In this document: positions 1 through 58,161 of the stretch, piece by piece
Position numbering within the stretch: position 1 is the first letter of the stretch
Layout of the letters: every line of letters starts with the position of its first letter
Assembly (NCBI GenBank): GCA_028873925.1
Contig: JAPPNA010000184.1
Location: 1 to 58,161 of the forward strand
Direction: 5' to 3'
Source of the DNA: Bacteroidota bacterium
GTDB lineage: Bacteria; Bacteroidota; Rhodothermia; Rhodothermales; Bin80
DNA: 58,161 nt
The notes under the pieces: generated by a model
What the model was told of the DNA's origin: nothing
The model's database searches: none
Seen by the model: the letters and a program-made list of their open reading frames with translations, nothing else
Program-made: the position numbers and the translations under genes

Positions 1-55
1 GCGAAACGTGAAATAGGCAAAACCCCGTGATTCACGCGTTTTGCAAGAGCTTCAG
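1..55 (+). repeat. Hairpin-forming repeat, left copy (inverted at the other contig end)
   Basis: The first 55 bases match the reverse complement of 58101-58155 at 54 of 55 positions. The core is a near-palindrome: GCAAAAC at 18-24 pairs with GTTTTGC at 39-45, and an inner CGTGA/TCACG stem lies between them. It begins ten bases after the uvrA stop codon. Read on the minus strand the stem is followed by a short T run, so this copy could serve as the uvrA terminator. It may equally be a dispersed repeat where the assembly broke. Confidence 0.8.
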
Positions 56-64
56 CCGGATAAA

Positions 65-2974
65 CTATTCTTCAACAGCCGCTGCGGCACGCCCCAAAAC
101 CGTACGCAGAAATCGCCCGGTATGGCTTTCTTCAACCTCGGCGATGTGCTCGGGCGGCCCGGCAGCCACGATCAGCCCCCCTTCATGTCCGCCCTCCGGC
201 CCAACGTCAATTACCCAATCGGCGCACTTGATCAGCTCCAGATTGTGCTCAATCACGATAACGGTATTGCCCTGATCCACCATCGTTTCAAGCGCCCGGA
301 TCAGCTTCCGTACATCATCGACATGCAGACCCGTCGTCGGTTCATCAAATACAAACACTGTCCGGGTGTCCTGCTCGGCCATGTAGGCGGTGAGCTTGAC
401 GCGCTGGGCCTCGCCGCCTGAAAGGGTAGGCAACGGCTGACCGAGCTTAAGATAGCCCAGTCCAATGTTACTCATCAGCTGCAGCCGTTTGCGAATGCCG
501 GCGAACTCCGCAAAGAAATCCAGCGCCTGATCAATGGTGAGATTCAGAATGTCGTGTACGTTCTTACCATTGTACTCAACGCGCAGCGCCTCCTGACCAA
601 AACGGGTACCTTGGCAGGCTTCGCAGGGCAGGTGCAGGTCGGCCAGAAACTGCATGTCAATCGTAATGGTGCCATCGCCGCTGCATTCTTCGCAGCGCCC
701 GCCCTCCACATTGAAGGAAAAAAATCCGGGTCGATACCCGTTCATCTTGGCCTGCGGGGTGGACGCGAGTATATCACGTATCTGACTGAACACCTTGGTG
801 TAGCTGGCCGGATTGGACCGCTGTGACAGCCCAACCGGTGACTGGTCCACCAGGACCACATTACGGACGCGCTCAAAGCCCCGCATGGATTCAACGCGCG
901 GAGCATCAGAACCCCTCCCGGCATCGTCTGCACCATAGCCTCCGTTGTCGTCAAACATTGACGGAACAGTTCCGTCCGAGTGCAGGCAGTGCAAGAACGC
1001 CGGCACCAGCGTATCCTCCACCAGCGAAGACTTGCCCGATCCGCTGACTCCGGTGACGCAAATAAAGAGTCCCAGCGGGAACTGTACATCAATGTGCTTG
1101 AGATTATTGATATAGGCCCCGGTTAAGGCAATGGACTTATCCCAGTCGGGTGTGCGCCGGGAGGTCGGAAGGGGTATGACCTTATGACCGCGGAGATAGT
1201 CACCGGTCAATGTGCCCTGCCCGTTGCCACGCAACTCATCCAGAGTTCCGGTAAACATGACGCGGCCACCTAGATGCCCGGATCCCGGACCCAGATCCAC
1301 GATGTGTCCGGCATGCTGCATCACATCGGTGTCGTGCTCAACTACAATGACCGTGTTGCCCAGATCGCGCAGTCTCTTCAGCACCTCAATCAGCCGCAGC
1401 GTGTCTCTCGGATGCAGACCGATGGTCGGCTCATCCAATACATACAGGGCCCCGACCAGCGCGCTCCCCAGCGATGTGGCCAGAGAGATGCGCTGACTTT
1501 CGCCCCCGCTCAAAGTTTGAGAGGGTCGGCTAAGTGTCAGGTAGGGCAGACCGACATCGTCCAGAAACCGCAGACGCTTGCGGATCTCTTCCAACAATAT
1601 CCCTCCCGCAGCCTGCTCATACGCTGTAAGCTCCAACGCCGCAAAAAATGCCCGGGCCTCTGAGATCGTCATCCTGACCACATCCCCCATATTCTTTCCC
1701 CCGACCTGTACATACAGGGCATCCGCGCGCAGCCGGCTTCCACGACAGGCATAACATTCCCGCAATCCCTGATACCGGGCATGATGGAACCGGTACATTT
1801 TCTTGCGCAAGTTCGGCTCCAGCTCCCGGAAATACCCCATAATCCCGGAGTACGCGTTCTTTCCGAACCAGACAATCTGCTTGTGTTCCTCAGGCAGTTT
1901 GTGATACGGCATCGTGATGTCGATGCCTTCCGCCACCGCCACCGCCACCAGCTCATGAAACGCCTCCCTGTTTATGTCCGCCGCGAACGGCTTTATCGCA
2001 CCTTCCAGGATGGACCTCGATGTGTCCGGGATGACGAGTGAAATATCAGGCCCCTTAGCGCTGCCGAACCCCTTGCATTCGGGGCAGGCACCAAGGGGGC
2101 TGTTGAAGGCAAAAAGGTTGGGCGTGGGCTTGACGAATTTCCGCCCGTCCCGTTCAAAGAAAACGCTGAAATCCCGCAGATCGCGAGCCACCGACCTATC
2201 GGCATCATCCAGCACCATGACATGACATCGGCCCCCACCCTCGCTGAAAGCCTGTTCAACCGAATCCGCAACGCGACTCGTTACTGCTTCATCGCCTTTG
2301 CGCGCGATCAGACGGTCGTGCAGTACAAAGAGGAATTCACCTCTGGTGGCCACTTCGTCCACATCTGCCTCGTTCAAGTCAATCAAGGTGAGGCTGCTCC
2401 CTGCCACAGCAACCAGTCGAAAATATCCGCGCTCTCTTAATTCCTCCAGCGCTTGCCCCTTACGCTCGTCAAGATGCGGTACCTCAAAGGTGACGTAGTA
2501 GCGCGCACCATCCGCCAGATCGTTCTGCAGGATTTCGGCGACTGACCGCGGCGTATCCTTCGTGACCTCCTCATCGCTGAACGGCGATACGGTCCGGCCA
2601 ATCTGCGCAAAAAGCATACGCAGATGGTCATAGATCTCGGTCTGCGTGGCCACCGTTGAGCGCGGATTCCTGGACAGAGTCTGCTGTTGAATGGCAATCG
2701 CCGGCGAAAGCCCGAGGATCATATCCACATCGGGCTTATCCATGCGCTTGAGAAACTGCCGGGCGTACGCATTCAGACTCTCCACATACCGCCGCTGACC
2801 TTCTGCGAAAATTGTATCAAAAGCGAGCGAAGACTTGCCACACCCAGAAGGGCCGGTAATGACGACCAGACTGCGCTTGGGGAGGTCTAGGTCAAAGCCG
2901 GTCAGGTTGTGCTGGCGCGCCCCCTTGATTACGATATAATTCTTCGGATCAGCGTGAGACATGGTGTCGGGCAA
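65..2974 (-). CDS. uvrA: Excinuclease ABC subunit A (UvrA)
   Basis: Damage-recognition ATPase of nucleotide excision repair; works as a dimer and loads UvrB on damaged DNA. At 969 residues it is slightly longer than the usual ~940. Both ABC modules are visible: Walker A GPSGCGKSS near residue 42, signature LSGGESQR and Walker B VLDEPTIGLH; then GVSGSGKSS, LSGGEAQR and VFDEPTTGLH. CxxC zinc-finger pairs are present (CPEC, CYAC; CEEC, CEAC). The longest frame starts with TTG at 2974, four bases after an AGAGG; the more UvrA-like start is ATG at 2962 (MSHADPKNYIVIKGARQ), which is 16 bases from that AGAGG. The start is therefore unsettled. It is divergent from the BatA-like gene, and the terminal hairpin repeat follows the stop. 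Confidence 0.97.
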   Translation of the reverse strand: MPDTMSHADPKNYIVIKGARQHNLTGFDLDLPKRSLVVITGPSGCGKSSLAFDTIFAEGQRRYVESLNAYARQFLKRMDKPDVDMILGLSPAIAIQQQTLSRNPRSTVATQTEIYDHLRMLFAQIGRTVSPFSDEEVTKDTPRSVAEILQNDLADGARYYVTFEVPHLDERKGQALEELRERGYFRLVAVAGSSLTLIDLNEADVDEVATRGEFLFVLHDRLIARKGDEAVTSRVADSVEQAFSEGGGRCHVMVLDDADRSVARDLRDFSVFFERDGRKFVKPTPNLFAFNSPLGACPECKGFGSAKGPDISLVIPDTSRSILEGAIKPFAADINREAFHELVAVAVAEGIDITMPYHKLPEEHKQIVWFGKNAYSGIMGYFRELEPNLRKKMYRFHHARYQGLRECYACRGSRLRADALYVQVGGKNMGDVVRMTISEARAFFAALELTAYEQAAGGILLEEIRKRLRFLDDVGLPYLTLSRPSQTLSGGESQRISLATSLGSALVGALYVLDEPTIGLHPRDTLRLIEVLKRLRDLGNTVIVVEHDTDVMQHAGHIVDLGPGSGHLGGRVMFTGTLDELRGNGQGTLTGDYLRGHKVIPLPTSRRTPDWDKSIALTGAYINNLKHIDVQFPLGLFICVTGVSGSGKSSLVEDTLVPAFLHCLHSDGTVPSMFDDNGGYGADDAGRGSDAPRVESMRGFERVRNVVLVDQSPVGLSQRSNPASYTKVFSQIRDILASTPQAKMNGYRPGFFSFNVEGGRCEECSGDGTITIDMQFLADLHLPCEACQGTRFGQEALRVEYNGKNVHDILNLTIDQALDFFAEFAGIRKRLQLMSNIGLGYLKLGQPLPTLSGGEAQRVKLTAYMAEQDTRTVFVFDEPTTGLHVDDVRKLIRALETMVDQGNTVIVIEHNLELIKCADWVIDVGPEGGHEGGLIVAAGPPEHIAEVEESHTGRFLRTVLGRAAAAVEE

Positions 2975-3069
2975 ATAACCTCTGTTCTACGCGTGACCGG
3001 CGGAATGGACCCCGGAACCCGCCAGCGCGGTTCCGGTAGCAGAGCAAACCGGCTGCTGCCTTTTTGTGC

Positions 3070-5103
3070 ATGGCATTTCTCAACCCGCTTGTCCTGATTG
3101 GGCTCATAGCGGCAGCCGTACCCCTCCTGGTGCATTTCTTCAATTTCCGGCAACCGCAACGCTTGGATTTCAGCTCACTTGCGCTGCTGCATGCGTTAAA
3201 GACGACCACCATCCAGCGCATGCGGATCCGTCAGTGGCTGCTGCTGCTGCTCAGAACACTGGCTATCTGCATGCTGGTGGCGGCGTTTGCCCGGCCTGTA
3301 CTCACCGGGACGGCCGGCGGCCAGTTTATGGGACGGGCGAGTATGTCGATGGCGGTCGTCCTGGACAACTCGCTTTCCATGACCCAGGGGGATGCCGGGG
3401 GGCCCTATCTGGAACAGATCCGCGCATCCGCCCGGACACTCCTGCAGCAGTCGCAGCATGCCGACGAGATTTTCATCATGACCTCCTCGGATCCGGCACC
3501 CGACCGAATGGAGGATGTGCCGCACCTGGATGGTTCGGCTGTCACCACAACGGCCACAACAGCCATCAGCCGGGCGGCGCAACACCTTGAGCAGCATGCT
3601 TCTCACGCCCACAGGATGGTGCTTTACATGGGCGATCTGCAGCAGAGCACGCTCGCGGACAGCCTGCCGGTCTCCGTGCCGAACCCGGTGGCCGTACATG
3701 TGATCCCCATGCACGCGGCAGACCGTCCTAACGTCGCTGTTACCCGGGCAACGGTATTGAGCCGGATTGTCGGCCCGGGTGAACCGGTGCGAATTGAAGC
3801 CAGCGTTATCAACCACGGGACAGTGCCGATAGAGGATTGGGCCGTAAGCCTGTATCTGGAAGGAGAGCGCGTCGCGCAGTCGGGAGTTTCTCTTTTGCCC
3901 GGTGTGCCGACCCGCGTTGTCTTATCGGCGAGTCCCCAATCTCACGGGTGGCTGGCTGGCTATGTTGAAGGAGAGGACGACAGTTTTTATCAGGATAACC
4001 GTCAGTACTTGACTCTCCATGTCCCCCAGGTGCGGCGAATTCTGATTGCCGGCGATGCCGGATCCCAAACGGCCAGCCTGGAAATGGCCTTGTCGCTTGA
4101 AGACGATCAGAGCCCGTTCCGTGCCCAAGTAATCAGTGCGAAAGATCTGCTGACCACGGCCTTGGGGCGCTACGACGCGGTGTTTCTGGTCGGTTTGTCG
4201 GCACTGTCCACCGGTCAGATCGCCGAACTGGCCCGCTATGTTGAGCAGGGCGGCGGGTTGATGCTGTTTCCATCCGAGGATCTGACGGCTTCCAATGCCT
4301 TGCTTGCGGCACTGGACGCAGGTAGCTGGCAACTCCGGGACGCTGCGCAAACCGTAACGCACGCGGAATTTGACCACGCACTGTTTGAAGGAATATTTGA
4401 GACCACGCCGTCCGGACCGGCCCGACGTATTGAGCCCGTTGAGGTCTATCGGTTGGCCGCTTATTCCCCGGGTACGGCGGTGGAGCAGCCCCTGATCAGA
4501 CTTTCAGGCGGCGAACCGTTTCTTCAGGAAATCCGCCACGGGCGCGGGCGCGGCCTGCTGCTGGCTGTGACACCGGATCACCACTGGAGTGATTTTCCGG
4601 TCCGCGGCCTGTTTGTGACCCTGCTGTACCGAGCCGCGCATTACCTGTCGGCCGGCGGGTCCGTACAGGGGAATCGCCTGGTCGCCGGACAACCGGGCTC
4701 GGTACGGGTGCGTGCCGCAGGCAGCCTGGCCCAGCTCATTACGCCATCCGGCCTTGAGATCGTCCCGTCGCAGCACCAGCTGTTTGGCTCCACCCTTCTG
4801 GATGTACGGATTGACGAGCCGGGCATAGCGGATATCACGGTAGACGGACAGTTGAGACGACGGATGAGTATTTCACTGGATCCGCGTGAATCCCGCCTGA
4901 CTTATGCATCGCCTGAAGAGGCTTCAGACGTGCTGAGTGAGGCACTCAACACCCCGGTGGATATGATCCTTGCAGATGCGCCGGCTGCTGTAATGCAGGC
5001 CCGCCGCGGGCGGAATCTCTGGCGCCATTTTCTGATTGCGGCCCTGCTGCTGCTGGTGGCCGAAATGTTTGTCGCGATGCGGTGGAGGACCCCGGGTACA
5101 TGA
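3070..5103 (+). CDS. BatA-domain membrane protein with VWA-like region
   Basis: About 677 residues. The N-terminus (MAFLNPLVLIGLIAAAVPLL...) is the BatA/aerotolerance N-terminal domain: one membrane helix, a basic loop with an HFF-RQP-type motif, then a second helix near residues 57-78. A VWA-like segment follows with a DxSxS metal-site motif (LDNSLSM, residue ~100). A long extracytoplasmic region leads to a final membrane helix (HFLIAALLLLVAEMFVAM) at the C-terminus. Proteins of this type in Bacteroidota-related bacteria are poorly characterised envelope proteins, often near MoxR/Bat clusters, but no moxR is seen here. The ATG at 3070 is chosen over the upstream TTG at 3064. Its stop overlaps the start of hflX (ATGA), so the two are probably translationally coupled. 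Confidence 0.85.
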   Translation: MAFLNPLVLIGLIAAAVPLLVHFFNFRQPQRLDFSSLALLHALKTTTIQRMRIRQWLLLLLRTLAICMLVAAFARPVLTGTAGGQFMGRASMSMAVVLDNSLSMTQGDAGGPYLEQIRASARTLLQQSQHADEIFIMTSSDPAPDRMEDVPHLDGSAVTTTATTAISRAAQHLEQHASHAHRMVLYMGDLQQSTLADSLPVSVPNPVAVHVIPMHAADRPNVAVTRATVLSRIVGPGEPVRIEASVINHGTVPIEDWAVSLYLEGERVAQSGVSLLPGVPTRVVLSASPQSHGWLAGYVEGEDDSFYQDNRQYLTLHVPQVRRILIAGDAGSQTASLEMALSLEDDQSPFRAQVISAKDLLTTALGRYDAVFLVGLSALSTGQIAELARYVEQGGGLMLFPSEDLTASNALLAALDAGSWQLRDAAQTVTHAEFDHALFEGIFETTPSGPARRIEPVEVYRLAAYSPGTAVEQPLIRLSGGEPFLQEIRHGRGRGLLLAVTPDHHWSDFPVRGLFVTLLYRAAHYLSAGGSVQGNRLVAGQPGSVRVRAAGSLAQLITPSGLEIVPSQHQLFGSTLLDVRIDEPGIADITVDGQLRRRMSISLDPRESRLTYASPEEASDVLSEALNTPVDMILADAPAAVMQARRGRNLWRHFLIAALLLLVAEMFVAMRWRTPGT

Positions 5104-6419
5104 GCAGGAAACGCTTCCACACGCACGAGGCACCGGCAGAGACTGTTCTGCTGGTGGGTGCGGCCATCGGGCGCGGACAATCCGACCTTGCAGCCGATTC
5201 CCTACAGGAACTAGCGCAACTCGTCTCCACAGCCGGGGGTGTGGTTTGCGGGCGCGTGATGCAGCTTCTTGCCCACCCGAACCCGGCTACCTATATCGGT
5301 TCGGGGAAGGTGGAGGAAATCAGAAGCACCATCGCCGAAAACGGCATTACGACCGTAGTCTTTGACGATGATCTGAGCCCCAATCAGGTGCGCAATCTGG
5401 AAGGTGTCCTGAAGTGCAAACTGGTAGACCGCTCCCAGCTTATTCTGGACATTTTCGCGCGGCGGGCCAAGACCGCCACTGCCAAGACCCAGGTTGAGTT
5501 GGCCCAGTTGGAGTATCTGCGAACCCGGCTGACCCGTCAGTGGACCCATCTGTCCCGGCAGCAGGGCGGCATCGGTACGCGCGGTCCTGGCGAGACGCAG
5601 ATTGAGACAGACCGGCGCCTGATTGGCAGGCGCATGGCCACGCTCAAATCAAGGCTCAGGAAGATTGACGCACAACGAGCTCTGCAGCGCAAGGGACGGG
5701 CCCGGCACTATCGTGTGTCCCTGGTGGGGTACACAAATGCTGGCAAATCCACCCTGATGAACGCCCTGGCCGGATCCCGTGTCCCGGCTGAGGATCAGCT
5801 GTTCGCCACGCTGGATTCTACGACCCGGCAGGTCGGATTGCCCTCTGGATTATGCGTACTGCTTTCGGACACAGTCGGGTTCATCCGAAAACTCCCCCAC
5901 AAACTGATAGAAAGCTTCAAGAGTACCTTGGATGAGGTCCGCCACAGCGATGTGCTGCTGCATGTTGTTGATCTGTCTCACCGCAATTACGAGGACCACA
6001 TGCGGGTCGTCCGGCAGACCTTGTTTGAGATTGGTGCCCTGGAGCTCCCAACGATACTTGTATTCAACAAGATTGATGCCGCCGGCGAGCCTGTGCCGGC
6101 TGTTCAGCAGGACTATCCCGAGGGCGCGTTTGTCTCTGCGCTGCGCGGTATCGGATTGGAGATGCTCTGCCGGCAGCTGGATTTAATGCTGCGCCGCGAT
6201 CAGGTAGAGGAAGTCGCCTGCGTACCGGTGTATGATGGCAGAACATTGGCCAGAATTCGGCAGTACGGCGATGTCTTGGAGGAAACGCTGGTTGAGGCCA
6301 GCGATAATGGAGCGCCGCCGATAGCTGCGATGCGCGTCAGATTCCGGACCGAAGCCTCACGACGTACTGAGCTTGAGACTGCACTGGCGCGCTATTTGGA
6401 CCTGCACCCGCTTGACTGA
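5100..6419 (+). CDS. hflX: GTPase HflX
   Basis: Ribosome-associated GTPase of the Obg-HflX family; in other bacteria it splits stalled or heat-damaged 70S ribosomes. The N-terminal HflX domain (residues ~15-190) includes the conserved GGIGTRGPGETQIETDRR stretch. The G domain follows, with G1 GYTNAGKST (~210), G3 DTVGFI (~257) and G4 NKID (~322). Length 439 is normal for the family. I chose ATG at 5100, which overlaps the preceding stop as ATGA, rather than the in-frame GTG at 5082, because the family begins close to this point and the overlap suggests coupling to the BatA-like gene. Confidence 0.96.
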   Translation: MSRKRFHTHEAPAETVLLVGAAIGRGQSDLAADSLQELAQLVSTAGGVVCGRVMQLLAHPNPATYIGSGKVEEIRSTIAENGITTVVFDDDLSPNQVRNLEGVLKCKLVDRSQLILDIFARRAKTATAKTQVELAQLEYLRTRLTRQWTHLSRQQGGIGTRGPGETQIETDRRLIGRRMATLKSRLRKIDAQRALQRKGRARHYRVSLVGYTNAGKSTLMNALAGSRVPAEDQLFATLDSTTRQVGLPSGLCVLLSDTVGFIRKLPHKLIESFKSTLDEVRHSDVLLHVVDLSHRNYEDHMRVVRQTLFEIGALELPTILVFNKIDAAGEPVPAVQQDYPEGAFVSALRGIGLEMLCRQLDLMLRRDQVEEVACVPVYDGRTLARIRQYGDVLEETLVEASDNGAPPIAAMRVRFRTEASRRTELETALARYLDLHPLD

Positions 6420-6628
6420 TTTGGCATCGGTCCTGGCGATCTGCACCCCATGCAGTCCCGCACTTTCGTGGATGACTTCCTTGCGCCATTGGCGTACAGA
6501 GCAGAGGTAGGCACTGAGTTGAGCTGGGAGCCCTCGGTCTGGTTGAGCCGACCCTTCAAGGGCATCTTTAACAGTCAGCAGGTCTATTCGGAAGGTCAAG
6601 ACGAACACCGGAGGCAGCAGGTACGTCC

Positions 6629-7129
6629 ATGGCCTCCACGCCGGGCGGGTACTGTCTGCGCACGAATATGCTGGACATGGAGGCCGAAGCCTTGTGGCGC
6701 ACCTACGTCATGCTGACCGATCCGGTAGCGATCTTCCGGTCAGTGAAGAATGAGTTGGGCTCAGAACGCTCTATCACCGGACCGGCCGCCGAGGGTCGCC
6801 TGTTCTTCACCGTGCTGGCGAATCAGGTGGTCCGCCTGCGGCTGCGGCTGCGGCAGAAGGGACTTGCTCTGAGCTGGTCCCGACTGCGCGGGAGACTCTC
6901 GTCACAGATCCGAGCCAGTTCAGCCAAGAGCAGCAGGACGGTACAGATGTGCGTCACCAGCGAGCCCTGTCAGCGCGAAATCTACCTAACACCGGGACTG
7001 AATCCGGCCCCCTCAACCCCGATATGCTCACCCTCTGACCCGGATTCAGGTCAGAAATATTGTTGTGACCAAATAGGTGTGTATTCAAATCAAGATCCCC
7101 ACCTATTCAGATTAAAGATCCCCACTTGA
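6629..7129 (+). pseudogene. IS1634-type (IS4-group) transposase, C-terminal remnant
   Basis: The frame reads GGYCLRTNMLDMEAEALWRTYVMLTD, then FRSVKNELG and GRLFFTVLANQVVRLRLR. This is the C-terminal part of an IS1634-family DDE transposase, including the conserved E region. Only about 125 residues remain, ending near 7010 (QREIYLTPGLNP). The first two thirds of the transposase are missing or beyond recognition in 6420-6628. No terminal inverted repeats were identified. It is a dead fragment downstream of hflX and marks an old insertion region. Homology is from memory of the family, not a search. Confidence 0.8.
7092..7125. repeat. Two direct copies of AAGATCCCCAC, 23 bp apart
   Basis: AAGATCCCCAC occurs at 7092-7102 and 7115-7125, in a short AT-richer stretch at the end of the transposase remnant. 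Multiple short end repeats of this kind are typical of IS21-family termini, so this could be the end of another lost element. No istA/istB genes are seen, so that reading is weak. Confidence 0.4.
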
Positions 7130-7280
7130 TTATGGCTCATCCTGCGTAGCGTAACAGGGCACACTCCACTTTGCAGCCAATTCCAGGTAGGACTTGCGTT
7201 ACGTCCCCCACTTCAAAGGTCTGACGGTCAATATGGCGCACACTCCTGGCCGAACCAATTCCTTCGCGCCCCAGCTTACG

Positions 7281-8651
7281 CTACTCCGCCGGGAATGCCT
7301 CACTGGGAGTACCTCGGTTGTGCAGTGCCGGTACAGCAACCATTTGAGCCAGCACATCCCGGAGTCGGCCGGACAAGACCGGAGATCCTCGGTCTGGAGC
7401 TGGTTTATATTTCGCCTTATCCAGTGCGGCCACCACATCATTGACGATCTCCTGCACCCACACACCATCCTCCTGTTCCAGGTCCCTCGCATACCCCACC
7501 AGATACCGCTCCATGGAAGGAATCGGGATATGGTATTTCCTGGTCGTAGTAGCGGCCAGGACTCCCCTTTGGATCATGGTATCAACGGTCTGGTGCGGGC
7601 TGGCTTCAAGGTACCCTTCAATAGCACTTAACGCGGCAGTCAAATGCACATGCGCCCACGCAGCATTCCGCCCGCAACAGACCACTAACAAACCCAGAAG
7701 AGGTCGCTCATACCGGCCAATTTCCCCCAATCGGTGTTCATAAAAACGCGATTTATCTTCTCGGCCCGTCACCAGCACCGCAGTAAGCCCTCCAGATGTA
7801 AGCCTGCCGTTATCTTTCCTCAGTTGCTGGGCTGCCCGCTGCCCATAAGCACTAATGTGCTGCGGCCAACCCTCCGTCTCATGTGCTATTGCATCCACCC
7901 AGTGCTTTGCATCTCCTTTAGCTCTGCCCTCAATTCTGAGCCAATCCCCGATTATGGCCCGCTCACTTTCCGCGTCAATGTGTGACAAATTGACTAAATC
8001 CTCTGACCCGGCTCTTGAAATCTCAAACCGAGAGAGCCCGATATGGGTGTGCCCGAGTCCGCCGGCCAACATGACTACAGGCTTGCCCAGTCTGCCGTTA
8101 TGAATGGCATCAAGGGTGATCACAGCTGCATTTTTTTCACTGCCGGTCACATCTGCCGAATAAAGGGCCTGCGCCTCGTCAAGGACCAGGAGCACGCCTT
8201 TTTCGGTTTTTCTTACATGGCGTTGCAGCAAATCTAATGGTGCGGTTTCACGCAAGCCCCACCCGCCCCCGCCTCCAAACCCTGCAATGTTCGCGCTTAT
8301 GGACTGCAAATCAAAGTTGGTCCAAAACCGCGGTGGCTTGAGCGAGTTGCGCAGAGATCGTTTATTCCAAATGGCATCGTGCGGAATACCAGCCACCTGC
8401 CATCCCCAATCACGAGCATGTTGGGCACATTCATGCAAGAGCGCCGTCTTGCCAGCACCTGGCGGCCCCTGTATGATAAGCATCGCTCCGCCATTGCTTT
8501 CCATTGCCGAGTGGCAAAGGCTCTCAAACAAGCTTATCTCCTCGGTTCTGCCATGAAAGTACTTGGCGACCCCGCGATCATCCAATCGCAGACCCCGCCG
8601 GGGGGTTGGCAGCGGTGCCGATCTTCGCCTGCCGCGAGTAAACCTGTTCAT
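7281..8651 (-). CDS. Orphan AAA ATPase (ORC/STAND-like)
   Basis: A 456-residue soluble ATPase of unknown role. Visible: Walker A GPPGAGKTA (~residue 62), a glycine run FGGGGGWG (~124), Walker B VLLVLDEAQAL (~155), and a following region with sensor-like residues. The C-terminal half is helical, with alternating YERPLLGLLVVCCGR and DTMIQRGVL segments that could be a winged helix. Such proteins fall in the AAA_16/AAA_22 (ORC-like) group and occur in mobile-element and defence contexts. No partner gene is adjacent. It lies between two transposase remnants, on the opposite strand, so it may be cargo carried in by a lost element. The ATG at 8651 is the only plausible start. Confidence 0.7.
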   Translation of the reverse strand: MNRFTRGRRRSAPLPTPRRGLRLDDRGVAKYFHGRTEEISLFESLCHSAMESNGGAMLIIQGPPGAGKTALLHECAQHARDWGWQVAGIPHDAIWNKRSLRNSLKPPRFWTNFDLQSISANIAGFGGGGGWGLRETAPLDLLQRHVRKTEKGVLLVLDEAQALYSADVTGSEKNAAVITLDAIHNGRLGKPVVMLAGGLGHTHIGLSRFEISRAGSEDLVNLSHIDAESERAIIGDWLRIEGRAKGDAKHWVDAIAHETEGWPQHISAYGQRAAQQLRKDNGRLTSGGLTAVLVTGREDKSRFYEHRLGEIGRYERPLLGLLVVCCGRNAAWAHVHLTAALSAIEGYLEASPHQTVDTMIQRGVLAATTTRKYHIPIPSMERYLVGYARDLEQEDGVWVQEIVNDVVAALDKAKYKPAPDRGSPVLSGRLRDVLAQMVAVPALHNRGTPSEAFPAE

Positions 8652-8699
8652 GCTTAGCGTATCACCGTGACGAACGGCCCAGCAACAAAATTACACCCG

Positions 8700-9202
8700 C
8701 AAACACCCTGTTTGGTCCCGGTGACAATGGCCGTAAGCTGGGGCTGCCGGTGTGCTACCATCAGCATCAGTTTATCCTGCACCACCAGGTCCTGCGTGAG
8801 GGGTGGACTCAGACATGATTGTGCCCTTTGTGGAGGAGGCCCAGCGTCGTTATCGGACTTGATAAGCACGGACCGCAGCTACTGGTCGCCCCGCAATCGG
8901 GCGAGGCTGGACAAAATGTTGAAGGTGAACGCGCTGCCGAAGGAAGGGGGCAAGTCAAAGGCGGACCAGGAGCGGGAATCGGCCCCGAGCTTTGCGGAAG
9001 CGCGTCGGCAGCATCCGGCGATTGAGTCAACAATCTGAACCATCGCGGACTGAACCGGGTACGGACCCACGGCGTGGAAGGCTTTGTTCGTACTGGAGCC
9101 CTTGGGGTGGTGGCGGCGAACGTCCATCGGCTCGGACAGATCGTCAAAGCGAAGCAGAAGCGATTCGAGGTATGGCACCTGGCGCACCGAAAAGCGGAGT
9201 AA
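8700..9202 (+). pseudogene. ISNCY-type transposase remnant with frameshifts
   Basis: Pieces of one transposase appear in successive frames. RKLGLPVCYHQHQFILHHQV is encoded near 8731-8790, DMIVPFVEEAQRRY near 8813-8855, STDRSYWSPRNRARLDKML then EARRQHPAIES up to ~9030, and finally NNLNHRGLNRVRTHGVEGF through ANVHRLGQIVKAKQKR, stopping at 9200-9202. The order and the NNL-HRGL-RV-HG motif match the C-terminal half of ISNCY transposases. At least two frameshifts (about 8856 and 9030) and the missing N-terminal half show it is dead. Assignment is by recalled family motifs. Confidence 0.75.
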
Positions 9203-10078
9203 GGCTGGCCACGGGATCCAAGAAATGGGACCCGATATAGACAAAAAATTCAGAAATGCGTATATCCGGCCCGTTTGACCCGAACTTCCTGGCTGCAACT
9301 GGCCCAAAACGGATGGTCAGCGTGAGCAAAGCCCGAATTACGCCACGCCCGCACTTCTGATCATCAAGATGGCCCTCTACATTCATCCAAGTGCCGACCG
9401 CCACACCTTCGGAATTCCGAATATCGGCTTTTCTGGCAAACACTCCATACGTACGCCTGTGGGAGCATAAGCACGCGGTCAGGAGCCGTGGGGAGAGGCC
9501 TGCCCGGTATTGAATATTACTCCCTGACATTGATGATCCTTCACTTTACCGGCATGGAAGCACACACTGACCCCGCTTCGATCCTTGTGCTGTTGTTGAT
9601 TGGAGGCTGTCGGAACCGAAAGCACAACCCCCACCCGAGCTTTACGATCATGTGGCGCGGCGATGCCGATTTGCAGATACGGGCGGTCGCGTGTGCGACG
9701 GTCAACACCGTGTACCACCTGGTGGAGCGTCCGCCGCCAATGCGGATGCCTCAGGTTTAGCCCCGACCCTGATCCAGCCTGCTCTTCGGTGAGCCCGGCC
9801 GAGGTACGCCCAGGTCCTGACCACCCTTAAAGGGACAATGCCTGGTTCACAGAGGATGTTCGGTGAGCCCGGCCGAGGCACCCGCACAAATAGCCGCTCC
9901 GCCGGGCAGATCCACGACAACAGCGGGTACAGCTGGCCGGTCAAATACCGAAACTGCCCCAAATTCGCCGCCCGCTACCTGAGAACGGCAAATGCTCATA
10001 ATCCGCCCGAAGTCCTGATGATCTAACTGAGACCGGGCGGATTCAGCCTGCCGCACCTGGAAATACCGCATCAATCCA
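9203..10078. other. Non-coding or decayed stretch before the alginate locus
   Basis: No convincing gene. Open frames here (for example minus 9144-9530, plus 9488-9760) have no recognisable domains and no good ribosome site, and they are probably decayed element DNA following the ISNCY remnant. The only clear structure is the 20-bp direct repeat at 9785-9878, listed separately. Confidence 0.5.
9785..9878. repeat. 20-bp direct repeat, two copies 74 bp apart
   Basis: TTCGGTGAGCCCGGCCGAGG is present at 9785-9804 and again at 9859-9878. It is GC-rich and contains the palindrome GCCCGGCC-like core. The function is unknown; it may be debris from a mobile element. Confidence 0.65.
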
Positions 10079-10109
10079 CTTGAAACATTCGTTGCCTCTT
10101 GTTAATTTG
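10079..10109 (+). promoter_or_regulatory. Bacteroidota-type promoter for the TonB receptor operon
   Basis: CTTG at 10079-10082 and TTAATTTG at 10102-10109, separated by 19 bases, resemble the -33 TTG and -7 TAnnTTTG boxes of Bacteroidota-type sigma factors. The ATG of the receptor lies 27 bases further on. The same arrangement precedes the other two transcription units of the locus (20247-20277 and 34800-34829). Confidence 0.6.
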
Positions 10110-10122
10110 TATGACATCTTAC
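10107..10122 (+). promoter_or_regulatory. Candidate GntR operator, unit 1
   Basis: TTGTATGACATCTTAC overlaps the end of the -7 box and the presumed start of transcription. It shares the pattern TTGTAT-N6-(A/T)TAC with 20275-20290, and the 34807-34822 site is a degenerate relative. A site here would block transcription when occupied. The link to the GntR regulator at 28018-28776 is inference. Confidence 0.5.
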
Positions 10123-10135
10123 ATCTTGCCGCTGA

Positions 10136-12952
10136 ATGAAGCCCGGATCCATCACAAGAATTGCGTGCGCAGTCGTGCTGCTGATTGGCTGCGCCCCGGT
10201 CAGCGCCCAGACCGGCAAGATTACCGGGACCATCACCGATATGGCTGGAGAAACCATGATCGGTGTCAATGTCGTCCTGATCGGAACGACACGCGGAGCG
10301 TCCACCGATATCGACGGGCGCTTCTTCATTCTTAATGTGGAGCCGGGGACCTACAGCCTGCGCGCCTCCTTTGTGGGATTTCGGACCCTCACGCAGTCCG
10401 AAGTCATTGTCAATATCAATCGTACCACCACCGTGGATTTCGTGCTGGAGGATGCGATGCAGGAGCAGGATGAGGTGGTCATAATTGCTGTCCGACCGGA
10501 TGTGGAAAAGGATCAGACCTCAACGCTGGAAATCATACGCCCTGAGGAAGTCGAGCAGATCGCGGGCGTAACGGATCTCTCCGATGTACTCGGCCTTCAG
10601 GCCGAAGTCAATGACGGCCACTTCCGGGGCGGTCGCTCAAATGAAGAGCTGTACGTCCTGGCCGGAATGGGCATCGTGAATCCGCTTAACTCCTCGCGCT
10701 CATTTACACCTATGCTCAGCGCGGTAGAGGAGGTGGAAGTGATCACCAGCGGTTTTTCAGCCGAATACGGCAACGCCATGAGCGGAGTCATCAATATCTC
10801 CACCAAAGAAGGCGGTGAGACCTGGAGGACGCGCGCGGAGGTGCGAACCCGCGTGCCGGCTTACAAGCACTTTGGCGGCAGCGTGTTTGACCCCGCGACC
10901 AATCCGTATATCCGACTGATGAACAACCTGGATTGGTGGCAGGCCCCCGACCCGGAAAACGACGACCGACCCCGGTGGCAGGGTGCGGTCGGACGCGGAT
11001 TCGGTTCCCGAGTGGACCCTGAGGAAGGAGCGGAGCTGGCGTACAACCTGTGGCAGCGGACCCATCGGGACATCGGGTATGAGTATGACAACCGGTGGGA
11101 CGCGCTCATAGATATCACCATGGGCGGGCCGGTTTCCCGAAGCAGCCGCCTGTTTGTGGCTACTCAGATCAACCGGGTCTGGCCGATGCTGCCCACGCCG
11201 GAGGCGGACCGCCAGGCCCAAGTCATGGCCAATTTTGTCGTCAAACCCTCGCCCGGTGCTAAGCTCAAACTCAGCGGCATGTACGGCAGCGTCTACCAGC
11301 AGGAATTCAGCTACTCGTCCGGTGGATTCTACCGCTGGATCTATGATCGCGTGATCGGGGCCAACAAGGTCTGGGACCGAAGCGCAGGGCTGGGCCTGGT
11401 ATTCTCTCAGATTCTCAGCGACCGTACCTACTACGAATTCACCCTCAACGGCATGCAGACCCGGCTGGATGAAGGTGTCGATGTCATTGACCCCGACCGG
11501 TTCCGCGACGATATCACCGATGGATCCGTTTGGGAGCGGCTCTATTGGGAAGACGGTTTCCGCACCGGAGTTATGGATGATGATTTCTTCAATGAAAAGT
11601 CCTGGACCTACTCGGCCGTAGGCTTCATCAACAGTCAGGTGTCCAACAACCACCAGATCAAGGCGGGCGTTCAGGGCAACCTCTACAACATTGACGTACG
11701 GAACCGGCTGAACCACTCCTCCAGTACGGCGGCGGTAGAAGAGTTCTTCGGCGCGAAACCGTACGAAGGGGCGGTGTATGTGCAGGACAAAATGGAATTT
11801 CAGGGGATGATCACCAATGTCGGTCTGCGCCTGGATTTCTACAACCAGAATGTGTCCTACTTTACCGATACGTTCTCACCGTTTCGCGACCCGTCCAATC
11901 CCGCCCTCATCAATGAAAGGACGGCCGCTACCGAGGAAACCTCCACGGTGTGGCGCCTGCAGCCGCGGCTGGGGTTTTCATTCCCCATCAGCGAGCGGGC
12001 GGTCTTTCATCTCAATTACGGCAACTACCTCAAGCGCCCGAGTCTGGAAAGCCTCATTGGCCGACGCACCACGCTCTTCAATGAGAATCTCGGCACCGCG
12101 GAGCCCCGAAGGCTGGGCAACCCGCTCTTGAAGCCGGAGGAAACCAAGAGCTATGATGTGGGACTGGTCTTGGGCGTTGCGAGCGGATTCACCCTTGAAG
12201 TGAGCGGATACTACAAGGATGTTAAGAACCTGATTCAGCGGGTGGTCTACATCGATGCCAATGATAATCTGTATGAATCCCTGGGCAACCGGGATTACGC
12301 CAACATCCGGGGGTTCAGCCTGCGGCTGAACAAGCGTCGCGGCACACTCTCCGGATCTGTGCGGTATCACTTTTCCGTGGCTACAGGCAAGAATTCGTCG
12401 CCGACCGGACGCAGCCCCATTGTAGACGAGACCCACGAACAGACCCAGGCACCCAGTCCGCGTGACATTCTGCTGGACTTTGACCGGCGACATGCCCTGG
12501 TGCTGATTGCGGGCCTGAACCTGCCCCGAAACTGGGGCCCCACCATAGCGGGCGCACGTCCGCTCGGCGGCCTGCGTATCAACTTCCTCCAGGACACCCG
12601 AAGCGGGCGCCCCTACACGCCGAGCGAGCTGCTGGGCGACAACTTCGCAAAGCTCAATACCGAACGAACCCCCTGGGAACACAACCTGGACCTGAAAATC
12701 ACCAAGACCCTCAACGTCAGGACAACCCGATTTGACCTGTTCACGGAGGTGTTCAATCTGCTTAATTCGCGGATTTTCGATTACAACCGGGTGTTCCTGG
12801 ATGCCGAAACGCTCCGGCGCTATGAGGACGGACATAACATTGAATATGCCCTACCCGACAGCAACAACCCGGATCTCGCGGCCGTGCAGACCTTCCGTAT
12901 CTACGACAACGGCCCGCGCTCTATCCGCTTCGGTATGGTCGTCCACATGTAA
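10136..12952 (+). CDS. TonB-dependent outer membrane receptor
   Basis: 938 residues. A signal peptide (ends VSAQT, ~25) is followed by a carboxypeptidase-regulatory-like beta-sandwich (GKITGTITDMAGETMIGVNV...LRASFVGF, ~27-105). Next comes a plug domain (VDEVVI..., GGRSNEELYVLAGMG, AEYGNAMSGVINISTKEGG, to ~225) and a long beta-barrel with a terminal RSIRFGMVVHM strand. It would use TonB energy to import ligand across the outer membrane; the neighbouring alginate lyases suggest alginate oligosaccharides. It resembles SusC in domain order, but no SusD-like lipoprotein follows, as is common outside Bacteroidia. First gene of the unit; the next gene starts eight bases after its stop. Confidence 0.93.
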   Translation: MKPGSITRIACAVVLLIGCAPVSAQTGKITGTITDMAGETMIGVNVVLIGTTRGASTDIDGRFFILNVEPGTYSLRASFVGFRTLTQSEVIVNINRTTTVDFVLEDAMQEQDEVVIIAVRPDVEKDQTSTLEIIRPEEVEQIAGVTDLSDVLGLQAEVNDGHFRGGRSNEELYVLAGMGIVNPLNSSRSFTPMLSAVEEVEVITSGFSAEYGNAMSGVINISTKEGGETWRTRAEVRTRVPAYKHFGGSVFDPATNPYIRLMNNLDWWQAPDPENDDRPRWQGAVGRGFGSRVDPEEGAELAYNLWQRTHRDIGYEYDNRWDALIDITMGGPVSRSSRLFVATQINRVWPMLPTPEADRQAQVMANFVVKPSPGAKLKLSGMYGSVYQQEFSYSSGGFYRWIYDRVIGANKVWDRSAGLGLVFSQILSDRTYYEFTLNGMQTRLDEGVDVIDPDRFRDDITDGSVWERLYWEDGFRTGVMDDDFFNEKSWTYSAVGFINSQVSNNHQIKAGVQGNLYNIDVRNRLNHSSSTAAVEEFFGAKPYEGAVYVQDKMEFQGMITNVGLRLDFYNQNVSYFTDTFSPFRDPSNPALINERTAATEETSTVWRLQPRLGFSFPISERAVFHLNYGNYLKRPSLESLIGRRTTLFNENLGTAEPRRLGNPLLKPEETKSYDVGLVLGVASGFTLEVSGYYKDVKNLIQRVVYIDANDNLYESLGNRDYANIRGFSLRLNKRRGTLSGSVRYHFSVATGKNSSPTGRSPIVDETHEQTQAPSPRDILLDFDRRHALVLIAGLNLPRNWGPTIAGARPLGGLRINFLQDTRSGRPYTPSELLGDNFAKLNTERTPWEHNLDLKITKTLNVRTTRFDLFTEVFNLLNSRIFDYNRVFLDAETLRRYEDGHNIEYALPDSNNPDLAAVQTFRIYDNGPRSIRFGMVVHM

Positions 12953-12960
12953 TCAGCAAC

Positions 12961-15204
12961 ATGATCCGTCAGACACTCCGATTCCTGCTGGCCGCCCTGT
13001 TTCTGGTGCCCGCCGCCAGCGCACAGGTTCTGCGCGAGAAACAGGTGCATCGGCGCGGAATGCTCCATGAAACCGTCTACAATACGGGGGAAATCGGACG
13101 CAAGTGGTTCTACCGTGATCACGATATCACGCTGGATCCACTCATGGAATGGCCCGGCAATTCAGCCACCGTGATCGATGGTCTCCAGTACAGCGGACAG
13201 CATAACATCATCGGCGGCGGCATCTCCATCGCGGCCTCCTATGCCGATGTGAACATCTTTGACCTCAACAAGCGGCTGTATTCATTTGGCGGCTCATCCG
13301 GCCAGCATGTTCCGATCACCGTAGCGGGGGTCTACTCATTTCCGGTCTCCATTGAACGGATTGAGAATTACCCGATCCTGGAGGACGGAGTGCTCAATCC
13401 CGCCTATGATCCCAACGAAGCCGAAGAAATCATCCATGCCCACTGGCATACAAACACGGGGATTTCCGTGTGGCGGACCAGCCGCGCCTGGAGCTATCCG
13501 GACTACGATGATCTGATCATCTTTGAGTACACCTTTGAAAACACCGGCGATACCAACGGCGATGGAACACCGGACAACAGTGAGACCCTGCACGAGGTCC
13601 TGATCGGATTTCATTACGGGGTGGCCCCCTCCATGCTCGGGTTTCAGCGCTGGTACGGGACGTGGGAATACGACTTCATGTACAAGAACGACCTGCGGGC
13701 CTATTTTGACCGCCACCGGTGGCTGCGCTATGTGATCAACATCGGCAACGGGGTGGACTCCGATTTTGCCGCGTCCGGCAAGCCGGATCCGCAGCATTTC
13801 GCCGCATTCGCGAACACCGGTGAACAGGGCGGCGGCCTGATGTCACCACAGGCACCGGGGATCCAGATGCTCTATTATGATCGGAATCATCTGGCCACCA
13901 AGGGCAACACGATCGCGATGGCTCCCCAGTTGATCAACCGTTACATGGTGGACACCGACAGCACGCTCAAGCAGCCGTTCATGAACAAGGTGGAAAGCGG
14001 TAATTCGCGCGAGGATAAGATGAAGCCAAAGCTGGTCCCGTACTCCCGATGGAGCGGCACCTACACGCCCTACCGCGAAACCGTCTGGGCACCACCGCCG
14101 GGAACGGAAGATCCAGACTCGCTGCGATGGACCGGCCGCGGAGCTTTCAATTTCAGGCAGTCCTATAAAGCGGTCGGCCATCACATTGTCTTCGGTCCGT
14201 ATATTCTTGCGCCGGGGGATAAGATTGAATTCTCGCTTGCCGAAGTGGTCGGCTACGGGGCCGCCGATGGGCCCGGCGACTGGGATGAAGGCGGCGGCCT
14301 GGGTGAAGTCATTGACGAGCAACTGCCGTGGCATGAAGTGCCGCACTTTGCCGACCGTGTCATCGATCCCTCTTCGGGCCGCACTCTGACCGACAACTAC
14401 CTGGATCAGTATGGCTATCCGGACTATGTCAATTCAGATGTCCGTACGGTCAAGGATGTGGCCGACATGGCTTACAATGCCTACACCGGCAGTGAACCGG
14501 TGTTGCCCCTCTGGCCGGAAGACAATCCGGCAGATGGTGTGTACCGGATCCCCACACCGCCGCCTGCGCCGATCCTTGTGATCTCCAACAACGATCGGGC
14601 CCATTCGGTAATCCGCTGGGGGCGCGCGGCGGAGCAGTTCACCCACCCCCGACTTACCGGCGCGCTTACTTCCTATCGGGTGTGGCGATCCCAGGAAGCG
14701 ATCGGCCCCTGGACTCTGCTCGCCGATATTCCTGCCGGCAGTGCGGCCGACCTGACGGAAGCCGACGAGTATGAGTTCATTGACACCCAGACCACTGTGG
14801 GCACCTCCCAGTGGTACGCGGTCACATCCGTGGATGCACAGGGAGCTGAAAGTGGGAAAACCAACCTGATTAATGTGACCGCCGCACTCGGCGCTGCCGA
14901 CGAGCTCACGGAAGTGCATGCGGTACCCAATCCGTTCTATCTCAGCAGCGGCTTTGAGGGAGGCGGCCTTCAGAACACGGCCCAGCAAATCGGATTCTAC
15001 GGTCTGCCGGAGCAGGCGACTATAGACGTATACTCGTACAGCGGTCAACTCGTTGATACTATCGAGCACAATGCCGCTCAGTATTCCACGCCCTGGTTCC
15101 AAGTGTCGCGCAACGATCAGGAAGTCGCGTCCGGGGTCTATTTCTTCATTGTCCGCACGCCTGAAGGCGGAACGTTCCGGGGCAAATTCATCGTCATCAA
15201 ATGA
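12961..15204 (+). CDS. Secreted protein with Fn3-like domain and FlgD-like C-terminus
   Basis: 747 residues with a signal peptide (ends PAASAQ). I recognise no enzyme. The first 500 residues are a tryptophan- and tyrosine-rich all-beta region. Then comes a fibronectin III-like segment (~535-640: PAPILVISNNDRAHSVIRWG, SYRVWRSQEAIGPWTLLADI, SQWYAVTSVDAQGAESG). Last is a C-terminal VPNPFYL...IDVYSYSGQLV...GVYFFIVRT-type sorting domain. Proteins of this kind accompany TonB receptors in Rhodothermota and Balneolota and may bind the glycan at the surface in place of SusD. That role is inference from position, directly after the receptor. Its end overlaps the next start (ATGA). Confidence 0.75.
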   Translation: MIRQTLRFLLAALFLVPAASAQVLREKQVHRRGMLHETVYNTGEIGRKWFYRDHDITLDPLMEWPGNSATVIDGLQYSGQHNIIGGGISIAASYADVNIFDLNKRLYSFGGSSGQHVPITVAGVYSFPVSIERIENYPILEDGVLNPAYDPNEAEEIIHAHWHTNTGISVWRTSRAWSYPDYDDLIIFEYTFENTGDTNGDGTPDNSETLHEVLIGFHYGVAPSMLGFQRWYGTWEYDFMYKNDLRAYFDRHRWLRYVINIGNGVDSDFAASGKPDPQHFAAFANTGEQGGGLMSPQAPGIQMLYYDRNHLATKGNTIAMAPQLINRYMVDTDSTLKQPFMNKVESGNSREDKMKPKLVPYSRWSGTYTPYRETVWAPPPGTEDPDSLRWTGRGAFNFRQSYKAVGHHIVFGPYILAPGDKIEFSLAEVVGYGAADGPGDWDEGGGLGEVIDEQLPWHEVPHFADRVIDPSSGRTLTDNYLDQYGYPDYVNSDVRTVKDVADMAYNAYTGSEPVLPLWPEDNPADGVYRIPTPPPAPILVISNNDRAHSVIRWGRAAEQFTHPRLTGALTSYRVWRSQEAIGPWTLLADIPAGSAADLTEADEYEFIDTQTTVGTSQWYAVTSVDAQGAESGKTNLINVTAALGAADELTEVHAVPNPFYLSSGFEGGGLQNTAQQIGFYGLPEQATIDVYSYSGQLVDTIEHNAAQYSTPWFQVSRNDQEVASGVYFFIVRTPEGGTFRGKFIVIK

Positions 15205-16199
15205 GCGCTACCCTCTGCCGAAAAGCCGTGTCGCTGACTGCAATTAGTGCAGTGCTGACCCTGTCCGCATTCGGACAGAAAGTGGGCACTTCCTCCATGC
15301 AGTTTTTGAGCGTAGCCCCGGATGCGCGCGCCATGGGCGTGGGAACCGCGTACAGCGCGCTGGCCGCCGGTGCCCATGCCTTGTACTGGAACCCTGCCGG
15401 GCTCACCCGGGCCAGCGGACACGATCTTGCGTTGGACCGGGTGGACTACTTCCTGGACGCGGCCCATTACGGGGTCGCTTACGGTGCCGCTCTCGGGTCA
15501 TTCGGTCACCTGGGCGTACAGTTCTACTTAGCTGACATGGGCTCCTTCCAAGAGACCCGGGTGGACCACCTGGGATTCATCGACCAGGGCGGCGGGCAGG
15601 TGTACAATCCCGGTCTGACAGGGGCCACCTTCACGCTGAGAAGCTGGGTGGCCGGGCTTTCGTATGCCCGCGCCTTTACGGACCGCTTCTCGGCTGGCCT
15701 GACCGCAAAACTGGCCCGGGAAGACCTCTGGCTCGCCGATGCCCAGGCCCTGCTGTTTGATTTCGGCATGACCTATGCCACCGGCTTCAGAACCCTTCGA
15801 TTGGGCGCATCCGTAATGAATTTCGGGGCCCCGGTCACCTACGGCGAGGATGCGTTTCCGGTGCCGCTGCTCTTCCGTCTTGGCGGGGCGATGGACCTGG
15901 TTGGTACCGAAGCCCCAATAGCCATCGGGGCCAGCAGCCGGCTGACGGCAAGCTTTGATGTCATCCAGCCGAACGATTACGATCAGCAATGGGCCGCCGG
16001 CATGGAGTACGCCTTTTTTGAGCGATTTATTGCCCGCGCAGGTTACCAGCACAATCATGATATCGCTTCGTACAGTTTCGGCATCGGCCTGCGCCAGCCG
16101 CTGGCGATAGTGCGGCTGGGGCTGGACTACAGCTACAGCGACATGAATGAGGCCTTCGGAGCTGTTCACCGCATAGGCATCTCGCTTTCAACAGACTGA
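15201..16199 (+). CDS. PorV/PorQ-family outer membrane beta-barrel protein
   Basis: 332 residues with a signal peptide (ends SAFGQ). The mature start has the family features SSMQFLSVAPDARAMGVGTA and HALYWNPAGLTR, followed by alternating barrel strands and a long C-terminal beta region. PorV is the outer membrane shuttle of type IX secretion that carries substrates with C-terminal domains from the translocon to the surface; PorQ-type relatives have related roles. Its place in the alginate operon, among proteins with such C-terminal domains, suggests a dedicated export or anchoring partner, but this copy could be a general barrel. It overlaps the upstream gene by four bases, and the downstream start shares its last base (TGATG). 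Confidence 0.82.
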   Translation: MSATLCRKAVSLTAISAVLTLSAFGQKVGTSSMQFLSVAPDARAMGVGTAYSALAAGAHALYWNPAGLTRASGHDLALDRVDYFLDAAHYGVAYGAALGSFGHLGVQFYLADMGSFQETRVDHLGFIDQGGGQVYNPGLTGATFTLRSWVAGLSYARAFTDRFSAGLTAKLAREDLWLADAQALLFDFGMTYATGFRTLRLGASVMNFGAPVTYGEDAFPVPLLFRLGGAMDLVGTEAPIAIGASSRLTASFDVIQPNDYDQQWAAGMEYAFFERFIARAGYQHNHDIASYSFGIGLRQPLAIVRLGLDYSYSDMNEAFGAVHRIGISLSTD

Positions 16200-17608
16200 T
16201 GCCGATCAATCGCAGGCTCCGGGCACTTCCGCTGCTGCTGCTTACCATAGCCCCCATGGTGCAGGCACAGGGAGTCATGCAGCCGCTGTCCATACAGGGG
16301 GTGGAGCATCAGGACCCGGCGATGGTGCGCAGTCGGGGAATGGGTTCGGTATTTGCGGCTACCGCCGGCACGGCCGAATCGGTCGTGCTCAACCCGGCCG
16401 GCCTCGCCGGCCTGCCCCATCCCATGATATCCGCGAGCGGAATCTGGCGGTCCAGGAACTGGGCTGAAACCCAGCACTGGAATCCGAACCGCTACTACGC
16501 CGGCCTTTCGCTGTTTTTCGCGGACCCGGAATCCTACCGGACTGATGCGCTGTCGGTCCCGGACTGGACCCATAGCCAATCCCTGTTTTCACTGGCTGCA
16601 GCAGGGGGCGCATGGCCACTCAGGCTGACGGGCCGGGCGCTGTCCGTTGGCCTTATGATACATCAGACCGCTTACCTGGCGGACTACGACCAGAACAATA
16701 ATGTGCTCGACCCCTACATCGGACAGTTCCGGCCGAACCCTGTTGAGCGCCCGAGACCGGGCGAAGAAATTGTGGTCCACTGGTCTGAATTTGAGCGGGA
16801 GCGCACCGGCCAGATGCGGGCGGTAACGGCGGCTGCGGGCTATGCGCTGTCGGACCACTGGCATATCGGGGCTCGGCTGGCCCGCCACTGGGGCGCGTCA
16901 ACAGATCGCCAGGTCAGCCAGAGCGTCGGACAGTTCATACTGCGCGAGGACGCGCATGACTGGGACCACGAAGCCCTGTCCGGTCGCCACGGATGGGAAG
17001 GATCATCGGATTTTTCCTCGTGGCGAGGTGCCCTCGGGGTCCGCCTGACGTACCCGATCGTCAGCGCCGGTCTTACGTATGAATTCGCCGGACGGGTCCG
17101 ACGGGCCTACACCCGCTCATACACCTCCAATAATCCGCAGGCCCTGATGGCTTCGCTGGAGGGTACGGACACCGTAACGATTCCAGCCCGAGTTACCATC
17201 GGAATTGCCGTCCAGCCTTCGTCCGATTTGCTCGTGGCGGCTGATTACTTCTGGCAGAATTATGAGGAACTGGAGGCCGCAGACTACACCACCAACGCCA
17301 TCCCGGACTGGGGGCGCACGCGGGGGGTCGGCCTGGGCGCAGAATGGGCAGCCTGGTCAAATGTGAGTCTGCGTGCCGGTTTCCGCCGTGATCCCCGGCC
17401 CTTCCGTATTGAAGGATTCGGGCTGGTGGGACAGACCGCCGCGGGTGATGCGTTCAGTACCGGTTTCAGTGCCGCCTTGGGCCGCATCACTGTAGAGCTT
17501 GCCTATGAATATCAACGACTGCGCTATCAGGACCGCTGGGAGTCCAATGTTGACTATAATCGCATTCGTCAGCACAATCTGCTGATGGGGGCTGCGTACA
17601 GGATTTAG
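16199..17608 (+). CDS. FadL/OmpP1-like outer membrane barrel protein
   Basis: 469 residues with a signal peptide (ends MVQAQG). The start of the mature protein has a PAMVRSRGMGSVFAATAGT and LNPAGLAGL pattern, shared by FadL/OmpP1 and PorV-like barrels. Many amphipathic strands and an aromatic final strand follow (HNLLMGAAYRI). FadL-type barrels move hydrophobic or other small molecules through a lateral opening; here it could pass oligo-uronates or help assembly of the surface complex. No direct evidence for a substrate. Fourth gene of the operon, coupled to the PorV-like gene. Confidence 0.72.
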   Translation: MPINRRLRALPLLLLTIAPMVQAQGVMQPLSIQGVEHQDPAMVRSRGMGSVFAATAGTAESVVLNPAGLAGLPHPMISASGIWRSRNWAETQHWNPNRYYAGLSLFFADPESYRTDALSVPDWTHSQSLFSLAAAGGAWPLRLTGRALSVGLMIHQTAYLADYDQNNNVLDPYIGQFRPNPVERPRPGEEIVVHWSEFERERTGQMRAVTAAAGYALSDHWHIGARLARHWGASTDRQVSQSVGQFILREDAHDWDHEALSGRHGWEGSSDFSSWRGALGVRLTYPIVSAGLTYEFAGRVRRAYTRSYTSNNPQALMASLEGTDTVTIPARVTIGIAVQPSSDLLVAADYFWQNYEELEAADYTTNAIPDWGRTRGVGLGAEWAAWSNVSLRAGFRRDPRPFRIEGFGLVGQTAAGDAFSTGFSAALGRITVELAYEYQRLRYQDRWESNVDYNRIRQHNLLMGAAYRI

Positions 17609-17617
17609 CCGCTGTGC

Positions 17618-20239
17618 ATGCGCACAATTTTTTCCCCCTGTCGGGGCAGTGCCCTCTCGTGGGTCCTGATGGCGGTGGCCACGACCCTAGCCCCACAGGA
17701 GGCGGCCGCCATCCTGCAGCACCCCCGATATGATACCTACAGCGGGTTCAGTGTTGATACGACCCCGGTTCTGCCCACCGTTGAGCGGCATCCTTCACTG
17801 TACTTCGCCGCTGATCGCATTGCTGAGCTGCGAGCCCGCAAGGCCGATGCGTCCTCATACTACCATACCCTCTGGCTGCGATTCAGGGCTGATGCCATCG
17901 GGTATCTGGACGATGATGTGATGGCGCTGGATGAGAATGACCGTCCTAGGGCCGCCAAGACCCTGGCGTTCTGGTGGATCCTTGAGGGGGACTCCACGGC
18001 GCTCGCCCAGGCCACCAATGCCTTGCTGGCGGCCTATGAGGGCGTACCCCAGACCGGCGACAAACCCTACGACGAAATCTACCGGGCTACCTGGCTGCAG
18101 AACTATGCCGCCGCCTACGACTGGGTGTTTGATCAGCTGACCCCGGAGCAGAATATTGCCATCCGTCAGCGGATCGCGGATGAAACCCAATACCTGCGCG
18201 ACAACCTCATGGTGGGGGATCGCCTGGCTCCGCGCCCGCACAATCACCGGTCCAAACCAGCGTGGGCCATGGGCACGGCCGCCCTGGTGCTGGCCGAGCA
18301 CGATCAGGCGGCTGACTGGCTGCAGCATGCGCTGGATGCGGCCAATTCCGTGACCCGGTACCAGTTCAGCTCCGATGGCATCTACCGGGAAGGGGGACAT
18401 TACTGGATGTACAATGCCGTCAATCTGATCCCCTTTCTGTGGCATTACCGCAATGTGGCCGGTGTCAGCCTGTTTGAGGACTACCGTCCGGCATTTGAGT
18501 GGCCCATTCGGATCAGGACCGGACGGGGACAGATTCCCAATGTGGAGGATTCCTACCTGAAGCCCGCCCCCACACACATGGTGGCTGCCGCCTACCGGGA
18601 CGCTCCCACCTCTCTGAACCCGCAGGCGGACTTTGCGGCCATCTGCCAGTGGAATTTTGAGACCACCCGAAATATCTCCGTCAACTACACCGGTGCCACG
18701 GTGGATGTCACCTGGGAAATTGACGAGTACATACTCTATGATGACTCCATTGCGCCAGCTGCACCCTCGGCTCCGCCCAACCAGTTTCTCAAAGGGGGGC
18801 AGGTCGTTTTCCGCAATATATGGGAGGCAGGATATGGCGATCGGTATCTGCTGTTTCACGGGGTGGCGGAAGCGGACAACCACAATCATCCTGACCAGCT
18901 TTCCTTTTTTCTGGCCGCCAATGATGCCCTGCTGGTGCCCGATGCCGGGTACGGACCGAACGGATTTTCAGACGACCGGCGCAACTCCTGGTACCTGTCT
19001 GCCAAGGCGCACAATATTGTGACCGCGGACGGATATCCGCCGGTAACCGACCATCTCATACGCGCACCCTATGTGTACAATGTGACCCCGGAGTCCGCGT
19101 ACGCGATGGACAGCGAGTTTTTCGCGTTCGCTGAAAAACGAAGCGGATACTTAAGACCCAATGATGCCCATCTGCGCCGGGCCATTGGCTTTATTGATCA
19201 GGACTATTTTGTGGTGGCCGATCTGGCAATCGGGACTGCCGAACACACCTACCGGACCTACCTGCACGGCCGGGGCGTGTTTGAGCGGGCAGGCCATTAT
19301 GCGTCCTGGACCCCTTGGGACAACCGATACGGCACAGAAGCGAGGCTGGATGCCTTCTTTTTTCCGCATGCGGTGGACATTGCTGATGCCACCAGCTACA
19401 TCAGCCTGTTCAAGGACGAACGGTACGAGCGCCATGTTGAACTGACCCGGACCGGCCGATCGGCCGCCTTTCTGCAGCTGCTGCTGCCTGCGCGTAAGGA
19501 TGCCCCGGTGCCGGAAGTGACAGATCTGAGCTCTGATTCTTTTGCTGCCGCGCAGCTGACCCGGGCGGACACCGCTGACTATTTCTTTCTGCAGCCCCAG
19601 CCTGCTGATCAGTCCTTGGATGACTTCACCACCGATGCCACTTTCGCCTGGATGCGCAGCACCGCCGGACGATGGCAGCAGCTGGCCATCCGTGAGGCGG
19701 TGGGTTTTGCTGCCGGCAGCCTAACACTTACGGCAACATCGCCAGCCACACTCGCGCTGGATGCCGCCACGCCCGGGCTGCTCAGAATTGCTCACCCCGG
19801 CGACTGGATGGGGGCGCGCCTGGAGCTGGCCTATGTGGGCACGGACGAGGTTCGCGAGGTACTGGCAAACGGTCAGCCGATACCCTACGTCCGTCAGGAG
19901 GGGCACCTTATTGTTGGACTCGGACCGCTGAGCCGGGCCACCACGCCGGTGCCGGATGGAATTGAACGCCTTCAGGCATATCCGAATCCGTTCCAGCGCC
20001 AGGTAATGCTGGAAGCTCCTGTACGACGGCCGGGCACCTTTGCGGTGAACATTTACGACATGCTGGGGCGGCACATAGTTACCCTTGAAGGGCTACATTC
20101 GCCAGGCTCACTCACTTCCCGCATCGCCTGGAACGGCCGAGCCGCGTCCGGGACCGAGGTGCCTGCCGGGGTATACCTGCTGCGGTGGACAGATGCTGAA
20201 GGCTCCCTGGCCACCGGCCGCGTCGTTCGAATGCGGTAA
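17618..20239 (+). CDS. Heparinase II/III-type polysaccharide lyase (PL17/PL39-like), secreted
   Basis: 873 residues. It has an alpha/alpha-toroid first half and a heparinase II/III beta domain. Likely catalytic residues, at the spacing known for PL17: PHNHRS (Asn-His near 208), a tyrosine in IYREGGHYWMYN (~255-265), and HNHPDQLSFF (His near 420). The family cleaves uronate polysaccharides by beta-elimination; with PL6 and PL17 genes beside it, alginate is the likely substrate. A Phe/Pro-rich C-terminal sorting domain closes the protein (LQAYPNPFQRQ...INIYDMLGR-like...GVYLLRW). The exact PL family is uncertain: it is clearly more distant from canonical PL17 than the 32562-34787 protein. Last gene of unit 1; the start is nine bases after the previous stop. 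Confidence 0.82.
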   Translation: MRTIFSPCRGSALSWVLMAVATTLAPQEAAAILQHPRYDTYSGFSVDTTPVLPTVERHPSLYFAADRIAELRARKADASSYYHTLWLRFRADAIGYLDDDVMALDENDRPRAAKTLAFWWILEGDSTALAQATNALLAAYEGVPQTGDKPYDEIYRATWLQNYAAAYDWVFDQLTPEQNIAIRQRIADETQYLRDNLMVGDRLAPRPHNHRSKPAWAMGTAALVLAEHDQAADWLQHALDAANSVTRYQFSSDGIYREGGHYWMYNAVNLIPFLWHYRNVAGVSLFEDYRPAFEWPIRIRTGRGQIPNVEDSYLKPAPTHMVAAAYRDAPTSLNPQADFAAICQWNFETTRNISVNYTGATVDVTWEIDEYILYDDSIAPAAPSAPPNQFLKGGQVVFRNIWEAGYGDRYLLFHGVAEADNHNHPDQLSFFLAANDALLVPDAGYGPNGFSDDRRNSWYLSAKAHNIVTADGYPPVTDHLIRAPYVYNVTPESAYAMDSEFFAFAEKRSGYLRPNDAHLRRAIGFIDQDYFVVADLAIGTAEHTYRTYLHGRGVFERAGHYASWTPWDNRYGTEARLDAFFFPHAVDIADATSYISLFKDERYERHVELTRTGRSAAFLQLLLPARKDAPVPEVTDLSSDSFAAAQLTRADTADYFFLQPQPADQSLDDFTTDATFAWMRSTAGRWQQLAIREAVGFAAGSLTLTATSPATLALDAATPGLLRIAHPGDWMGARLELAYVGTDEVREVLANGQPIPYVRQEGHLIVGLGPLSRATTPVPDGIERLQAYPNPFQRQVMLEAPVRRPGTFAVNIYDMLGRHIVTLEGLHSPGSLTSRIAWNGRAASGTEVPAGVYLLRWTDAEGSLATGRVVRMR

Positions 20240-20246
20240 AGAGTGG

Positions 20247-20277
20247 CTTGCAATTGGTCACAGCCGATGCTAACTTG
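20247..20277 (+). promoter_or_regulatory. Bacteroidota-type promoter for unit 2
   Basis: CTTG at 20247-20250 and TAACTTG at 20271-20277, 20 bases apart, form the same pattern as at 10079-10109. This sits in the 92-base gap after the first lyase and would start a second transcript with a leader of roughly 50 bases before the ATG at 20332. Confidence 0.55.
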
Positions 20278-20290
20278 TATTACATCATAC
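20275..20290 (+). promoter_or_regulatory. Candidate GntR operator, unit 2
   Basis: TTGTATTACATCATAC is the most symmetric of the three sites: GTAT and ATAC arms separated by six bases. It overlaps the -7 box and start region exactly as in unit 1. Confidence 0.5.
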
Positions 20291-20331
20291 GTGTTCGGAT
20301 TTTTTCACTGAAGCGAAACCGATTTAGGAAT

Positions 20332-22683
20332 ATGCGCAGATCTACGATTATTTCACTGCTCCCTGCCGCCCTGCTGCTGGTCAGCGCACAGCTGTCTTAT
20401 GCTCAGCAGCGTATTGAGGTTGAGGCGGGACAGGATTCCCTGCTGGCCGCTGTGGCCCAGGCCACGCCCGGAGACACGCTGGTACTGACTACTGATGGCG
20501 GGATGTACGCTGACTCCACCAAACTGGAGATTCGGATGCCGCTGACCATCATGGCAGCGCCCGGCCTCATGAAGCGCCCGGTGCTGGTTAACAACGGCAA
20601 TGAGGGTACGCGGGACATTATCCGCATGTACGACGATCTCACCCTGATCGGGCTGGAATTTGATGGCCTGGCACACCAGGGTGAACAGACCAAGTATGCC
20701 ATCCGCAACAGCACCGGATCGGACCAGGCTGATGTGAAGGAGAACTACAATCTCAAGATATTTGACTGCTACTTTCACGACATCGTGCATGGCAGTGATG
20801 GCAACGCCTTTCGCGCGTACGGCAGCACCTATGCCGATTCCATCATCATCCGCAACAGCCTCTTCCACAACACGGGCAAGGAGGCGGTGCGTGTCCGGGA
20901 TGAGGACAGCGACCGGCGCGGGTTCGGGTTCTTCAATGTCAACTATTTTGAAGTTTCCCACTCAACGTTCTGGGACATTAATCGGGATGGCATCAGCGTC
21001 TACGGCGGCGATGAAGATCCCATTACACCCGGACCCAAGGTCGTCATTGACCATGTCACCATGCACAATGTCGGACAGTACGGTATTAACCTGAAGGATG
21101 TGGAGGATGCGGTCGTCAGCAACACGATCATCATGGATAACAATACGATGGTGAACGGTCTGAGTGGCAGTTTCGGGGCACCCTGGCTGGTGCCTGGAGC
21201 GCTAATTACCCACAGCGACACGCTCAATGTGAGCGATGATGCCGACTGGACCGGCGGTCGGGGCGACCCCACGATTGAAAACCTGCTGGCGGTGGATCCG
21301 ATGTTCACCGATCCCGATAACGGAGACTTTACGCTAATGGCTGGCAGTCCGGTGATTGGAGCCGGCATAAATGGTGCCTCACTGGGCGATCGGCGCTGGT
21401 GGCCGGAAGGCGTTACCGCCCCCATGGTGCATCAGGTAACGGCGGGACAGAATACGATTATGGACGCAGTAGCCATGGCCGGGCCGGGCGATATCATTGA
21501 ACTGATGGATTCCGGCGGTGAGTACCTCAACGATGATCAGATAAACGTTCGCATGCCGCTGACCGTGCGGGCGGCAGCCGGACTGGCGGAGCGCCCGGTT
21601 CTCAAGAACAACGAGCCGGATGAGAGCACGCGCGTCGTATTCCGCATCTACGATTCCCTGCACTTGGATGGCATTGAGATTGATGGCATGGCCGGTACGG
21701 ATTTCAATGCAAAGTACCTGCTCCGCATTGATGGCGAAGTGGATTCCAGCATGGTGCTCAAGGTCACCAACAGCTACCTGCATGATGTGGTGGCTGGCAG
21801 CGATGGCAACTTCCTGCGCCAGTATACCGGGACCTATGCGGATTCGCTGATTTTCAGGAATACGATCTTCAGCGGTGCCGGCAAGGAAGGTCTGCGCAGC
21901 AAGGATGAAGCCTCCAACAGCGGGCTGTACAACTTCGGCTACTTTGAGGTGTCCAACAGCACCTTGGCCAATACGCGCCAGGCGGCCATCTACATCTATG
22001 CGGGCGATGGCGATGACACTACGCCGGAGCCGACGGTGGTCATGGATCACATCACCTGCTACAACTGCGGCCACGGCAACGGGCGTGCCTTCTATCCGCG
22101 CGGATTCCAGAATGTGTCCATCACCAACAGCATTATCGCCAACAGCAAAATGGACGCTGAATTCAGCGTCAAGCTGGAAGGCGCTTCGATGATTTCGTAC
22201 TCGGACACCTTCATGGTGGCTCCTGTCGTGCTCAACGGCACCTCCACGGCGACCGACATGTACAATATTGACCCTGAGTTCAACGACCCTGACATGTTGG
22301 ACTTCGGGATCCCCATGGCCAATGCGCTGCGCATGGCAGGTTCCGGCAGCATGGGCATTGGCGACATGCGCTGGCTGGCCGACCCTACTTCGGCGGAGGA
22401 ACTGGTCATTCCGGAAGAGCACGGCATTGTGCTGGGCCAGAACTACCCGAACCCCTTCCAGGTCCAGACGACGATCCCTTTCCGGCTTGAGCGCCAGGGG
22501 TATGTTACGTTGGAAGTGTATGATCTGCTGGGCCGGCGTATCTCGCGCGTAAAGGAGGGCTTTGAGTCGGCTGGTGCGCATACGGTGACCCTATCAATGG
22601 ATCAGCAGGCACCCGGCACCTATTTCTACCGCTTACGGGTGGACGACAGTACCTCATGGCAGAAAATGGTAGTGGTACGTTAG
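20332..22683 (+). CDS. Secreted protein with two duplicated parallel beta-helix modules
   Basis: About 783 residues from ATG 20332 (MRRSTIISLLPAALL), which gives a clean signal peptide (ends LSYAQQ); the longer in-frame start at 20248 runs through the promoter and is rejected. Two homologous modules of ~330-360 residues follow each other. Each begins AGQ-x5-AVA...PGD and contains MPLT-x5-GL-x2-RPVL and a HD-V-GSDGN-motif. Then come LFHNTGKEAVR / IFSGAGKEGLR and a DP-F-DP end. These look like right-handed beta-helix (DUF4957/DUF5123, PL6-related) folds; I see no clear PL6 Lys/Arg pair, so it may bind alginate rather than cleave it. A QNYPNPFQVQTT...VYDLLGRR C-terminal domain marks it for surface export. 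Confidence 0.78.
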   Translation: MRRSTIISLLPAALLLVSAQLSYAQQRIEVEAGQDSLLAAVAQATPGDTLVLTTDGGMYADSTKLEIRMPLTIMAAPGLMKRPVLVNNGNEGTRDIIRMYDDLTLIGLEFDGLAHQGEQTKYAIRNSTGSDQADVKENYNLKIFDCYFHDIVHGSDGNAFRAYGSTYADSIIIRNSLFHNTGKEAVRVRDEDSDRRGFGFFNVNYFEVSHSTFWDINRDGISVYGGDEDPITPGPKVVIDHVTMHNVGQYGINLKDVEDAVVSNTIIMDNNTMVNGLSGSFGAPWLVPGALITHSDTLNVSDDADWTGGRGDPTIENLLAVDPMFTDPDNGDFTLMAGSPVIGAGINGASLGDRRWWPEGVTAPMVHQVTAGQNTIMDAVAMAGPGDIIELMDSGGEYLNDDQINVRMPLTVRAAAGLAERPVLKNNEPDESTRVVFRIYDSLHLDGIEIDGMAGTDFNAKYLLRIDGEVDSSMVLKVTNSYLHDVVAGSDGNFLRQYTGTYADSLIFRNTIFSGAGKEGLRSKDEASNSGLYNFGYFEVSNSTLANTRQAAIYIYAGDGDDTTPEPTVVMDHITCYNCGHGNGRAFYPRGFQNVSITNSIIANSKMDAEFSVKLEGASMISYSDTFMVAPVVLNGTSTATDMYNIDPEFNDPDMLDFGIPMANALRMAGSGSMGIGDMRWLADPTSAEELVIPEEHGIVLGQNYPNPFQVQTTIPFRLERQGYVTLEVYDLLGRRISRVKEGFESAGAHTVTLSMDQQAPGTYFYRLRVDDSTSWQKMVVVR

Positions 22684-22699
22684 CCGCTGCCAGGGGTAG

Positions 22700-24430
22700 A
22701 TGCTGACTCGGGCCGGATTGATTCTGTGCCTGCTTCTGCCGGGTGTAGCCGGCGCTCAGACCGAGCGGAAGGCTCACACCCCGCAGGAGCTGTCGGCAGC
22801 CATTGCGGCCTCTGGACCCGGAGATACCGTGGTCATGGCCAACGGCACCTGGACGGATGTGGAGGTTTCCTTCTTCGCTGAAGGCGCGGAGGCAGATTCC
22901 ATTACGCTGCGCGCGGAAACGCCCGGTCAGGTCGTGCTCAACGGCACCTCCCGACTGAGTATCGGCGGCCGGTACCTGAAGGTGGATGGACTCTGGTTTG
23001 ACCGGGGAGCTTTAGCCAGCGGGCATGTAGTTGAGTTTCGGCGGTCTTCGTCCAACCTGACCACACACAGCCGGCTGACCAACTGTGCGATTACCGACTA
23101 CAATCCGCCCGACTATCTGACGCAGTACAAGTGGGTTTCCGTGTACGGTCGGCATAACCGCGTGGACCACTGTCATTTTGCGGGCAAAACGCATGATGGC
23201 GCGACGGTAGTCGTCTGGCTCGCTGACCCGCCCAATGACGCACCGGTTTGGCACCGCATTGATAACAATTACTTCGGCAACCGCCCGGAGCTGGGCAAGA
23301 ACGGCGGAGAATCCCTGCGCATCGGCACCAGCAGCCGTTCAATGCAGAACGCGCATGTAACAGTTGAACACAATCTGTTTGAGGAATGCGATGGCGAGAT
23401 CGAGATCATTTCCAACAAGAGCGGTCAGAACGTCTTTCGCCACAACACTTTCAGACGTTCATCAGGCGTACTCACCCTGCGCCATGGCAATGATGCCCAT
23501 GTCCACGGCAATTATTTCCTGGGTGACGGCAAAAGCGGGTCTGGAGGCGTGCGCATTATCGGGGAGCGCCATCGCGTCTATAACAACTACTTCCAGGACC
23601 TGGAAGGATCGGATTATCGGGCCGCCGTGTCGTTTGTAAACGGCATCCCCAATTCGCCGCTGAACAGATACTTTCAGGTCAGGAATGCCTTTGTAGGTTT
23701 CAACACCTTCGTAAATGTGGAGCAGGCCTTCATCATGGGTGCCGGCTCCAGTTCTTCGCAATCACTGGCCCCGGACAGCCTGACTATTGTCAGTAATCTG
23801 GTCTTCACGCGCAACGGGCCGATCATTGAATATGAGGATGCCCCCCTGCAGGTTACCTACGCGGCCAATATTGTCTACGGCGCACGCGTGGGCATTGATC
23901 TACCTGACGATGGCATCGCGATTGACGATCCAGAGCTCTCTCAGCTGAGCGATCTCTGGCGTCCGTCCCTGACGAGTCCGGCGGTGGGGCGCGGGCTTCC
24001 GGTGGACTTTGTCACCCGAGACATTGATGGCCATGTGCGTGATATGACCCCGGAGGTGGGCGCAGACGAAATCTCTTCCGGTGCCATCGTGTACCGACCG
24101 CTGACCGCGCAGGATGTCGGGCCCGCATTCATGCACCTGATTCTGCAGTCTGTGCCGACCACCTACCATGCACCGGTGGCCACTCTGATAGCGTATCCCA
24201 ATCCGTTCCGCGAGGCGACTACGCTGGAATTTGCGTTGCGGGCCCCCGGCCAAGTACGCCTGGTCCTGTATGACCTTCTGGGCCGCGAGGTGTCACAACT
24301 GGTCAACGGCTACCACACGGGTGGTCGCCATTTGCTTCGGATCGAGGCTGACGGGTGGGCACCCGGTGCCTATCTGGTCGTGCTTAGTATTGGGGAGGCG
24401 CGACAGTCCAGGGTTATATTCCGGCAATGA
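22700..24430 (+). CDS. PL6 alginate lyase with C-terminal sorting domain
   Basis: 576 residues with a signal peptide (ends VAGAQ). The PL6 (chondroitinase B-like) parallel beta-helix runs to ~430. Diagnostic motifs: NNYFG-RPELGKNGGESLRIG (calcium-site region, ~195-207), EIISNKSGQN (catalytic Lys ~240) and LTLRHGN (catalytic Arg ~260). The family performs calcium-dependent beta-elimination of alginate, usually mannuronate-guanuronate or poly-M/G bonds. The C-terminal IAYPNPFREATTLEF...LYDLLGREV domain suggests type IX secretion or cell-surface attachment. Its last codons overlap the next PL6 gene (ATGA). Start ATG at 22700, 16 bases after the previous stop. Confidence 0.92.
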   Translation: MLTRAGLILCLLLPGVAGAQTERKAHTPQELSAAIAASGPGDTVVMANGTWTDVEVSFFAEGAEADSITLRAETPGQVVLNGTSRLSIGGRYLKVDGLWFDRGALASGHVVEFRRSSSNLTTHSRLTNCAITDYNPPDYLTQYKWVSVYGRHNRVDHCHFAGKTHDGATVVVWLADPPNDAPVWHRIDNNYFGNRPELGKNGGESLRIGTSSRSMQNAHVTVEHNLFEECDGEIEIISNKSGQNVFRHNTFRRSSGVLTLRHGNDAHVHGNYFLGDGKSGSGGVRIIGERHRVYNNYFQDLEGSDYRAAVSFVNGIPNSPLNRYFQVRNAFVGFNTFVNVEQAFIMGAGSSSSQSLAPDSLTIVSNLVFTRNGPIIEYEDAPLQVTYAANIVYGARVGIDLPDDGIAIDDPELSQLSDLWRPSLTSPAVGRGLPVDFVTRDIDGHVRDMTPEVGADEISSGAIVYRPLTAQDVGPAFMHLILQSVPTTYHAPVATLIAYPNPFREATTLEFALRAPGQVRLVLYDLLGREVSQLVNGYHTGGRHLLRIEADGWAPGAYLVVLSIGEARQSRVIFRQ

Positions 24431-27108
24431 TTGCACTGACCACTGCGCTGTTGCTGGTGGGCCTGTCCGCTCCCGCCGATACACTGGTAAAGACTGCAGC
24501 CGAATTCCACGATGCCGTGCGTGCTGCCCGACCCGGAGACACCATAGTGATGGCGAACGGCATTTGGAAAGATGTGGTACTTACTTTTGATGCCGATGGC
24601 TTGGAGGGAGATTCAATTACCGTTCGGGCGGAATCCGCGGGACGCGTAATTCTGACCGGCAGTTCCCGGTTGCGCATGGGCGGGCGGTATTTGAAAGTGG
24701 AGGGGCTATGGTTTCACCGGGGGGCGCTTTCGGGCGGCCATGTGGTTCAGTTCCGAACCGACCGGCCGGCGCATCACAGCCGGCTTACGGATTGTGCCAT
24801 CACTGAATACAATCCCGCCAACTGGCTGCTCCAGTACAAGTGGGTGTCGCTGTACGGGACCCACAACCGGGTCGATCACTGCTACTTTGCCGGCAAGACG
24901 CACGACGGAGCGACATTGGTGGTGTGGCTGGAGGATCCGCCGAATGATCAGCCCAACTACCACCGGATTGACCACAACTTTTTTGGATGGCGCCCCGTCC
25001 TCGGCAAGAATGGCGGAGAGACGATCCGCATCGGTACGAGCAGCCGCTCCATGCAGGATTCCTTCACGGCCGTGGAATTCAACCTGTTCCATCGGACAAA
25101 CGGCGAACACGAAATCATCTCCAACAAGTCGGGCCATAATACCTTTCAATACAACACCTTCCACGAGGCTCGGGGTGCCTTGACCCTCCGGCACGGCAAT
25201 CATGCCGTGATCAGGCAGAACTACTTTTTGGGCGGCGGACAACCAGGCACCGGCGGGGTGCGTGTCATAGGGGAAGACCACGAGGTATCGCACAATTATT
25301 TTGCTCACCTGCAGGGTGACTCCTCGCGGGCTTCACTGTCGGTCATGAACGGCATTCCCGACTCCCCGCTCAACCGCTATTTCCAGGTCCGGCGTGCGGT
25401 CATCGCCAATAACACGTTTATTGACACGCACACCACCATCCTGTACGGCTTGGGGGCGGATCAGGAAAAGACCCTTTTGCCGAAACAGGTGCTGTTCGCG
25501 CGCAACCTGGTCGCAACATCCAGTGTTCGGCCTGTTGTGTCGGACCATGTTCCCACCGACCAGGTATCCTGGCTGGGCAATCTGTTCTACGGCTCCAGTT
25601 TGGGCATTGAACAGCGGGCTGGCATTCTGTGGGAGAGTCCAGACCTGGTGCGGGATCCGCACGATCTTCTGCAACCATCGGGGATCGGGCAGGGTGCCCG
25701 TCTGGAGTTCCCTCCACTGACCCCTGCCGATGTAGGTGTCTCCTGGTGGGGGCAGCCCTGGACACCGACCGTTCTGGCGGACACATCCGGCGTGCTGCCG
25801 GATTTTTCCTATGCGGGATATCGCTGGGGGGAGCGGGAGCCGCCGGACTTGCCGGTAACCTTCGGGGTCACGGACTTCGGGGCCACCGGGCAGGACATGA
25901 ATGATGACACGCGAGGGTTTCAGGCTGCGCTGGATGCCGCTCATGCGCGGACCGGACCGGTGGTCATCGGTATTCCCGCGGGGGTTTTTCATCTGTCCGG
26001 AGTGCTGCTGCTGGAACGTGATAGTCTGATATTGCGGGGGAGCGGGACCGGTGCCACCCGGCTCTACATCGAAAAGCCCCTGGGAGCAATGGATTTGCCC
26101 TTGGCGCTTGAGCATTCTGTTGATTCCGTGCGCGGACATGCGGTGTCCCCGTTTACGCAGGCTGGCGGCATCATCTGGTCCCGTAATCCCGACGCAATAG
26201 AGGTGCCTCCGGCTGTAGCTGTTCGCTCCCTTGAGCCGGGTGGCCATTGGATGCGTGTTTCAGACCCTGGCTTTGTGGATGTCCCCGGTGCGGCTCATTT
26301 GGTGTCGGGTCAGAAGGTGCTGCTGCACGTCTCGGTTATCTCACGCTCCGACGACACACTTTATACCAAGCAGCCGCTACCTACCGATCTTTCCCATGCT
26401 GCAGATCTGCGCCTGGTGCCTGCAGATTATATTCGGGAAGTGGGCATTGAGCAGCTGACCCTTGAATTTGAGCCCGTGCCTTACAGTGGGCATCGGCTGG
26501 AAGATGGCTACAATGCCATCTATCTCACGCAGGTCCGGCACGGGTGGGTCCGCGATGTTGTTATAATCAATGCGGATGCGGGAATCATCCTTGATCAGTC
26601 AGCGAACGTCACGATTAACCGCGTCAGGATCAGCGGGCGGGAAAACCACATAGGCCTGCAGCTGACCGATACCGGGTCTGCGCTTGCCCGCGATTTTGAG
26701 GTGCGATCGAATGCAGTCCATCCTGTCGGACTACAGGGCACCAGCAGCTACAATGTTATACACCGCAGCAGCTTTGACCATTTGTTTGACCTCACCGCAG
26801 GTTATCCCAATCTGTTTGATAATTCGCTGATGGAACCGGCCGATGACCGCCATCCATTGTGGATTTCTGACACCGCGACCTCTCTGATACTGTGGCATCT
26901 TGAGTACCGGCCGCAAGAGTCCTTTCGTCTGCCCGCCTTTGGAGGTGAGCTGGGACCGAGAGCCATTGCTGTGGGACTCAGCAGCACGGTCCCGATCCGG
27001 GTGCAATTACACCCCAAAACCTTCACCGAGGGCTTCAACAGGCCCGGACTGACAACGCCATCGCTCTATCTGGAGCAGCTGCAGCAGCGCCTTGCGCCCC
27101 ATCAGTAG
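24427..27108 (+). CDS. Two-domain PL6 alginate lyase fused to pectate-lyase-superfamily helix
   Basis: 893 residues. The first ~430 are a PL6 lyase very like its upstream neighbour: GKNGGETIRIGTSSRS (~192-207), EHEIISNKSGHN (catalytic Lys ~233), LTLRHGN (Arg ~254). From ~478 there is a second beta-helix beginning VTDFGATGQDMNDDTRGFQAAL, the start motif of pectate-lyase-superfamily/GH28-type proteins, running to the C-terminus. There is no 'YPNPF' sorting domain, so unlike its neighbours it may stay periplasmic. A signal peptide is short and weak (IALTTALLLVGLSAPA). The pair arose by tandem duplication with exchange of the tail. The role of the second helix is unknown; it could be a binding or second cleavage domain. 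Last gene of unit 2. Confidence 0.88.
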   Translation: MIALTTALLLVGLSAPADTLVKTAAEFHDAVRAARPGDTIVMANGIWKDVVLTFDADGLEGDSITVRAESAGRVILTGSSRLRMGGRYLKVEGLWFHRGALSGGHVVQFRTDRPAHHSRLTDCAITEYNPANWLLQYKWVSLYGTHNRVDHCYFAGKTHDGATLVVWLEDPPNDQPNYHRIDHNFFGWRPVLGKNGGETIRIGTSSRSMQDSFTAVEFNLFHRTNGEHEIISNKSGHNTFQYNTFHEARGALTLRHGNHAVIRQNYFLGGGQPGTGGVRVIGEDHEVSHNYFAHLQGDSSRASLSVMNGIPDSPLNRYFQVRRAVIANNTFIDTHTTILYGLGADQEKTLLPKQVLFARNLVATSSVRPVVSDHVPTDQVSWLGNLFYGSSLGIEQRAGILWESPDLVRDPHDLLQPSGIGQGARLEFPPLTPADVGVSWWGQPWTPTVLADTSGVLPDFSYAGYRWGEREPPDLPVTFGVTDFGATGQDMNDDTRGFQAALDAAHARTGPVVIGIPAGVFHLSGVLLLERDSLILRGSGTGATRLYIEKPLGAMDLPLALEHSVDSVRGHAVSPFTQAGGIIWSRNPDAIEVPPAVAVRSLEPGGHWMRVSDPGFVDVPGAAHLVSGQKVLLHVSVISRSDDTLYTKQPLPTDLSHAADLRLVPADYIREVGIEQLTLEFEPVPYSGHRLEDGYNAIYLTQVRHGWVRDVVIINADAGIILDQSANVTINRVRISGRENHIGLQLTDTGSALARDFEVRSNAVHPVGLQGTSSYNVIHRSSFDHLFDLTAGYPNLFDNSLMEPADDRHPLWISDTATSLILWHLEYRPQESFRLPAFGGELGPRAIAVGLSSTVPIRVQLHPKTFTEGFNRPGLTTPSLYLEQLQQRLAPHQ

Positions 27109-27261
27109 CCGATCCAGATTCCTGATCGATCCGCCGGGCTCCGAAAAGCCCAAGGCACCGACTTCGGGCACCGCAAAGACAAGTGCTGCCGGCACGGGTC
27201 AATAAACACCTCATCAAGTCTTCCCGAGACGCACCGACGGAGCTGAACGGCAAACGACTAC

Positions 27262-27277
27262 CGGGCAGCGCTGCCCG
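27262..27277. other. Perfect 16-bp palindrome downstream of the PL6 operon
   Basis: CGGGCAGCGCTGCCCG lies about 150 bases after the stop of the second PL6 gene. It could form a strong hairpin, but no T-run follows, so a factor-independent terminator is not supported; it may aid termination or mRNA stability. Confidence 0.45.
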
Positions 27278-27376
27278 AGTCCTTGGCTCTGCGAAGCCTG
27301 CCCGCTGACGGCACGCAAACATTTGCGGTGGCTTACTGTTAAACTCAGCCTCTTTTGTCCTAAGGTGAGTTGAATC

Positions 27377-27661
27377 ATGGAGTGGATAATTGTTATTGGG
27401 ATGCTGGTGGTGTTTGGCATACTCAACCATTTTTTGCAGCGGGGCCCGATTGCGAAGATGTCCCCGGTTGCGCGTTTAGCACTCCGATTGGCTGGAGGGG
27501 CCGGGTTGTTGACGCTGTTTCTCACATCATCTGAAGCCCAGGCTATCAGGGTACCCATACTGATGCCGCTGGCAATACTGATAGCATGGATGGTTCAGGA
27601 TTCAATTCGCCAGTACCGGTCGGCCGGCGTTGAAGGCTCACATCGGCACGCCGCCGCCTGA
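27377..27661 (+). CDS. Small membrane protein of unknown function
   Basis: 94 residues with three hydrophobic stretches: WIIVIGMLVVFGIL at the N-terminus, RLAGGAGLLTLFLT in the middle and VPILMPLAILIAWMV before a short basic tail. A purine-rich AAGGTGAG lies about eight bases before the ATG. No family recognised. It stands alone between the plus-strand alginate genes and the minus-strand regulator, with its own leader of more than 250 bases, so it is not clearly part of the alginate locus. Confidence 0.55.
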   Translation: MEWIIVIGMLVVFGILNHFLQRGPIAKMSPVARLALRLAGGAGLLTLFLTSSEAQAIRVPILMPLAILIAWMVQDSIRQYRSAGVEGSHRHAAA

Positions 27662-27680
27662 GGCTGGATCAGCCTGGCTT

Positions 27681-27778
27681 ATCGCGTCAGCCCGTATCGC
27701 AGGTGTGAGGTGCCGGGATGCAGGTATACCGTCTCGCTTTGGGTGGCCCATCGCTTCAGCCCATATCCCCGGTGTGAG
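27681..27778. repeat. Imperfect 29-bp direct repeat
   Basis: 27681-27709 and 27750-27778 match at 25 of 29 positions (both run ATCGC-TCAGCCC-TATC-C-GGTGTGAG). They lie in the 356-base non-coding gap 27662-28017 between the small membrane protein and the GntR gene. Nothing else was seen in that gap. Origin unknown; mobile-element debris is possible. Confidence 0.6.
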
Positions 27779-28017
27779 TCCATAACTGCCTCCGCACGAG
27801 CCGCCTGATGGGGCGCTGGAAGGTGGGTGGCGGTGGCATGGCATCTTCCCGCATACTTGGGATCTGGCCGGCTTGACACAGGGCCCGCGCAGGCGGACCT
27901 TCAGATCACGACCTGCATGCGTAGCTGATGGGGCACCCTGCGCTGCGTCATCAGGCTCAGCGCGGTTGGAGCGTTAGCAATGCAGGCGGCCCCCGGCCAA
28001 TGCTGGGTGTCCCGCCC

Positions 28018-28776
28018 TCAGCAGGATGTGCTGTTCCTTTGCACCAACCCCGAATCCCGCTCCGCCGCCGATTCCATCATTTGCGTTATGTGGCGCTCTG
28101 ATTCAATGAGGTGGTATTCCATATTGGCGCGGGCCTGTTCAGGATCGCGGGCCAGAATTGCCTTCAGAATACGCCCGTGCCACTCAATGGCCGAATAGCG
28201 GGCCTCCTCTATCACCTGGTGGACCGAGTGCTTGATGCCGGGCATCAGTGCGTAGATGGGCACAATCAGCAGCGGCACGAGCGCATTGCCGCAGGCCACC
28301 GCAATATGCCGGTGAAACGCCATATCCAGCTCTGCCAGCTGCCCGCTGTCGCAAGCCACCATGTCGTTGTAGTCCTGCGTGAGCTGTTCGGCATCCGCGT
28401 CCGTGTGCCTGATGGCTGCCTCTGCTGCAATGGGCGGCTCAATCAACTGGCGCGCCCGGATGATATCAATGGACCGGTAATCCCCTTCGTGCTGGTGGAG
28501 ATACATCTCCAGCGGAGTCGTGACGGTTTCCGGTGAAAGCCGGGAAATGAACATGCCCCGACCCTTTTCAATCTCGATCAACCCGCGGGCCGCCAGCATG
28601 CGCAGCGCCTCCCGAAGCACCGTCCGGCTCACGCCGAACTGCGTGCACAGCTCATGCTCCGAATCCAGCTTCATCCCGGGTGTCAATTCGCGCGTCCGGA
28701 TTGAATGCTCTATGGCTTCAACGACGGAATGGCTGAGCAGCCGTGGCTTGCCCACGGATTTGAAACGCGAGGTCAT
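28018..28776 (-). CDS. GntR-family regulator, FCD (FadR) subfamily
   Basis: 252 residues. A winged helix-turn-helix occupies ~12-80 (LDSEHELCTQFGVSRTVLREALRMLAARGLIEI is the classic GntR motif). The FCD effector domain follows (~95-235), with likely metal/ligand residues in ELDMAFHRHI and EEARYSAIEWHGRIL. FCD regulators commonly sense uronate or hexuronate-derived acids and repress their catabolic genes. It lies at the end of the minus-strand alginate unit, 104 bases after dctM. I propose it controls the three promoters that share TTGTAT-N6-TAC-type sites. Whether it has its own promoter is unclear. Confidence 0.93.
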   Translation of the reverse strand: MTSRFKSVGKPRLLSHSVVEAIEHSIRTRELTPGMKLDSEHELCTQFGVSRTVLREALRMLAARGLIEIEKGRGMFISRLSPETVTTPLEMYLHQHEGDYRSIDIIRARQLIEPPIAAEAAIRHTDADAEQLTQDYNDMVACDSGQLAELDMAFHRHIAVACGNALVPLLIVPIYALMPGIKHSVHQVIEEARYSAIEWHGRILKAILARDPEQARANMEYHLIESERHITQMMESAAERDSGLVQRNSTSC

Positions 28777-28880
28777 GGTTCGATCCGTTCTAACAGTCGA
28801 TGCGTGGAAATTAACGTAGTCCGGCGGTCATGTGAAGAGGCAGCATGTGAATTCTCGGGTGATATTGATATCCGTACCGG

Positions 28881-30173
28881 TCAGAATCCGAATATGCGGG
28901 GAATCACCAAGGTGATGTCCGGGATGAATGTGATCAGCAGCAGGGCAACCAGCATTGCGATGTAGAGGGGGGCCAGGGGCCGGATAATGTCCTGCACCGA
29001 CACCTTGGCAATGCCCGCACCGGCAAACAGCACGGTACCAACCGGCGGCGTACACAGGCCGATACACAGATTGGCCACCATCAGAATTCCAAAATGTAGC
29101 GGATCCACCCCCATACCGACCACAATCGGCAGGAATATGGGCGTGAATATCAGAATCGCCGGAGTCATGTCCATGAATGTGCCGACCATCAGCAGAATAG
29201 CGTTGATTATCAGCAGCACGACGATCCTGTTATCGCTTAGGGCCACCAGCGTACCCGCGATATTCTGCGGAATATCCTCAAAGGACAACACCCAGGACAG
29301 TGCCAGCGAGGTGCCGATAAGCAGCATGACCACGGCGGTCGTGGTGACACTGTTCAGCAGCACCTCCCGGAGACCGGCCAGGTTCACTTCGCGGTACAGC
29401 AGCACCAACACCAGCGCGTACAGCACGGCAATGGCGGCAGCTTCCGTAGCCGTAAAGATGCCCGCCACAATTCCCCCGATCACCACCACAATCAGGGTCA
29501 GACTGGGCAGCGCACGCATCATTGCCCGAAACACCTCAGGCAGCCGAACCCACTCCCCCTTGCCGTACCCTTTCCGGTGGGCCACAAAGGCCGTTACGGC
29601 CATCAGCAGACCGCCGATCAGAATGCCCGGCAGGTATCCGGCAATAAAGAGCGCGGCCACGGAAACCGTCCCGCTGGCCAGTGAAAAGACTATGAGCACA
29701 TTACTGGGAGGGATCAATAGGCCGGTCGTAGCCGACGATACATTTACGGCAGTGCTGAAGCCCGGCGCATAGCCGCCATCCACCATTTTGGGATGCATCA
29801 CGGTCCCGATGGCGGCGGCCGCCGCAATGCCCGACCCCGAAATCGCCCCAAACAGCATACAGGCAATGATGTTTACCAGGGCCAGTCCGCCCGGCAGCGC
29901 ACCAATCAGCGCGCGGGCAAAGGCGATCAGGCGGCGGGCAATGCCCCCTTTGCCCATCAGATTCCCAGCCAGAATGAAGAAGGGTATCGCCAGCAGCGTA
30001 AAGCTGTCCAGTCCGGTGGCTATACGCTGCGCGGTAGTACTGGCCGCCGGCACGAAGTCTACGGCCACCAGCATGGTCAGCAGCGTGGCCATCCCCAGAC
30101 AATAGGCCACCGGCACATCCATCAGCAGCAGAATTACAAAGCTCACCACCAGGATCAGCACCGCAGCGCCCAT
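28881..30173 (-). CDS. dctM: TRAP transporter large permease (DctM type)
   Basis: 430 residues and about twelve hydrophobic segments; the large subunit of a tripartite ATP-independent periplasmic transporter, which moves organic acids using the sodium gradient. Family features include IPFFILAGNLMGKGGIARRL and the C-terminal TPPVGTVLFAGAGIAKVS. With the solute-binding protein and small subunit upstream, it probably imports unsaturated uronate monomers or oligomers made by the lyases. 24 bases separate it from dctQ. Confidence 0.95.
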   Translation of the reverse strand: MGAAVLILVVSFVILLLMDVPVAYCLGMATLLTMLVAVDFVPAASTTAQRIATGLDSFTLLAIPFFILAGNLMGKGGIARRLIAFARALIGALPGGLALVNIIACMLFGAISGSGIAAAAAIGTVMHPKMVDGGYAPGFSTAVNVSSATTGLLIPPSNVLIVFSLASGTVSVAALFIAGYLPGILIGGLLMAVTAFVAHRKGYGKGEWVRLPEVFRAMMRALPSLTLIVVVIGGIVAGIFTATEAAAIAVLYALVLVLLYREVNLAGLREVLLNSVTTTAVVMLLIGTSLALSWVLSFEDIPQNIAGTLVALSDNRIVVLLIINAILLMVGTFMDMTPAILIFTPIFLPIVVGMGVDPLHFGILMVANLCIGLCTPPVGTVLFAGAGIAKVSVQDIIRPLAPLYIAMLVALLLITFIPDITLVIPRIFGF

Positions 30174-30197
30174 ATTTTCAGTCTCTTTTGATTTGCC

Positions 30198-30683
30198 TCA
30201 ATTGGGGGAAGCCGCCTTGGGAGTTGCATTCCGCAGCTCAAGCATGGCTATGACACTGTAATGGGTCATCAGCAGCCCGCTTATTGGGAGCACCAGGTAT
30301 ACATACCCTATGGGCACCTGGAATGCCGCCGACAGCTGGTTCAGATCCAGAGTCACATACACCAGCCAACTTCCGCCAAAAACCAGTGCTACGAGCGCGA
30401 AGAGGATCACCACCAGATAGGCCGCAAAACGCATCTGCCTCCTCCGCTGCGGGCCCATCTGTCTGACGAGAATATCAATGCCCAGGTGCGCCCGTACCCG
30501 GAGCGCGTAGGCTGCACCCAGAAGACTGATCCAGATCAGCAGATATGTGGCCAGTTCCTCGGTATAGGAGCTGGGGCTGTTGAGCAGATAGCGCGTAATG
30601 ACTTGCCAGGACACGGTGATCACCATAGCAATCATGAGTGCGATCAGGATGGCAGCCAGACTTCGGTCAATGGTACGCGTCAT
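30198..30683 (-). CDS. dctQ: TRAP transporter small permease (DctQ type)
   Basis: 161 residues with four membrane helices, including SLAAILIALMIAMVITVSWQVITRYLL at the N-terminus and PSSYTEELATYLLIWISLLGAAYALR, a typical DctQ signature (E-x2-RxxL-like region). It forms the membrane unit together with DctM. Six bases separate its start from the end of the binding-protein gene. Confidence 0.93.
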   Translation of the reverse strand: MTRTIDRSLAAILIALMIAMVITVSWQVITRYLLNSPSSYTEELATYLLIWISLLGAAYALRVRAHLGIDILVRQMGPQRRRQMRFAAYLVVILFALVALVFGGSWLVYVTLDLNQLSAAFQVPIGYVYLVLPISGLLMTHYSVIAMLELRNATPKAASPN

Positions 30684-30689
30684 GGTCAG

Positions 30690-31715
30690 CTACTCTGCGC
30701 CGGATAGCTGAAGGCCCCTGATCCGCTCAGCCCATTGCCCCAGATAGGATCCTTCCAATGAGCTGTACAAGGGCATTACCGCCTCCTGAAACGGCCGTTT
30801 GTCGGGGCGGATAACGGTCACCCCGGCCTGCTGCACGGCTTCAAGAGCGGCTGCGGTCGCCTCCTTCCAAAGCTGCCGCTGGTAGTCCATCGATTCTTCC
30901 ACCGCCTGGTTGAGCCAGCTCTTCTGCTGCTCGGACAGCTTGTTCCAGGTGTGCGTGCCGATCAGCAGTACATCCGGCGGTGCTGCATGCTCATCGAGTG
31001 TATAGTATCGGGCCTGCTCAAAGTGCTTGGACCCGTAGAAATTGGGTGGATTGTTTTCCGCACCATCCACCACACCCTGCTGCAGCGCCGTATACAGCTC
31101 TCCATAGGCCATGGGGGTTGCATTTGCCCCCAGCATATTGATGGTTTGTATAGACAGATTACTGCGCATAACGCGGATCTTGAGGCCCGCCAGGTCGTCC
31201 GGCGTTTCAACTTTGCGATCATGTATATAGAAGCTGCGGAAGCCGGCATCGTAGTAGCACAGACCGCGTATCCGGTAGGGCTCGCCCTGCAGCAGTATTT
31301 CCCGGCCCACCTCGCCCTGAAGCACCCGCCACAGATGATCCGCATCCTCAAAAAGGTAGGGCAGACTGTACACCCCCATCGCCGGCACAAAATTCTCAAT
31401 TACACTGGAAGCGGTCTTAGCCATATCCAATGTTCCCAACTGCAGCAGTTCCAAGGACTCACGCTCGTTGCCCAGCTGTCCGCTGGGATAGATCTTGACC
31501 TGCAAGGTCTGGCCGGAAAGCTCGGCGAGGCGGTGTCCCATATAGGCCATGCCCTGATGTACCGGATGCGTGGCATCAAGAATATGTGCCAGTCGCAACT
31601 CTACTGGCTCAGCCGCCGGCCCGCAGCCGGCCGCCACCAGCACCGCAAGCAGGGCCACCCGGATCCTGACCGAAGTCGGGATCCCCGTTTTGGCCTGCCG
31701 GGGGCAACTGTGCAT
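30690..31715 (-). CDS. dctP: TRAP transporter solute-binding lipoprotein (DctP type)
   Basis: Periplasmic binding subunit of the TRAP system. From the ATG at 31715 it is ~341 residues. The longer open frame to 31802 would run into the upstream reductase gene and lacks a signal. A signal peptide with a lipobox (VLVAAGC) follows, so it is probably a lipoprotein. DctP features: ELRLAHILDATHPVHQGM, SLPYLFEDADHLWRVLQGEVG, and GLKIRVMRSNLSIQTINMLGANATPMAYGELYTALQQGVVDGAENNP, whose arginine binds carboxylates. Ligand inferred to be unsaturated uronate or its open-chain keto acid. Confidence 0.93.
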   Translation of the reverse strand: MHSCPRQAKTGIPTSVRIRVALLAVLVAAGCGPAAEPVELRLAHILDATHPVHQGMAYMGHRLAELSGQTLQVKIYPSGQLGNERESLELLQLGTLDMAKTASSVIENFVPAMGVYSLPYLFEDADHLWRVLQGEVGREILLQGEPYRIRGLCYYDAGFRSFYIHDRKVETPDDLAGLKIRVMRSNLSIQTINMLGANATPMAYGELYTALQQGVVDGAENNPPNFYGSKHFEQARYYTLDEHAAPPDVLLIGTHTWNKLSEQQKSWLNQAVEESMDYQRQLWKEATAAALEAVQQAGVTVIRPDKRPFQEAVMPLYSSLEGSYLGQWAERIRGLQLSGAE

Positions 31716-31740
31716 GACTTCTGACCGACCGACGAAGCGC

Positions 31741-32499
31741 TTAAATGAAGTACAGCCCTCCATTAACCTCGACTGACTCACCGTTGATATAGGCGGCCGC
31801 ATCGGAGGCCAGGAATACTACCACCCTAGCCACATCTTCCGATTCCCCTTCACGACCCACTGCAGTCTTGCCTGCCACCATTTTGCGGACGGCATCCGGG
31901 GTAAAGGTGTCATGGAAGGTGGTATTGATCAGACCTGGAGACACACAGTTAACACGGATCCTGCGTTCGGCCAGCTCTTTGGCCATGCCGCGCGTCATCG
32001 TCAGCACACCGCCCTTAGCGGTCGCATAGGCCACCGATCCGCCTCCGCCTCCGTCCCGGGCCGCCAGCGATCCCACATTTACGATGGACCCGCCCTTCCG
32101 CATGTGCGGCAGAGCGGCCCGTGTTACCAGGAATACGCTCTTGAGATTGACATCCATCACGGCATCCCAGAAGGACTCATCCATCTCATCCAGCCGCTTG
32201 CGAGCCAGCAGTCCGCCGGCGTTGTTGACCAGGATGTCCAGCTTTCCACCGCGTGTGCTGATGCCCTCCTGGAACAGCCGCTCCACTTCCTGAGGCCGCG
32301 TTACGTCCGCCTGTACGGCAGCCGCGTTCCCGCCGCCCTTGTTGATGGCTGCAACCGTATCCTCAGCTGCGTCCCGGCTTGCGTGGTAATTGACAATCAC
32401 GGTGGCTCCCGCCTCACCCAGACCCAAACAGATCGCTCTTCCAATATCTCGACCGCCACCCGTCACCAGGGCCACGCGACCGCTCAAGTCAATGTGCAT
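31741..32499 (-). CDS. SDR-family NAD(P)H oxidoreductase, probable DEH reductase
   Basis: 252 residues. Rossmann cofactor motif GGGRDIG (~14-20), NNAGG (~90), a catalytic Ser in NVGSLAA (~141) and the YATAK Tyr-Lys pair (~156-160). In alginate pathways, an SDR reduces 4-deoxy-L-erythro-5-hexoseulose uronate (DEH) to 2-keto-3-deoxygluconate. This position, between a PL17 exolyase and a uronate TRAP transporter, fits that role, but 3-oxoacyl-ACP reductase-like folds are widespread, so the specific reaction is inference. No KDG kinase or KDPG aldolase is in the window. Confidence 0.85.
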   Translation of the reverse strand: MHIDLSGRVALVTGGGRDIGRAICLGLGEAGATVIVNYHASRDAAEDTVAAINKGGGNAAAVQADVTRPQEVERLFQEGISTRGGKLDILVNNAGGLLARKRLDEMDESFWDAVMDVNLKSVFLVTRAALPHMRKGGSIVNVGSLAARDGGGGGSVAYATAKGGVLTMTRGMAKELAERRIRVNCVSPGLINTTFHDTFTPDAVRKMVAGKTAVGREGESEDVARVVVFLASDAAAYINGESVEVNGGLYFI

Positions 32500-32561
32500 A
32501 CAGATTCCCGATTATTGTAACCATGATTCGTTATCCGCCCGATATTCGGGCCAAGACTGAT

Positions 32562-34787
32562 TTAGTGCGTGCCGATGTCCACATGGTGGGTTCCGGTCCA
32601 GGAATACACCTGTTCGCCCAGGGCTACGCTGTGGACAGCGCCTTCTTCCGCGGGCCCGTTGGCGACCATAATGCGCCAGAAAAAGCCCTCCCGCCCGAAC
32701 ACTTCCACGACGCTCGCTTCGGATGAATGGCCTACCACACGGATATCGGTGATACCGGGGCGGGCCTGATCAGAACGCTCCTGAGCCTCATTGAAGTATC
32801 CGTGCGGCTGGATCACCGAGGCAAACAGATGATCGGAAGCCTGGCGGCGGATCATCAGCACCGGATCGGACTTCAAGTTGAAATTCGGATCATGGGCCCC
32901 GGTTCGACCCAGCAGGATTTGCGATTCCGGATGCGGTGCGGTTATGACCGAATAGTAGCGGTGACCATCAAGCCAGGTGAAGCGGATCGTAGAGTCCGAT
33001 GTGGCGCTCGCAGTGTACCAAATGTGCTGGTACCCGTGAGCCTCACCCAGGGGCTGCAGGTGGTCCGTGCGGGTATTGAATGTCAGATTGGAGACGATAT
33101 TCTGCCCTGAATAGTGCAGCGGATAGTCGTACTGATGCAGTTCGGCGCTGGACAGGCGGTAAAGGTCCACCACTACCGGATACTGCAGGCGGTCATCTTC
33201 CATCAGCAGCATGGTGCGCTGCATGCCGACCCCTTCGTAGTATGTGTCGGCACGGGCACTCATGATTTGGGCGGATGCGTTTGCCGCATCAAAGAAGTGC
33301 CGCTCGCCCCAGGTGGCTTCGGCCGCATCTTCGTCAAAGCCGTTCTGCGTCCTCTGATCGACTACCACGGTGTTATGCGCTATAGTCTGCATGGCATAGG
33401 AGTCATTTTCCGGCAGATAGCGACCGCCGAATTTGGGCTCTATGTTGATCCACCGTCCAAATCCGTAGTCACGTATAACCTGCCGACCCTGATCGTAGAA
33501 GATGAAGTGCAGCTTATCAAAATGTCCGTGACCGCCCCCGTGCACGCCGTATTTCATCAGCAGCAGGGATTGATTTTCACCCTCTCCGGTCCGCAGAATA
33601 CCCAGCCCCCCGCGTAATCCGTCATGGCCATCACGAAACTCCACTGAAGACCAGTTCATCGATGGCTCATGTCCGTGGGCCGCGTAGTTGCGTGCCAGCG
33701 TCAGTCCGGCACCGCTTAGAATCACGCGCCCCTGGAATCTCGTTACTCCCAGCAGATCGTCATCTGCACCATAGCGCTCGTAGGTCAGCGCGTTGGCCAG
33801 TACCACCTCCGGTGCGGCTACATCCATCGTCAGCGACGCATCATTAATCGGCGGAAAGATGCCGTTGGGGAAGGCGGTTTCCACGGCCGCATAGTAGGCT
33901 TTCCGCAGGATCTGGTCCCGATAATCGTAGATACCGACCTCGGGCTGCATCCGATGAATCGCTTCCGCAAAATAGAAGAAGGGCATCAGCGCATACCGGA
34001 TGTAGTACGGCCCTTCCATGTAGTATCCGTCCGGTGAAAACAGCAGGTCCAGTTGGGCCAGGAATCCGCCGTTGCCATCGAGTTGGGAGCCATGGAGAGC
34101 TTTTTCCACCAGGGAAAGATCCCCCATTACGTAGGCGATCATACCCACCGCGGCCACGGCCCAGGTGCCGTGATTGTGAATGCGGTCAAATTCGGTCTGA
34201 TTGCGAATATGGAACCAGTCGGCCATGGGGCGGAATATGTTCGCCTCAAACCGTGCCCGTTCGTCTTCAGACAGCCATTCGTACACGCAGTCGTAGGCAA
34301 TACTGGTATGCACCAGCCAGACTTCCTCATTGAGCGTCTGGTGGAAAAGTTTGCCCGGTTTCTGGTGATGCGCCAGCGGATGTGGACCCAGCGTCGGATA
34401 CAGGTCGGCATAGGCATTGAGCATATCCCGCACGAACGCCGCGTATTTGTCCTGACCGGTTATGCTGAAGAGCAGCCCGGCGAGCCGCATTTCGCGGTAA
34501 TTCTGCTTATGGCGTTCATGCTCATAGCCGCCTGCTTCGCCCGGGTTCGGCACTTCCATCGGTTTAGCCATGGCAGCCTCAAGGGTGGATTCGGCCTGGG
34601 CAATGGATGCATCCATCAGCGGATAATGGCCGCGTGCCGCCTGAATGGCCTGTGCCTCGCTTTTGGAAAGGAATAGTCCGGCGTGTTGCGCTTCGGTAGC
34701 AACGGGTGCCGCGCACATGAGCAGGATCAGCAGCAGCCAGCGCCGCAGGACCTGCCAGTGGCCTTGAAGTGTGACCGCTCTGTCCAT
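32562..34787 (-). CDS. PL17 exo-oligoalginate lyase
   Basis: About 741 residues from the ATG at 34787 (MDRAVTLQGHWQVLRRWLLL...), which gives a signal peptide; the upstream GTG would lie within the promoter. The catalytic set of PL17 (Alg17C-type) is in place: NHGTWAVAA (Asn-His ~205), MEGPYYIRYAL (Tyr ~258) and GGGHGHFDKLHF (His ~420), with a conserved DSYAMQTIAHNTVVVD stretch. These enzymes degrade oligo-alginate from the end, releasing unsaturated monomer, and sit in the periplasm or outer membrane. First gene of the minus-strand unit; a 62-base gap with a GCCCGA-TAT-TCGGGC hairpin separates it from the reductase gene. No C-terminal sorting domain, unlike the plus-strand lyases. Confidence 0.95.
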   Translation of the reverse strand: MDRAVTLQGHWQVLRRWLLLILLMCAAPVATEAQHAGLFLSKSEAQAIQAARGHYPLMDASIAQAESTLEAAMAKPMEVPNPGEAGGYEHERHKQNYREMRLAGLLFSITGQDKYAAFVRDMLNAYADLYPTLGPHPLAHHQKPGKLFHQTLNEEVWLVHTSIAYDCVYEWLSEDERARFEANIFRPMADWFHIRNQTEFDRIHNHGTWAVAAVGMIAYVMGDLSLVEKALHGSQLDGNGGFLAQLDLLFSPDGYYMEGPYYIRYALMPFFYFAEAIHRMQPEVGIYDYRDQILRKAYYAAVETAFPNGIFPPINDASLTMDVAAPEVVLANALTYERYGADDDLLGVTRFQGRVILSGAGLTLARNYAAHGHEPSMNWSSVEFRDGHDGLRGGLGILRTGEGENQSLLLMKYGVHGGGHGHFDKLHFIFYDQGRQVIRDYGFGRWINIEPKFGGRYLPENDSYAMQTIAHNTVVVDQRTQNGFDEDAAEATWGERHFFDAANASAQIMSARADTYYEGVGMQRTMLLMEDDRLQYPVVVDLYRLSSAELHQYDYPLHYSGQNIVSNLTFNTRTDHLQPLGEAHGYQHIWYTASATSDSTIRFTWLDGHRYYSVITAPHPESQILLGRTGAHDPNFNLKSDPVLMIRRQASDHLFASVIQPHGYFNEAQERSDQARPGITDIRVVGHSSEASVVEVFGREGFFWRIMVANGPAEEGAVHSVALGEQVYSWTGTHHVDIGTH

Positions 34788-34799
34788 GCGCTCAATATA

Positions 34800-34829
34800 C
34801 AAATTTATCACACATCATACAACTGCAAG
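34800..34829 (-). promoter_or_regulatory. Bacteroidota-type promoter for the PL17-TRAP-GntR unit
   Basis: Read on the minus strand: CTTG (34829-34826), 18 bases, then TAAATTTG (34807-34800), a full match to TAnnTTTG. The ATG is only 12 bases beyond, so the leader is very short. Third member of the promoter set shared by the three alginate transcription units. Confidence 0.6.
34807..34822 (-). promoter_or_regulatory. Candidate GntR operator, unit 3
   Basis: The minus strand reads TTGTATGATGTGTGAT between the -33 and -7 boxes; the opposite strand contains ACATCATAC, the core also found at 20282-20290. The left arm TTGTAT is intact, the right arm is degenerate. The position, between the boxes, suits repression. 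Confidence 0.45.
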
Positions 34830-35158
34830 GCAGGTCCGGGCGGTCTCAACCCGGTGGTCACAGAGGATGGGCAACCCAGGTTATATCTGCCCTCACGCGG
34901 CATTCCGGTGGGTGGACTCACCTTCGGGCATGTGTGGATGAACCCCAATGGACCGGCATGACGGGCATTACCCGAAGGTATGCCTCCTGACCATGAACGG
35001 GGATTCAAGCACGCGCTTCTGCCCTACGCGAAGAAACCTTCCCTCCGAATAAAGGCGTGCGGCATTTCTCCGTTTGCTGCTGATCCCCGGACCCTTCGCG
35101 ACATTGTCAGGTATAGGGCTGTCCATGAGACAATTGCCTTGCCAAATCGCCGCATACG
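34830..35158. other. Intergenic stretch with 9-bp inverted repeat
   Basis: No gene recognised between the alginate promoter and the BREX leader. ACCTTCGGG at 34920-34928 and CCCGAAGGT at 34971-34979 form a perfect inverted repeat with a 42-base spacer. It could be the relic of a small element or an attachment-like site at the left edge of the BREX island. An open frame (plus 34980-35282) has no recognisable domain. Confidence 0.45.
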
Positions 35159-35190
35159 GGCTGGCTTTATCGTACTGAGAGTCGCCAGCC
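35159..35190 (+). promoter_or_regulatory. Hairpin in the BREX leader
   Basis: GGCTGGC (35159-35165) pairs perfectly with GCCAGCC (35184-35190) across an 18-base loop, about 20 bases before the leader ORF. No T-run follows, so it is not a simple terminator. It may affect ribosome loading or RNA stability. Confidence 0.4.
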
Positions 35191-35209
35191 TCAAACATAG
35201 GAGGCCTGT

Positions 35210-35242
35210 ATGGTCCACAAATTCTGGGAGATTGACCACTGA
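35210..35242 (+). CDS. Ten-residue leader ORF upstream of the BREX operon
   Basis: ATG at 35210 opens a frame reading MVHKFWEIDH and stops at 35240-35242, five bases before the first BREX gene. It carries a perfect AGGAGG (35199-35204) with five-base spacing, the best ribosome site I noticed in the window, whereas the BREX gene start itself has only a weak one. This suggests translational coupling: ribosomes enter at the leader and restart at 35248. It could also be chance. The peptide has no rare-amino-acid run typical of attenuators. Confidence 0.4.
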   Translation: MVHKFWEIDH

Positions 35243-35247
35243 CGGGT

Positions 35248-36081
35248 ATGCCATTAGGAACACAACCGGATTACGATTTTGAAACTGGCATTTCCGAGCT
35301 GACACCGCGTCAAGCGACGGTTTGGGGGTTTCATTCCGGCAGGGGTAGTACGCTATTGAGCCGCACCATTATGCTGCAGGATCTGTCCAAATTGATGATG
35401 GCGATCCCTCCGGGTTCTGAGACGGCCGTATACGCGAATGCGATCGTGGATGAGAACTGCCTTGGAAAGCCGACTGTTACGACGCGGGGAAAGTCCTTGG
35501 GGCACCTGAGGAAACTCTACGCTCTTGACGAATCGGTCCTATTTTTCAGAGTATTCCGCGATCTGTGGGATCGGGACCGGGCTGGCCGGCCGCTTCTGAC
35601 CGTACTGCTTGCCCTGACCCGAGACCCGCTGCTTCGCGCCAGTTTTTCCGCTGTGGCAAAGACTCCGATCGGCTCCGGTTTGAAGCAGGAGACATTCAGA
35701 TTCGCCATGTTAAATTCGGTGAGCCACCCAATATCAGCCATTTCTGCCGCCGCCTTGGTGGCGAGAGCCAGTTCATCCTGGGCGCAATCCGGCCATTTGT
35801 CCGATGCGAGAAGGAAGATTCGCCAGGTTGTGATGCCTACTCCCGCAGTTGCAACCTTTGCCCTCCTGATTGGATATGCGACGGGAGCGCGCGGAGCCTT
35901 GCTGCTTGAAACCCCTTGGGCCACAGTACTTGATGCCGACTGCGAAACCCTGATGGAGCTTGCGTCCGAAGCCCATCGCCAAGGTCTGCTCACCCTGATG
36001 TGCATGGGAGATGTAATTGATGTATCCTTTGCAAGTCTGCTCACGGAAACTGAGATCGAGCGTGTCGATGGCCTATATTGA
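35248..36081 (+). CDS. BREX operon first protein, BrxA-position (divergent)
   Basis: 277 residues, no signal peptide or catalytic motif. In type 1 BREX this place belongs to BrxA (DUF1819, ~200 residues, winged-helix DNA-binding). Here the protein is longer, and only a segment (NAIVDENCLGKPTVTTRGKSL, ~64-84) recalls the DUF1819 core 'IVEENxLxKxSxxT'. Other visible elements: LLSRTIMLQDLSKLM near the N-terminus, LFFRVFRDLWDRDRAGRPLL (~99-118), and LLTETEIE at the end. I call it BrxA-like by position and this weak motif only. It overlaps brxB by 14 bases. Confidence 0.6.
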   Translation: MPLGTQPDYDFETGISELTPRQATVWGFHSGRGSTLLSRTIMLQDLSKLMMAIPPGSETAVYANAIVDENCLGKPTVTTRGKSLGHLRKLYALDESVLFFRVFRDLWDRDRAGRPLLTVLLALTRDPLLRASFSAVAKTPIGSGLKQETFRFAMLNSVSHPISAISAAALVARASSSWAQSGHLSDARRKIRQVVMPTPAVATFALLIGYATGARGALLLETPWATVLDADCETLMELASEAHRQGLLTLMCMGDVIDVSFASLLTETEIERVDGLY

Positions 36082-36616
36082 CGATCTATCCAAGCGGTAT
36101 AGGCGCTACATCGCGCATCCCTGGAAGGCCAATCTTGCCGGAGCAGAGCGGACCGTTTTTGTGGTCTATGATAAGACCAAAGAGCGTCAACTGCGTGCAC
36201 GGATGGGTTTGTTTGAGCTTGCCACAAAGGAATGTGGCCATGGCTGGGCATTGTGCGACATCACCAGGTCATTTGGGCAGTGGATAGCCTCCCTGGAGTA
36301 CCGGGAGTCCTACTATGAGTCCCCGGAGGATTTACAGTTTCTGCTCAATAGCGAATTCCTGGAATTCTTGGCTCACCAGATCCGGCAGGTCCTCCGTTCT
36401 GCAGGTACCACCACGGCAGTGGGACTACTCGGCGTTGGATCCTTGTATGGATTCGTGCATGTTTCGCAGCTCCTTCAGCGAATCGATCATGAGATCAGCG
36501 GTAGGCTGGTCGTCTTCTTCCCGGGGACCTACGCCCGGAACAATTACCAGCTCTTGGATGCCAGGGATGGCTGGAACTACCTCGCCGTGCCCGTCACCAT
36601 GGAATCCCCCTCCTGA
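36068..36616 (+). CDS. brxB: BREX protein BrxB (DUF1788)
   Basis: 182 residues from ATG 36068 (MAYIDDLSKRYRRYI); upstream in-frame ATG codons lie inside the previous gene and are rejected. Family landmarks: HPWKANLAGAERTVFVVYD, GHGWALCDITRSFGQW, LLGVGSLYGFVHVS, and the near-invariant C-terminal RLVVFFPG-Y-NNYQLLDARDGWNYLAVPVT. BrxB is a small soluble core BREX component required for phage exclusion in type 1 systems; its biochemical job is not settled. It lies between the BrxA-position gene (overlapping) and brxC (four bases apart). Confidence 0.9.
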   Translation: MAYIDDLSKRYRRYIAHPWKANLAGAERTVFVVYDKTKERQLRARMGLFELATKECGHGWALCDITRSFGQWIASLEYRESYYESPEDLQFLLNSEFLEFLAHQIRQVLRSAGTTTAVGLLGVGSLYGFVHVSQLLQRIDHEISGRLVVFFPGTYARNNYQLLDARDGWNYLAVPVTMESPS

Positions 36617-36620
36617 CTGA

Positions 36621-38462
36621 ATGCTGAATCACGAAGTCTTTCAGCGCGACCCTCGCTCCAGCGTGCTGATCAATCAGGGTGTCGCCGTGATGTCCGATGC
36701 CATGAACGAGGACGAACGGCGCACCCTCCGTTTTGAGCTGGAGCATTTTGTATGCGAAGGGGAATACCATCGGGGGCTGGTGCGGATTTTGGAAGCCTTC
36801 ACGGCGAACCGTGGGCAACCGGAACTCCCAGCTGCCTGGGTAAGTGGGTTCTACGGGAGCGGCAAGTCCCATCTTGTTAAAATGCTTCGGTTTCTATGGA
36901 CGGATTACACCTTCCCCGAAGACGGAGCAACTGCACGCGGCCTTGCGCGCCTGCACCCTGATGTTATGGACTTATTAACGGAAATCAGCATCGCGGGCAG
37001 GCGAATGGGCGGGCTGCACGCGGCGGCAGGCACACTGGGGGCCGGAACTGGCACCAGTGTTAGACTCGCGTTGCTGGGCATTGTATTCAGATCAAAGGGA
37101 CTACCGCATGATTTCGCCTTAGCCAGATTCTGCCTTTGGCTAAAGCGTGAAGGCTACTTTGATCAGGTCAGATCCATAATTGAGCGTGCCGGACGCGACT
37201 TTTCCAGTGAGCTGCGTAACCTCTATGTCAGCCGCGCTATCGCAGAAGCTCTCCGGGAATTGGACCGTAGTCTGGGAAGTGATGCGCAGGACGTGCGAAA
37301 CAACATCAAGGCACAGTTCCCCAGACACGATGAAGTGTCCTCTGAAGAATTCGAGCTAACGCTCAGGGAAGTCCTTGCCCTGAATGGCCAATTGCCAGCC
37401 ACAGTGATCATTCTGGATGAGGTACAGCAGTACATTGGGTCCAAGGCGGATCGCACGTACAAGATTCAGGAGCTGGTTCAAACCTGCAGCAAGGCGTTTG
37501 GCGATCGCCTCCTGTTTGTTGGCACCGGTCAGACCGCGCTCTCCGGCACCCCTAATCTCAAGAAACTCCAGGGGCGATTCCGGGTCAATGTTGAGCTGTC
37601 CCACGTTGATGTTGAGACCGTGATCCGGCGGGTAGTTCTGGCCAAGCGCCAAGATCAAGTAACCGCAGTGCAGAACATCCTGGAAGCCAATGCGGGCGAA
37701 ATCGCCCGCCACCTGAGCGGTACGTCTATTGCTCCCAGACAGGAGGACCGCGACACGCTCGCAGATGACTACCCGCTACTCCCGGTACGTCGGCGTTTTT
37801 GGGAGCATGTCTTGCGGGCTGTGGATAAGGGGGGCATCGCGGGGCAACTCAGAACTCAACTGCGCATCGTACATGAAGCCCTTAAGCGGACCGCGAACGA
37901 CCCGCTTGGGACTGTTGTACCCGCTGACTTTCTATTTGACGAAATCTCCACCCAGCTTCTCCAGTCCGGCACACTTTCAGGCGATGTTCACGACATAATC
38001 CTGCGGCAGGAGCAAAGCGGTAGCCACGGGATCCTAAAACGGCGCATATGCGCGCTCATCTACCTGATCCGAAGTCTTCCGCATGAGGCCGGAGCAGACA
38101 TTGGCGTGCGCGCGTCCTCCAGTAATCTTGCAGACCTTCTCATTCAGGATTTGGCCACCGAGGGTGCCCGACTGCGCAAACTGGTGCCTGAATTACTGGA
38201 AGATCTAGCCAGCAACGGCACGCTTCTCAAGATTGGGGATGAGTTCAGCCTGCAGACGAGAGAAAGCAGTGAGTGGGAATCCCAATTTGTCAGGCTGCGC
38301 AACAGTGTGCTAAACGATCCGACACAAATCAGTACAAAGCGCACTCAGCTGCTTAGAGAGCGCATTGAGCGCATCCTCCGCCCGACAAGCATCCCGCACG
38401 GCAAAAGCAAGACCCCCCGGAAGCTGGCTGTTCAATTCGGGTCGCCCCCCCCCATGTTATAA
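36621..38462 (+). CDS. brxC: BrxC, N-terminal ORF (P-loop ATPase, cut by poly-C frameshift)
   Basis: First 613 residues of the BREX ATPase BrxC, which forms part of the exclusion/methylation complex. The start matches the family (FQRDPRSSVLINQGVAVMSD, FVCEGEYHRGLVRILEAF). Walker A GFYGSGKSHLVKML (~75-88); Walker B TVIILDEVQQYI (~258-269); sensor-like LLFVGTGQTALSGT (~297). The frame runs into a nine-C tract (38445-38453) and stops at once (ATG-TTA-TAA). BrxC is normally ~1,100-1,200 residues; the rest is in the next frame from ~38456 to 40066. Both halves keep family sequence right up to the tract, so the break is recent, reversible or an error. As read, the operon gives only the ATPase half. 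Confidence 0.9.
   Translation: MLNHEVFQRDPRSSVLINQGVAVMSDAMNEDERRTLRFELEHFVCEGEYHRGLVRILEAFTANRGQPELPAAWVSGFYGSGKSHLVKMLRFLWTDYTFPEDGATARGLARLHPDVMDLLTEISIAGRRMGGLHAAAGTLGAGTGTSVRLALLGIVFRSKGLPHDFALARFCLWLKREGYFDQVRSIIERAGRDFSSELRNLYVSRAIAEALRELDRSLGSDAQDVRNNIKAQFPRHDEVSSEEFELTLREVLALNGQLPATVIILDEVQQYIGSKADRTYKIQELVQTCSKAFGDRLLFVGTGQTALSGTPNLKKLQGRFRVNVELSHVDVETVIRRVVLAKRQDQVTAVQNILEANAGEIARHLSGTSIAPRQEDRDTLADDYPLLPVRRRFWEHVLRAVDKGGIAGQLRTQLRIVHEALKRTANDPLGTVVPADFLFDEISTQLLQSGTLSGDVHDIILRQEQSGSHGILKRRICALIYLIRSLPHEAGADIGVRASSSNLADLLIQDLATEGARLRKLVPELLEDLASNGTLLKIGDEFSLQTRESSEWESQFVRLRNSVLNDPTQISTKRTQLLRERIERILRPTSIPHGKSKTPRKLAVQFGSPPPML
38445..38453 (+). repeat. Run of nine C inside brxC, site of the frameshift
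   Basis: TCG is followed by nine C and then ATGTTATAA. With seven or ten C the frame continues SPP(P)HVITDNFLPVWIRDG into the second brxC ORF without a stop. Runs of this length are prone to slipped-strand changes and to sequencing miscalls; C-CCC-CCC is also a possible -1 ribosomal slip site. Confidence 0.9.
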
Positions 38463-38533
38463 CTGACAATTTCCTCCCTGTTTGGATCAGGGATGGATGG
38501 GGCGAACGTGAAGGCGTAGTTCGGGCGGATGCC

Positions 38534-40066
38534 TTGAAAGCTGGCTTGGAGAGCCCCTGTATTTTCGTTTTCGTACCCAGAGTGCGGGCGGACGCGTTGC
38601 GCAACGCGCTGGTTACTGCTCATGCCGCGGAGCAGACGCTTGAATTAAGGGGAAGCCCTTCAACTCAGGCGGGTAAAGAGGCCCGCCAGAGTATGAATAC
38701 CCGGCTCCGGGATGCCGGTGACCGACAAAGGGAGCTGATTGAAGAGATTGTCGGCCAGGCAAGAGTCTACTTGGGCGGTGGGTCAGAGCGTGCAGAATCC
38801 ACCCTCCGCGACAGGATTCAGCGTGCAGCTGAGGCTTCGCTTGAACGCCTTTATCCGAATTTCAGTAAGGCCGATGATCCTCGCTGGCACCAGGTTGTGA
38901 AACGTGCAAGGCAGGGCTCCGACCAACCGTTGGAGGTCCTTGGGCACCAGGGAATGATCGCTGACCATGCCGTTTGCCGGGCGATCTGGGACGTGGTTGG
39001 CTCTGGGAAGTCGGGCAAGGATATTCGCCAACTCTTTTCGCGACCGCCCTATGGATGGCCTCGCGATGCCATTGATGGCGGCCTGTTGGCCTTGGCCGCC
39101 AGCAGTCACCTGCAGGCATTGCGCGATGGCAATTCAATTGTTGCCCGACAGATTGATCAGAAGAACATTTCCAAGACGTTCTTCCGTGTTGAGCTTCAGC
39201 ACATAAGTGCCGCGCAGCTAATTCGGCTGCGAAAGCTGTTTTCTGATGCCGGGGTAGCCTGCAGGCCCGGGCAGGAATCCCAGGTTGCGACGGAATATTT
39301 GACGCGACTGAATAATCTCGCTAGCAGTGCCGGAGGCGAACCGCCGTTGCCTGCGTGCCCTGATGCGTCTGAAATCCGTGCGCTGCAACATCTTCAAGGA
39401 AACGAGCAACTCGCTGGCATCCTTAGGGCCTACGATTCGCTGCAGCAATTCCACCAGGCATGGACTCAGCGGTCAAGATTAGCTCAACAGCGGCTTCCAT
39501 CCTTCCAGCGGTTGTTGAAGCTGGCCGCCCATGCTGCCAATTTGAATCTCGGCAGGGATATCCAACTCCAGATTGATGCTATCCTTACGAGCCGGCGGCT
39601 GTTGGCATCAAGTGATCCTGTGCCTCCATTATCCCAAGCGCTTACGGACGCTCTTCGTACCACGCTGTCTGAATATGACCGCAACTATTCTGGGATTTAC
39701 GAGCAGCACTTGCGCTTGCTCAAGGAATCTGACCATTGGCACCAGATCTCTGGATCAGATCGCAAAGATATCCTGCGTAATCTTCAGATCGGTGCCCTAT
39801 CAACGGGAGATCTCGGCACTGAGCAGGATGTGCTTATCTCATTGGACAAGATCAGCCTAAGCAGTTGGTGCACGCGTACGGCGGCCTTGCAGCACCAATT
39901 CCAACAGGCACAGTTGCGCGCGGCTCAGCTGCTGGAACCGGTCATCCGCCCGGTAAAGCTGCCATCAGTAACCCTTGAGTCCCCCGATGAGGTGGCACAA
40001 TGGGTTGACGAATCTAAGGCCTTATTGCTGGAAGAGCTTAAGGACGGGCCAATCATGATCGCTTAG
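38534..40066 (+). CDS. brxC: BrxC, C-terminal ORF (out of frame)
   Basis: About 510 residues as an isolated frame from a TTG at 38534; the open frame extends back through 38456 (VITDNFLPVWIRDGWGEREG...), which is BrxC sequence, showing it is the continuation of the 36621 gene, not a separate gene. The first ATG in this frame is ~53 codons in, and no ribosome site is evident, so independent translation is unlikely. The content is helical (RQRELIEEIVGQARVYLGGG, RIQRAAEASLERLYPNF) and lacks a P-loop. It ends seven bases before pglX. Confidence 0.88.
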   Translation: MKAGLESPCIFVFVPRVRADALRNALVTAHAAEQTLELRGSPSTQAGKEARQSMNTRLRDAGDRQRELIEEIVGQARVYLGGGSERAESTLRDRIQRAAEASLERLYPNFSKADDPRWHQVVKRARQGSDQPLEVLGHQGMIADHAVCRAIWDVVGSGKSGKDIRQLFSRPPYGWPRDAIDGGLLALAASSHLQALRDGNSIVARQIDQKNISKTFFRVELQHISAAQLIRLRKLFSDAGVACRPGQESQVATEYLTRLNNLASSAGGEPPLPACPDASEIRALQHLQGNEQLAGILRAYDSLQQFHQAWTQRSRLAQQRLPSFQRLLKLAAHAANLNLGRDIQLQIDAILTSRRLLASSDPVPPLSQALTDALRTTLSEYDRNYSGIYEQHLRLLKESDHWHQISGSDRKDILRNLQIGALSTGDLGTEQDVLISLDKISLSSWCTRTAALQHQFQQAQLRAAQLLEPVIRPVKLPSVTLESPDEVAQWVDESKALLLEELKDGPIMIA

Positions 40067-40073
40067 GTACGGC

Positions 40074-43000
40074 ATGAAAACACTTCCGTCCGAACTGCGC
40101 AAGGTGCTTGAGCGGGCATCCGTTCAAGGCCGCAAGACAGCAGAGACAGCGGCCCGACAGTCACTTACGGCTTTAGCCGTTGACCATCACGAGCCTTTAT
40201 CGCACCTTGATGTCCAACAGCGCCAGTTGCGCAGCCGACTGCGCACGCATGCTCGCCAATTGGGCGACCGCCGGAATGGCCAGTCGGGAGCGCATTCCAT
40301 CGACCATCTGACACAAGAAATCGCTTATCAGCATTGGCACCGGATGCTGTTGCTCTGCTTTTTGTCAGAAAACGCACTCTTGATTGAACCGGAATTGCAA
40401 GTTGCGGTCACGCTGGTCGAATGCGAAGACTTAGCCCAAAATATGGGCAAGAACAAATGGCAGCTGGCCGCCGAGTTTGCGCACCACATGCTGCCCCAAG
40501 TTTTTAAGCCCGCCCATCTGGCATTCCGGGTGTCCTTGGCACCTGAACACCAGCGCAAGCTTGAGGCATTGATTGAAGGCTTGCCAAAAGCAGTATTCCA
40601 ATCACCCGATGCCATGGGCTGGATCTATCAATTTTGGCAGAGCAAGAGTAAAGATCGGATCAATGCGTCGGAAATCAAGATCGGAGCGGACGAGCTTCCA
40701 GCGGTGACGCAGCTTTTCACCGAGCCCTATATGGTTGCTTTCCTGTTGGAGAATACGTTAGGGGCGTGGTGCGAAAGCCGATATGCTGGCTCTAAGTGCA
40801 CGAAGCGTCTCAGTTATTTGCGACGCTTGGAGGATCGGGGCCTGGCGGGAGGTGGTTTTGAGGATTGGCCTGATACCTTTGCGGAAGTAAAGATCCTGGA
40901 TCCCTGCTGCGGCTCCGGGCATTTCCTGGTTGGTGCATTCCGCATGCTCGTACCTATGCGTGTGGAGATTGAGGGTCTATCTGTTCCTGAAGCCATTGAC
41001 GCGGTCCTTGCGGAGAATCTGTTCGGACTTGAAATCGACCCACGCTGCGTTGCTTTGGCCGCATTTTCTCTCGCCTTTGCTGCTTGGACCTATCCGGGAG
41101 TGGGAGGTTACATGAAGCTGCCCCCGCTCAGTATTGCCTGCTCAGGACGGGCCCCGAACATGTCCGCTGAGTCATGGACAGCCATCGCCGGAAATGATCA
41201 TGCCCCAGACTCGGGATTTGACCGGGCCCAAGCCGTTCGCCTTCGGGGCACGCTTGAGGCATTGCATGGACTGTTCTTGCAGGGGCCTCTATTGGGATCA
41301 CTTATTGATCCTAGCAGTGTTGGGTCTGAGATCTTCCAGAGCGGATTCGCCGAAGCCCGGCACGCGCTTGAGCCGGTCCTCCGGCGGGAGGAATCTGAGG
41401 TCGACTTTGAGGAGGGGGTTATCGTGGCCAGAGGACTTACCTACGCGGCCGAGCTCCTTTCAGGTGAATACACGCTCGTCGTGACGAATGTGCCCTACCT
41501 CGGCCGCGCCAAACAATGCGAAGATCTTCGCAAGTTCTGCGCGCGGGAATATCCAGATGCAAAGGGGGATTTAGCAACAGTGTTCATTCAGAGATGCCTC
41601 AAGCTCTGCAAATCGGGTGGAACCATCGGGGTCGTCTGCCCCCAGAACTGGCTTGGCCAGTCCAGCTATACGAGGCTCAGAAAGACTCTACTGCTGGAGA
41701 TGTCCTGGCATCTGGTGGCGCGTTTGGGGCCACGCTGTTTTCGATCTATTTCCGGTGCAGTAGTAAATGCCCAGCTATTGACCCTAAGCCGGCGAGCGCC
41801 AGCCTCCAATGAGCTGTCTCTCATGGATGTATCCGCCGCCAGTAGCCCAAGTGTAAAGGCCGATCAATTGGCCCATGCTGATATAATCCAGATCGCGCAG
41901 GAGGTCCAGCTGAACAATCCTGACCACATCATCGCCTCCTCCGACATAAGCGGTACACTGTTGCGTGAATGGGTCGGTGCCTATACAGGAATCACTACGA
42001 CCGACAACTTCCGGTACCGCAGGTACTTCTGGGAACTGTCCGACTTCGCCGACAACTGGAAACTCTTTCAAGGCACTGTTCGAAAAACGATCTACTTTGG
42101 TGGACGCGAGAAAATGGTACGCTGGTTGAGGGGAACCAAGGTTGTATTCCAAGAACTGCCAAGAGCAAATTTCAGCGGTAATGCAATGTGGGGCAAGGCT
42201 GGGATTTCTGTCTCACAAATGAGGTCCCTACCCGTAACCATTTATACTGGAGAGCCCTTTGACAACAACTGCAGCGCCGTTGGCCCCGCAGATGCTGACC
42301 TACTGATGGCCATCTGGTGCTTCTGCTCATCCCCAGAATACAACACAGCTATCCGGTTACTGGATCAGGCACTAAAGGTGACAAATGCTACGCTCGCCAA
42401 GGTGCCGTTCGATTACGAACGCTGGGCGCAGATAGCCCGAGAGCAATATCCCGACGGACTGCCGGATCCGTATTCCGATGATCCGACCCAGTGGGTGTTC
42501 CATGGCCATCCCTGCGGATCCGTGGTTTGGTGTGCGCGGGAAAAACGCCTGGTGCATGGCCCGGTGCGCCGCAATAGGGAGGTACTTCACACGGCGATGG
42601 CCCGTCTGCTTGGCTTCCGTTGGCCCGCAGAGCAGGATTCCGCCATGAATCTGGCCTCACTTCAACGCAGTTGGGTGAATAAGGCAGCCGCGCTGAATGG
42701 GCTTGCTGATGCCGATGGAATTGTCTGCATCCCTTCGGTGCGTGGGGAGCCCTCAGCCGAACAGCGCCTACTGGAAATGCTGGCGCATGCCTATGGCCAA
42801 TCCTGGGGCTCAGCCATCCTTGCGCAACTGCTGGAAAGCGCAGGCTGCACGACCTTGGGAGACTGGCTGCGTAATCATTTCTTTGAGCAGCACTGCCGCC
42901 TGTTCCACCATCGACCCTTCATTTGGCATATCTGGGACGGCCGCAAACGTGATGGATTTCATGCTTTGGTAAACTACCACAGACTGGCTGCGCCCAACGG

Positions 43001-43508
43001 CAGAGGGCGTCAGACCCTTGAGTCATTGACTTACAGCTATCTTGGCGACTGGATCAGTCGCCGGAAGCATGACCTGCAGAACGGGAAAGAGGCAGCAGAA
43101 GACCGGCTCGCTGCTGCCGTGCGACTCCAGACCCATCTTACAGCCATCCTCAAGGGCGACCCGCCCGACGACATTTTTGTGCGCTGGAAACCGTTGCATC
43201 AGCAAGCCATAGGCTGGGAGCCCGATTTGGATGATGGCGTGCGACTGAACATCCGCCCCTTGATGGCTCAAGACATTGATGGCGGGCGCAAGGGGGCCGG
43301 AGTATTGCGTTCCAAGCCTACCATCAGTTGGAAAAAGGACCGTGGCAAAGAAGCGAAGTGCAATGAAGCAGACTTTCCGTGGTTTTGGGACAATGGACGC
43401 TTTACTGCTAACCGCATCAACAATGTGCACCTCACGAGTGCGGAAAAGACGGCGGCGCGCGAGCAGGAAGCGACACCCGTTACAACCCGAACGCCGACAA
43501 TACTGTGA
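40074..43508 (+). CDS. pglX: BREX adenine methyltransferase PglX
   Basis: 1,144 residues. N6-adenine DNA methyltransferase that marks host DNA and takes part in phage exclusion. SAM-binding motif I is LDPCCGSGHFLVGAF (~273-287). The catalytic motif IV reads TNVPYLGR (~471), a variant of the usual NPPY. The N-terminus (LPSELRKVLERASVQGRKTAE, YQHWHRMLLLCFLSENALLIEP) and the long C-terminal target-recognition part are intact. Length is normal, and no repeat-mediated disruption is seen, unlike brxC. The NVPY variant makes the assignment of active methylation an inference. Seven bases from brxC and three from pglZ. Confidence 0.94.
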   Translation: MKTLPSELRKVLERASVQGRKTAETAARQSLTALAVDHHEPLSHLDVQQRQLRSRLRTHARQLGDRRNGQSGAHSIDHLTQEIAYQHWHRMLLLCFLSENALLIEPELQVAVTLVECEDLAQNMGKNKWQLAAEFAHHMLPQVFKPAHLAFRVSLAPEHQRKLEALIEGLPKAVFQSPDAMGWIYQFWQSKSKDRINASEIKIGADELPAVTQLFTEPYMVAFLLENTLGAWCESRYAGSKCTKRLSYLRRLEDRGLAGGGFEDWPDTFAEVKILDPCCGSGHFLVGAFRMLVPMRVEIEGLSVPEAIDAVLAENLFGLEIDPRCVALAAFSLAFAAWTYPGVGGYMKLPPLSIACSGRAPNMSAESWTAIAGNDHAPDSGFDRAQAVRLRGTLEALHGLFLQGPLLGSLIDPSSVGSEIFQSGFAEARHALEPVLRREESEVDFEEGVIVARGLTYAAELLSGEYTLVVTNVPYLGRAKQCEDLRKFCAREYPDAKGDLATVFIQRCLKLCKSGGTIGVVCPQNWLGQSSYTRLRKTLLLEMSWHLVARLGPRCFRSISGAVVNAQLLTLSRRAPASNELSLMDVSAASSPSVKADQLAHADIIQIAQEVQLNNPDHIIASSDISGTLLREWVGAYTGITTTDNFRYRRYFWELSDFADNWKLFQGTVRKTIYFGGREKMVRWLRGTKVVFQELPRANFSGNAMWGKAGISVSQMRSLPVTIYTGEPFDNNCSAVGPADADLLMAIWCFCSSPEYNTAIRLLDQALKVTNATLAKVPFDYERWAQIAREQYPDGLPDPYSDDPTQWVFHGHPCGSVVWCAREKRLVHGPVRRNREVLHTAMARLLGFRWPAEQDSAMNLASLQRSWVNKAAALNGLADADGIVCIPSVRGEPSAEQRLLEMLAHAYGQSWGSAILAQLLESAGCTTLGDWLRNHFFEQHCRLFHHRPFIWHIWDGRKRDGFHALVNYHRLAAPNGRGRQTLESLTYSYLGDWISRRKHDLQNGKEAAEDRLAAAVRLQTHLTAILKGDPPDDIFVRWKPLHQQAIGWEPDLDDGVRLNIRPLMAQDIDGGRKGAGVLRSKPTISWKKDRGKEAKCNEADFPWFWDNGRFTANRINNVHLTSAEKTAAREQEATPVTTRTPTIL

Positions 43509-43511
43509 ATC

Positions 43512-45830
43512 ATGGGAGCGGACACCACCAAGACCACCCTGATTGGCATACTTGCAGAGTCTCTGGATCAGGCGGCCAGACAAACCTCGGATGCAGTAGC
43601 TCCGCCATGCGCCTTGCTGTGGACCGATCCAGATTCGCAGTGGTTGCCCCTGCTGCCCAGACTGCGGGAATTACGCCCCAACCTGATAACATTAGGAGAC
43701 TTTAAGCCAGCCATCCGGCAGGGGCCCGCTATTTGGATTCGTGCCGGTTTGGATGGCACAGTCGCGGAAAATGCTGCACCGACCATATATCTGCCTGGAG
43801 TTTCCATTCGGCGGTTGCGCTCGGACGCGGACTGCCCCCGACATCTTCAGCCACTGGTTGAGCTGCAATACCGGGGCAATACCTGGAAACAGAAGAGTGG
43901 CAAAGACTGGACTATCCAGGCCTTCCTCGTTTCCAAAGACATGGGCTTAGCGTTTGATGTCGGTCGTGACAGGAAGACTCAAGCCGCACTGCGCAATGCG
44001 CTGCCAGAATTGGCGGAGCTCAGTGTTGATCAGCTGCAGGGTAAACAGCTGGATGCGCGCTTCTTCCACAGCCAGTTATGCAGCAACCTCCCCCGACAAT
44101 TACTGCAGTGGTTAAATCACTCGGAAAAGGTTAGGGCAGAATGCCCACCGCGTAAATGGATTGCCTACTGCGCCCTTTGCAAGACGGACCTGGAGCTGGA
44201 TCCTGATCGGGATGGAGAAGTGATCGCGGCTGAGCGATTGGGGATCCGCCGGGGACCCTGGGCGCAGTTGTGGGATCAGTTTGCCGATGCCCCGCAAATC
44301 TATCCGAATGTTCCAAGCGTGCTGCGAACGGCGTGTCCGACTGAAATACTCCCCGCATCACCCTCCTCGTGGCCGCAGATCAATGACAGAGAGGAAGCAG
44401 ACCTGCGGGCCTCCATTGGCCAGCTCATGTCTGCACCGCGAAAGGAATGCCGCGAAAGAATTCTTGCACTTGAAAAACAACATGGGGAGCGGCGAGATTG
44501 GGTCTGGACCAAATTAGGACAGGCCCCGCTGGCCCGCGCCATAGGCTACATGGCCCGTCTGGCACACGATACATCCGCACCGCTTGGAGGTGATTCACCA
44601 AGTGCTATGGCCGCAGTGTACATGCAGAGGGCCTGGGAGGCAGACAAATCCGCTCTGGCGGCGATTGCCGCCGTAAGCTCTCCCGATGACGTAAAGACTG
44701 TCACCTTAGCGGTGAACTTGTTATACGAGCCTTGGCTTCGGTCCGCCGCGGAACACCTGCAGGGACTGATTGAGCACGAGCCGTTGCCCCAGAAGCAAGG
44801 GCGGGTTGAGATACGTCAAGGCGAGGTCGTACTGTTCGCCGACGCGCTTCGATTCGATGTTGCGAAATTGCTGATCGAGCGCGGTCAATCTCGGGGTTGG
44901 ACAACCGAATTGAGCACGCGTTGGGCTGGGCTGCCATCCGTCACAGCCACGGCCAAATATGCCGTATCGCCGGTAGCAGACGACATTACTGGCGATTCAA
45001 TTACTGCAGAGTTTCAGCCGAAGTCTGCCGAAAACGGCGAAATCCTGAATGCAGACCGCTTTCGCAAGCTGCTCGGTCAGCACGGCATTGAGTATGTCCC
45101 GAGAGATGAGTGCGGAGATCCTCAAGGGCGCGGATGGACGGAGTACGGTAATCTGGACAAAATGGGGCATTCAATGGATGCCCACGATTTTGCCGTTCAA
45201 ATCAGCCGCGAAATCTCAAGCCTTATCAACCGCATCGAGCAACTGCTTGATGCCGGGTGGCACACTGTTCGCGTTGTAACAGACCACGGCTGGTTGTGGC
45301 TGCCGGGAGGCCTCCCCAAGACAGATCTCCCGAAATTCCTGACCGAGAGCCGGTGGTCCCGATGTGCTACCCTCAAGGGCAACCCCACGCTTGATGTGCC
45401 GATCGTTCCGTGGCACTGGAATTCTACAGAGCATGTGGCTGTAGCACCGGGCATTAGCTGTTTCAGGGCAGGCCATGAATATTCTCATGGCGGAGTCAGC
45501 CTCCAGGAATGTCTCGTACCGGTGATTTCCATTACGCGGGATACGCGGTCGCAGACCAGATCCGTACAGATCATCCGGGTGTACTGGCGTAGACTGCGCT
45601 GCGACATCAGGTTGGATGCCGTTTATCCCGGGTTGACGGCTCAACTCCAGACATCCGTTGGGGATCCTTCCACTGCGATTTCTGCGGAAAAGCCCATCAG
45701 TGACTCCGGCAAAGTCAGTCTGCTCGTACCTAATGAGGACCTTGAAGGCCGGTCTGCCATCGCAGTCATCCTCAACGAAAGGAATCAGGTCGTGGCTAAG
45801 AAACCTTCAATAATCGGTGGCGACGCATGA
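43512..45830 (+). CDS. pglZ: BREX phosphatase-like protein PglZ
   Basis: 772 residues; alkaline-phosphatase-superfamily protein, the most universal BREX component. PglZ-domain landmarks: EVVLFADALRFDVAKLL (~437-453, metal-site Asp), RVVTDHGWLWLPGG (~587-600, Asp-His), and HEYSHGGVSLQECLVPV (~653-669, His). The N-terminus carries a nucleotide-like region (LWTDPDSQWLPLLPRLREL). The C-terminal ~100 residues form a small beta-domain. Exact reaction in BREX is not settled. Its end overlaps brxL (ATGA), indicating coupling. Confidence 0.94.
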   Translation: MGADTTKTTLIGILAESLDQAARQTSDAVAPPCALLWTDPDSQWLPLLPRLRELRPNLITLGDFKPAIRQGPAIWIRAGLDGTVAENAAPTIYLPGVSIRRLRSDADCPRHLQPLVELQYRGNTWKQKSGKDWTIQAFLVSKDMGLAFDVGRDRKTQAALRNALPELAELSVDQLQGKQLDARFFHSQLCSNLPRQLLQWLNHSEKVRAECPPRKWIAYCALCKTDLELDPDRDGEVIAAERLGIRRGPWAQLWDQFADAPQIYPNVPSVLRTACPTEILPASPSSWPQINDREEADLRASIGQLMSAPRKECRERILALEKQHGERRDWVWTKLGQAPLARAIGYMARLAHDTSAPLGGDSPSAMAAVYMQRAWEADKSALAAIAAVSSPDDVKTVTLAVNLLYEPWLRSAAEHLQGLIEHEPLPQKQGRVEIRQGEVVLFADALRFDVAKLLIERGQSRGWTTELSTRWAGLPSVTATAKYAVSPVADDITGDSITAEFQPKSAENGEILNADRFRKLLGQHGIEYVPRDECGDPQGRGWTEYGNLDKMGHSMDAHDFAVQISREISSLINRIEQLLDAGWHTVRVVTDHGWLWLPGGLPKTDLPKFLTESRWSRCATLKGNPTLDVPIVPWHWNSTEHVAVAPGISCFRAGHEYSHGGVSLQECLVPVISITRDTRSQTRSVQIIRVYWRRLRCDIRLDAVYPGLTAQLQTSVGDPSTAISAEKPISDSGKVSLLVPNEDLEGRSAIAVILNERNQVVAKKPSIIGGDA

Positions 45831-47881
45831 GCACGCAGCTGGATGCCCTGGACCGACTGGCGGAAGCCACATTTGATGGCTTTCTGGTACGGAAAGACCT
45901 CGTCCGCAAATACAGCCGCCAGTACCCTGTGCCGACCTATGTCGTCGAATTCCTCTTGGGACGCTATTGTGCCAGCACCAACGAAGATGAAATACAGGAG
46001 GGACTGACCATTGTTGAAAGACAGCTGTCAAGCCGAACGGTCCGTACGGGCGAGGAAGAATTATTCAAGGCCCGTGCCCGTGATCAAGGAACCGTCAAGC
46101 TTATTGACCTCGTTCGGACGAAACTTGATGCTAAGACCGACTCATTCATAGCCGAACTTCCCAGCCTGGCGCTCAAAAACATCCGCATTGATGACCGCTT
46201 GGTGAAGCAACATGAGCGGATGCTGACGGACGGATTCTATGCTGAACTCTCGCTCAGCTACGATGGCTCCATTGCCATGGAGAAAGCCGGGCGTCCATTC
46301 GGGATTGACGGGCTACGTGCCATTCAGCTGTCAAGCTCCAATGTTCTGGAGACGCTCCAGAAGGGTCGCCATACCTTCAATGTCGCAGAGTGGAAAAGGC
46401 TGCTGCTGCGGAGTGTAGGCCTTGAGCCAGACCACCTGACTTCGCGCGCACAACTGGTCGCTCTGTTGCGCATGCTGCCGTTTGTCGAACGTAACTACAA
46501 TATGGCCGAACTGGGACCGCGCGGCACCGGCAAGAGCCACCTGTACCAGCAGATATCCCCGTACTCCCACCTGATTTCCGGCGGTAAAGCAACGGTGGCC
46601 AAAATGTTCGTTAATAACGCCAATGGGCAACGCGGCCTGGTCTGCCAGTATGATGTGGTCTGCTTTGATGAAATATCCGGCGTATCGTTTGACCAGAAGG
46701 ATGGGGTCAATATCCTGAAAGGGTACATGGAGTCGGGTGAGTTTTCGCGGGGCAAGGACAGTATTCGAGCCCAAGGCGGCATCGTCATGGTGGGTAACCT
46801 GGATGTAGAGGTTGAGCATCAACAGCGCGTAGGGCACCTGCTGACCCCGCTCCCACCTGAAATGCGCAACGATACGGCCTTTATGGACCGGATTCACAGC
46901 TATGTGCCCGGCTGGGATTTCCCCAAGCTCAATCCGAATGAGCACCTGACGGACCATTTCGGATTGGTCAGTGACTTCTTGTCCGAGTGCTGGACGCGCA
47001 TGCGCTCGGGCAGCCGCATATCAATTCTGCAGGGACGGGTGAATTTCGGTGGCGCGCTCAGCGGACGTGACATTACCGCCGCCAATAAGACGGTCAGCGG
47101 ATTAGTCAAACTGCTCTACCCGGACCCCGAAATGCCGGTGCCGGATGAGGAGCTTGAGGAAATCGTTAGGATCGCACTGGAGGTTCGGCGGCGCGTAAAG
47201 GAGCAGCAGAAAAAGGTCTTTCGGAGCGAATTCCGAAACACCCATTTCAGCTATACGTTGGGCGAGCGCGGGATTGAAAGATTCGTGGCTACGCCGGAGT
47301 TGCACAGCGATGCCATGATTAACCGCGACCCGTTGCCGCCGGGGCAGGTATGGGGGATCAGCCCAGGCGGGCCCGAATCAGGTGCCAGTCTGAATCGGAT
47401 AGAAGCATCCGCCGGTCCGGGTACCAAGTTCCGCATCCTCAATTCTCCCGCGCCGGCGGCGTTTCGCGAAAGCGTTCACTGCGCAACACAGAATCTGTAC
47501 ACCCGCTCCCGGCAGCTTGTAGGAGGTCGAGATCCCCGCGCTCATGAATTTGCCATACAACTCAAGTCCTATGATAACGACAGAACCGGGCGTGCACTCG
47601 GATTGCCGACCCTGATGGCCATGTGCGGTGCCTTGCTGGGTCACAGTGTCAAGGGCGGGCTAATCGTCGTCGGTGAACTTAATCTCGGCGGATCCATTGA
47701 GATGCTCTCAAACGCCACAGCCTGCGTTGAGTTGGCGCTGGACAAAGGTGCTAAGGCAATTCTTATGCCGATATCGGCTCGAAGGCAACTTAACGACCTA
47801 CCGGATGACATTGTGACCCGAATTGACATTCTGTACTTCTCAGACTCGGCGGATGCCTGGTCCAAAGCCCTCCTTGCGTAG
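45827..47881 (+). CDS. brxL: BREX Lon-like AAA protein BrxL
   Basis: 684 residues, the type 1 hallmark. An N-terminal BrxL domain is followed by an AAA core with Walker A ELGPRGTGKSHLYQQ (~226-240) and Walker B YDVVCFDEISGVSF (~275). A C-terminal Lon-like domain follows (GRALGLPTLMAMCGALLG, VVGELNLGGSIEML, ~590-650). The Lon catalytic GPSAG serine and the lysine are not present (GRALG, and no K in the matching loop), so protease activity is doubtful; published work on BrxL describes it as a DNA-binding AAA multimer. Last gene of the BREX operon; followed by an AT-richer islet on the opposite strand. Confidence 0.95.
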   Translation: MSTQLDALDRLAEATFDGFLVRKDLVRKYSRQYPVPTYVVEFLLGRYCASTNEDEIQEGLTIVERQLSSRTVRTGEEELFKARARDQGTVKLIDLVRTKLDAKTDSFIAELPSLALKNIRIDDRLVKQHERMLTDGFYAELSLSYDGSIAMEKAGRPFGIDGLRAIQLSSSNVLETLQKGRHTFNVAEWKRLLLRSVGLEPDHLTSRAQLVALLRMLPFVERNYNMAELGPRGTGKSHLYQQISPYSHLISGGKATVAKMFVNNANGQRGLVCQYDVVCFDEISGVSFDQKDGVNILKGYMESGEFSRGKDSIRAQGGIVMVGNLDVEVEHQQRVGHLLTPLPPEMRNDTAFMDRIHSYVPGWDFPKLNPNEHLTDHFGLVSDFLSECWTRMRSGSRISILQGRVNFGGALSGRDITAANKTVSGLVKLLYPDPEMPVPDEELEEIVRIALEVRRRVKEQQKKVFRSEFRNTHFSYTLGERGIERFVATPELHSDAMINRDPLPPGQVWGISPGGPESGASLNRIEASAGPGTKFRILNSPAPAAFRESVHCATQNLYTRSRQLVGGRDPRAHEFAIQLKSYDNDRTGRALGLPTLMAMCGALLGHSVKGGLIVVGELNLGGSIEMLSNATACVELALDKGAKAILMPISARRQLNDLPDDIVTRIDILYFSDSADAWSKALLA

Positions 47882-47997
47882 CACGCGCTGGTCGAATTTG
47901 AGCGGCATTTTCAGCCAAAACACCCATTGAAATCCCATTCCCCAAGATTGCTTCCTTGGGCGTACACCGACGATGAATCTCTATAGCCAGGCGTTCC

Positions 47998-48147
47998 ACA
48001 TCCGCGACCAGCGTTCGGACCATAGACAACTGTGCATCCGAGGGGGATGTTGGATTCCGTCTCAGCAGCGTCGCAGCACAATACCCGCCATATTTATTTT
48101 CCCAGATTTCCATCTTATCCCAATCCGGTGGATGCTGATGCACCACC
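47998..48147 (-). pseudogene. Truncated copy of part of the 50099-50803 lipoprotein gene
   Basis: The minus strand encodes HQHPPDWDKMEIWENKYGGY...NPTSPSDAQLSMVRTLVADV, almost the same as HPPEWDKIEVWDNRHGGY...NPTSPSDPQLSIVRTLVADV of the lipoprotein at 50364-50512. The two DNA segments are nearly 90% identical by eye over ~150 bases and lie in the same orientation. Both ends of the copy fall off into unrelated sequence, with no start or signal peptide. The rest of the 47882-48168 gap after brxL holds nothing else I can identify. Confidence 0.75.
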
Positions 48148-48168
48148 CCCAATGTTAGTGAGTTCAAG

Positions 48169-48927
48169 TCAACTGACGATTCTAATCCACCGCCCATCCA
48201 TATAAATCCACCGCTTGTCGCATATTGACATTACATAGACCGGGTCCACACCCTCAACCTCTCCCCCTATCATCACTTTTCTCGCAAGTGTAAAGGCCAC
48301 ATCGCACCATTCCGTCTTGTAGGGACAATATCCGCCCTTCTCAAGGACGGGTGGTCCCACTATTTGCCCATCCAGTACAGGACGGGCCTGTGGCTCGAGT
48401 GCACACGGCGTTTCGGGCCGTTCAAGGGATTTAAACAGTTTCAAAAGATAATCTTCACCCCCATCCGAATAAAGAATAGTTCTCAACAAGTCTCGTTTTG
48501 ACAGGGCTTCGGAGCCATCCAGAGCCTTGTAAATCCCAATAATCACATCGAGCCCTCTCTCATACGGGCTGCCATTTTCTCCGGCAGTTATGGAACTCCG
48601 CAACACATCAAGCGCATCTCTAGCGATCTGTCGTATTGGGCTTTCCAGCACCAGTCTCGCGAGCTCATCGGCAAACGCGTCCAGTTCCGCGGCAGAACGT
48701 TTTTCGACTCTCTGTGAAAACACTGTCCACGCAGCGTTTTTTGCGCCCTCTTCCCCCGATCGTACGGCTTCCAGGGCCATTTGGGGCGTTGGACTATAAT
48801 ATGTTCTTAGCAACTTCCCGTTGCTATCCTTTACCACGACCCAGCCATCCTCCTTGCGCTCAACCTTTTCCTGTGCAATCGCAAAGTTCGGAAGCACAAC
48901 GACAATCAATAAAATCAGTTTCTTCAT
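48169..48927 (-). CDS. Secreted protein of unknown function
   Basis: 252 residues with a signal peptide (MKKLILLIVVVLPNFAIAQ). The mature part is mostly helical and charged up to ~150 (AELDAFADELARLVLESPIRQIARDALDVL), then a short cysteine-containing tail (GGYCPYKTEWCDVAF, YVMSICDKRWIYMDGRW). I recognise no family. It is 16 bases downstream of the large lipoprotein gene on the same strand, so probably co-transcribed with it. The region is more AT-rich and uses different codons from the BREX and alginate genes, suggesting transfer. Confidence 0.65.
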   Translation of the reverse strand: MKKLILLIVVVLPNFAIAQEKVERKEDGWVVVKDSNGKLLRTYYSPTPQMALEAVRSGEEGAKNAAWTVFSQRVEKRSAAELDAFADELARLVLESPIRQIARDALDVLRSSITAGENGSPYERGLDVIIGIYKALDGSEALSKRDLLRTILYSDGGEDYLLKLFKSLERPETPCALEPQARPVLDGQIVGPPVLEKGGYCPYKTEWCDVAFTLARKVMIGGEVEGVDPVYVMSICDKRWIYMDGRWIRIVS

Positions 48928-48943
48928 TTTACACTTTTCGCGT

Positions 48944-50095
48944 TTAGCTACATTTGGACCTTCTTAGGCCTCCGTGGCCCTCTAATCCATGAGCAGACCT
49001 TGTCCAACTTGAGCCTATCATAAAAAACCAACTCTGGACCCCTGCATACCCCCGTGCGTAGTCACCTGAAGCGTGGAACTCGTTTCCAAACTCTTTCCAC
49101 AAATCGGTTATCGTCTTTGTAACTATGCCACTACTCTTGTCTACAATACCCTCCAATCTACTATAGATGGTGGTCTCGGAAAGGCATTTGTTGAAACTGC
49201 TTTCGTGCCTCCTTTCATGTTCAATGATGGCAACTTTCATGGCTCTGAATCCCGACAAAGTGTTGCAATGATCGTTGACGCTGTAATAGGATTGTGCACT
49301 GTTATCCAGATCCGAGGCGGCGGGGCAACCGTGATTGTCTATATCGGATACGTTATTGGAGGCTCTGTATGCTGGCCCAGGCTCCTTGTAATTTTCGGAA
49401 ACGTGCAGTTCAGAAGAAAAAGTAACTTTAGAAATGTCTCCCGTCATGAATTTCCCGGTCCATGGTCCAGTACCCGCCCTTGATGTTGACACCGGTGCAC
49501 TCGCCTCCACTGCATAGTAGAACCCTTCGTAGCCCAGAGTCATCGGGTGAGCGCTATACTGTATCTCCTTATCAGCTACCTTCAATGCGGGGATGCTGTA
49601 CTCGCTAATCTCCCTGGGCTTTACTCTTATTTTGGCAGACTTTTTATATTTTTCCGATTCTATCTTAAGCGTAATTATAGTCGTTTCGATGGCAACGCCA
49701 TCCCAACGACTGCCTTTGGCATCCGTGCTTTCTAGACTGGCACCAACATTTGACGACCATTTAAACGTGTACTGCTTTTCGTCAACGCCTTCGGGGTACT
49801 CTACCGTTACGGTACATCCTGTAACTGCGCCGCGGACAACATCCTTATCTGGACACGAAAATTGGAACGTTATCTCATCGTCACTATCCTCTTCTTCATC
49901 ATCGCCGCTACTGCCTCCGGTGTCACATCCGTTAGGGCATCCGCCATTACCCTCTCCGTCCCCGCCACCATCATCACCACTATCCCGTATGAGCACACAT
50001 GTAATCTCAGTAAATACCTTGGGGTCACCATAGCAATCCTCGGGAGGGTTATCACCTGTATACGGCCCACAAACCTGTATTTCTCCCCACACCAC
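48944..50095 (-). CDS. C-terminal part of amber-interrupted lipoprotein
   Basis: 383 residues in the same reading frame as the upstream ORF (50099-50803), separated from it by a single TAG at 50101-50099. Reading through gives ...AAKIWFC-[amber]-IVVWGEIQVCGPYTGDNPPEDC, which looks continuous. It contains a low-complexity acidic/glycine linker (DSGDDGGGDGEGNGGCPNGC), then beta-rich stretches (VTVEYPEGVDEKQYTFKWSS) and a HERRHE motif (~297), a possible metal site. The GTG at 50095 is the only start offered and has no ribosome site, so separate translation is doubtful. Family unknown. Confidence 0.6.
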   Translation of the reverse strand: MVWGEIQVCGPYTGDNPPEDCYGDPKVFTEITCVLIRDSGDDGGGDGEGNGGCPNGCDTGGSSGDDEEEDSDDEITFQFSCPDKDVVRGAVTGCTVTVEYPEGVDEKQYTFKWSSNVGASLESTDAKGSRWDGVAIETTIITLKIESEKYKKSAKIRVKPREISEYSIPALKVADKEIQYSAHPMTLGYEGFYYAVEASAPVSTSRAGTGPWTGKFMTGDISKVTFSSELHVSENYKEPGPAYRASNNVSDIDNHGCPAASDLDNSAQSYYSVNDHCNTLSGFRAMKVAIIEHERRHESSFNKCLSETTIYSRLEGIVDKSSGIVTKTITDLWKEFGNEFHASGDYARGYAGVQSWFFMIGSSWTRSAHGLEGHGGLRRSKCS

Positions 50096-50098
50096 AAT

Positions 50099-50803
50099 CT
50101 AGCAAAACCATATTTTGGCAGCTGCCTTGCCGGTTCCGACTTTCTCTACCAGTTGCATAGTCATGGGGCGGGGAGCCTCGCCCGGTGCATGATACATCGC
50201 CTGTGTGGATGCATACCCAACCGTGTATTCCGACACCAGCATCGGCGTGTTGTCGAATTCGCCGACAAGCCACTGCACCACATAGTCTCTGAAAAGAGAT
50301 TCTTCCAGGTCCCGAGCAATAAATTCAACCAATATCCCCGAAAGTACATTGCCATTGCCATCTACATCCGCGACCAGCGTTCGGACTATAGACAACTGTG
50401 GATCCGAGGGGGATGTTGGATTGCCGCTCAGCAGAGTCGCAGCAAAATACCCGCCATGTCTATTGTCCCAGACTTCAATCTTATCCCACTCCGGTGGGTG
50501 CTGACGCACCATGGCAGCGAGGACCGCCGCAATCGTACTATCGTCAAAATGCGTGTAATCCCCGGCAAACTTTCCTACGATTTCTGGACTAAGCGGTGCA
50601 TTCTGCTCTTCCGATAGCACCGAATCGTACCACGCCCTTATTGTTTCTGTGCGCGCTTCCCAGCTATTTGCGGGCGGCTCCGTTTCTGGAACAAAGCCGC
50701 TGTCGCAGTGGGCGAGTACCAGCAAAGCGCAGATGGCCAGCGTGATGATGGCCGACCGGTTCCAGTTCCCTTGATTACCGGGGTTATGCGGATTTGTATG
50801 CAT
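50099..50803 (-). CDS. Lipoprotein, N-terminal part (interrupted by in-frame TAG)
   Basis: 234 residues. A signal peptide with lipobox ALLVLAHC (~26-33) marks a lipoprotein, then an alpha-helical region (SWEARTETIRAWYDSVLSEEQNAPLSPEIVGKFAGD) and a domain containing HPPEWDKIEVWDNRHGGYFAATLL. The frame ends at TAG 50099-50101 and, were it read as a sense codon, would continue for another ~385 residues. A partial second copy of ~50 residues lies at 47998-48147. No function can be assigned; a surface or periplasmic lipoprotein is all the sequence supports. Confidence 0.65.
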   Translation of the reverse strand: MHTNPHNPGNQGNWNRSAIITLAICALLVLAHCDSGFVPETEPPANSWEARTETIRAWYDSVLSEEQNAPLSPEIVGKFAGDYTHFDDSTIAAVLAAMVRQHPPEWDKIEVWDNRHGGYFAATLLSGNPTSPSDPQLSIVRTLVADVDGNGNVLSGILVEFIARDLEESLFRDYVVQWLVGEFDNTPMLVSEYTVGYASTQAMYHAPGEAPRPMTMQLVEKVGTGKAAAKIWFC

Positions 50804-53810
<3,007 letters not shown>

Positions 53811-53815
53811 CGTAG

Positions 53816-54763
53816 ATGCGGCCGAAAGTGGGCATTGTGGTTCCGGTGCTGGATGAGGCAGACTCTCTGCCGAAATTAGTCAACGAGATCAGCGCCGCCT
53901 GCAAGGCCGCGGGGCTGACGTATGTCGTGTACCTCATTGATGATGGATCGCGGGACAACAGCTGGGCATCCATCGCGCAGCTCAGCCGCGAGAAAGCTCA
54001 GATTCACGGATTACGGCTTCGCCGCAACTATGGCAAGAGCGCTGCGCTCGCGGCCGGATTTGCAGCCGTTGACGCGGATATCGTCATCACCATGGATGCG
54101 GATCTGCAGGATGATCCGCAGGAGATTCCGGAATTGGTTGAGATGATCGAAAGCGGCCATGATCTCGTCAGCGGCTGGAAGAAAAACCGTCGGGATCCGA
54201 TAGGCAAAACCCTGCCCAGCCGCTTCTTCAACCTGGTCACGCGTGCTGTTTCAAAGATTCCGCTGCACGACTTTAACTGCGGCCTGAAAGCCTACCGGAT
54301 AGAGCTGGCCAGATCCCTCAAACTGTACGGCGAAATGCACCGCTATACGCCGCTGTTGGCCAAATGGGAGGGATTTGACCGGATTGGTGAGAAAGTGGTG
54401 CGCCACCGGCCACGCAAATTCGGACGGTCCAAATACGGGTGGGAACGGTACGTCCGCGGCTGCCTGGATCTGTTGACGGTGGTATTCATCACGCGCTACG
54501 GGGCGCGCCCAATGCACTTCTTTGGTACCTTCGGGCTGCTGGCATTCCTGGCGGGCTTCGGTCTAAGCCTTTGGATTTCCGTAAACAAACTCTTCTTCGG
54601 GGTACCCGTCGGCAACCGCCCGGCACTGCTGCTGGGTATCCTTATGATCCTTGTGGGTGTCCAGACCATGTGCACCGGCTTTATCGCGGACCTCATCATC
54701 CGCAGCCGCATGGAGAATTCAAAGCCGTTCAATGTCCGGGAAGCCACTCCCGGCCCAGCGTGA
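53816..54763 (+). CDS. GT2-family glycosyltransferase, GtrB/DPM1-like
   Basis: 315 residues. N-terminal GT-A fold: VGIVVPVLDEADSLPKLVNE, YLIDDGSRDNSW, MDADLQDDPQEIPELVEM (metal-binding Asp pair), then the acceptor-side segment FNCGLKAYR and HRPRKFGRSKYGWERYVRG, all typical of polyprenyl-phosphate mannosyl/glucosyltransferases. Two C-terminal membrane helices (~235-290). It would transfer a sugar to undecaprenyl phosphate for envelope glycan work. It follows gyrB by five bases, probably co-transcribed, and its stop directly abuts that of the helicase coming from the other strand (TGATCA). Confidence 0.9.
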   Translation: MRPKVGIVVPVLDEADSLPKLVNEISAACKAAGLTYVVYLIDDGSRDNSWASIAQLSREKAQIHGLRLRRNYGKSAALAAGFAAVDADIVITMDADLQDDPQEIPELVEMIESGHDLVSGWKKNRRDPIGKTLPSRFFNLVTRAVSKIPLHDFNCGLKAYRIELARSLKLYGEMHRYTPLLAKWEGFDRIGEKVVRHRPRKFGRSKYGWERYVRGCLDLLTVVFITRYGARPMHFFGTFGLLAFLAGFGLSLWISVNKLFFGVPVGNRPALLLGILMILVGVQTMCTGFIADLIIRSRMENSKPFNVREATPGPA

Positions 54764-57700
54764 TCAGGCGGCCAGTCTTGCCCGGCGCACAAAGTTCGCC
54801 GGCATGGGCGTTGCTAAGCGCCAGACGATGTCCATCGGACGCTCGCCCTGATGACTCTCGCAGCTGACCGGTCCGACAAACAGATAGGGCTCGGTCATTC
54901 CATATCGGTTTTTCTTTCTCTGCCGGACAAACAGCAGAGGCGTGACGTTCTCCTCCTTGGAATGCGTATGACGGCGACCGCGGGCTGAATCGGTACCCGT
55001 GGTATGTTGAGACTGCCAGCAGAACAGCTCCGGGCTCCGGGCGAACACCTTGTACATGGTTGAGGCGGTATAATACTTCTCTGACTTATTCACCGTGGCT
55101 AGGAGAATATTGCATCGGGTCTTCTGCTCAAAGTACACGCCCGACCTGAGCTGCACCAAGTCTCCGGTTTGCTGGCTTCTGACATCAAAGGCCGCCATGA
55201 TTTCGTGCATAGAGTACCGGCAGTGAACCTTCAGCGGTACGTGTGGGGGCGCTGGCCAAGATTTGGGTAAATGGGCGATCTCCTCCTGCAGATAGTCTGC
55301 GATTTCCGCAATCTCACGACAGATCGCCGGACTGTTCAGCAGCCGGTCGTAGTATCCTTCCACATCATTGGCCACCCCCCGGTCATAGAGCGCACAGAGC
55401 ATCATCATGAGCAGCCGGCGATGATGTTCATCCGTAACGGGTCGTGTAAGTCTGCCCAGTGCGGCTTCCCTGTACAGTCGCAGGCGCTCCGGGTCATCCA
55501 CATGGAGAATGTGCTTGAGCTTCCTGCCAACCTTTATTGCGCTGGTGTCCGCATCAGTCTGCCGCAGTACCGTTAGGCATGTCTTCCTGTAAAACTCCTC
55601 GGCTGTCAGGCAGGACTCCTCAAGGAATTCCCGCAGGGCCGTGCGCGAACCAAGATTCCGGTACAGCGCCCGCAGCCATTTTTGGCTCGTGTTTATCCAC
55701 CGACGGAGGTTGCCCAGAATGATCCTGCGGCTTTGCTCATCCAATTCAATGGAGCATCCCGCGGGCAGCGGCGGAAATCTCTGCTCAATGGCTGTTCTGA
55801 CACCTCTCTGCCCTTTGCCGCCAAGAAGAGCCGAAAATTTGAAATCAAACCGATATTCGCGGCGACTCTGGCCAATGAAATCCAGGATGACCAAGGCATC
55901 TTTTCCTTCACAATGACGAAGCCCGCGGCCAATCTGCTGCAAAAATACGGTCGCACTGTTGGTGGGACGCAGCAGCAGGACCGTGTCTACCTCGGGGATA
56001 TCCACCCCTTCGGTCAGCACATCCACCGTAAACAGAACATTCACCTTGCCCCGCTTCAGATCGCCTATGACAGCTGCACGATCCGCCTGCCGGGTTTGGC
56101 CCGTAATTGCCACCGAAGGTATCCCGCGGCGCGTGAATCTGTCCGCCATGAATTCGGCATGCCTAACGCTGACGCAGAATCCAATGGCCCGCATTTGAGT
56201 GATATCCAACACGCGGTTTTCCACGGCGCGCAGAATGATGTTTACCCGCAGGTCATCTCCGGTATAGAGTCGGGTAAGATCCGCCGCGTCATATTGCCCG
56301 CCCCTCCATCTGACATGCGAGAGATCCGTGTCGTCAGACACCCCAAAGTACCTGAAGGGCACCAGCAGCCTGCGGCTGATTGCATCCCACAGTCTCAACT
56401 CCGCGGCCATCCGTCCATCAAACCACTGGAGCACATTCTGACCATCCGGGCGCTCAGGAGTCGCAGTCAGGCCCAGGAGGTATTTGGGGCGGAAGTGGTC
56501 CAGGAGCCGCTTATAGGTTCTCGCAGCTGCGTGATGAAATTCGTCCACAATCACCATGTCAAAGCGATGTCGATCCACATCCGCTAGTTTCACATTTGCG
56601 AGCGACTGCACTGACGCGAATACATGCAGGCCCTGCTCCGGCCGCAGGCCTCCGGCATAAATCTCCCCGAATTCGTCGTCCTCCACGGCAAGCCCAAATG
56701 TGCGCCGGCTCTGATCCAGAATCTCCCGCCGATGCGCGACGAACAACAGGCTGAGCTTACCTCTGTGGCGCGCTCGAAGGTCTCTGTAGTCCAAGGCGGC
56801 TATTACCGTCTTGCCGGTCCCGGTAGCGGCAACCACCAGATTATTCTTGCGTCCGTGCACAAATCGTTCCACCTCAAGATTCTGCAGCATCTCCTGCTGA
56901 AAATCATAGGGCTGAAGTCCCGTGGTGCCCACCACCGGGTCGCCATTAGGCTTTAGAGCGTTCGCCAATCGCTTTCTGTGCGCATCGCATCCGTCATAGG
57001 ATTCCAGCTGATCATCGGTCCAGTAGGCAGTAAACGCATCGGCAAATTTCTCCACAATCGGGCGAGCGTCCACCTTGGATACGCGCACATTCCACTCCAT
57101 CCCGTGCATAAGTGCTGATTGAGAAAGATTTGACGAACCGATATAGGCGGTCGTGAAGTCCGTATCGCGGTGGAACAGCCAGGCCTTTGCATGCAGCCGG
57201 GTCCGGCCCGTGTCGTAGGACACTTTGACTTTCGCACCCCACTTGACCAGCAGATCTACAGCCCGCTGATCGGTCACCTGCATATAGGTGGTGGTGATTA
57301 CGCGCATCTCACCCCCATGTCGCGTGAATCTTCGGATCGATTCACCCAGTTGCTGCAAGCCGGACCACTTAATAAACGCGCACAAACAGTCAATCCGATC
57401 GGCCGTCGCTATTTCTCTCTTGAGTTCCGATCCGATCAGATGCTCACTGTGCTCATTGGTGACCAGGGCTGATCGGGAAAGCGGGATTTGCGGCCGGGTC
57501 AGATCTGCTTCCTCAGTAAACTGCGCTTTCCGCAACAGTGCTTCAAGCACCTTGGGAGTCACATAATCACTGCCGCTAACAGCATCCGGTACCACCTCTG
57601 CCAAAGCGTCAATGATAGCATTAACGACCTCCACACGGCGTGACATGGGTGTCGCTTCAAGTATGCGTTCAATGACATTGCTGACATGCTGCCGCAGGTA

Positions 57701-57898
57701 GTGTACCGGATGGTCCTGCCGGTTCAGTGGGGACGTTACGGGACGTGCCCGCAACCTAGGATCATCCACAAACGCCCTCAGATCGTGCGTCAGCACCGCA
57801 TCATACAGCCCGAATGCAGGCTCCCTCGAACCCATCAGTGACCGAGACTTTGATTCCTGGCCATAGTACGGAAATGCGGCCAGGCGAGTCAGACCCAT
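54764..57898 (-). CDS. PLD-like nuclease, SF2 helicase and DUF3427 protein
   Basis: 1,044 residues, three regions. First, a phospholipase-D-like domain (~130-290) with the HKD half-motif RLHAKAWLF and IGSSNLSQSAL, one copy. Second, a superfamily 2 helicase core: Walker A VVAATGTGKTV (~357), VDEFHHA (~448), LLGLTATPERPDG (~473), and QIGRGLRHCEG (~650). Third, a C-terminal DUF3427 domain from ~780 (LYRNLGSRTALREFL, ...VYFEQKTRCNILLATVNKSEKYY). Proteins with this order occur in many bacteria and are suspected to act on foreign or damaged DNA. ATG 57898 has an AAAGGTG four bases upstream; an alternative start is ATG 57835. Confidence 0.9.
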   Translation of the reverse strand: MGLTRLAAFPYYGQESKSRSLMGSREPAFGLYDAVLTHDLRAFVDDPRLRARPVTSPLNRQDHPVHYLRQHVSNVIERILEATPMSRRVEVVNAIIDALAEVVPDAVSGSDYVTPKVLEALLRKAQFTEEADLTRPQIPLSRSALVTNEHSEHLIGSELKREIATADRIDCLCAFIKWSGLQQLGESIRRFTRHGGEMRVITTTYMQVTDQRAVDLLVKWGAKVKVSYDTGRTRLHAKAWLFHRDTDFTTAYIGSSNLSQSALMHGMEWNVRVSKVDARPIVEKFADAFTAYWTDDQLESYDGCDAHRKRLANALKPNGDPVVGTTGLQPYDFQQEMLQNLEVERFVHGRKNNLVVAATGTGKTVIAALDYRDLRARHRGKLSLLFVAHRREILDQSRRTFGLAVEDDEFGEIYAGGLRPEQGLHVFASVQSLANVKLADVDRHRFDMVIVDEFHHAAARTYKRLLDHFRPKYLLGLTATPERPDGQNVLQWFDGRMAAELRLWDAISRRLLVPFRYFGVSDDTDLSHVRWRGGQYDAADLTRLYTGDDLRVNIILRAVENRVLDITQMRAIGFCVSVRHAEFMADRFTRRGIPSVAITGQTRQADRAAVIGDLKRGKVNVLFTVDVLTEGVDIPEVDTVLLLRPTNSATVFLQQIGRGLRHCEGKDALVILDFIGQSRREYRFDFKFSALLGGKGQRGVRTAIEQRFPPLPAGCSIELDEQSRRIILGNLRRWINTSQKWLRALYRNLGSRTALREFLEESCLTAEEFYRKTCLTVLRQTDADTSAIKVGRKLKHILHVDDPERLRLYREAALGRLTRPVTDEHHRRLLMMMLCALYDRGVANDVEGYYDRLLNSPAICREIAEIADYLQEEIAHLPKSWPAPPHVPLKVHCRYSMHEIMAAFDVRSQQTGDLVQLRSGVYFEQKTRCNILLATVNKSEKYYTASTMYKVFARSPELFCWQSQHTTGTDSARGRRHTHSKEENVTPLLFVRQRKKNRYGMTEPYLFVGPVSCESHQGERPMDIVWRLATPMPANFVRRARLAA

Positions 57899-58100
57899 GC
57901 GGCACCTTTACCGGAGCCGGGGGAGTTAGGCGACAGAAAACCGCTGGCGCAGCCCGCGCGAACTACGATTGATCGGCTCGAACACCTGTTTGGCCACCCG
58001 AAACTCATTCCAGCCCGATCAGCGATCTGATCAGATGGCATGTTTTGTGCAGCGCACGGAGTCCGCAGGCATGGGCTCCAGGTGATATTCATTTGGCCCT
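57899..58100. other. Short region upstream of the PLD-helicase gene
   Basis: Leader of the helicase gene. No promoter boxes stand out and no gene is recognised; a minus-strand open frame (57889-58092) overlaps the helicase start and is rejected. Confidence 0.35.
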
Positions 58101-58155
58101 CTGAAACTCTTGCAAAACGCGTGAATCACGGGGTTTTGCCTATTTCACGTTTCGC
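58101..58155 (-). repeat. Hairpin-forming repeat, right copy
   Basis: Reverse complement of 1-55 with one mismatch (the base matching position 50). Here it lies upstream of, not downstream of, a gene. Only six further bases (CGGCCG) remain to the end of the contig, so the repeat almost coincides with the assembly end on both sides. Confidence 0.8.
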
Positions 58156-58161
58156 CGGCCG

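Follow-up and report, generated by a model that had tools for sequence, protein, structure and literature searches.

Why should a single gene of an otherwise intact BREX operon be interrupted at a run of nine C? The window, by which we mean the whole stretch of DNA analysed (58,161 nucleotides), carries such an operon, and the interruption of its ATPase gene brxC could reflect a length switch, an error in the assembly, decay of the gene or frameshifting at the run.

A type 1 BREX operon with a split brxC

PADLOC and NCBIfam profiles define a complete six-gene type 1 BREX operon in the window, in the order brxA-brxB-brxC-pglX-pglZ-brxL. The six genes, all on the + strand, are compactly arranged, separated by a few bases or overlapping. 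All six core genes of type 1 BREX are present, and brxC is the only one that is not intact in the consensus. The features of the operon are as follows.

35248..36081, + strand: brxA (PADLOC BrxA, 3.1e-76)
36068..36616, + strand: brxB (PADLOC BrxB, 2.9e-69, on the ORF 36017–36616 with the match starting at residue 18, from which the ATG start is inferred)
36621..38462, + strand: 5' part of brxC, 613 amino acids, comprising the AAA+ ATPase with its Walker A and Walker B motifs, the wHTH and the beginning of the central domain (NF033441, 4.7e-145, profile 2–593; PADLOC 1–607 of 1146)
38445..38453, + strand: C9 homopolymer tract at which slippage is proposed (from its rarity by chance and its loop position in a homologue model)
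38460..38462, + strand: premature stop (TAA) of the assembled frame
38462..40066, + strand: 3' part of brxC in the −1 frame (NF033441, 3.5e-79, profile 607–1172; PADLOC 614–1145)
40074..43508, + strand: pglX, intact, 1144 amino acids (PADLOC PglX, 1465 bits)
43512..45830, + strand: pglZ, BREX-1 type B, intact (NF033450, 1.7e-247)
45827..47881, + strand: brxL, intact (PADLOC BrxL, 7.8e-282; TIGR02653)

Elsewhere in the window, positions 10136–27108 encode a TonB-dependent receptor, a heparinase-like protein and two chondroitinase B-like proteins, several of the products bearing type IX secretion tails; this cluster is probably a locus for sulfated-glycan use.

The C9 tract, the sole C/G run of at least seven in the window, separates two ORFs that both match BrxC, and the description of the break given by an earlier, sequence-only reading of this DNA holds in each of its particulars. 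The stop of the first ORF ends nine bases past the tract, and the second ORF continues the BrxC sequence in the −1 frame without a gap, the PADLOC match passing from 1–607 to 614–1145 of 1146 and the NCBIfam match (NF033441) from 2–593 to 607–1172 of 1173. Because both profiles run on across C9, the two ORFs represent a single gene cut at a single point, with no other stop. With seven or ten C, as that reading had also anticipated, the computed translation is one protein, of 1147 or 1148 amino acids, respectively. In the alignment, the seven-C version would equal the common loop length of the relatives, and the ten-C version is one residue longer here than any of five full-length relatives.

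In a structure model of a full-length homologue with 48% identity (mean pLDDT 87, confident), the C9 site maps to the loop 608–617, between the strands 599–607 and 618–625, and the tract is accordingly predicted to lie in a β-hairpin loop of the BrxC central domain. From the model, the loop should accommodate the gain or loss of whole codons, and changes of frame would remove the C-terminal half of the protein.

Long C/G tracts and defence genes

The run-length decay was taken from 294 kb of the window's genome, in which counts drop steeply with each added base. Exact C/G runs number approximately 760 at length six (scaled from the sample) and 71 at length seven; chance predicts approximately 7 runs of eight and at most approximately 0.7 of nine or more genome-wide. 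In clean sequence, with no N gap or contig end close by, approximately 22 runs of at least nine were observed against that expectation of at most approximately 0.7; the many further runs in the low-quality sequence at gaps and ends were left out. The excess over chance begins at length nine, as would be expected of maintained tracts. Long C/G/N junk at assembly gaps, seen on four contigs of this genome (L161, L179, L199 and L200, being C15, C65, C135 and C139), would inflate naive homopolymer counts. The C9 tract of brxC has one of the marks of a contingency locus: it is a tract longer than chance inside a coding sequence, and its length sets the reading frame.

Defence genes hold 6 of the 27 clean tracts of at least eight in this genome, which was examined in the stretches surrounding its tracts. 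The probability of six or more is approximately 1e-5 to 2e-3, at an assumed defence fraction of 2–5% of the genome. The six genes are listed with their tract and the state of their frame.

brxC: C9, split
type III mod, with its restriction gene downstream: C8, split
second type III mod, 68% identical to the first: G13 in the same linker, split
type IIG/DrmMI-like enzyme: C10, split
Eco57I-like methyltransferase (MTase): G9, in frame
C5 MTase: C10, in frame

The two type III mod paralogues (L222:7531–10133 and L229:8404–11369, both in the window's genome) share the linker but differ in the base of the tract. Other tracts are intergenic or occur in or near genes whose products are secreted or exposed at the surface (Ig-like, fibronectin, collagen, PD40 and T9SS-sorted proteins).

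Tracts at homologous sites in the family

The family sample comprised 16 genomes, with the window's genus represented by one, and runs of at least nine were found in all 16. In G012, a four-contig genome from another genus of the family, two defence genes have their tracts where the homologues here have them but are in the opposite state: the Eco57I-like MTase is in frame with G9 here and split by G13 there (63% identity), and the type IIG enzyme is split by C10 here and in frame with C11 there (46% identity). The G012 genome also has a type ISP gene with its specificity domain split by G17 and a further type IIG gene split by G12. In its BREX locus, brxC is intact, one pglX is split at C8, and a second pglX, with C10 at the homologous position, keeps its frame (L286:6869–10460 and 13665–17210); from the sequences, this pair could possibly act as an ON/OFF swap of specificity. 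Another relative, G013, has a brxC split exactly at G8 (L289:3743–7373), its parts covering 1–768 and 773–1189 of the 1190 profile positions, at a site different from that of the window's C9. The BREX locus of G002 is intact and without tracts. Across the window's genome, G012 and G013, 4 of 13 tract-bearing defence genes are in frame, compared with 4.3 expected at random register, in a sample that is not fully unbiased because two of its members (G013 brxC and the split pglX of G012) came from inspecting BREX loci.

The LRR/Ig-domain surface proteins of G012 on L260, L262, L266 and L294 have G-tracts of 10–13 near their N termini and are a candidate phase-variable surface family; the domains were assigned by Pfam for L260 and L294, and L262 and L266 were grouped with them by the tract context that they share with L260.

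All 16 family genomes encode MutS, so that a mismatch-repair-deficient lineage is unsupported as regards this protein. Its presence would damp slippage, and any switching would occur with this part of mismatch repair in place.

The family comparison also bears on whether the assembled count of nine C is right. The window's genome is a draft in 185 contigs, in which C/G-rich sequence is of poor quality close to gaps, and the exact number of C could therefore be wrong; indel errors fall most often at homopolymers, and C/G-rich junk does stand beside N gaps in this assembly. Were the true length in frame, BrxC would be full length, and the tract might still be slippery. The C9 tract, however, is flanked on both sides by coherent coding sequence and lies approximately 38 kb from one end of its contig and 20 kb from the other, with no N nearby. 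Homopolymer errors could also affect some of the relatives' genomes, but they do not explain long tracts at homologous positions in the defence genes, R-M genes included, of other genera. An assembly or base-calling error is thus an unlikely account of the split, if the most serious of the alternatives.

brxC outside the family

No C/G run was found at the window's tract site in any of approximately 95 distant brxC genes from many phyla, so the C9 tract is recent or local. A poly-C conserved at this site across BREX is ruled out by the same comparison, the site being a variable linker. The search for C-runs in relatives, proposed by the earlier reading, is thus negative at this site for the distant genes; within the family, the brxC of G013 is split at a tract at another site. 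Frame breaks were present in 3 of 96 brxC loci, none of them at the C9 site. In a scan of the phylum, 37 of 394 genomes had a brxC match over the family cut-off, and a mid-gene tandem split occurred only in the window's genome; a broken brxC is not the rule. One genome, G051 (L013), has a brxC match to the C-terminal part only, with no homopolymer nearby, and represents a contrasting case of ordinary truncation. Among the records surveyed, NZ_AP026896.1 (L027) is a 4.9-Mb entry labelled as an Aeromonas caviae plasmid and is probably a mislabelled chromosome.

These counts speak to simple pseudogenisation, in which an irreversible frameshift in brxC would mark a dying BREX system. A broken frame in a single genome would fit such decay, as would the brxC of G051, which looks truncated and has no tract. 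The lesion in the window, however, is the only one in the gene and falls in the least random place, 530 codons downstream of it are still open, the other five genes of the operon are intact, and broken brxC genes are rare elsewhere (1 of 37 genomes tandem-split; 3 of 96 loci with frame breaks). Pseudogenisation is accordingly quite improbable. Programmed −1 ribosomal frameshifting or transcriptional slippage, by which one allele would yield both short and full-length BrxC, is the least credible account: the second frame is −1 as in classical cases and C CCC CCC is formally a possible slippery run, but neither a conserved slippery site (0 of approximately 95 relatives) nor a convincing stimulator (weak downstream RNA structure, z −1.66) was found, and the genome's other tracts vary in base, length and shift.

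The proposed switch and its OFF state

The brxC C9 is probably a slipped-strand contingency locus, OFF in the consensus, and one of a family-wide group of R-M and BREX genes switched by tracts. This assignment, drawn from sequence comparison, leans on the recurrence of tracts in defence genes of the genome and the family, at homologous sites and in differing frame states, so that the phase switch proposed by the earlier reading gains considerable, if indirect, support. Replication slippage in living cells would alter the number of C in the tract, reversibly, with BREX active in the one register of three that gives full-length BrxC (1147–1148 amino acids). In the remaining two, to one of which the assembled nine C belongs, the result would be the 613-residue product, which would keep the AAA+/wHTH N-terminal part. 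If brxC does belong to the family-wide set, cells of one population would differ in their combinations of active defences, from which the population might benefit.

The N-terminal AAA+/wHTH part of BrxC is a stable unit in the solved structures 9zll, 9zn5 and 9zdx and binds BrxB:PglZ (PMC13326643); the C-terminal half alone had no significant homologue among solved structures. In Acinetobacter, engineered BrxC1-551 has lost restriction as well as methylation; the truncation in E. fergusonii retains partial restriction, shows no methylation and slows growth (PMC13326643). By analogy, the 613-residue product would have lost restriction and probably methylation too, and because BrxC1-551 lost methylation in both systems and restriction in Acinetobacter, the OFF state is predicted to be R-M-, although a partial or toxic state is also possible. 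Point mutants in the C-terminal region of Salmonella BrxC separate the two activities, being R-M+ (PMC9009780); a truncated BrxC that leaves methylation on in this manner is a weakened candidate, since BrxC1-551 did not methylate in either system (PMC13326643). That slippage would switch the entire BREX system, as first suggested, is plausible in the light of the Acinetobacter protein, but in E. fergusonii partial restriction is kept.

Relation to known phase-variable systems

In pathogens, R-M genes of type III and type IIG are familiar cases of phase variation. The phasevarions and R-M systems of Helicobacter, Campylobacter, Neisseria and Haemophilus (type III mod, type I and type IIG) likewise have C/G tracts in MTase genes, and the two type III mod paralogues of the window's genome fit the phasevarion pattern directly. 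Those systems belong mostly to host-adapted pathogens, whereas the set described here also includes BREX.

Homopolymer phase variation of the BREX/Pgl gene pglX is itself known. In the type 2 BREX system Pgl of Streptomyces coelicolor, PMC4365076, citing Sumby and Smith 2003, describes slippage of a pglX G-tract from G8 to G7 with high-frequency switching of phage resistance. The likeness to the window lies in a change of homopolymer length in a core BREX/Pgl gene; the gene here is brxC, the tract C9 and the system type 1, and its slippage is a proposal. A homopolymeric tract in brxX is mentioned in PMC6326788, and PMC9122589 cites BREX with disrupted pglX as a general observation for which phase variation is proposed; a core BREX gene is interrupted there as here, but here it is brxC rather than pglX, and at a homopolymer tract. 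In the open-access literature searched, we found no report of a homopolymer tract in brxC. The earlier claim of novelty stands in that respect, but it was incomplete in attributing pglX phase variation to recombination, homopolymer slippage in pglX (PMC4365076) and a tract in brxX (PMC6326788) having been published. What would be new is the part played by brxC together with the multi-system defence set, the latter being the more interesting.

A broader view, only slightly more likely than not, is of a lineage that holds most of its DNA-modification immunity (BREX by way of brxC or pglX, together with type III, type IIG, type ISP and orphan-like MTases) under independent poly-C/G switches, such that a clonal population would contain many combinations of defence and methylation, and in one relative the ON and OFF pglX genes would switch the target specificity of BREX. 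If true, phase variation of BREX could act on its ATPase subunit, in a genome with several defence systems able to flip independently, and the hedging by bacteria against the cost and self-toxicity of immunity would become open to test. Many of the 'broken' defence genes in genome surveys would then be switches in the OFF state. As methylation and restriction both depend on BrxC, the question also arises of how a cell would survive BREX switching back on with its DNA unmethylated.
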